Origin: Mastigias papua | Taxonomy: Eukaryota; Cnidaria; Scyphozoa; Rhizostomeae; Mastigiidae | Length of the DNA stretch: 64,000 bases | Direction of reading: 5' to 3' | Assembly: GCA_964019165.1 (NCBI GenBank) | Contig: OZ025279.1 | Span: forward strand, 5,932,341-5,996,340 | In this document: positions 1 through 64,000 of the stretch, in pieces | Position numbering within the stretch: the first letter of the stretch is position 1 | Layout: every line of letters starts with the position of its first letter | The notes under the pieces: generated by a model | Seen by the model: the letters and a program-made list of their open reading frames with translations, nothing else | The model's database searches: none | Told to the model about the DNA's origin: nothing | Program-made: the position numbers and the translations under genes

Positions 1-156
1 CTCTCTCTGTATCTTATAATGATGTTCTCAATTTTTTGAATGGCAATTTTAATCTCCCATTGCCACTGCCTTTGACTCTGTGCATAGCTCTTCAAACTAT
101 TGATATCCATGAGTGCAAATGAAGCATTTAACTGCTCTTCTACCGCCTTATTGTAG
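1..156 (-). CDS. Unassigned coding-like exon, cut by window edge
   Basis: On the minus strand an open frame runs from about position 195 off the left edge without a stop. A possible AG acceptor lies just above 156 (minus strand reads tgtcag then ctacaataag). The translation includes NKAVEEQLNASFALMDINS and later SQRQWQWEIKIAIQK, a mixed helical composition that looks coding rather than repeat-like. I do not recognise the family. It does not resemble the missing C-terminus of TTC4, so it is probably another gene downstream of TTC4 on the same strand. The polypyrimidine tract before the acceptor is weak, so this may be chance. Confidence 0.33.
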
Positions 157-182
157 CTGACATGCATATCAAGGAGTGGATT

Positions 183-222
183 GGGGTTAGGTTAGGGTTA
201 AAGTTGGGGTAGGGGTTAGGGT
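183..222. repeat. Interstitial telomere-like repeat, degenerate TTAGGG
   Basis: About 40 bp of GGGTTA-like units with variants (ggggttag, gttaggg, ggggtagggg). This matches the metazoan telomere repeat, here degenerate and internal. Confidence 0.6.
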
Positions 223-1669
223 ATATAAATTATGGGCAGATTCCGAGACACAGATCGTTAACATCCGTCGAGCTTAACTGATATTGCTATCTTCTTGTCT
301 ATGAAGTAAAGTTGGCTGAATTTTTCCCCGTCAGAAAGTGATGAAATCTGCAATGCCGTATCTTGGTTCTGCAAACAAAGTTAGTTTTGTATGATTCTTC
401 ATCAGAATTTTTCAGGAGCAATTGAATTTTTGTAGAAGATATATTGGGGCCATGTAAGTTTTGCTTGTGTCCAGCACTGGGCTACATAATTTTACTATTT
501 CATTTTTAGTAGTTCCGTGGCTGAGATAGTTTTCATATGAAACTACTAATTTGTAACAAGAATATAGAACATACCACTTGTGATCTTGACTTGAGTATGT
601 ACGCACAGAATAGAAGTAGTTGTTTTCTTCTATATGGTTCTTGTTCTCTGATATAAATTCCCTCACTAACTGATTTCTTTATCATATATAGATACTGTAT
701 ACTACAAAGATTACGTAATTGTTTATGTGGGATGAAAAAGTAATAGCGAGGCATTAGAAAATGCTGAGTAGGGAGAACTGAGGCCCAAACAATGATTTTG
801 ACGCAAGAGGCGGTTGTGCGTAGGAATGTGTGAATGAAGTAATGGTATGAGTTGCTATGGGAGTAAAACAAATTGTGAAAATGAATTATTATGAATAGTT
901 ATGGAAGAAAAGATTTGTATGGGAGGAGAAAGATGCTACACATTCGTAATAGTTCCATCTTCAGTTTTGTTAGAACATTCTTAATACTTAGAATCAATCT
1001 AATTCATCTTCTTTCATTAGTCCAATGACCTTTAATCTACAAAAAAGCTATATTTTGAGTCAAAATTTCCTCACTAAATAGGCAAGAAGTTGCAAGGCTA
1101 CTGCATTACAGGAATTGAATCAAAGCAATGTGATTTATTCAAAATATTGCAACTTTCTTAACAGTCGTAACATACTATCCCCTGCAACAAGAGGACCATA
1201 TATAGCAAAGTTTTACAATTGCAATCCCTTTATTCTGTGAGACAATTCATTGACTTTTCTTTTTCAAGTGTAAAATGCCCTCGAAATCACTAATCGAAAC
1301 TACTTGATTTAATAATTGTTCGCTATGACATGTGAAACCCCTGTTTGAAAACCTCGCTGTAAAGTATAGGAATTCGGCAGAGGTTTTCACAAAAAGGAAA
1401 GATCGCTGAGCACTGATCTATCGCTAGATGCATCAATGTATAGGCACTAGTGAGCAGAAAATGAACTCAAGTACTTTTCAATTAGTGATTTTGAAGGCAA
1501 TTGAGCTTGAATCGTCACACCTATGTATTCATAGGTCTGATCTTCTTGAAATTTGATTTGTAATATATGCCTGGGTATCCTTTTTGATAATGGCTAGCAA
1601 AAGTTTAAACTTTGTAAGTTTCATTTTTGTCTGTTTTTCCCATATTTTGCTAGTCTGGATCACTGTGCA
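223..1669. other. Non-coding stretch, nothing supported
   Basis: No open frame with family resemblance, no clear repeat and no RNA gene seen. Two overlapping minus-strand ORFs (412-666 and 533-871) have no recognisable features. The missing TTC4 terminal exon could lie here or in 2322-5902. Confidence 0.5.
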
Positions 1670-2321
1670 CTTCCTCGCTTTCAAGTAAATGGCAATAGTA
1701 TCGATCATGTGAAGGAGATTAAATACCTTGGTTTCATAATTGATGACAGTCTATAATGAAAGAGCAGAGATGTCTACAGCCATAGGAATTTTGAAGTACA
1801 GGAAAAAGTACGTGAAAGTGAATACACAAAATAATATGTATCTTAGTATTATTCAACAGCATTACAGTTGTCGTTGCTCTGCCTGAGGGTGTTACGTGAC
1901 AACAAAGATGACAACCGTGCAGAAACTACAGAACAGAACAGTCAAAATTGTTACCAATAGCCCTTATGACATTGCAACTGCTCCTCTATTTGAGCGGTTT
2001 GGCTGGTCTACAATCAGATAAATCTGATAATACAGTGATAAATCAAGAAACACGTGCAATGGTATATAAATCCTTAAATGACCTAGCACCTGAAATGCTA
2101 GGTAATATTTTCGAAATATTGCCCGATATTCATACTAGAGTCGTACGGAATAGAGAATGCAACATTGCAATACCAAAATATAGTACAACTTATGACCAAA
2201 AATCATTTGCATTTCGAGGAGCGGACTCAAATCATAAATGAAATTAGGACCTTCGAATCAGTCATTCAAAGCAAAACTTTAGCTCTGAACTGAGAACATT
2301 CAAGGAAAGTTGATCCGCATC
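1670..2321 (+). mobile_element. LINE fragment, C-terminal end of reverse transcriptase, decayed
   Basis: The translation, with frameshifts, gives the post-palm RT signature IKYLGFIIDDSL near 1718-1752, then LQNRTVKIVTNSPYD near 1927-1971, then ETRAMVYKSLNDLAPEML at 2049-2102. These are the end blocks of CR1/L2/jockey-type non-LTR retrotransposons. The endonuclease and RT core are absent, and stops and frameshifts break the frame, so it is a 5'-truncated dead copy. Confidence 0.75.
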
Positions 2322-5300
2322 TTTTGCTTGCTTATTATTTTCTTTCACTTGGTAACTATTTTATATCAAACTATTGTACATAGGTTTATATGTTTAATGC
2401 TCAGCTTTATTACCTATTTTCGTATTTTGCTTTTCTTTTGCTGGGACAATTGGAAGTAATCGTTTATTTTTAATTTAACTGTATCCCAGAATAAATATGT
2501 TTAAAATGAAAAATGACATCGTGCTGGAAATGGAACTCTATGACGAAAGCAAGTAGCTCTATAGGTACGCTTGAGTACCGAATAAACGCCCCCCCCCCCT
2601 CCTGATTGTTCGTTTCTGAGATCTTTCCAACCCACTCACATTTATTCCAAGTCCCCATTTATTACTTTTGAGGATTTTTCCAGTGAAATTATATTTCCTC
2701 CCGGAGATGTTTGTCTTATACATAGAGACCAACCAGAAAAGAATTTAATAATTGCTTACACTATGAGTATAACTTCCGACGCTTTTTATTCATAAATTTT
2801 GATTAGTCAATCTTTCTTAGTTGTTTCTCGCAATATCCATCTGTTCCGTTTTCCAACCCCCCAATATGTTCCAACAACCCCCAAATTATAATTTTTCAGA
2901 ACATTTCCAACCCTCGTTTATTCCCACGTCCTCGATTATTTCGTATTCGAGAGTATGTATGGACGAATGAGAAAAAGGAGATGTGGATGCAATGGAACTA
3001 TAGGACTACTAAGTGTGTTGGCGCTATCTATAAACTGCTGTTCGTTACGTGACATCATTCGTTGATCCGTTGTTGAGTTGGTGTCATTATTTTACGTGCA
3101 GAGAACACGGAGGCAGAGAGAGGAGACGGTGATGCTGACGGTACTCTGACTCTACTCTGACTAAATATACATTACAATTTACGTGACTATATACATAAAC
3201 GTTGAACAACCCAAAATAAACATGAATTACATACAGGAAGGGTTAGATGGTTGTTAGTAGTTTGCTGAATGGGTTTTTGATGCGATGATTGCGCGCAGAA
3301 CGACAGAAGGGGAATGACCAGGTGTGTGATGACAGGAATGCAGTATGGTGATGTGCAAGGTATGTGATTCAGGAATGTGAATGAATGAAAGAAGGTAAAC
3401 TGGCGTTCAGGAAAGGAATGGAATGGCCTAAGCTATAATGTTTACATTCACTACAGAACTATGTTCAATTAAGGTGGGCTGGAGGCAATCAATGTCAACT
3501 GTGGAAGGTTTGTTACTGACCTCGGTGGCGACATGCTTCTGTGTCCGTCACAGTCCTTCATAAGGAAATAAACGAGGTGTGCGAATAGAATCAGCGAGGA
3601 GAAAAGGATGGGTGGAATGTTGAAGATCTACTACAACATGATGAGAAGGGATCTGAACACACACGGCGAGGTAGGATGCTGGTTTGCATTGCTATACTAA
3701 GATGATCTGCATATGACGGTCTAAAGTCTACACCATGAAGGTTTACTACAGACGGCACGAACTGTGCTGATAGGCGAAGTGCTGTACCAAAAACCAGCTG
3801 AACAGGAGAACAGTTCATATCTACTACGACAATTGTATGACACAATACAAGGTAAGTGCTCAGTTCAGGTGGGAGGGTGGGGCAACTGTCAATGTAAAGT
3901 GAAAGCGTTCCACCAAGTCACATTCACAAGGACGATAAGTAGTAGTATGAAACCAAGGAGGGCGGAAAGCGATTGCAAAAGGAATATCAAAAACTGATAT
4001 CCAGGCGAAACAAATGCTAGCGCAACAGTCCTGAGGTGATCAATGCAGGGTAATAGATAACCAAGACCAATACGGTGTTCCAAATTCTATTAGTTGTATG
4101 CACAGAGGAGCATCTTTAGCAATTCTTGATTGTATTGTTTTTAATTTTCAAAACTGAGACTTAAAGTTCTTGTTATAATTAAAAGAACGATCTCACCGCT
4201 GTACTCCTCTTTACTTTATACAAATGCACGTTGCAGGCCGGTAGACAGTAAATCGTATTTATGTATGTAATCTTTACCACGATAGAAATCAACTGACTAT
4301 TTACAAATTATGATTTTGTATATCTATTTGCTCCCCGGAATTACGTATAAAGATGAAGTAAATAAAATCTCTGTTGGAAAGGAAGGGCTAGGTAAAGTTT
4401 GGCAATGTGTTGAAGAAAAACTACTGTGTGGAATTAGACCTGAACAAAGAGCAAGGTGTTATGACGCAATGGAATGTTAGTGTGATGTTAGTCGAGAGGA
4501 AATGATGGCAATGAACTGTAGAAAAACACGCAATGAATGAATGAGTGGAGTGGAGCATAAGGTAACTAAAAAATGGAATTGCTACACATCTCTTACAGAT
4601 GATTTTACACGAGGAAATCATCTAATACTTTCAAGTGACACGCGCTCGGTCTGGCGAAGGCACTTTATCACCCATAGTTCTATGTTGACATACGGCACGT
4701 CTGAATGATAAGTCAGGATTGGAAACGTACTCTGTTGAATACAAAGGAAGGGACTACTTGAAAATGACCTGATCCAGCATGATCATCAGCTACAACATCC
4801 CAATGCTATTCATAAATCCCTAAGTCATGTGATACGTCTATTTTCTTCAATATTGTGGCTCTCTAAAAGCAACGTACATCCTCATATATCGAGTATGCTC
4901 CCTATCTTTCAATGCTTTTGATACTTCCATGCAGGAGCATATTGGTACTTCAAGAGTTAAAGTGATGTGGACAACTGATGCGTGAATTTTCCAAACATAT
5001 TTTAGGCAAAGATTCAATTCAAGATAATGAGCATTCAAATGTGACAGATTCGTTCAAGGGTTTCTGCTCGAATGGTGCATATATCTGACGTCAACCTGAT
5101 GAACCATAAGCTCAAATGTGACCTGCAAGGCCAAGCCTCAAACCGTAAGTCCTTACATTTCTATGAAGTGGAAGGATTCGAATTCTACATAGATTCAGAG
5201 ATGCAGTTTACAAGCGTTCTAATACTTCTTTGCTACTAAAAGTCCACGAGCACAACCAATACTTGAGCGCAAAGCTTCGTACACCAAAATCGTTCTTAAC

Positions 5301-5902
5301 TACAAATGATGCAACGGTGATAACAGGAAAATAAACTCACATTTTCAGTGTTCCAAATTCAATGCAACTCGAACTTCACAGTTTTGGTAAATTCATGAAA
5401 AAACCTTGACATTGTCGAAACAATGATGAAACACGGCGCACCATTTCGGATCACATATCTACAAAGATAAGATGTTTGATGCTGCTATTATAAAATTGAA
5501 AGGGCAGAAAAAATTAATGCCTTGAAAGTTTAGCGAAGGAACATTGATTTTTTTGTGTCTTATTCCAACCCTAATATTTTACCAGCATTTTTAATTCAAA
5601 AATTAATATTTGAAAAACGAACGATGTACATCAAAGATATATAATAAGATGGAACATATCTAGTTGCAATTTCCAACATTATCATTTCAACCGTTAAGTC
5701 CTAGTATCAAAGATATGGGCTGTATTTTCTAATGAAATCATATTGTTAAAAAATATTACACCAAAAATATAGCTTCATGTCATATCTTTGTTGAAAGTAA
5801 ACAGAGAAGAAAAATTAGAACAATAACATTCAGCAGAAATATAATCCTTCCTAAAATTATCTTGCATCGTTCTATGTAGTAATAAGATAAACCTGATCAT
5901 AC
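2322..5902. other. Region downstream of located TTC4 exons, no exon identified
   Basis: No convincing exon found. An 11-base C run lies at 2589-2599. Around 2570-2960 the ends read taccgaataaacg and, inverted, tacgaaataatcg, a weak hint of a terminal-inverted-repeat element with pyrimidine-rich (ccaacccc) interior. The terminal TTC4 exon, about 30 codons and beginning by completing an AG-N arginine codon, should be here or further left. Confidence 0.4.
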
Positions 5903-8900
5903 CTTTCTTCACTCAAAACCTCTTTCAATGTCCGCGAAACGGGGACTTCAATGCATGAATTCGAGGCACCATTTTCATAAAAGACCTAGGAGAAAGATCT
6001 TGATTTTGAGATAGTCCTGGCAAGCTAGCTGAACTGTAAATAAATTGCCTCGCATAAGGTAAAAAATTACCATGTTTTCAGCAAACAACAAACCAACTTT
6101 GGTTAAAAAAGCCTGTTTAGGTAAGCGAAAAGTGACTTTGTAGGTGGAGCGGACTGACATAAGCAAAATGCAAAGAATATTCTACTGTACACACAACATC
6201 TAAAACAAAGATTAAGATATACAAAACGATTAGGAAACATCCATGCAGCTGACTATCTGAGGGTTGGATGGTACGCTTGTAAGTGTACACAACTGAAAAG
6301 AAAGGTTCAAGTAGGATATGTATAGGAATGCAATACCGCAATATAAAATATGACAAGCAAAGGCTCAATAGATGCAAATTGCGTTGTATGGCTGTGAGAA
6401 TGAGGGAACAATGAACTGAAAGCGCGAATTAGAAATTGCTTAAGCTTAGCGTATCGTGAATAACTCTTGCGGCATTTCTCACTGAAAATTCCATTCAGAA
6501 TACTAAGACAATGCACGCAATGTCATAGACGAACTACATTTAGGGCCTTCGCATCTTAAAAGTGACACAAATGACCTGATGCATGAAAATTTTCAGGAAG
6601 TGAGGGGACGTAGATAATTCTCAATGGGATAGATCTCACTCTATTCTATCATGTTGCTATTGTACACCTTCACCTTTACGACGAAGCGGACAACTGCTAA
6701 CTCTGGTTTTCAGTGAAGATCCCACAAAGATGCACTAGTGTTAAAGAATTACGTATGGAATGGAAGCTGCAACGTTAATAAGATAATATGGGTGTTACTT
6801 AAAGTAACCTGACTAAGCACCTTGATACTGCAGTGAGAGTGAAAGGCAATTCGCTGCTGTAGGGCTGCGCTTCTAACACCAAAAAACAGCTAATGACTTT
6901 GACAATAGAACCAAATGTCATAGCTTCCTAATGCAATTGTCTACAATACTGAACTTTCGATTTGCTTATACGAACGCCTCCTCCATGACTCAGAATTATG
7001 AATGGTGAAAGATATTGTAAATTCTTACTACTGCGGAAAAGGCATGATCTCAATATAGCTTTAGGTGAATACGGAATTGCAAAAAGGCTAAGTTGCTTCA
7101 AAACCAATCATGTAAAACTGAGTAATTCAATCATTCTCTCACTAATTTATTTGGTCTTTCGTGCACTTAATCAATAATCGTTAATTTATGTCTAGTCAAC
7201 TAATTTAATTACAAATTAAATTTTCATTCTCTCATTAAATCACTAAATTGTTCGTTCAAGTATTCCAAATTGATAACTTTAACACCAAAAATTCTGATTC
7301 GATCTAACTCGGGAATTCATTCAATCCTAATTCAATTGTTCTCAGAGCAACATCAATGCCTATTGCTGAAATAGTTACTATACTATTGGCTGCTATATGC
7401 GCCCGTGCGTTCGCGCGTGCGTGGGTGGGTGGGTACTTGTGTGGGTATGTATGTGTGTTGAAGAATTTACCGTATTATCCTATTTTGTTGATTGATCATA
7501 GAAATGTTCATTGTCTGTTGGATGTAGAAGGGATACAACGTTATGTGAACAACGCGTGCTTCCCTGGTTGAACGCTATTATTTGCTAACTATTTTTTCGA
7601 AGAAGTTCATTCATTTCTACTTCCTACTAGCTAACTTATGCAGCAAGAATCTGCAATTTTACGCCAATCAACTTACAAAAATATTCCTTCTGAATACATT
7701 GGGAAAAGATAGACAAAAACTGTAAAAGGCAATGCACGCAAGACCCAAAATTATGAGGCGCACTTACACAGATATATTGTAGAATTCTTTACAAAGGCCT
7801 CTCCACGCAATTTTTAAATAGCAAAGGCTCTATATTACACAAAATATTACCCTAAGATTATTTTTGCTGTAATGCTTCCCAATGTCCCATTCAGGAAGAT
7901 TATTTGAATCAAACATGACCTCCAGGTGATCAATAAATCTAAAAAGAAATCATAAGTCCATTCAACAAAATACACCGTCTTATAGTACATAACTTTAACA
8001 GAATATTGCATTGATCCTATGTGATTCCAAAAGAATTGAACAGCCATAGCAGCAAGATCAGTGAATACTACGTACTGAAGCAAGTAAATATACAAGTTTC
8101 TTGCAACACATCACAAATATTATGGCTCCATGCTCACAAAAGATAAAAAGTAATCATAGGACCTGACGTCAGCTGACGTTAGGAGATATTACACTATGAT
8201 CATCAATCACTTGCATTAATAACAAAGGCATCAGCAGCTCAACTCAAGACTCTCCCTGATCTTAAAGTTGGGGACTGACTGAGATTTTAATCAAAATTAT
8301 GTCAAGAGTTACATTTGCTACTAAGTCATATACCAACCTGTTGCTTTCACAATAATCTTCTATAAAATCTGACTGGCTGTACTCAGGATACAGAAAATAA
8401 ACAGGCCAATGCAGCAAATTTTCATCATCCAAGTATATTTTATCTTCTTGAGGTTGATTCATTGACTGCGATTTTAGTTTTTCCAGAATTGCCTCGTTAG
8501 ATGGGCCGCCTTCAACTTTGATGCCACGTTCCTGTTGCAGACAGCAATACACAGATAGAATGTCAAACAATACGAAATAAGACAACAAGCAAAAGCTGGA
8601 TGTAGCTTTTTATTATAACCAAGAGTACACATTTCGCATTAGATAAATCAGGTTGGCTCTTTGAAGGTACTTTCTTTCTCTATACCTTTAGCACCTTTCG
8701 AATACCGAACTTCACTAGGATCCCTCATTTATCAATTTTAGTTTTACCATACTCTATATTATGTCTCGGCTAGTTCAAAACTCAAATATATTGACACTTT
8801 ACTGATGTTCCAAATTTGAAAGAGACTTAGCCAGTATTCTTATTGACTGCTCCAATGATGGTACCATTAAGAAGGTGTCCAAATCCCTTCTCGTAATATC

Positions 8901-11900
8901 ACCCATAATAAAGTTAGATCACATACGATCCTGTAGTTGAGATTGCCTTTTAGAGAGGGTATGTATCATGGGCCGTTTGGCATAGTGAGGCAGGGTTGTC
9001 AGTTTCCTTCCTCGTCGCCTGTATCTTACTAGTATAGTCACCAGGTACCCATCTGATGTTGAGTGGGCAGTGAACGAGCACTCAAACTTGACTATATTCC
9101 GAAGCGAGTTTCGAACCATCGATCTTCCGCAGCACATTAACGCTCTAACCAGTCAGTACTTCACACATATATCAAATAATTGAAAAAGCTCACCCCATAT
9201 TACTGTAAGTCCTCCAATAAGCCAATTGGGGGCATATTTTATTTCTTATGCTTTTTGGGTGGGGCATACTCAAAGGGCGGCTTTGTCAAGGGAGGGGGTA
9301 ATTCAACCTAAATTCGACTGGATATTTGCGACTCATGGCATTCTGCGTACAAATAACACAGATAAAGGACCTCCTTTCAATAGTGCAGAACTGGCAGACT
9401 TCATAAAGCCGAGACCGAGAGGGGGACCTGCAGACTGGGCAACTCAGTTCCTCTTTACACCAGGCTTGCGCCCTGGAGAAGCTATTCCTGCTATGTCTTG
9501 ATGTAGAAAAAACACGAGGAATGACTGTCATCGGTTATAAGCTACAGCTCGATTGGCATAGAGTGAGGAACCAGGGGCCATTCCTGATGGTGGGAGATGT
9601 TAGTTGACTTCAATGGATCGTCCCCGCCTGCCTTATGATGAATAGCCCTCAGCAACTGTCCCACCTTTGGCCACCTGCCAAACTGGATTCATAGAGCTCA
9701 GAGATAATCTGACAAATGGCCAATATTCACTATGCCAAAGAATAGAACAATAAAATCCAATAAGCGATCATTCCTTTTTGGGTGCTGGAATGTTCGCAGA
9801 ATGCTGAATGGAATTACTAATGATCTGAAAAGTATCTCAGATGCCCATAAAACAGCTTTTCTCAACCAAGAACTACCCACACTCAACAGCGACATTGCAG
9901 CATTGCAGGAAACAAGACTGGCTGATTCTGGAAACTTGAGAGAGTCCCAGTACACTTTCTTCTGGAAGGGCAAAAAGGATGACAAAGCTGATGAGCATGG
10001 TGTCAGTTCTGCTGTGAAGAACTTACTGGACAAAACTAAACTTGGCTGCTCATTTACCACACGTCTAATGTCCAAGAAACTAAACAAATCTGATGAACCA
10101 ACTCATCTCCTTTGTGTGCATGCAACGACAATCAGTAATCCTTGCGTGAAGACGACCTCCATAATCAATTAGAGTCCCTTATCACAGACTTTCCATATCA
10201 GAACAGCCCATACTTCTTGGGGACTTTAATGTCTGTGGAAGAAATGATCATGATGCCTGGCCAAATTATCTTGGATATTCTAGCATAGAAAAATGTAACG
10301 ACAATGGACAGAGACCATTGCAGCCCTGCACTTACCACGACCTGTGCATCACAAACGCTTTTCTCGACATAAAACCACATCAGAGAATGTCCTGGAGGTA
10401 CCCTTGTTCAAAACATCTGTACCAGCTTGACCTAGGTTTTACACGCTGCCCATTCCTGCAAAACTACAACACCACTCGTATCTATCACAATGCAGATTGT
10501 GACACAGGCCACTAGTGGTGTATGCAGCCAAGTAAATATCTACCCACCAAAAAAATATACTGAACTAGACAACCTGGCAAACCAAGAGCGGAAACCAGCA
10601 AGACCAGGCATCCAGATCACATCAAAGCCTTTGAAACAATCTTCAATTCTACATTCTAGTACGGTACAGACAACTCATCAGCTGATCAGTGGGCTACATT
10701 GAAAGACACTACTCATTCTGCTGCAATCTCCTCCTGTGGGAGAAAGAAGATTGGAGAAGGAAATGACTGGCACACTGAGTACGCTGACACACTTGATCCT
10801 CTGATTAAGGCAGAACGTTCAGCACTACAAGCCTACAAGATAATCCAACTCAATCGACTCTTGAAAAGCTATGAACTGAAAGAATCAAAGTCACTAGTAA
10901 CAAGTCAAAGCAGTTTGATTGATGGGTAGAGCACTATATTGAAGTGTACTCCACAGCACATATGATTAGCCAAACTGCTCTAGGCACCATCAAATGCCTA
11001 CCCATGATGCCAGAGCTAGATGATCCTCCCACTCTAGAAGAATTAGAGAAAGCGATAGACAGACTCCAGTCAGGAAAAGCAGCAGGAAAAGACTCGAATC
11101 AAGCAGTTGTGATCAAATCTAGCAAATCAAGTTTATTGCATCATCAGTTATAGATTGCTTCTTCAATGCTGTGATGAAGATACCGTTCCTCGAGATACGA
11201 GAGATACAAACATTGTGGCATCATATAAGAATAAGGGGGGCTGCAACAATTGCAACAACTAACGTGTTATTCCTCTCCTAAGTACTACAGGGAAGTTGTT
11301 TGCCCACATTGTCTTGAAGAGACTGAAACTCCTTGCTGAAAGAGCATATCCTGAGTCACAATGTGGTTTTCGATCAAACAAATCTACCATAGACAAGATC
11401 TTTTTTCTCTACACCAATTACTAGAAAAGTGCAGAGAACAGCATAGGTGGTTTTCATAGATTTGACCAAGGTGTTTGACTTGGCTAGCAGGGATGGGACT
11501 CTTCAAGGTGTTGCCTCTAATCCGATGTCCTTCAGAGTTTCAAAGAATAGTGAGGTCATTCCACGATGGCATGATGCCCGCCGTGCAGTTTGATGGTGGC
11601 ATATCTGCAGAGTTTGGTATGAAGAGTGGAATTAAACATGGCTGTGTTCTGTCCCCAACACTCTTTGGCATTTTTTTGCATTACTCCTCTAACATGCATT
11701 CAAGAACTCGTTCACCTTCACATAAGATCAGAAGAACGTCTCTTTAATATCTCCAGATTATGCTGCAAGACCAAGAAGAGTGTAGTCCTTATTTGCAACT
11801 TACTGAATGCTGACGATGCAGCCATTGCTTCCCCACACACAAGAAGGGCTTCAAAGCCTGATGGATAGATTCTCTGATGCCTGTGATATCTTCAGTCTTA

Positions 11901-13216
11901 CCATCAGCCAGGAAAAGACTACAGCAAAGGGACAAGGTGCACAATGGTCATCAGAAATCAAACTTCAAGGCAAAAGTCTGGAAGTTGCCATCAATTCCAA
12001 AACCTGAGATCTACCACCACTGATAACCTCTCACTTGATACATACATCAGTAAACGTATTGGTAAGGCCTCAACTACTCTAGGCAAGCTCACAAATAAAG
12101 TATGGGAGAACAAACTTCTCACCATACCAACCAAGATTAATGTGTATTAGGTCTGTGTCCTCCCCAGCTTGATGTATGGGAGTGAGTCCATGGACCACAT
12201 GCTCTGCACAAGAACAAAGAGACTGAACTCCTTCCACGTGTGCTGTCTGCAACATATTCTGTGAATTACCAGGCAAGACCGTGCCACAAACAAAACAGTT
12301 CTTTTAACAGCAGGTATCCCAACCTTGTTACACTGCTGTGCCAGCACTGCTTCAGGTGGCTTGGTTACACTTACAGAATGGATGACAGCCAGATACTCAA
12401 AGATCTCCTATATGGAGAATTGGCCATTGGTAAATAAAACATAGGCCACCCACACTTGTGCTTTAAAGACATCTTCAAACGTGACATGACGGCATGTAAC
12501 ACTGATCCTAACACGTGGGGAGCCAAGGCAGCTGGCAGAACTGCATAGAAGAGGGTGAACAGAATATCAGGGCCCTGAATGATGAAGAGAAAGAAAAAAT
12601 AGGAAAGACAATAAGCAAAATGACCATTCAATAAGCTATGATGCATCGGTTTTGACATGCGAAGCCTGCAACAGAATATGAAGATCCAGGATTGTTCCCT
12701 ACAGCCACTCTATACGATGTTCTAATAGACTGAATGATGCCAAGGAGATCCTTAGGAAAAAGCAACTATAGCATCAGCAAAATCAAATTTTAGTCACATT
12801 TAGAATGGGCAACAACGAAAAGCAACAAAACTACTTGGTGTGATCTTTGACCACCATCTGTTATGGAAAGAGCATGTAATCATGGCAGCGTCATCCTGCT
12901 TTGGAGTTCTCTCTGTACTGAAAAATTCAAGAATGTTACGTCGCGCTGTGAAAAATGGATTATCTCGATTCTGTATACCGACCACTGTCATTAAAACTAC
13001 AAACATGCTTACACACAGTTGAGAATGCAACCTCGAGTTTTGTTTTAAGCTGTTACGCAAAAGAGAAGGACATTGCATCACTAGGGTGGCTGCCTACTAC
13101 AGAAAACGAGATTGGCATCTTTCACAGTCAGGATTTAAATATACAACAGATAAAAGGAAACCATATTACATATAGATCATCATATTATTCTTCATCAGTA
13201 TCAAAATTATCACCTT

Positions 13217-13275
<59 letters not shown>

Positions 13276-14724
13276 ATAGCATTGAAAGAAAATCGTAGAC
13301 GTATGAGATCAGCTTCCGCATCGAAAATTGCAAAATCAATGAACTCAAAAACTTTGAAGAACAATGCAGCTGAGGCTTTCAACTAGCTTCAAAGTGGTAT
13401 ACAAAGTGCCAAGACTAATGCCGAGTGTTCATCAAAGACATGTTTCTTTACTGAAGCAAACAAGAGTCTATCATGCTGAACTTCAAAAGTAAATGACATA
13501 CTCATATTTTTAACTAATTCCTTCTATTATCCGTTTAAATCGTAAAGATGCAATTAGTTTGTCACGACATCTGAAAAGAAGCCAGAGAGCCTAGTAGGGT
13601 CAACATATAAAAGGAATAAAAATAAATTATCACATACACAACAAATTATACACCACTACCTTAACAAGACTCTTCCTAGCATTTTCAATTATTGATAAAT
13701 GTTGCAATATAGGCCACTGTATACTTACAACAATTGCATCAGTTAATTCCATTTCTTTCTGAAGGATTTTCTTCTTTTCTATAATTCTTTTCCTTTTATC
13801 TCTTTCTTCTACTTTCTGCATAAAGAACAATACACACATACAAGTATACCCATCTATAAGTACATACTATAAGTACATTGCCTTGCTCTGCTGTGTTTGA
13901 TACCCGGCAATATGGTCCTTGGACTACAGTGACTGGACTATAAGAATTGCTACCATCATTTGCTCAAATAGAAAATTTTCCAGCAAAATCCACTACAACT
14001 AGTAATGAAAGGAGAAAAAGATATTTCTCTGCGTTTCAACAAAATAATTCCTGAAATGACTCTAACTTTCATACACAACACTGGTCAGTTTGATTCTCAT
14101 GTTTGAGGAACACGTTGATGTTGTAACCAGCAAGTCTTTATTGTATCAAACCTAAGTTTGAGATTTGATAACAATATATTTCTTTGTGAAATTTTAACCC
14201 AGTGCAATGTATCATAGTATATAAGAACCTCGCATTCCTGAACTTAGTTTGTTTGAACTTCGTTTATCAGACTGCCTAAATCAGGCAAAATTTTATCAAT
14301 TTAAAACCAACATCGGTCCTTAGATCCTTAAAGACCCTTAGCCAAAATTGCTCCATCTGGCTATGACTTTTGAAATGTATCATTGCACAATGTTTCTTTT
14401 TTCAAGACCAATCGCTTTTTCAGAGGAAAATCATTCTCCGTGATTTGAATAGTTTGTTTATCCGAATAGCTGGCTGTAAATTTAAGTAAAACGCGTTTGC
14501 ATGGATGAGGGATGATACACTATAAAAAGTGAAAGAATACAAATCAAACTAATCTGAACTAAGAAAGGTTATAGGTATGCAGAATATGTAAAACTTTTAT
14601 GCACAGGCACAAAAACACAAATACGCACACACACGCGCGCACGGACGCGCGCACACAAATACACACACAAATGCACACACAAACGGACACACACACACGG
14701 ACACACAAACGGACACACACAAAC

Positions 14725-14817
<93 letters not shown>

Positions 14818-16734
14818 AAATACACAACACAGACACACACACACAAATAAATACACAACACAGACACACTCACAGAGGTAATATGCGCCGAAGCATGATT
14901 TAATATGCAGGACAGCTAACTGAAGAGATAAGTCTGCTGGCTGCTTCAGTCGTAACAAAGTTCAATTGACTCAATAACCCTATTAGACAACAAATGTTCA
15001 GTATATTCCCAAGAAAGGCTAACTGATTGACAGCAATACAAGTAAAATATTAATCATTTCATATATGCAAAATTTAATCTCTGAAGACGGGACTTTCCAC
15101 ATAATCCTGGAGATTTGTCTAGGAACTTAGTAGAAGAAACTAGCATCCCACGTCCGGCAAAAAAAGATGATCTACCAATGACTTTTATCATTTAATAGAA
15201 AACATCAGTAATGTCAGGCGTTGTCGAGTATGGTCCCACGTCGTTCTTATTCAATTACATGTGAAAGAAACTTCAATCTAATAGAGAATTCACCGATAAT
15301 ATACCCAAAGAACCACGTTCCCCAGTGAACTGAATTTATTTAACCATCATCTAAATTTCAGCTTGTCTTATCATTTAATGGCAAATTCGCAATTGCCAAC
15401 GAATTGGAGCACAATATTGATGTAAAATTTGCTCATTTTGTAAATAGAAAATTCAGAAAAGTTGAGATTCCATTATGCAGGTTAAAGTACTAGAGTAAAC
15501 TCAGTAATTCTATAAAGTAGTGCGGACTGACACAAAAGTCGCTGCAAAAACTCTTACTAAGTAATATGAAGGAATATAACAGTAAATCAAAGACAAGAGG
15601 AAACGCCGAAATGAATGTATACAAATATACCAACCTTTTTACTGAGTGACTGCTTGCGAATAAAAATCAGATTCTTGTTCTTTGGATCAATGTATCATCA
15701 TTAAGGATTCCGTCTCGTACAATTATGAACATGAGTCCTTTCAAATCGGAATATGATTTACATTCATAAATGCCACTTTTGAAATAAAATATATTATAAA
15801 TACTCATCGTTACTTCTACTGTTTTTGATTTACATTAATGATCTTCCATTTTCTCTTCAAAACAGCCAAGTCACAATGTGTGCTGACGATACCACATCAT
15901 ATTCTTCCAAAAACATCGTTGATCTCAGTGAAAACCTTAATAGGGACTTGAACAATCTGAAGCAATGGCTTCATGGAAATACGTTATCTCTAAATTTGAT
16001 TAAGACTAAAGAAATGGTGGTAGTTTCTCTACCAAAACTTAAGAAGATCTCTGACAAAAAGGTACAGCCCCTTACTTTTGTCATTGATGACTCACAAATT
16101 GCGGTTGTTGAAAAAGCCAAATATTTGGCAGATCAACTTGATCAGCATCTTGTTTGGGAAGAGCAAGTTAGATTTGTGTGTGGTAAAATATCTCGTACTT
16201 TAGTGTTTTTAAAGTATGCTAAGAAACTGCTACCGCTAGAAACTCTTAGCCATATCTATAGAGGTATCGCTGAGCCACATTTCCGTTACTGTAGCTCAGC
16301 ATAGAGGAGCTGTGGGGAATCCAGGCTGCTTACACTGCAGAAGCTAGAAAGTCGTGCTGCAAGAATAGTGACAAACAGTAGCTATGATGCACCTGCTAAT
16401 GCCATACTTCAAAAACTTAACTGGCCAACTATCGCCGAAAATATTAAACAAGAGACAGCGACCATGCTCTACAAATCTTTAAATGGTCTCGTAGCGACGT
16501 ATCTCTCAAAACATTTTGTAAGAAATTCTTCTCGAGCCACTCTCTATTTAAGAAACTCTGGCATGGGGAGAAATCATTTCCATATTGTGGTGCTCATCTC
16601 TGGACTAGTCTGGAATCCGAGGTTAAACAAGCACCCACTGTACTTGCATTTAAACATCGATTTTGATATTTCCTTGTTCCATGTTATTTTTCTGCTATTT
16701 CAGCTTTGTAACTAGGGTATTTACTTTACTTATA

Positions 16735-16776
<42 letters not shown>

Positions 16777-19700
16777 ATTTTAAATTGTAAAGTTCTTGCC
16801 AAGGCCCCTGAAAAGCAGCATTAGCTGATGGGGTTACCGTGCATAAAGAATATAAAGATGAAATGAATGAAATGAAATTCTGTTAAAAGATATAGCCACT
16901 ACAAACACACTGAAAATAAGTAATGAACAACTGCACTTGACGGTAACCTGATGCGTGCAACAAGGCGTTTTCGAGGTTTCAAAGATTGCAATATCAAAGT
17001 AGAGGCAAAAAAGTCCAATGCAAAATGCAAATACGTTGATATAAAGATGTCGACAAGCTGTAGTAAGAAGTCTGAACAGTTTTAGGGCCTTTATCAGAGT
17101 CAAAGAGCACAAGCAAACTTGACTGTCAATAGAACAACTCATGCAGAACAATTACATCTCCAGTTAAAGAATCAAGCATAGAGCAAAGTATAAAGTCAGT
17201 CAGTAAACCAATGACCCCACCGTCGTAATGGAAAGAATTTTATATTTTGAAAGCTATTCTAAAAGCTGAAAGGATATTTGAAGGCCTTCGTCACACCAGT
17301 GAGTACACTCATCGTAACGTTGCATTTCTAAGCAGCACATTGCGGCTAAATGAAAGAAGTTCAAAATGCAAGTAAACTTGATTCAGATATCTCCTATGCT
17401 AAACAACGCTGAAATCCCTGTTGCATAACGTATTGAATACCGATACCTAACAGAATACCTAGAAGCCCATCGAAGAGATTGATGTAACGAATAAACAATT
17501 CTACAATACAGGGACTATATTTCACTTCATTACAGCTGAAAGCATGAAACACAAGTAGGATTTTCCGTGTCTGTATAGCACAAAAATCTTGTATCGCACA
17601 TCACTCCATCTCTACTAACTGTCTAATTCACCAAAAAGATTGCTTGTTGAATAACTAGCTTAATAGACAATTAGCTGAAACTTAGAGCGTCAAATACCAA
17701 TAGGGTAATATATATGACAGGGCTAACAATCCCAAAATTCTTCCCTATTTTCATAACTCATACTGCTAAAATCATACCTCTTTGTATTGCTTTCATGTGT
17801 TTTGAATTGATTTTCAATGCATCTGATGCATCCCTTAAAGAGCTTCTATAATTGTCTGCAAGAATAAGTAGTGTTTCAATTAACTGGCCACCAGATCATT
17901 TTAAAAGCCAGCATAAAGCGGGATACTCATTTTTTAAGAACTATAGATAAACAGCCATACTTGACTGAGGCAATGTTTATAATTCAGCGTAGTTTATGTT
18001 CTAACAGTCCACTCTTGACTTAGTATATACCAGATATCAGCCATAGCAGAAAGATGGATGTATATACATATTCATATATACATATACATACAAATATTTG
18101 GGTAGTGGGGCAGGGGCAATCTCTGTCAATAGGAGTGTTAAGACGACTACTTCCCTCCACTAATCTACGGGAGGCTTTTGGGAAAGGTCGCGCACCCACT
18201 CAGCCCCCGATCAGGGTAACGTGAAGTCGCGACAAGCAAGCGATGGATGAAGTGTGAAAGCAGCTGGAGGAGCTCCAGAACTGGTCTTGCACTTCCACGA
18301 GACAGACAGATGATATTGATTTACGTACAATGGCCGGGGCACCTGTCCAATAAGGAAACTGCTCCTGTAGAAAGCAACGGCAAACTACTATAAGTATTTC
18401 TTGCCAACAAAACTCAAACATGACTACAAACAGCTCAAAGAAAGATCTGGGACTCAACACTGGGACCCCCAAGCAGGCTGAGTCCCTTATTAGAATTGGG
18501 GAAGAGCCTAATGCCGGTGGAAAATCACCCATGATGGGTGTTTCACACTAGCTGATGACAGCAAAACGCCTGACTGTACAGAGATCAGAAAGAACCGGAA
18601 CAGATGGCTAAAGAAGAAACAAAAACTCGGAACAAGGAACATCAGGAGCATGGCAGCTGGTAAACTGAACACTAAATGAAAGCAAATAATGATGACATCT
18701 TAGGAGTTGCTGAACATCGCTGGGCAGGGAGTGGCCATTTCATAACAAGTTGCGGTGGGCAATTTATATACTCAGGTAGAGAGATAGCAGGCCAAAGTGG
18801 AGTTGGTGTACTTTTTCAAAGGCAATAGTGAAAAGCCATATAGGATACAAGCCAGTGAATGATAGAATCATCACCATCAGATTACTAGGAGAGATGGAAA
18901 ACATCACACTCATACAAGTATATGCTCCAACAACAGCATCAAGAGAAGAAGAATTAAAAGAATTTTATGATGCATTGCAAAAAGAGATAGACAAGAAGGA
19001 ATATCAAGACATCCTGGTCATCTCAGGGGATCTCAGTGCCAAAGTAGCATCAGAAAAATACACTGAAGAAGATGGAATAGTTGGAAATTCAGGGCTGGGA
19101 CAGAGAAATGAAAGCGGAATCAGACCTGTTGACTTTGCAATTTCAAATTACCTAGCAAACAAAAACATCATGGTTGAGAAACACCCAAGAAGGCTGTATA
19201 CCTGGGCATCACCAGATGGAGTAACGAAGAACCAAACTGAATATTTAATGATTGAAAAGAGATAAGCCTCTACTTTACAAGATGTCACTACCAAACCTAG
19301 TGCGGACTGCGACACGGACCATGAACTTCTTGTTGTAACATTAAAAGTGAAACTGAAATGTGAGAAAATAAACACAAGGCCAGTCCACTATGACGTTCAG
19401 GAGTTGGATGAAAAATTCAACATTGAAGAAAGAAATCGTTTCACGGTATTGCTCAGGAATATTGAGGAAAAAGAACCAGATGAGATTGCAAATGAAACAA
19501 AAACCATCTATTTGAAAACAGCACAAAAACACTCAAGAAAGAGGCTATTCAAAAAACAACCCAGGTTGATGGAAGGAATCCTACAAAAGGTAAAAAAAGG
19601 AAAGAAGCAAAGAGAACATCTGGAGCCCACATTAGTGACTATAAGGCAATAGCAAACGAGGTGAAACAGATGTATTGAAAGGATAAGAGAAAATATCTGA

Positions 19701-22700
19701 TTGGAAAGTGCCAAAAACTCGAAGAATTTATGAAAAAAGACGAAAGCAGAGAGATGTCAACCGCGACTAAGTGTTATAAAGGATGAGAATTGAAAGGTCT
19801 TGACAGAGGCTGGAAAAATAGTAGACCGATGGAAAAGATATAGTGAAGGAATGTTCACAAGTAACATATTAACAACTGAAGTTCAAAAAGTGAGGACCGA
19901 AGACACAGAGCAAAAGGAAGATCCATGTCCACAACCTTTGAAATCAGAAGTTGAATGGGGGTATCAAATCATAACTACTGCATGCGACAGAATTCAGGCA
20001 AAAGTGATAAAATCAAGTAGAAAGAAGCAATAGAAGTGTATCACAAGTTGTGCACAAAGATATGGCAAAAGGGACAATGGCCTACCGACTGGAAAAGAGC
20101 AATCTTTATAGCACAACCAGAGAAAGGAAATTTACAACAATGCTCTAATTACAGAACAATATCATTGATCAGCCATGAAAGCAAAATATTGCTAAAAGTC
20201 ATCATGAAAAGAATAGAAAGCAAAATTGAGGAAGAAATGATTAATAAATAGGTAGGTTGTAGAAAGAACAGACGGACACGAAACTACATCTTTAACTTAC
20301 ACATGTTAGTCCAGAAATATCGTGAAGTGAACACCAGCCTCCTTTCAGCTTTATCGATTACTCTAAGACAGGGGTGGGCAAACTTCTGAGTGCAAGGGCC
20401 ACATTCACAAACTCTAAGTCTTTCTAGGGCCGCATAGTACGTTGCTAAATATTTCTCAAGACACAGAGCGGTGTATAAGCAGCTATTGAAGTAATATTAA
20501 GTAATATTAAATAGTGGAAACTTGACCTGAAACACATACCTTTGGAAAACGAAGTCACGTAGTGACTAACTGTTATGAAGAACAATGAGAATGTCATAAA
20601 TGAACAGGACAATGTCATAAACGAAGTTATTTTTGCTTCCTAACAGTTTTTGGCGGACTGCAAGAAAGCATTTGGCGGGCCGCAGGCGGCCCGTGGGCCG
20701 TAGTTTGCCCATCTCTGCTCTAAGGCTTTTGATTGTGTAAATCATGAAGGACTGTGGAGTACTCTAAAGGAAATGCACTTTGATCCTGAAATTACATTGT
20801 TAGGTCGCTCTGCGAAGGACAACAATCTGCCAGTTGGAATATAAAACAATAGAATAATTTCCAATCACAAAAGGTGTGAGGTAGGGATTCATACTGTCCC
20901 CTTATCTCTACAGTATTTACACGGTGGGAATTATGAGAGAAGTGGAACATGGCCACAGCAATGAGGAATATGATGAACCTGCATTGCAAAGATTGCCCAT
21001 AAGAGATTTAAGATGTGCGGATGATACTGCACTACTAGCCACAACCCCAAGAGGGCTTGAAACTCTTATACAGTCAGTTAAATATCGTAGTCCTGGGCCC
21101 CGGGGTAGTCAGTCGTTTGCTCCCTCGGGTATTTTTCTAGTAGTATTGTAGTGTGTAATTTTGCCAGTATTGTAAATCTGTATGGTAACTTTTATGGATA
21201 TATAAAAAAAATATAATAGTGTCACTATGATATTTTTTTTATATAAGTGAGCAAAAAGGTTTGCACCAGAATATACAGACCTTCTAGACTATACACTATA
21301 CTACAATTCTACTCATTCTGTAGATTCTATTGATTGCAATTTTTCATACTTTGCTTTAAGCTAACTTCCTTCACCTTTCCATTGTGTCCTCAAGTAGCCT
21401 GTATGCTAAAGACTTTTAACACATTACAGGCCTTGCCTGGAAAGGCACTCAATCAAGCACTAGCACCCATACCATGCTTAAAATTAAGCATAAAGTGTGA
21501 TATGTCAAGCACTCAAATTCTTGAAGTTGAAGGAAAGCATTCATAGAATGGGTGCAAAACAGAGTACCTAAATTGTTTGAGAAGCATGTATATTAGAGCA
21601 ACTATGTTTTGCTCAGGGCAAGGCCCGATATGAATAAAGATTTTGATTGACTTGATTGATTGACTGAATGATTATTAAAATGCAATGAGTAATTGAAAAT
21701 AAATATGCATTGGCAAATTATCAAATAGTTAACCCTAACAAACTACTTATTTAAAGAACATGATGGAACAACAAGTAAACATGAAAGGGCTATCAATATT
21801 GTTCCTGGTCCCATTTATTCACTTGGTTTATACAGCAAATGACATCTTTTCAGTACAGTGTCTCAAGACAAAATATTCATTATGATAATGGAAACAATAT
21901 TAACTCACTTAAGTAATAGTTTGCCACAGCTCTGTTGGTAAATAAGATGACCCTGAGGTCAGCATCTTCAAACTTTTGTCTTAGCCCTTCTGAGTAAGCT
22001 GAAATAGCCTTATCATACTTCTTCAGCTTGAATTGATGATTTCCATCCTCTTTATGGGCCATAGCACATTCTGTTCAAAAAAGAAAGATATTGTGAAACA
22101 AAACAACTTTTCATTAAAATTACTATAACTTTAGCAAACTCTACCACTGCCACCACTGCCACCACTGCCACCACTGCCGCCACTGCCGCCACTGCTGCCA
22201 CTGCTGCCACTGCTGCCACTGCTGCCACTGCTGCCACTGCTGCCACTGCTGATGCTACTCTGTGTGTGTGGTGTGTTGTGTTGTGTTGTGTTGTGTTGTG
22301 TTGTGTTGTGTTGTGTGGTGTGGTGTGGTGTGGTGTGGTGCATGTTCTGTTTGTCCATTTGTGTACCCTTAAGTGTGGTGTGTCTGTGTATACTTGATTG
22401 ATTACAGACATGCATATATCATATATGGCATATGACATTGCCTTATGCTCAATTGTCTCATCTCAAAGTCCCAATCAATCTATCAATACAAAAATAGTGC
22501 CAAACCTCCTTAGAATATGCAAATAGTGCAACCTTGTCTTAAAAACTTCAAGCATCAGTTGCTAAGGGATGGAGTTTAAACATGGCCATAGTATATAATG
22601 AGTATATTATCTATTGTAAATATAAAACTATAGATGATAAGAATTAAGGTGCAAAAGCTATAACAAAGTGTACAAAAGGCAATCACATGTGAACAGGGGA

Positions 22701-25700
22701 GAAAATTTACTGAAGACAATGTGGCCAGATCTAGCATACTAATGTGCTCTTTAAAATATTTCTGACAAAAACTTTTCATGTATCTTTTGTCATAATGTGA
22801 AAATCTAGCATAATTCTGATAAAATTGTAATATTATTGTACAAAATTAATTGTTTCAGTACAAGAGCATTCTTCTATTAATGGTAGCATGCAAATGCTTG
22901 ACACCTAAATGTGCGCCCATTATTTTTTGAATGAGTTGCAACTCTATCAGACAGCAAGGCACTTTATGATTTACAGCTATTATGAATCAGCAAGAGCCAT
23001 GAAGAACATAGCAAGCCAAGACATATTATACCAAAGTGTAGATTGTCCTAATAAACTTCCTAAAATACTATCATGAGTGACACAGCAAAGACAAATGGGT
23101 ACAAATCTACATCATTGTTACTGTATGAGCTCTCTCTTTTTATATCACATTAGACAATTAATTGGCTATTTTATTGTTAACTGTTCATGTCCAGCTATGA
23201 TTTTCAAGTGCATCATTCATCAAACATATTGTTGTTGCCTATACTGGACATATAAAAGCCACTTTTCAAAGGTATTGACTTTGATTTTACATTTATCATA
23301 GTTTTGTTAATTATGGCATAACTTTATGACAGCTTTGGCATAAGTAATGAAAGGCACTGAAAGTGATCTGGCCATAAGTAGTGCTAACATGTAAAAATAC
23401 AGGTAGCAACACTCAAATACTCAACCTGCCAATAAAGCAAGCCTACAAAAATCAACAACTACCAATAACTTTCAGCTAAAATAATTTCTTTTTCTTTTCA
23501 AATTATATATCTAGTATCTTAAGTGCTACAAATCAATAGCAGTATTTACCATATTTTGCCATGCATAAGACACACCTTTTTTTAAATATTATTGGCTTCA
23601 TTTGAGGATGCATCTTATGAATGGTAACACTGACAGCCTCATCAGTTCCTTTTGAAGGCAAAGTGCTTTTTATAGACAAAATAGTATGGCACTAATTGGG
23701 GTACCAATTATTTCAATTCTTAGTCATTGCAAATGTAACAATCAAATGGACAAACACAGAAGACCACCAAGCCACAAGCAACATATCAGTATATACTTTC
23801 AGAAATCAGTTGCATACATTGAGCAGGAAAATCATTTTGCCACAGGTGTCACTTGTGTGGAAATATCTATCATGTGGCATACTGTTTCCAAAACACCTTC
23901 ATTATTCATTACCCTGCTATGGTGATATCATACGCATCCTATTCTGCTGGTATTCCACTCAAATTTGTAGACTAGGCTTTGGTGCATGGAAATCAAAAAG
24001 CCAGCAGAAAATGCTGAGTTAATGAACCAAACATTCAAAGGTGATTAAAGGCAAAGGATAACTAGCCCTGAGTCAAGTGTGTTAATTGTGGAATGCCCTT
24101 TGGTAATATACATGCTTTACAAGGACAGAGAAAAGGGGGTGTCTCTTATATATGGTAAGGCATGGTTTTCTCAGAATTCAAACATTGAAATAAGGGTGCA
24201 TCTTATACAAGAATGCACCATTTACATGGCAAAATATAGTAGGCTATTCAGTTTACTACCTCTTGGATCTGACTCTTCATATTTCAGTGCCTGCAATGCT
24301 GAAAGTGCTGGTGAGGCATCAATCTCTTCCTGTGTTGGTGGCCTATCCAGAAATGCTGGAATCTTTGTGATTTCCTGATAAATAAAAGCAATGTAACTAA
24401 AATCAAAGAGCTATGAAGAGAACTAAGGCGAACCATAGAGCTAACTGATGGCTTTTTGCTAATGATAGATTAAACAATCATCTTTGATACAAATATCTAA
24501 AGAATTCTTAAAATTCAGTGCCTCTTCTCTGTAATCTGCCAGCTTCATACATGTCACTCAATCTAACTGAAAGACTTCAAATCAAATTTTCATCAACCTA
24601 AGGGCTCAGTCAAAAAAGGCATAACTGATAGGAATATGCACAACTTTCTAAACAAATTGTCATGAAATACTTATGGGTGTGGCCTGTCAGATAACATAGT
24701 TCTAAAATACTAAGAAAATTATGTGTTACTGCTATATAGTCAACTATTCTGTAAGACAGACACCTTGTTACGATAAACAGCAGATACTACTTTTTGTAAA
24801 ATGCACAAAACACTTTACAGAATCGGACACTATAAAATTAATGTATGATGTAAAACAGTGATTTGAAGATAAATTTATGAAACAGGATTGCAAAAACTAG
24901 TTGTAAATTTAATGTCCCAATTTATATTGGTGGTTCTTTTCATTTTCAAGACTTGCTCTCAGTTGACAGTGAACTAGTCACACATAGAACATGCAAAGAA
25001 ATTTGTGCCAGCAGTGGCAGCAATGATGATGATCCAGAAAAACATGAAAAGACACTTGAGTTCCAACAATCCATGTTGCTATTCTAATGACAGATGATTT
25101 GAAGCAATCTGCACAGAATAATCTGAAAGATGAGGTGCTTATCATATCTTTGAATTTAGTCTGCAGATTACTTAAAGAAAAAAGAATCCAGCACATCAAG
25201 CAGAAAGACATTAAAGGCTACTATTTAGTGCAATTTCTTTATAATAAACACTCTACTTGTGAGTAGCAACTTCTTTATTGAAATGATCACAATGTTCTGT
25301 TTATTTGAGCTCCTCTGCACTCAAAAAGGGCAATTTTCTATCAAATGGACACCTCATCAAAGTGGACACTTCTTCAAAGTCCCGAGGGTGTCCACTTTCG
25401 AGAGAGTTAGCTGTATTTTGATTTCTGAGTTGGGGTGGCAACATATGGCACACATTACATATAAGGCCCTGACAAATATAGTCCATAAAAAATGGAACCA
25501 TTTATACTATTTTTTATATTTTCTGTCTTTCATAATGAATTATTTGTGAATGTCATGACATTTACACATTGTGAGGTGAAAAGTCCTACTCCTCAATAAA
25601 ATTCATTCAGTTCAAATTCTCAAACCATCCCTGCTCCTCTATGTGTGGAGGGTTACATGGCCCACAATACATATATATTTGTAATAATGTTAAGATAAAT

Positions 25701-26754
25701 TTGAAACTTTGCAGAAATAGTATATGGTCAAGTTTGCATGGGATGAATTTCACAGCCACATAGCTATGTGAGCCATATATGTAAGGAAATGTTGCCACCA
25801 TAAATTCTATTTCTTGATCTTTGGGGTACCAAAGGCAAAGGCATTGCATTGTAAAGGAAGCTTGTGCTGCATAGCAATTGCATGTTATTGCTTTTTCAAT
25901 TAATTTGTTCATTTGAAATAGTTTACAACCAGCTTATTCCATACATCATGTTAAAGCAGGAGAATAGAAGCTAACATATTTGTCTCCTGGCTGCAGAGTT
26001 TGGCAAGGGTACACTCAAGATGTTTGTTCACAAATGATGCTGCACACCCTGAAATGGGCATGGCAAGATTTTAAAAGACGTGGCAAGGTGTGACTTTAGA
26101 GCTTAATTTGAATTCATAGCACAATTGTTCAAGCTATCATAAAGATAGTACTGAAGCATTTGTTTCACGATCTTATTTCTAAACGTAAAATACGAAAAAT
26201 AGCCAGACTTGTTTTACTATGCAAGCTAAGAAGTCAAATGCACACATACAGTGCACACTTGCCACCGAGTACACATTTGCAGACCTGCCATTTTGCTCGT
26301 ACAAACCGGAGATCTCGTAGAAAAAGCCTATACTCCGGAAATGCTTCATGCAAATGTAAGCCAAGGGCAAGGGGGTTTTCGAGTTTCCACGAGCCAATCT
26401 GGAACCGAGGGGGGTCACGCTTCAGATATGTGTCAGAAATCCTGAGTTTGTTGTGCGCCGGCTTATTTCAATAAGAAAGTATAAGTTATGTTTGGAATTA
26501 AGAGCGTAAAGAGTATACTGGCGTAAATTGTCTAAACATTTGGCGCAGATCTGTGGCGGAGCGTAGGTCGACGAGGAACAAGACTTAGACCAAGGATCTA
26601 AAACAATTTGACTACTTACTTCTTCCAAATTCTCTGCAGTTAAAACATCATTGTACTTGAAATCTGCATTCCTTTCAAATACGTCTTTCAAGTGTTCATC
26701 AAATTCCTCTTTTAACCGGTCAACAAGCTTGCTGCTATTTTTTTCTTCCACCAT
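5903..26754 (-). CDS. TTC4: TTC4, TPR co-chaperone of Hsp90/Hsp70 (terminal exon not found)
   Basis: Exons in gene order: 26620-26754, 24260-24374, 21909-22070, 17778-17855, 17278-17345, 15635-15691, 13729-13815, 8338-8531, 7851-7938, 5903-5985. Phases agree at every junction, giving 355 codons against 387 in human TTC4. The N-terminus carries KIPAFLDRPP. The TPR region follows: EDGNHQFKLKKYDKAISAY, TNRAVANYYLNNYRSSLRDA, CCLEMQRYDECTHWCDEGLQ. Next come a charged helix (EERDKRKRIIEKKK), the hallmark block LHWPVYFLYPEYSQSDFI, FIDHLEVMFD, and RTLKEVLSEER from the C-terminal domain. TTC4 and yeast Cns1 are cytosolic adaptors that bind Hsp90/Hsp70 tails through TPRs. The 15692-17277 intron looks U12-type. 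The start is the ATG at 26754, 90 bp from the MMACHC ATG. Confidence 0.93.
5986..7850 (-). other. TTC4 intron, no internal feature recognised
   Basis: Long intron between the FIDHLEVMFD exon and the RTLKEVLSEER exon. It includes a short GTGCGTGGGTGGGTGGG-like purine-rich stretch near 7402-7450. Nothing else supported. Confidence 0.5.
8940..9165 (-). mobile_element. tRNA-derived SINE, copy 2
   Basis: Read on the minus strand this has an A-box-like GACTGGTTAGAGCG near 9143-9157 and a B-box-like GATGGTTCGAAACTC near 9105-9120. The conserved body follows: an ATGGGTACCTGGTGAC block near 9040-9056, then aggaaactgacaaccctgcctcac. The same order and body occur at 27243-27500 and, partly, at 60383-60480. 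It lies in the TTC4 intron in the same orientation as the gene. Confidence 0.75.
9226..12720 (+). mobile_element. Near-full-length non-LTR retrotransposon, frameshifted (LINE-B)
   Basis: A decayed LINE antisense to TTC4. The APE endonuclease starts near 9732 (FGCWNVRRMLN) with ALQETRLADSGNLRES and FFWKGKKDDKADEHGV. RT blocks follow in order: LEELEKAIDRLQSGKAAGKD (11027-11090), ESQCGFRSNKSTID (11351-11393), motif A FIDLTK near 11455, GIKHGCVLSPTLFGIF near 11629-11676, motif C NADDAA near 11805. Then come DNLSLDTYISKRIGKA, WLGYTYRMDD and a C-terminal Cys-rich piece (CEACN then SRIVPYSH) near 12656-12711. These belong to active non-LTR elements, but several frameshifts and stops make this copy dead. 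The upstream part, 9226-9730, is probably its 5' UTR; I see no gene there. Confidence 0.85.
12790..13140 (+). mobile_element. LINE fragment, RT C-terminus (LINE-C)
   Basis: Frames give KLLGVIFDHHLLWKEHV near 12827-12878, then LKLQTCLHTVENATSSFVLS, AKEKDIASLGWLP near 13059-13098. This is the post-palm block of a non-LTR RT, in a different frame on each side of about 12955. It is a short dead fragment on the plus strand, antisense to TTC4. A CAT repeat follows directly. Confidence 0.65.
13219..13275 (+). repeat. (CAT)19 microsatellite
   Basis: 57 bp of uninterrupted CAT units. It gives a spurious polyhistidine on the plus strand and polyaspartate on the minus strand. Confidence 0.98.
14598..14872 (+). 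repeat. (AC)n microsatellite with variant flanks
   Basis: The pure AC run spans about 14727-14815. Flanks on both sides are variant units with GGACAC and AAATAC interruptions. It lies in a TTC4 intron. Confidence 0.97.
15798..16875 (+). mobile_element. LINE 3' part inside the U12 intron (LINE-D)
   Basis: The open frame at 15825-16304 begins in RT palm with INDLPFSLQNSQVTMCADD (motif C as ADD), then LNRDLNNLKQWLHGNTLSLN. The 16320-16715 part has LESRAARIVTNSSYDAP and ETATMLYKSLNGL. One stop at 16302 separates the two. The 3' UTR ends in GATGAAATGAATGAAATGAAAT near 16855-16877, a short repeated tail typical of CR1/L2-like elements, with a TA run at 16738-16774 inside. It is 5'-truncated and on the plus strand, antisense to TTC4. 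Confidence 0.8.
17040..17112 (-). repeat. Possible degraded retroelement end with hammerhead-like core
   Basis: The minus strand reads CTCTGATAAAGGCCC followed by AAAACTGTTCAGAC. This resembles a CTGATGA...GAAAC hammerhead arrangement with changes in both core boxes. Weak alone; listed because clearer examples occur at 55470-56113. Confidence 0.25.
18090..21090 (+). mobile_element. Non-LTR retrotransposon, RTE/BovB-like, interrupted (LINE-E)
   Basis: A near-complete but dead LINE antisense to TTC4. The 5' region is about 18090-18600. The endonuclease part has TLIQVYAPTTASREEELKE (18907-18963), GDLSAKVASEKY, LGQRNESGIRPVDF and RLYTWASPDGVTKNQTEY near 19192-19242; the TWxSPDG...NQ block is like that of RTE/BovB elements. 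RT: DWKRAIFIAQPEKGN, CSNYRTISLISHESK near 20140-20180. Motif A is split by a hAT insertion at 20369-20717. Then FILSPYLY near 20888 and CADDTALLATTP near 21015-21046. Stops and frameshifts throughout. Confidence 0.83.
20369..20717. mobile_element. Non-autonomous hAT element with 8-bp target duplication
   Basis: The left end CAGGGGTGGGCAAACT and the right end AGTTTGCCCATCTCTG are inverted repeats. Flanking octamers are CTCTAAGA (20361-20368) and CTCTAAGG (20718-20725), one mismatch. The 8-bp duplication and CAGGGGTGGGC end fit hAT (Charlie-like) transposons. It is 349 bp with no transposase. The interior near the right end is GGGCCGC-rich as in many hAT MITEs. Confidence 0.88.
21199..21245. 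repeat. AT-rich perfect-type hairpin (23-bp arms)
   Basis: Arms 21199-21221 and 21223-21245 pair with one mismatch around a single central base; the core is ATAGTG-T-CACTAT flanked by A8/T8 runs. It lies just past the end of LINE-E. It could be the centre of a short palindromic element. Confidence 0.7.
21560..21660 (+). repeat. Probable retroelement 3' tail, (TTGA)n-like
   Basis: The sequence gggcaaggcccgatatgaat is followed by aaagattttgattgacttgattgattgactgaatg, a short-repeat tail like those ending LINE/SINE copies. The body of the element was not recognised. Confidence 0.4.
22138..22345. repeat. Two adjacent tandem arrays: CTGCCA-type and TTGTG-type
   Basis: Positions 22138-22250 are repeats of (CCACTG / CTGCCA) and 22258-22345 are TTGTG/TGGTG pentamers. 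They give a spurious Ser-Gly or Ala-Val peptide on the minus strand. They start 67 bp upstream (gene sense) of the acceptor of the TTC4 TPR exon 21909-22070. Confidence 0.92.
23549..24239. mobile_element. Terminal-inverted-repeat element in TTC4 intron, TA target site
   Basis: The left end CCATATTTTGCCATG and the inverted right end CTATATTTTGCCATG match at 14 of 15 positions. TA flanks both ends (23547-23548 and 24240-24241). Subterminal sequences share gcataagacacacc / tataagatgcaccc. The ends resemble pogo/Tc1-mariner MITEs of the CCGTATTTT...TATAAG type. No transposase was recognised. The right end lies about 20 bp from the 5' splice site of TTC4 exon 2 (24260). Confidence 0.7.
24375..26619 (-). 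other. TTC4 intron 1, mostly unrecognised
   Basis: At 25310-25430 the sequence, read on the minus strand, gives AGCTAACTCTCTCGAAAGTG then GGACACCCTCGGGAC and repeated tccac blocks. This looks like one end of a cut-and-paste DNA transposon, but I could not find the other end. The GC-richer block 26245-26460 looks repeat-derived. No exon seen. Confidence 0.4.
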
Positions 26755-26844
26755 CTTTCACGTGCAGCTATTGCTCGCTCCTCCGTATCTTCCACTGCTA
26801 TAAATCTAAAACGATACCATCATTCAAACGAGGCTGAGAACACG
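26755..26844. promoter_or_regulatory. Shared TTC4/MMACHC bidirectional promoter interval
   Basis: Only 90 bp separate the two divergent start codons. It contains an E-box CACGTG at 26759-26764 and TATAAAT at 26799-26805, 40 bp before the MMACHC ATG. Transcription starts must lie in this gap or overlap the opposing 5' exons, so the two genes very probably share promoter elements. The individual motifs may be chance. Confidence 0.65.
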
Positions 26845-28247
26845 ATGGAAGGTGAAAGCAAAGAACTCGACGCTACCCAACTCGAGAGTATTTTAACAAG
26901 ATTTAACAAGCTGACGGACAGAATTGGTCTTGAAACTCACCCCTTCAAGGTGAGACGTTATTTGATTTGTTTCCGAGCTAGTATTTTTATCTATATTATC
27001 TCCAGACAAGTTGATACTACATAAGATTTTTGTTTTTGATGGGGATGTGTCACTTCGCTCCATGAGATACAATGGGAATATGGCAGCTGCATGCACAAAA
27101 TTGTTGTTTTTAAGGTTCACCCGCATATGGAGAAATATGTGTGGACACTCATTGCAACTGTGTAAGGTTTAGTCCCTGTCCTTTTCCTCAAAGTGATAAA
27201 AGTGTCCTTTTTGGAGACTTTTGACGATATTTATACAGTACTGGGTGAATGGCCAAGTGGTTAGAGCGCTTGACTGCTGTGGGAAACATCAATGGTTCGA
27301 GCCGAACCCTCGGATCAAAGTTGGAATGCTCGCTCACTGTCCACCCAGCAGTAAATGGGTACCTGGTGGTAACACTAGGGAAGCTAAAGGTGGCGAGGAA
27401 AGGAACTGGCCACCCTACCTCACTGTGCCATGAATGGGACCACCAGATGGGGACTATTGCATATTTGTTAAGCTTTCATTATATATTGTTTGTGTTTCAC
27501 TACTTCAGTATTTCTGAGAACATGGATTAATTTCAGTTTTAATTCTGATCTCTTTTGTTTGCCCATTTTTAAGCCTTGCACTCATCTTCAATCCATCAGG
27601 TTGGCTGGTACAATGATGCAGTGAAGTCAAGTTTCACTTTACCATGGAATGCAGATACACTTGCCTTTGTGATTTTGAGCATTCCAGAAATGTTTGAGAA
27701 GTGTCTCATTCCATTCATCAAAGATGATTCTTATGATTGTTCCAGTAGGCAAGATCCACTTGACCAGTGCATGAAAGAAGTTTTTCAAACTTTGAAAAGA
27801 GAGTTTAGTGAATTTAAAGTTGAAGGTATTCATGATTATGAGGTGCATCCAAATAGAAGGCCCAAGATTCTTATGCAGACAGCTGGTCATGTGTCTGGTG
27901 CAGCATACTATTATAGGCAAGAACATTTGAAAACCACTGATGTTGACAGAAAATTATATGGAGTATCCATTCACCCCAAATATGGGGGATGGTTTGGATT
28001 CAGAGGTATTTTGATCTTTGAGAATGCCCTGTGCCCTGGTTTGAAGTGGAAAGAGCCAGCAGATGTTTTAGTCACAGAGGAATTAATAACTGAAGTTCTG
28101 AAACGGTTTAATCATGATTGGAAAGACTGTAGTTATAGAGATATCATTAAAACTGAAGCCAGATATTCTGATAAGCAAAAGCTGTATTTCCAAACACCCC
28201 CTGCAGAAAGAAGAGAACTAATTTTGAATCTTATTAAATCAGTTTGA
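26845..28247 (+). CDS. MMACHC: MMACHC, cobalamin-processing (CblC) protein
   Basis: Two exons, 26845-26949 and 27600-28247, joined in phase 0, encode 250 residues. MMACHC binds intracellular cobalamin, removes the upper ligand (decyanation, or glutathione-dependent dealkylation) and passes it to the methylmalonyl-CoA mutase and methionine synthase routes. Exon 1 ends GLETHPFK and exon 2 begins VGWYNDAV, matching human GFEVYPFQVAWYN. Conserved blocks: DYEVHPNRRPKILMQTAGHV near residues 115-134, GAAYYY, the HPKYGGWF region, and a final YFQTPPAERREL block. The human protein is 282 residues; this one ends soon after the TPPAERR block and lacks the Pro/Ser-rich tail. The splice sites are AAG|GTGAGA and CATCAG|GTT. 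The intron carries a SINE. Confidence 0.95.
27243..27500 (+). mobile_element. tRNA-derived SINE, copy 1, in MMACHC intron
   Basis: The head has A-box TGGCCAAGTGGTTAGAGCG (27249-27267) and B-box GGTTCGAGCC (27294-27303). The body contains ccacccagcag then taaatgggtacctggtggta (27350-27369), and aggaaaggaactggccaccc. The head is tRNA-like but does not read as a functional tRNA. Related to copies at 8940-9165 and 60383-60480. Confidence 0.8.
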
Positions 28248-31086
28248 AATCCTGTGAGTCCATTGTTTGGCATTTCTTCAAAAGAAGATTTCCCAGAACT
28301 AGCTGTGCATGCTAAAATTTTTGCATCAATTTGCTGAAAATTACATTTCAAACTAGAATTGTTCTGTTTAGGTATCGTGTATAGTTTATATATATATATA
28401 TAAATATATATATTTATACATGTATGTATATATGTGTATATGTATATAAACATACAACTATCACTCACCAGGAGACTATGTAATCACCATAAGTGCTACA
28501 AATAGTACCTCCATTTCAAACTTTCCTGTCCATAAGAGTTATAGAGTGAGGCTGTGCTGTAAGCAACTTCTATGCACCACGCCCATCACCACACCTAATC
28601 TTTCATTCAACCATTCATATTTAGAACATACAAAGTTGCACTTATGCTAAGTATTGACATAAAATATGCATCAAGTTATACTAAAGGATTACTTGATTTT
28701 ACCATGCCAGAAGCTTACCAGATTAGTATACTCTGATCGGAAAAAGAGGGTTGAGTCCCTAAAAGACATTCCTATTCCCTTAAAACCCTCTCCTTATTTT
28801 ACCAATGGGAGCTGAGCCTTCCATGCCCCCCTCCAAAGTACCCCTGCCCACACAACCTCAGTGCACAACACCCTTGTTCATAAGCATCAAGTGATGTATA
28901 ATGATCTATCAAATTGCCTCTTCATAAATGGCTTCCAAAGGACTTTTGAGTTTGAAAGGAGTAGGGGTCATACATATATCACGTCATCTGGTAGGGGGAG
29001 GGGGATTATTGTCAATACTCATCGTTTTACAACGTATGCTTAGAGGGGGAGGGGATGGTTTCCTCATAGCAAGGATTCTAGAAATTTGTGCAAAGTCATG
29101 ATAGTCTCTAAGAATATACCAGATAGGTGGTAGAGATAGGGGTTGCCTTTAATGTTTGTTATTTCTGTTGTTATATGATAAGTGATTGGCGAAAGTGACG
29201 TACTATTGAATTAAAATTACTACAGGGTACCTGCCAAATCAGGGAAATCAGGGAAAGTCAAGGGAAATCAGTGAAATGCTTGTAGGCTTGGTTAAAATAT
29301 CAGGGGAAAATTAGGGAATTCGACTAATTCTGGAGACAATCAGGGAAATATCAGGGAACTTGCTTGTCTCTGCTTCTTTATAAAATCGATTTCCTAATTT
29401 GCTGAAAAACTAGCAAGAATAATTTCGGTAATTAATGAACTTATTAAATCATTCAGAAATAAATTCTAGTTGCCATTTTACGGACAATATTGACCAAGGC
29501 GCCATTAGTTTTAAGGATAGGCCAAAGTAATGACGGCTTCTTCAAAATGTGATTGTGTGGCCTCCACACGTCTTACTTGGGCACATCCCTGCCTTTATAC
29601 GCAATGCAAATAGTGGAAATTTTGACAATTATTTCTGCTGACTATAGTATATGGTAATAAAACCTTGTCTTCGTTGCTGTAGCTATGGCAACGCTCTATC
29701 GTTCCGATCTCAATGAGCTCTATGCTCTGTTTAGAATAAGAAACCTGACTAGAACTTTTTAAGATAAAAGAAGAATGCAATGGTGGTATTGTTCAATCAT
29801 AAGAAATATAACTAAGTCTTAAATCTTTGTAACAGATGGAAGTGTGTGTGTGTGCATCATTCAAAAGGAAACTTTTGCTGAACTATCGAAGGTCTAATTA
29901 TGTACTCATCCATATAGCTCTTAAGAACAGAGCTGCAGTCTATCTCCACAGTCGATGTTTTAGCTACAACAAAGGTACACAATTAACAAAGGTTTTTATC
30001 AGCAATTGGTTGACTGCTTTGAAACTTATAGAAAGCATCTTCTAAAGCTGAATAAATCTATTTTGCAAAACCATAACTATGTAGTGTCTCTTAAGGAAAG
30101 CTGATCAAATGCTAATATAATGCAAATGGTTGCCTGGGAACGAAGGGAAATGCCATGAATAAGTAGGTATAGAAAACCAGCAAAGTCTGAACCCTAGAAA
30201 ACGTTGTGGCAGTTGTATTGTGCAGTATGAACAGCGAAAGTAATCATAAAGTACACAAAAGTGTACTTGTTAAATGGAAAAATAACGTATTTTTATAACG
30301 AATATGATGGAATGGTAGCAGGTGAGGTATTACGGCAAATCTATTTTATGCCGTTATAGTGAGGATACCCTTTGAATCAAACAGATGCCATGGTCCTCAA
30401 TGCCGGCATACGAGTAAAGGGTTACCGCTTTTAACCACACGTTATCCTTAGATACAATGGTAGTTGTTCTGAAGGCTATGGTGACAGATTGCTTGCGGCT
30501 TTTATCTGCTCACAAATAAACAGGAAACAGCAGAAATGTAGATTGAATTGTTGTGAATTGCCATAAACAGTGCACATTGTCCTCAGGAATGCATGATGTG
30601 ATGTTGGGTTGTCTAGAGCGAACAAAAATGCGCGTAGGTTTGTTTTGTGATGTTGCAGTTGTATCGCGTGTAGCAACTGCAAGAGTTTATCTTATCAACC
30701 GTGCATGGCAGAAGGTGGACGATATTAAAGTAAGGAAATTTCCTGAGGAAGTTCTTTTTGTCCCATTACAATGGTATTATAAAAGGTTGTTTGCTAATGT
30801 GTTGATGTATGCAAGGTCAGCGAGGAAGCCTTGCTTAATGTGGGAAAAATCAGACATGCACTGATTGATGTAAGTTGGAAGCTGACGTAATGAACCGGGG
30901 CTTTGAGAGATCATAAACAATGAAATGAAGTTTCTTTCGACCTTTCCATTGAGTTGGAGATTTGCCTGCTGAATTATGTTAGCTCAGAAGAACGTATTGT
31001 TTTTGGGTGCTTAAACACAACATAAGCACTTCGGTAAAGGACGCCGTTCTCTTCCACATTGAATGTTTTAACTTTGCAAATACTAA
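28248..31086. other. Intergenic region between MMACHC and copine
   Basis: A TA-rich run lies at 28385-28450. At 29225-29350 short near-repeats of AATCAGGGAAA recur (six or more copies), a locally duplicated unit or the body of a small repeat. A plus-strand ORF at 30553-30864 (103 codons) has no recognised features. The copine promoter should be just before 31087; no motif stands out. Confidence 0.5.
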
Positions 31087-34000
31087 ATGGTGATGGATCA
31101 CATAGATGAGGACTCATCCGAAATTGCAGATAACGAAGCAGCCAAGCCAAGTTCTACGGTAATACATGTGTCAAGTTCGACAAATTCTGGAGAGGTAGAA
31201 AACATACCGAGAAATGGAAGCTTACGAAGAAGTCCACTTTGTCCCCCAAGCCCAACACCAAAGAGACCTCGTAGTCCTCGTGCTCGTGGTCGGAATTCAC
31301 CTGTCCTCCCGAAGAGGCTGTCCCCATACGGTAAAGTGGAGATTCTCGTAAGATGCGAGGAGCTACCTAAAATGGATACATTCAGTAGCAGTGATCCAAT
31401 ATGCGTGTTGTACATACGGAAATATGGTCAATGGATAGAATATGGAAGAACAGAGTGCATACCAAATTGTCATAAGCCTCAGGTAGGAAGTAGTTTTCTC
31501 TAGTATTGGGTAGCAGTGTTCCACTGTTGTTAGGAGGCATGACTGTACATGGAGGTGGATTTATGTTGAAACGCCAAAATAGGTTTCTGCGAAATATTAC
31601 CTTTTGGCTACATTCTAACGAAGCTACCAAGTAATATGCCATGTTTCCTCCATTTAACGAAGTATTTGTGACTTCCATCTAATAAACGCCTAGTGCAAAG
31701 ATTAAAAATGTTACAAATGTCCCTCTTAAATGCTCGTGTTCCAATAGACGTCCCCTCTGAAATCATCTTTAAAGAGGATTTATTGGCATATTATCAGATA
31801 TTAAGTCCATATACAATGAACCTCAGAAAAATTCGGATAGCGTTAAAGATCAGGTAATATATGCATCTTATCAGTAATTCATTTTACTAGATATGCGTTG
31901 ACGTTTTATGGTGATGATAGAGAAGAAATATATTTTTTAAAGGAAAGTCCTCTGCTGGTGCTACGCAATTGCTGTAAGAATATAGTTGATAGGAATATCA
32001 TTCAAGGCCCATGTTCTCTGAAATTTAAGAATAATTTAAGAATATTGCAAGGTACAAGCTTCATCAAGGCTTAGATGTTTTGCAGATTTGAGTTTGTTAG
32101 AAGACAAGACAAGTGTGATCTGGGAGTGTCCGTTGCACACCTTTTATTACAAGAATATAGTCTATACAAGTAGTAATGCTAACATATCGCTAGAAGTCAA
32201 AAATAATTTGAGAATATTGAGGCTCAGTGACAAGTTAGGTGTTCTTAAATAAAAAAGGTGTGTATTTTGTCACGAACAGATGACTCGTATACTGACTATC
32301 CAGATTCTATATTAAGCAAAGAAAATGATTTCTTTCGAACCTTCGTTGAGACAGAATAGTTTGTACATGTTAGTATTTCCTCGAGATAATTACTCTGATA
32401 TACAAAGGTATCTATTGGAAATTTGCCGAGAAATGCACTTTCCAGCAATCTGGTGAGCCAAGAGAATCAGAAATTCGCTCTACTCCGCCAGTTATGGTGG
32501 CGCTTATAGGAGACACTATCCCAACCCAGTCACACGGCCACAAGGATTACAAACTTAAGAGGCCTACTGAGGCATAGACTTACGCATACATTCCTGCTTT
32601 CCTTGACAGCATAGACTGAGAATAGCTATGAAGCTAACTGTTGTTTTAACATAGCAAATGAAACCTAAAAGTCGATCCTAGAAGACAGTGATGTGCCGTT
32701 GCAAGCGTCACCCCCCCCCCCCCCAGATGTCTATGAAAATTTGTAAAGAGTTGGCCAAGCAACAGGAAATCTAGCTTGAATTGGGGAGCATGACCAAATT
32801 CATTTATTCTGTCGAACGTAATTAGTCATAGTTAACTCAACTTGCTGTTACTAGCAACTGTCATCATTGTTTCCTGGTATTCTGTGGCATAAAGTCGGTC
32901 AAAAAGGAAATAGTTAGTCACTTTTTCCGGATGCCCCTCCTGAGCAAGACTATCTAGGCACATTGCTGCTTGAGGTGCTCTTGCTTGGTCCATCAGGTGT
33001 CCCAGGCTAGAATCACTACTGATGATTGGGTCCCTATGAGTATTTCCCTGTTTGTATGTAGCGTGGAAAATTAGTTAGACAAACATAAGACTCCGAGCAA
33101 ACAATTTATCTTTGGTGATGAACTCCAGGATTATGCCGCCACTCCATATTCACAATCAAAAACACTGCAAACTTGCATAGCCTTTGATAACAACGGCAAA
33201 CCGGATCATCTTCTGATTTACAATAATTTTGCAAAATCTTTCCAGACAGAAATTGGCCACAATTATTTCATAAATTATTGATTTTTTTATCTTTTTCAGT
33301 TTACAGAGACCTTAATACTCGAGGCAAATAACCAGGAACACCACAATTTGCGATTTTCTATATACGACACGGAGAATCTCACTTCAAAAGATTTACATAA
33401 ACACCAGTTGATTGGCTCCGTCGAAGTTGAACTTCTAAAGCTGCTTGATAATACCACCAATCGAAATAACAACAAAGAAAATATTGAAAAATATTACCAT
33501 TTACAATACCAAGACCAAGCAAAGCGTCGAGGCAAGATTTTTATAAATGCTGAACAGTTAGATCAGTCCTCCGCCAATACCAATGTCAAACTGTGCCTCA
33601 GCGCTGTTAAACTTTCCAGAAAAGGGCTGAATATATTTGGGAAGTGTGACGCATACTTTGAACTTGAGCGAAAACTCCAAAATGAGACATATCATCCAGT
33701 CTATAGATCCGAAGTCGTTTTCAGAAACAGCGAGCCAAGGCAAGTTTACTTAAAATTGTTTGCTACCCTTTTTCTCAGTTAGAAAGCAAGTCCTACATGT
33801 TAGAGCATTCTTTTTATGACTGTAATCAGATTATTCAGTTTCTTTAAATATAAATATAAATATAAATATAAATATATATATAAATATATATATTTATATA
33901 TATTGCAGGGCAGTATAAAAATCAATTTTTAGCTGCATACTTTATCCTGCTTAAAGAATTTCAAATGAAATGAAATGAAATATAAATGAAATGAAATAAA

Positions 34001-37000
34001 ATGAAACTCTACAGTAGTGTGGGTATGTGTATAAAATGTGTATAAATGTGTGTGTTTTCGAAGACTATGTAGCATTTTGGTCTTATGTTGTATTCAATGT
34101 GAGCCCTCTTCTTTTATCTGCAGATGGAAACCGTTTCAAATTTCCCTTCAAAAGCTATGCAATGGTAATAAAGAGTCAAAGATCAGGATAAAAGTATACA
34201 ATTTCCAGAGCAAGGGCGATCATGCATTTATTGGATGTGCCGAAACGTCATTCGATAATATGTCAAAACGGTAAGACATTTCAGATATAATTGCATGCCA
34301 CGATGGTAGCTCACCTGTATACAATAGTATGTCACAATGGTAAAATACGTGCAGGAGTATGTAACAGCAGCAACACTTGTTTGCAATGGTATCTCACCAA
34401 AGTAACACACATATACACCGTGTTAAAATCGAACCAATTTTTAAAGAGCCTACATGTAGAAGGCCAAAGAACTATGGAACTTGTTCTACTAAAGGTCAAA
34501 GTCCCAAAGGAACTTTGAAATTTCGGATATATTTATCAGTGGTAGCAGTGATGATTGCGAGGCCACTTTCATTGATTGCACTGAAGATTACAGCGTCTAT
34601 ATTATCCTGTCTTAGTACCTAAAACTTTTGATCCTATGTGCTACGAAGTGTGTAGCTAACCTAAGGACTGTTAAGGAACTTTTGGTACTGAAATGTGGCG
34701 AAAGGAAACTCCCAAAAATAAAGAACTTTAATAGCAAGACCTGTGCTAGGTTCCTCATAAAACTACTATAATAGTATTTCACAACGGTAAGCTACGTGTG
34801 TACAATGATATGTCATTACAGTAACACACTTGTATTCAATAGTATAACGCGAGAGTTAGATACATCTACGATAGTATTTTACGATGGCAGCTCAAAACTA
34901 GCACACATGTACACAAAAAGCTGATTTATCTCCATGGCACTCAGTTAGTGCAGCAGCTATAGGAGTGACCACTATCACTAGATTTATACAAATGCTAGAA
35001 AGTGTTCAGGTGTCATTCTACCCAGTGGGGAGATGTAGCATTAGTCTATGCTGTAACACAGTGAATTGCCAAATTTTAAACCGCATATGACAAGGATTAG
35101 GCGGCTCTGTATTAGCTTCTAGCGAACATATATATAACACATAGAAAAAAATATTGCTCAGATGAGGTTGTTTGCAAAAATCTCTCACTATGGTGGCCAA
35201 AAACAAATTCTTCACGTAAAGAGATAAGTCTGCGATAGTTTGTTGATCATTTTAAGGCCTGGTAAACTACCTAATACAGAATCGTAGATTCCCATAGCAT
35301 GTAGATATACTGAAGCAGTTACTGTGAATACGCAGGCGCGCAACCACGGGAGGTCCTGGGAGTCCAGACCCCTACCATTTTCTTCAAAAGCACAAGAGTG
35401 CCCTTTTCATGGAATAGTTTGGAACTATTTATAGTATTTTTGCTGAAAAAATCTGATTGTAATGACCCTTAGACTTGAAAGTAGTGAATCCTGAAAATTC
35501 TTCTGTTTCTAAGTCAGGCCCGTAGCCAAGGGGGACCAGGGATATGGCCCTTCTAGAGTTTTGAAGTTCAACTCATTACCCCTACATATTTGGTGCATTC
35601 TAGCATTTTTTACATCAGCTTTGCATTCATCAATTTAGGCTCACAGGAAAGCAGGCAATAACTGTTCATTGCATCACGTAGACAGCACGCACGCCATAGA
35701 TGGCATCATTTAATATCCTTTCTTCACAACTCTTCCTCACTCACCGTTATGTGTGCTGTGGGGAGAGTTGATTTTCCAAAACGTCCTTCAGTGAAACAAC
35801 CGGAGGCTAACCTTTCTAATGTCATGTATGAAAGGAAGATTCTATTGGAAGAGATAAAACCTAGCATTGTCTTTTACGCCGTGGAAGTCTAAGAGTCTAA
35901 GCTGCTAGAGATTGGAACCTAATTTCTTCGCCTATTTTGTTGATTTTTCCTCGTGGGGGAAAGTCATTGATGTTTTTAGATCCGTAGGCAACCGACACAG
36001 ATTGGTGGGGCATTGTATCAAATTGTGAGATAAAATGGCTATATAATACTTCTCGAAATACAATTTGAGAAATTATTAGGGGGCCTTCCCAGCCTGCCCC
36101 ACCACTGCCTACAAGCATGATGTCCAAAGTTGCTGTTTTTTTTATCTATCAGACATGGAACCATTGGAGGATGCAGATGGAGGCTCCAACCGAAACATAT
36201 TTAAAGAAGTGCTGCACTCTCTATTTTGCTTTTCATCATAGATTTTATGTGGATCCGCGATTGAGCACTGTACTAATTAGCCAAATTCTAGTTTGGCAGA
36301 TGCCTGTTTGGGCCAGTCTAGAGGGGTGTAATTTGAAAAATTTTTGTAGTATCGGACCCACCATGGTGGGTCCTGAGGAAAGCATTGAGCCTTCACTCAA
36401 CCCCCCTGGCCACATAGCAAAGTAGTAATCGCGACGAGTAGAGTAATTGTGCCCCTCTCCCACTAAAATACCCTTGGCTACGGCTTACCCTGTCTGAAAA
36501 ACATTATTCCAGGCTGCATTCTCTAGAGAGAATGTTTGGTCTGCCTTTTTATGCACGGACTGGACCCCTGCCCTCGAAAAGTCCTAGTTGTGCGCCTGAG
36601 AGGGGAAAAAGAAGCCCATAGGTATTCTACGAATAGTTACAGATGTGACTGATTCGTATATGCGGTCGTTCAACAGACACAATTCAAATCTATGACCTCA
36701 CACGTTTAATCCTGTGCTCAATCCATAGGCTTCTACACATGCAGATCATCTCTCTTGGAGATTTTTATCCAAAATGCTTGATATCGAACACTTAAATTTT
36801 CATTTTCGCAGAAACTATATTAACCTCTTTCCGTTGCAGAAAGAATAATGTTTCGTTACTAACTCTCCATTTCAGTATTGGTGATGTGAAGACTTTGTCT
36901 TTGAAGAAGAATCTGGGTGCTACTGGAATGGCAATCGATTCAAAGCGAGGTAGTCAAGATTCTTTGAGCAAAACTGCGATCCGGATATTGCAATGTGTGC

Positions 37001-40000
37001 CGGAGGAGCAGTTTTCATTGGTAGATTACATTAAAGGTGGCTGCAGGATTAAATTCAGCGCAGCTATCGATTTTTCAAGTTCAAACGATATAGATGAAGA
37101 TCCACTACATACGGTGAATGATGAAGAGGTATACTACTTAAAAGTATCCAGTAAATTTTCAAACATATACAAGTTTTTTACAAAATGATTTTCTGAGGCA
37201 TAGCATTAAAACTTATAGTATTGGCTTTTTCATCATTTCAGTACCGTAACTATCTAAAGACTGTTATTGCAAGAACTTTAGAGTTTGTGTAACACTATAT
37301 CCAGGCCCACAACTAGGAGTTTTTGATGGCAGTGGCCTAATCAGCAAAAAGGGCACACTACACAGTTTCCGAAGAGAAGGCATCTTCAAATCGTATTTTT
37401 CAGATTTTGAAACAAAAGAAATGGGAAGCTTCAGGATTTCGTTACTTTTTCGCACGTAGAACATTATAAGATTATAAGCAGGTCTAATTAGCAAAATACA
37501 ATTAAACAGTGAACATTCTCCAATAATGGGGATTTTCCTTTGTCAGGAAAAGTGGGGGGATCTAGACCCCCAGGGCCCACCTCGTAGTTGTGTGTGTGAT
37601 AGTATTTGATAGATATTCAATCACTGCCGAAACCTTGAAAAACTGACGGTAGTTGTTTATTTGGTTCAGCAGCATCCCCCTCTTCCCCTGAAAAAATGTT
37701 GATATCAACAGTATTTGCACAAAAATGAGTAGGAATACATATATTTGCAAAGGAAACATGTGCAAATCAAATCAAAGAGTTGAATGCGCGTGCGTGAAAA
37801 TTGGAATCTTAAGTGTGCATGAACTCATCGACCTTTCTCAAAACTCCAATGTTGAGCCTTCTACACCACTTTCTTATAAAAACCATGTACTTCAATTAGC
37901 ATATATGTACACTAAAATAAAAGAAGTGATCTCAAAGAAACTATTAAAATTAAGTAAAGAATAGCCAAGGACATGTTGATAAAACCTATTCAACTTAATT
38001 CAAGAGTAAATGGAGAATATGTATCATGAACCAGTGCGGAAAATGTGAAGGCTAATCATAGAAGCCGAGAGTAAAGTCTTGAAAGCTTTGAGGAGTAGCG
38101 ACACCTGTCACATAATGAGGTTTTTCTAATTTGAAATGAAATGGAATCTCAGCATTTATGACAGATTCAATTGCACATTTCAGGTAAACGCATATGAGGA
38201 GGCACTACGTGAAATTGGATCTTGGTTGAGCTACTACGATGCGAGGACACACTATGAACTGTACGGCTTTGCTGGAGTCCTGGATGGTGACGAAGAACAC
38301 TCTGCCTATTTCTCTATGAACCAAAATACCAAACACAAATTATACCAAGCAGGAGCATCATCGCTTTCAGGTTTGGAGGTAAGGAAACAGGTTCTTAAGA
38401 ATATCAACTTTAATGCTTGTAATGTATTCCCCCTTGATACAAATCTGAAATCTTTTAAAACACGTGGCAAGATGGCTGCTCTTGGTAATAAACCCAACAA
38501 TGCCTTGCGGTGATACAAGATACGGGGGGGGGGGGGGGGTAATATATCATAGCAACACATAACAACATAGAAAACATGTTCCTCTTCTAACCTTGATTTC
38601 AAGTGATGAAACAATTGCAAGTGGACTTTCCTCAATTGTCTTGAGTTACGAGGTACAGAGCTGTGCCTGTGTAACCCAGTGTTTATGGAACTCTTCTGAT
38701 GATGACTTGTGTAGAGTTGTTGATTCACGGCAACAATCGAACCACAGTTGGAACAGTCTGTCGCAGGCCACCCAACTGCGGATGGGGACAAGAGGGAACA
38801 TCAGCAAACCTATATCTAGAAACCAATGATCCATGAATCTCCTCTCTAAAATGCACTTTATATCATGAGGATTTTACCCGGGGCTAACGTATGAGGATCT
38901 TACTAGAGAAGAATATTCATAGCACTTTGAGGCAGGAGAGCAACATTTATGTTCTTTCACGAGAATCTGTTAGACAATAATACGCCATATGGTATCAGTC
39001 TGTTCTTAGCTGTTTCAAAGTTTCAAACTATTTTCATTTCAGGAACTGCTCTATGTATATCGTCAGAAACTGCCACGTGTACTCCCCTCTGGGCCTACCT
39101 TTCTAACGCCACTGTTTAGCAAAATTTTAGACAGCATCCAGCCACCAACAAACCAAGATCAGCATTATACATTTATATTAGTTCTTACTGATGGCATTTG
39201 CAATGATATGGAAGAACTGATGAAGACACTTGAGAAACATAAAGATGATCCAATATGTTTTGTGGTAACGTGCCTTGGGCCTCTTAGAACCGAAGCACAG
39301 TATTATTTTGGCGTGAGTGTTTTTGCATTTTGCTTTTCAGAAAATATCTTAACATATCATTAAGAAGTCCTGTCTTGCTACACGACATCAAACTCGCAAT
39401 ACCATCATTCTTATCATCATTATCTTCTTCTTCTTCTCTTCTTCTTCTTTTTCCTGTTACGCTCCTCATGTTATGTGAGGCTGACCCTGAAGTTAGCAAC
39501 CGCCTGCCAATTGTGATTGAGTCAGGTATACCCAGTCCACTTTGCTATCCCAACAGCTGCTTGGCAAAAGTGTAGCGCGAGCCCCTGAACCTGTTTTCCA
39601 CTGAAAGGGCCTTGTTGGGCAGTTACGAAAGGTCGTCAACATATGCCTCAATTTGGAATCTCTGCGCGAAACAACTTACTATCGACTTAAGGGCAGTGTC
39701 TGTGTGCTCACTCACTACGACTAGACGAGGAAGTCTCCAACCATCATCATTATCGTCTTGTTATTCTTGTTTATTCCGCTACGCCTCTTGTGGAGTCTGG
39801 GCAGACTCTCAGGTCAGTGATCACGTGCGAAGTGCTAAAAAGAGGTGAATCAATTTGCTACACTAAATAAACTGCTATCCCAACAGTTACTTCGCAGAAC
39901 TGCGGCCTACTCTCCAGTCCAGAGTAGAAGGGAGTGGCAATAAGCGGGGGAGGAAGTGGGTTGGAAAAAATTCTGGAAGTAAATGAGCGGGTCTATGGGG

Positions 40001-41943
40001 TGGGCTGTTATAGATGGAGGTGGAGGACAAAATATGCATTGGACAAATTACTGTAGCTTTATGAAGAAGAACCTATTACGTTTATTACATATAGCCTGGT
40101 TTCCGTAAGGTCGCCAAATGTCGCTACCTGTCGGTGAGTTAGAAAAAGCTCCAACTCAGTGACAGGTAGAGACAGCTCAGTGACACTGAATGTTATGGAA
40201 ACAAGAAGTCCTAAATTCTGGCGACACTTAGTGACAATTTTTCCCAGCATTTCATTCGTATTTCAAGTTTTGCAGTTGCGCCGAGCACAGGTCCCCTAAA
40301 TGTAGCGATAGGCTGCGGCAGTTGGCGACCTTATGGAAACCATGCTTATGTTCTAACATAGTAAATATGGTTCTATCCTCGTCGTTCATAATGTCATCAT
40401 CATCGGCACAACTGTCAGCTGCGTTTTCAGGACTTCTTGTAGCAGTACTCATTTCACGCATGGACAAATGCTCTCTTGGCTAACATTATTAAGCGGGGGG
40501 GGGGGGGGGGTGCAATAACAACGTCATGGTATGCATATTTGAAAAACTAGTCTGGAAAGGAAAGTGAGCTGTTGAACCTGATTTTCACTCAACGGGCCTG
40601 GTTTGACAGTTTGTCACAGGTCATCAACATCTGTCCCTATTCAGAATCTCTGCGAATGAATCGCTATAATTATCATTATCGTAATCATTATCATGATCAA
40701 TCATCATCAAACGTCAATGGTTCCCTTATCTCCTCCCAGCTGCACATCGTTTTCATATCTGAAAATAACAGCACGGCCACGATCACAATAACAGCTTTTG
40801 CAATTTCCTTTTAGGTCATGGAACAAACCTTAAAAAGAAAGTGTACTAGGTCCATATTACATCCAATTTCGTTCTCAGATGAAAATATACAGCTCTCACT
40901 TCAAACGGTAAGCTAGACTACAATCTAAAGGAGATTATCTTAGTGATATCGAAGAAACTTGTATACATACAGTTCTGTAAAGTTTTAGCTCAAAACTGTT
41001 GAAAGACCTTTTTCTGAAAATACTAATGGAAAGTTCTTTTAACTTGACATGAGATTTTCCCGACTTTCATATCTCCTTATAGTCTGCAAAGGTATCTTAA
41101 AAACTCCAAGACTCGTGAAGATAACTCGAAATGGCTCCGTAACGACGGAGCCACATTCAAGAAAACCGAGGCAAGCCCTACCTCGTTGGTAATGAGCTTC
41201 CAGCCTAAAGGTTTTGTCCCCAATTTTAGTACTTCTATCAAATTCGAAAAACCTGTTGCATGCTTAGATGCATAATCAGGATCATAAAGAATGTTAAACG
41301 GTAAGATGCATTTAAGACATCTAATCAAGTAATGTATAAATACATATCCGTTACACATCGTAGCATGAAGCATGACAGAATTTTACTTTTGTATTTGTCT
41401 GATACTTTTGTACAGTCTGATACTTTTGTATTTGATTTTCGCATCGTAGTTTTGAGAATTAGACTATTATTGATCCACAAACAGAAGCAATATTTTTCGT
41501 TCACAAATCTAGGGTGAAATTTAATATTTGAAGGTTATTGTTTGTAAAGCTCAATTACCTGATCAAGTAAATTGTATTTTCAAGCAACTACAAGGAGCCT
41601 TTTTGCATTAAGCATTCCTCCTCACCGGAAGGCGTTATCTTCACATTTATCATATACACCGTACAAAACCTCTGTGAATAAAACCCTGATTTCTAATGCT
41701 TTTTAGATACGTTCATCTTTTGCTAAATTGTCAAGAGAAATAGTGCAGTACTTCGAAAGTCGTCGAATCAAACCAAAGGAAGTAGCCTCACCAACGGAGG
41801 CGAATGCAAATTTCAACGACTTTGAAGATCCTCTGGAACTAATGGAAAATGATCAAAACTTTCTAAAGGAGGCAACGTCTTTCTGTCCTACTTGTGGCTC
41901 GCACAGTTCAATCAAGTCACAATTGACTACTATTAACATGTAG
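31087..41943 (+). CDS. Copine-family Ca2+-dependent membrane-binding protein
   Basis: Exons 31087-31482, 33300-33739, 34124-34270, 36876-37128, 38184-38378, 39043-39312, 40815-40907, 41707-41943 join in phase to 676 residues; usual copines are about 550. Residues 1-75 are a basic Ser/Pro-rich extension (PLCPPSPTPKRPRSPRARGR). C2A follows (KVEILVRCEELPKMD, SSSDPICVLYI, YGRTECIPNC). C2B has KLSRKGLNIFGKCDAYFELE. The vWA domain has GGCRIKFSAAIDFSSSND, in which DFSSS fits the MIDAS DxSxS pattern, then YELYGFAGVLDGDE and FILVLTDGICNDMEEL. The tail ends FCPTCGSHSS. Copines bind phospholipid membranes through C2 domains when calcium rises and recruit partners through the vWA domain. Intron 2 is GC-AG. 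The assignment to family is firm, to a subtype not. Confidence 0.92.
31483..33299 (+). other. Copine intron 1
   Basis: Contains a 14-base C run at 32711-32724. No exon or recognisable element seen. Acceptor atctttttcag at 33299. Confidence 0.6.
33740..34123 (+). other. GC-AG intron in copine gene
   Basis: The exon ends CCAAG and the intron begins GCAAGTTT, the classic GC-AG donor (AAG|GCAAGT). The acceptor is ttttatctgcag. The join restores R-W-K-P-F in C2B. The intron contains AATATA/TA repeats (33846-33905) and an ATGAA-type tail (33963-34003). Confidence 0.85.
35333..36598. mobile_element. Nested inverted-repeat elements in copine intron 3
   Basis: The outer ends CAGGCGCGCAACC (35333) and inverted CAGGCGCACAACT (to 36598) match at 11 of 13. 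An inner pair, CCGTAGCCAAGGG (from about 35520) and its inverse (36471-36483), is a perfect 13-bp inverted repeat. Such GGCGCGCAACCA / CCCGTAGCCAAGGGGG ends are typical of MITE-like DNA elements; the superfamily was not assigned. No transposase seen. Confidence 0.5.
37302..37598. mobile_element. Possible relative of the CAGGCGC element
   Basis: Left ccaggcccacaactaggag and the inverted right end cacacacaactacgagg share CACAACTA. The interior end reads ggggggatctagaccccc, like the 35333 element, which has gtccagacccct. Similar but weaker ends suggest the same family. Located in the copine intron 37129-38183. Confidence 0.35.
38524..38539 (+). repeat. G16 homopolymer
   Basis: Sixteen consecutive G in the copine intron after exon 5. 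A second G16 lies at 40495-40510 in intron 6. Confidence 0.95.
39560..40760 (+). repeat. Diverged direct repeat pair in copine intron 6
   Basis: A block starting cctgaacctgttttc at about 39588 and one starting cctgattttcactca at about 40578 share order and sequence: AGGTCRTCAACATMTG and GAATCTCTGCG. Both are followed by ATC-rich sequence (39740s and 40660s). Copies are about 990 bp apart, in the same direction. Confidence 0.5.
40094..40345. mobile_element. MITE with TGGTTTCC...AAGGTCGCCAA ends
   Basis: Left GCCTGGTTTCCGTAAGGTCG and the inverted right end GCATGGTTTCCATAAGGTCG differ at only two of 20 positions. Both continue CCAA. Element length 252 bp, flanked by ATA (left) and TTA (right). 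Non-coding; the superfamily is uncertain. Confidence 0.7.
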
Positions 41944-43806
41944 ACGAATGCAGCTTATTTAATAATGCTGAATCGTCAATCCTCGATGCAAATAGTTCAT
42001 GCTCCAGTGATTGTCATCAGGATGTAAGCATACACTATTGCGTATGTTATAAACATACAACGTAGCTCTCTACTGAGAATTTTTTGGACCTCAACAAGCA
42101 GTCTATTATGCCAATTGCTCAACCAATACCCCTCTACCGCCACCCACCTACAAATCTTTAATTTGCTTTTTTCTCTCTCCTGGTTTGCTTATGTCTACCG
42201 TTTTTTCAATTTAAAGGATGTAATGAATTGTGGAGGCGCTTCCCTCTTGAGACTCCCCCTAGGAATAAGGTTATAGGGCTCATGGCCAGAGGTATTATAT
42301 TATCACTATCTATATTTTTGATTTACCTAATTGCGCTGAGAAGAAGTCAGTCTATCGGTCAGTGAGTTGCATTACAAATCTAAGATACTCATAAGGAAGA
42401 CTCTCTCTACGCGATTAGTCTACTAGAATAACTCTTGGACATGTAATCTACGAAAAATCTTGAAATTATAGGCATTCTTTCACAAGAAAAGACAGAAAGA
42501 TATTGGAGAAGACCAGAAAGGCGTATCAAGACTACCGTATTTCTTCGATTATAAACCGCGACTTACATTTTTAGTTGCAACGTTTGGCGCGGCTTATAAT
42601 CAAGGGAGGCTTTTAATCAATGACGGCTTACATTTTTTATCCAAGGTGTCAGACTATCATAACACTTCATTTGTGTTGTGAAAAAGTCGTTCAATATCTT
42701 TGGCATAACAGTGGATGATCCAATAAACCTCTCTTGCTACCTTAAAGCTAGCAATGCAGAGGACGAAGAATTACTCCTTTACGGAGAGGAAGAAATACTC
42801 GTGAATGAGGTTGAAAACATAGACGATGCAAGTACCTTATGCTGTGATCTTTGTTTCCATTTCTTTTGAAAAAATATCGCAGCATTCAGTTGTGAGTTTT
42901 ATGGGTGCGGCTTACAATCAAGGGCTGGTTACATTTTTTGAGCTTTCTTTAATGCGGCTTATAAACAAAGGAGGCTTATAATCGAAGAAATACGGTATCT
43001 CAAGACCAAGTAACCTTAGCAGTTCTTCATGTTTCTTTTATTGAGCTCAGTTAGTTATTATTCCTCGTCATTTGTTATTTAAGTTTTTATAAGACTACAT
43101 ACAGTCCTCTAGAAGTAGAAATATTTGCGAACCCCTGTCACACGGGGTAATTTCTAACCTTGCCACCCTAAGAGGAAATACAACAAGAATTTCCCCACCT
43201 AGGCCAGAATTGAGCCTAAGCAAGAATAATTCTAAAAAAGGACAATGCACTTTTTCTTCATCCCTTCAGTTTTTGTTCCTTCTTGGCTTTGTTTAACTAG
43301 TGTTAATTCTTTGTTCTCCAACTTATTTGTCTGTTGAATACTCACCTATTCTCGCATACCATATTCTGAAATGACTAACCTCAGGAAGTTAAGGTTTTTG
43401 AGAGACAAACAAAGACCAGGCCACTGCCGCAGATTGGTTTTGCCGTAAAGAATAAATCTTCACTTTATGTGAAGAATTATCTTCACTTTATGTGAAGAAT
43501 TATATAAGAGAAATTGGCAAACAAAGTATCAATAATTAACTACCGTATATGATGCATAATATAAAAATGAAAATTTGTGGTAAAGAATTTAGAAATTTGT
43601 TGCTCATACATTTTAATGTTACAAGCTATGCTCAATTGAATGAGAAATGAGCCACGTAGCTACAATGGTCTTTAGTTTGAATTCAATTACGATCCTGCTG
43701 CCCGATATGAATTCCTGTTGGCTTTCCCCTTTGATAAACATAGTCTGAAGTCGCAAAATGAGGCAAGAACACCTCAAATTGGGATTACGAATGCCCACTA
43801 TATATA
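41944..43806. other. Intergenic region after copine with one DNA transposon
   Basis: Apart from the element at 42535-42995 I see no coding sequence. A short direct repeat, TCTTCACTTTATGTGAAGAAT, occurs twice in tandem at about 43458-43502. Confidence 0.5.
42535..42995 (+). mobile_element. Internally deleted pogo-like (Tc1/mariner) element
   Basis: A perfect 20-bp inverted repeat CCGTATTTCTTCGATTATAA at both ends is flanked by TA at 42533-42534 and 42996-42997. The plus-strand frame 42678-42869 (63 codons, beginning at GTG) reads VKKSFNIFGITVDDP then an acidic stretch NAEDEELLLYGEEE. The C-terminus of pogo/Tigger/jerky transposases typically has a VxxSFxxCGI block followed by acidic residues, so this is probably a transposase tail with the catalytic core deleted. 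The subterminal parts repeat GCGGCTTATAATCAAGG-like units. Confidence 0.8.
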
Positions 43807-52233
<8,427 letters not shown>

Positions 52234-52686
52234 CTGAGGAAAACATTAAATGGATTACTATAATTGATTAGAAGAAACCGTAGATTTTACGAAAAGTGTG
52301 AGAATAGTGACAACAAGATGTAGCTATGTAGTTTTATATAAACTAATCAGTCATAATGGAAACTAGTGTCAAACTTGGGCACACGACAATGTAATAGATA
52401 ACATGTTTTACATATGAAATAAAATGTGTTTCAACCCGAAGTGAAGCCTGAAATGAAACTATTTTTAAAGCACTTCTTCTTAGCATGGGCATTATTCGGA
52501 GTTTGGCTACAGCGGAAAAGAAAGCAGAAACACGAACCAGATTGTCGTCTGCATAATATGAGGCCGGGAAGAGAGAGGACTGGAATTCATATCTCATTCA
52601 TTAAAGCCTCAAGACTTGCTTATGATTTCTTGAAATCTAAAGTACACATAATAAACTAAAGAATAAATAATAAACTTCATTGTTAC

Positions 52687-59817
<7,131 letters not shown>

Positions 59818-59979
59818 CTGCAAACAAATATTCATGCATGATATATTCTCTTAAATTTTACAGGTAAAACAAAACAACTAAGGTAATGTGTAGTAGAATT
59901 TATAGCAGTGGTCACAGATAGTCCAACTATTTCAATGGAGATGACACTTCAAAATAATGAATGAAGAGCAATATGATAC

Positions 59980-62769
59980 CTCAAATTCTGTAAAGAAGCC
60001 ATGGTCACTGTTTGTATGATTATGTAGGATGTACTGCTTAAGATTCGCAATATGTATTGGCCTGCTATTCAGAACACCATTCATTTCTATATCATCCATT
60101 GTCTCCATAACTTCAATATACTTTCCTTTCCTAGGCACATACAGGGAAAATCTCATATAAAAATAACACACTTATTATAACTTGACGAAAGAAAACGAAG
60201 ATAGGGAGATCATTGATGCGAAACTTCTACATTAACAGATTCCTCTCTAAGTCAGTGCTTATTGTGCAATACCCAATTCATTTCCCGCACCATTTAAAAG
60301 CTAATATGCTGTACTTTATGGGTGTGCAACAGAGGAACTAGGGCACTAGTTTGACATGAAGAAGGCTAGATAATTAACAACCGCTCACCTAGCAACACAT
60401 GGGTGCCTGGCTGTAACAGTGGGGAGATACAGGGAAGAGAGGAGAGGAACTGGCCACTCCAATTCACACTGCAGACAGACCAGGATACATTTCCCTACTG
60501 ACATGCATCTTTCAATGTACAGGAAGCATATGTGACTAACGACTGCAACTACATTTACCATTGGAAATCTTTGAAGAGATGGTTGTATAGAACCATTGAG
60601 AAGGGTATGACCATCATTGGAAAGATGGTCATACCTTTCTCAATGGTTCAATACAAAAAGCAACATAAACCCAACTTGAGACAGTTTTCAACTATTAAAT
60701 TAATTAAGACCATAGGAAAGGAAAAAGACTCTTCAGACCACAAAGGAAAAAATCTTCACACCAAAATCATGTTCACATATAAAAATCAGGAAAACTTCTG
60801 GCATACCTTCGACAAATTAGAACAACAGTGACGATTAGCGCAACAACAACCACAAAACCTGCGCTTCCTCCAATTATTGGTAACCATGGGAAAGTATCGT
60901 CTTGAGCTGTAATAGAAAAGAACTTTAGAACTAGGAAAGTAGAGACTGAGAATTATTTGATAAACTGATAAGATTTTAAGAGGTTAGGCGTGCTATCTGA
61001 TGAACCTTCTAATAATTTATATTTCCAATGATACATGATGTTCTATAAGCAAATCAGGATTTTCATCATGTCTCATATTGCTTATTTTTGAGCCAAATCT
61101 TGGGCCTTGAGTTGCTTAATGGTTGCATAGTTCTTTCAACTCAATTTCAAAAAATCATCGAAGATTTCTTTTACTGCCAATGCTAAATGAATAGCCTCGT
61201 CTGGGCTTGAAAATGACTATATTAGCAGAAATTTGTATATAATTTTACAAATCGACTTCAGTTGCTTATAAAGGATGAAAATACAACTGATAATCACGAA
61301 AATTTATAGGAATTATATTTACTCTTCGGTGCCTAATTGCCAGGGGGTCGGAATTCGCAGAAGGTATGGAATTTTCTAGAAAATTCAATTAGCGAGGGGG
61401 TCGGATATACACAAACACATGAAAACATGCAGTAAGAAAACTGTTCTAAGTTGGTTCATTTTCTCTATTAAAAGCAAAATTCCCTAAAAATTATGGCTTC
61501 AATACTTCGGTGCAACAAGAAAAAATAATGAAAAATCAGTTTGAAGCAACATCAATAAAACAATTATTTCGTTATGAAAACAGAACCTAATGTAGCAGTC
61601 TGTTCAGCTTAAATTTGCAACACTCAGTTAAGAAAATGGCAAAACAAACGGCTCTTCCTAGGTGGAATTATTCTTGCTTCAGCTACTTTACACACCAAAT
61701 CCTCCAAAATTAATTGACCGGGGACCTTAATAAGAGTGGGGACTGGGAAAATTTTCCAAAACAAATTAGCGGAGGGAATGGGAATTAGGCACCATAGAGT
61801 AATACCATTCATAATACTAGTTCTAGTACCTTTTGCTGGGAATTCAACCACTTTGTAAACACAAAATGGATTTGGCTCACCACACAAATTTTTGCCAAAC
61901 AATATTATCAATTTCATTAAAAGGTACTTGAATAATATTCTTTTCAAATGAGCAACATGCACATCTGTGGTAGCTCTGAAAGTAAACAGTGGCTCATTGC
62001 CATCAATTCCATACACATAGTCATGTTATTCTTGGTTGCAACGCATCTCTCAATAAGGGTTGATATAATTTGAGGCATGTTTCAGTTCTTAGAATGATCA
62101 CAAACACGCAGACAAGAATCTGCAGAAAATGCGTACGTTGACTTATCATGCTTTGCCTCTCCATGCATGATAATATACCAACATGAAAGACTAAACACTG
62201 TTACAGTCCAAGAAGGTGCTACTAGAGATAACAGAAGGGGAGACTGTAAAAAGCTACCGATGTCCTATCACGCTGTTGTATAAACCAACATGTCAATGGG
62301 AGTAATCGAGAACGACAGTGAGAAGTTTTTCGGGATCATGGAGAACTCTCAGAACTATTGCCACTCCTTTTTTACGAATTCTCTGTAGAGACCAGGCGCT
62401 AAAAATCCCATATCTCTTCTTGGAAGGAAAAGCAAACAGAAAATTGCACATGTTCTGTTTTTAAAGTCGAAAAGGAAGGACGATAGTTCAATTGGAAAAT
62501 GTTCAACTGATAAACCTCGATAGGTTTAAGTATTGAAACTGATCCCACTCTCTAGCCTAAGTTCTCTCATCGTCCTGTCCAAATAGCCTCTCAATCATCG
62601 AAGTACACAAGGAATGGAAAATGCGTAGTAACCATAAAATAGTGTTGATGCTCCTAATCTAATATATACCCTGACTCTATTTATAGACTAAATACGTGTA
62701 TAAACATATACCTGTATAAACAGCGCTCAAATATGCTGTCTTCCCTTTCACTGAACTGAAAGCATACAC
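59980..62769 (-). CDS. RPTP, ectodomain end, transmembrane and juxtamembrane exons
   Basis: Exon 60807-60906 encodes QDDTFPWLPIIGGSAG followed by a hydrophobic run (FVVVVALIVTVVLIC) and RR, a single-pass membrane segment with a basic stop-transfer end. It splices in phase to 59980-60130 (RKGKYIEVMETMDDIEMNGV, then RPIHIANLKQYILHNH and FFTEFE), the juxtamembrane segment and the wedge that begins most RPTP D1 domains. Upstream, 62712-62769 is a candidate exon (VYAFSSVKGKTAYLSAVYT) whose phase fits the membrane exon exactly. It resembles the last strand of a fibronectin type III domain but is short, so it is less certain. Further ectodomain exons were not found and probably lie beyond 64000. Confidence 0.85.
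60383..60480 (+). mobile_element. SINE fragment, 3' half, copy 3
   Basis: Gctcacctagcaacacatgg then gtgcctggctgtaacagtgg and ggagaggaactggccactcc align with the body of the 27243-27500 SINE. The tRNA-like head is missing. Confidence 0.65.
60585..60654. ncRNA. Candidate hairpin in RPTP intron
   Basis: Arms 60585-60615 and 60624-60654 pair over 31 bp with two mismatches, with an 8-base loop. The core is ACCATTGAGAAGGGTATGAC against its inverse. The size and shape resemble a small RNA precursor, but an old inverted repeat is equally possible. Its expression strand cannot be told. Confidence 0.35.
61319..61802. mobile_element. Terminal-inverted-repeat element
   Basis: Ends TTACTCTTCGGTGCCTAATT and inverted TTACTCTATGGTGCCTAATT match at 18 of 20. 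The interior has repeated gg(g)gtcgg and ggg(g)actggg blocks. A minus-strand ORF at 61624-62016 overlaps this unit and is not a gene. Located in the RPTP intron between the candidate ectodomain exon and the membrane exon. Confidence 0.6.
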
Positions 62770-63744
62770 CTTGATAAAAGTAAGAAAATGTAGTTATATT
62801 CAGATTACTATCTGTGAGCAAAGGGTGCTGTACTAATGTATTAAAACCCAGGATACTTTATACATGTCTACCTGCATTATTAGAATTGACATTTTCCATC
62901 TCGAATTAATCGTAGAAGACACATAGAAAGAAGATTCGCAGCACCAGCAAGCAGGTAAACCTAATACGTACAACTAACCAGATATTTCTAACATATTCTG
63001 AAATATTCCAAAGAAGTTCATTTCTGCATTATAATTTTCTTTTCCTTCTTATACCAGTCCATTCTAAAGATAAAATACATCGTGTTTTGCAGTTGGCTTT
63101 AAAAGCAAGGCAAATGACGCAAAGTTTAGACTGAAGATTTTTATTGGCGACATATAAAATTTGTGTATTTAGAAAATATCTTTGGCTGCTGAACACAACA
63201 TGACTTTTGTCGCCAATCATTCAAGAAATTATGAGCTCCTGTCCAGCCCAGTGTAGTAAAACATGGGATTCTGATGATAAGGCTAGTGCAAAGGAGAACA
63301 AGGAATCGTTCCAAGAACATAAAAGTTTAGAAAGGTCTTTAATTCGCCTTAGTGGTGAATTTCCCATAGGCAGCTACCTTCTTATTTCTGTCGCAGAGTT
63401 CAGAACTTGATGCTTTCATTTCATCTAATCATATTTACCCACGATATTCAATCGGTTGCTATATAACAGGAAAATTATGTTGAAAATAAATTTACAATGT
63501 TCTGTCTAATTAAATTAAAATATTGTTGCCACAAGACTATCAAGAGAGTTGCCCTAAAAACCGATCTTCCACAGATTCATGTAACTAGTTGCTGATAGCT
63601 CAAAAGGTGATGCTTGAGCTTTTGTTTCAATCATGCAAAGGATTCGGTATCTCTAATGGATAGAGGGATACTGTTTCAGGTTTTTGGATCTGTGTATAAG
63701 AAACTTTTTTGGCATGTTATAATTTCAGTCTTACTACATGGAGG

Positions 63745-63965
63745 GTCCCTTACCGTTCCTTGTGCTGTATTTTGATATGACATATCTTTCTACGAACTGA
63801 TTAATCAGCTGATCATGATTATGTAAGCCTTCAACACAAAGTGGATCGACGATAAAGTCGCTTCCCTTCCATTGTTTTCATCCTCCATCACAAGATTCTC
63901 ACCCGCCATGATACTTTTCGGATCATTTAATGATGCCATGCTCCGTGCTATACCATAGAATAGGG
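63745..63965 (-). CDS. Unassigned coding-like frames near right edge
   Basis: Minus strand. One frame starts at an ATG near 63941 and reads MASLNDPKSIMAGENLVMED then NNGREATLSS before a stop. A second frame overlaps it and reads SDFIVDPLCVEGLHNHDQL, then INQFVERYVISKYSTRN ending at a possible GTAAGG donor. They could be two exons of something, or chance. No family recognised. The position upstream of the RPTP membrane exon would allow an ectodomain exon. Confidence 0.25.
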
Positions 63966-64000
63966 GATGTATGCTGATTGGCTAATTCTCCTTATCTCAA

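Follow-up and report, generated by a model that had tools for sequence, protein, structure and literature searches.

Intron 5 of the TTC4 gene is very probably a minor-class (U12-type) intron with AT-AC ends. The gene is read from the minus strand of the window (G000:C17:5932341-5996340), by which we mean the whole 64-kb stretch of DNA analysed, part of a genome of 346.8 Mb in 172 contigs (Table 1). The class was assigned because this is the only reading found that keeps TTC4 colinear and also carries both U12 motifs. Splicing at CAA^ATT and dependence on U12 are predictions from the sequence. In the proposed pathway, the U11/U12 di-snRNP would recognise ATATCCTTT and TCCTTAAT together and U6atac would then take the place of U11 at the 5' splice site. 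Branching would occur at an A of TTAA, and CAA would be joined to ATT to give ...GLQ^IDP.... An intron like this is of the ordinary kind for animals. The more interesting question concerns a changed U6atac in the same genome.

Table 1. Positions of the TTC4 intron 5 features in the window and of the U6atac genes elsewhere in the genome.
Feature	Position	Strand	Description
TTC4 coding part	5359..26754	-	11 exons, 389 codons with stop, single open frame
TTC4 exon 5	17278..17345	-	terminates ...WCDEGLQ; aligned with relatives
TTC4 intron 5, probable U12-type AT-AC	15692..17277	-	1586 nt, phase 0
Intron 5 5' splice site ATATCCTTT	17269..17277	-	9/9 to RTATCCTTT, C at +5
Intron 5 branch element TCCTTAAT	15700..15707	-	9 nt between second A of TTAA and exon
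Intron 5 AC acceptor	15692..15693	-	without pyrimidine tract
TTC4 exon 6	15635..15691	-	opens IDPKNKN; 57 nt
Non-LTR retrotransposon (LINE) fragment, antisense	about 15817..16878	+	about 1.06 kb, inside intron 5
U6atac gene 1	G000:C5:9300233-9300360	+	Rfam
U6atac gene 2	G000:C5:9986451-9986580	+	Rfam

The ends of the intron fit the protein exactly. The donor ATATCCTTT adjoins CAA, the Gln codon of WCDEGLQ, and the first ten bases of the intron are ATATCCTTTC. The 3' end is TCCTTAATGATGATAC (15707..15692, minus), after which exon 6 continues as ATT GAT CCA (IDP). The preliminary description had placed the intron at precisely these coordinates, after the Gln codon and in phase 0. By simple count against U12 consensus letters (taken from excerpts of PMC8199999 and PMC2846911), all nine donor positions match, versus 3-7/9 in the nine other TTC4 introns. 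The branch element, taken as ATCCTTAAT, matches TTCCTTRAY at eight of nine positions (5-7/9 in the other nine introns). It is close to TTCCTTAAC, its last base being T and not C. Pyrimidines make up 9 of the 20 nt before the acceptor, versus 12-15 in the other nine introns.

Some features of the intron count against the U12 reading. The exon begins 9 nt after the second A of TTAA and 10 nt after the first, and the distance from U12 branch to acceptor is given as 10-20 nt with an optimum of 11-13 (excerpt of PMC8199999; the optimum also in an excerpt of PMC3584512). Both this short spacing, on the lower limit of the range or slightly below it, and the final T of the branch element are unfavourable. 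So is phase 0, which minor introns avoid (excerpt of PMC10639083). Because intron 5 and exon 6 both open with AT, one could also place the junction one or two bases along, with TA-CA or AT-AT ends. Among these possibilities, only AT-AC places the donor in the consensus register.

Could the intron be spliced by the major (U2) spliceosome instead, as happens with AT-AC introns of U2 type in sodium-channel genes? Such introns do exist (excerpt of PMC2831892), and the class cannot be read from AT-AC ends alone. However, the known U2-type examples have G at +5 (same excerpt) and intron 5 has C; this class was rejected. The absence of a pyrimidine tract and a U2 donor score of just 2/6 also argue against U2 splicing, which is very improbable here.

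Even less probable is an ordinary GT-AG or GC-AG junction elsewhere, with the AT-AC match a coincidence. The search took donors between exon 5 and +300, together with acceptors between -300 and a point close to where exon 6 ends. Six GT/GC-AG pairs in this range are in frame and stop-free. All six use an acceptor 50 nt into exon 6, and they were rejected because they remove 50 of its 57 nt, a stretch kept in relatives. The earlier claim that no alternative GT-AG solution fits therefore stands within the searched range, where none that is in frame keeps the protein colinear. The frame read on into the intron runs ISFQLLE and then meets a stop, again as had been said. The added remark that there is no GT near was almost right: the next GT downstream is at +57, but exon 5 itself contains GTs, with those at -17 and -19 closest.

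What favours coincidence is that the U12 motifs occur in the window at about the frequency expected by chance. RTATCCTTT, the donor type of ATATCCTTT, is found three times (2.2 expected) and TCCTTRAY followed by YAC four times (3.7 expected), while TCCTTRA is scarcer than expected (10 against 22). Rarity of the signals on their own was therefore rejected as an argument. The part that is not chance is that both motifs lie exactly at the two exon edges demanded by protein colinearity. Of the 12692 AT dinucleotides in the window, 2 are the start of ATATCCTTT, and of the 6949 AC dinucleotides, 4 have the branch motif at the right distance. The joint product for donor and branch at both exon edges is 9e-8 (with the two intron 5 sites themselves included in the counts), which speaks against coincidence. 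As for other occurrences, a second ATATCCTTT at 35713 (+) sits in a neighbouring gene, between its C2 and copine-domain exons, with no exon end seen there, and GTATCCTTT at 1575 is past the end of TTC4.

That TTC4 is here a decayed or duplicated copy in which the junction is irrelevant is barely credible: the many transposon fragments in its introns would fit decay, but the 389-codon frame is intact over 11 exons, GT-AG ends are found at every intron except intron 5 (nine of ten) and the protein is 60% identical to a Rhopilema esculentum TTC4-like protein (P0001) over 98% of its length. The U12-type gene structure predicts a complete product of 388 aa. Pfam finds TPR_1 at residues 87-114 (5.6e-12), TPR_2 at 162-191 and the Wheel domain PF18972 at 269-372 (2.7e-18). 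This is the order of domains (TPR, then Wheel) that characterises TTC4/Cns1 co-chaperones, and the product is colinear with human TTC4. Its best PDB matches are 6hfo, a chain named "Tetratricopeptide repeat protein 4" that we take to be human, and 6hft (Cns1), presumably the yeast chain.

A first protein search with the product returned 15 relatives. P0001 is the nearest named relative, and Rhopilema is a scyphozoan. P0002, a model whose GoldUCD name we take to denote an Aurelia data set, is 59% identical. The closest relative by identity is P0005, a JGI protein of 245 residues (72% over 63% of the product). A protein of the hydrozoan Clytia (P0133) is 44% identical. Judged by these relatives, the animal is probably a medusozoan cnidarian.

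How do relatives behave at the junction? The window protein was aligned with 180 proteins, and 36 rows (window included) were examined there. Most relatives among the rows listed run colinearly through WCDEGLQ^IDP; P0175 and P0179 are poorly aligned at this place. Two others are disturbed. P0003 is identical to the Rhopilema protein as far as the junction and then gains 33 residues precisely at GLQ^ID, an insert whose end does not fit a U12 intron and so counts against the reading. P0004, a eukprot model, is without WCDNGLQ and has NVIFSLFFLNLFY before ADNAEQ. A U12 branch motif placed 10 nt ahead of an AC end is compatible with this peptide, as it is with 101 of 61607 (0.16%) random stop-free 13-codon stretches of the window. 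Perhaps both irregularities are annotation scars left by an AT-AC intron in the relatives. The P0003 insert could equally reflect an intron of another type at the same position. Intron 5 shows why gene prediction breaks here, two relatives' models being disturbed at exactly this junction. These two broken models lend indirect support to the preliminary description's view of the intron as "preserved". P0005 comes from a contig of 1111 nt with no interruption where introns 4-10 would lie, which points to a spliced RNA or a retrocopy. It reads WCDEGLQIDP.

Mammalian TTC4 isoforms have missing blocks with edges matching window introns 2, 3, 4, 6 and 7, and among the gaps listed (deletions of at least 12 residues, insertions of at least 10) none has an edge at GLQ^ID. 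These isoform gaps neither show nor exclude intron 5 in vertebrates. A count of 10 exons in human TTC4 would leave no room for intron 5 if all the other introns are shared. A literature search for TTC4 as a minor-intron gene found no relevant paper (PMC7774950 concerns TTC40), one listed paper on trypanosomes aside.

The genome encodes the RNAs that a U12-type intron would need. In Rfam model searches of the genome, all four minor snRNAs exceed their cut-offs. U12 (101.6 bits) and U11 (102.4 bits, with its AAAAGG end kept) are each found at one locus, as is U4atac (57.3 bits, just above the cut-off of 53). U6atac is found at two loci, both on contig C5 (107.7 and 104.4 bits). In each of these searches, none of 14 control genomes matches. 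A scan of the 64-kb window itself found no Rfam family at gathering score. Together with both defining motifs and the only colinear solution found, these genes support the U12-type reading offered in the preliminary description. The branch element of intron 5 can pair with the genome's own U12 (UCCUUA/UAAGGA, 6 bp, -6.5 kcal/mol). This energy was dropped as class evidence because it does not discriminate intron 5 from intron 3 (-6.2). Another cnidarian, Hydractinia, also has all four minor snRNAs (excerpt of PMC11067881).

A second minor intron comes from PHB2, a gene that hosts an AT-AC intron in both human and fly (excerpt of PMC2831892). The PHB2 gene of this genome (G000:C23, minus) has an intron of 733 nt in which the exon ending ...KAATL is followed by ATATCTTTTT...TTTTCTTAACCGGATCGTAA and then ATTGGACAG. 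It is U12-type, with the donor ATATCTTTT, the branch core TTAAC and AT-AA ends, which are the most frequent among the non-canonical ends known in minor introns (excerpt of PMC10639083). Like intron 5, it combines a U12-type donor with a branch core. It differs from intron 5 in its ends and in a branch 11 nt from the end, rather than 9 nt. Other known U12 host genes count against the U12 reading of intron 5: STX6, LSM12 and NLK have GT-AG at the boundaries examined, which may or may not be the orthologous ones.

AT-AC introns of Trichinella spiralis make a close comparison. The three listed in Table 1 of PMC2846911 (excerpt) have the identical ATATCCTTTC, the TCCTTAA core and a TAC end. In contrast to TCCTTAAT at 9 nt in intron 5, their branch sites are TTCCTTAAC and lie further from the acceptor; intron 5 also differs by its internal LINE fragment. 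U12-type introns are already known from jellyfish (excerpt of PMC8199999), and Acropora corals have a high minor-intron density (excerpt of PMC10639083). To these, intron 5 would add one minor-class host gene in a cnidarian.

Both U6atac genes depart from expectation in the same way. They read UAUGAGCCGAGAG where the Rfam consensus has UAUGAAAGGAGAG, so that AAG is replaced by GCC at model positions 12-14. These positions presumably fall in the part of the RNA that base-pairs to the 5' splice site. Upstream, the flanks of the two genes are unlike but both contain TATAAATGT, located 24 and 31 nt ahead of the gene start, and more distally CCCACAT; we read these as promoter parts. Are there other, unchanged copies? 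GAGAGAAGGTTAGCA with at most one mismatch occurs at 33 places in the genome (five exact; 38 for a backward-pattern control), two of which are the known loci. Among the 31 others, the three exact places and one inexact place checked gave no Rfam match. The RNA looks functional on the evidence of its predicted helix with U4atac, in which 14 contiguous pairs are possible (-25.4) even though both partners differ from consensus there.

This change affects the predicted pairing with the donor. In the register described in the literature, the TTC4 and PHB2 donors pair at 6/6 positions with consensus U6atac. With the U6atac of this genome they pair at 4/6, because of the AAG to GCC change, and +6 and +7 are mismatched. 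Full complementarity of the intron 5 donor to U6atac is thus not found in this fixed register. Such partial pairing counts against the U12 reading of intron 5. Donor and branch site are what define the U12 class (excerpt of PMC3584512), and the mismatch speaks about the snRNA. Both of the U12 introns examined (TTC4 and PHB2) keep ATATCYTTT. A shifted register was considered as well. It gives -8.9 kcal/mol for the TTC4 donor (8/500 shuffles as low), a result not repeated on the PHB2 donor (-5.9, 88/500 as low). The shifted register fits TTC4 and fails PHB2, and it stays unproven.

What might this mean? If both U6atac genes are functional, pairing with the 5' splice site would be only partial here. 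We consider it possible, although rather doubtful, that the minor spliceosome of this animal works with a U6atac that has GCC in place of AAG, the 5' splice site helix then being either four non-contiguous pairs of six or shifted in register further into the intron. If true, U11 recognition and U6atac recognition would be uncoupled in a natural system. Incorvaia and Padgett reportedly found in 1998 that activation requires U6atac to pair with the 5' splice site. A U6atac with an altered pairing triplet, next to introns that have not changed, would offer a natural experiment on how far this pairing is needed. Searches of the literature on cnidarian or Nematostella U6atac, judged mainly from titles, brought up no title on such a change, which may nevertheless be in print.

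The LINE of about 1 kb previously noted inside intron 5 is real. It lengthens the intron and leaves both splice signals untouched. The fragment belongs to a dispersed repeat with 268 first-look candidates in the genome. Forty of these (itself included) were scored, giving 70 match rows, and identity in the remaining long matches is 71-82%. Its RVT_1 match (E 7.3e-5) falls below the Pfam curated cut-off. Two other copies, 87% identical to each other, share nearly the same left edge; this hints at a defined unit length of about 1.1 kb for the reverse transcriptase-bearing repeat in intron 5. By eye from the reading frames, more non-LTR-like endonuclease and reverse transcriptase remains lie in TTC4 introns 7 (9708-12700) and 3 (18780-20300), both on the plus strand.

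The surroundings of TTC4 hold some further features. TTC4 (minus) and MMACHC (plus; PF16690 match, 5.7e-85) stand head to head at 26754-26845. A distance of 90 bp separates the two proposed start codons, an arrangement that suggests a shared two-way promoter. A copine gene with C2 and Copine domain exons lies downstream of MMACHC (31087-39360, +). Long simple repeats appear as open repetitive frames (e.g., HTYIHTYI, IYIYIY) at 54931-55500, 43700-44050 and 56320-56660.
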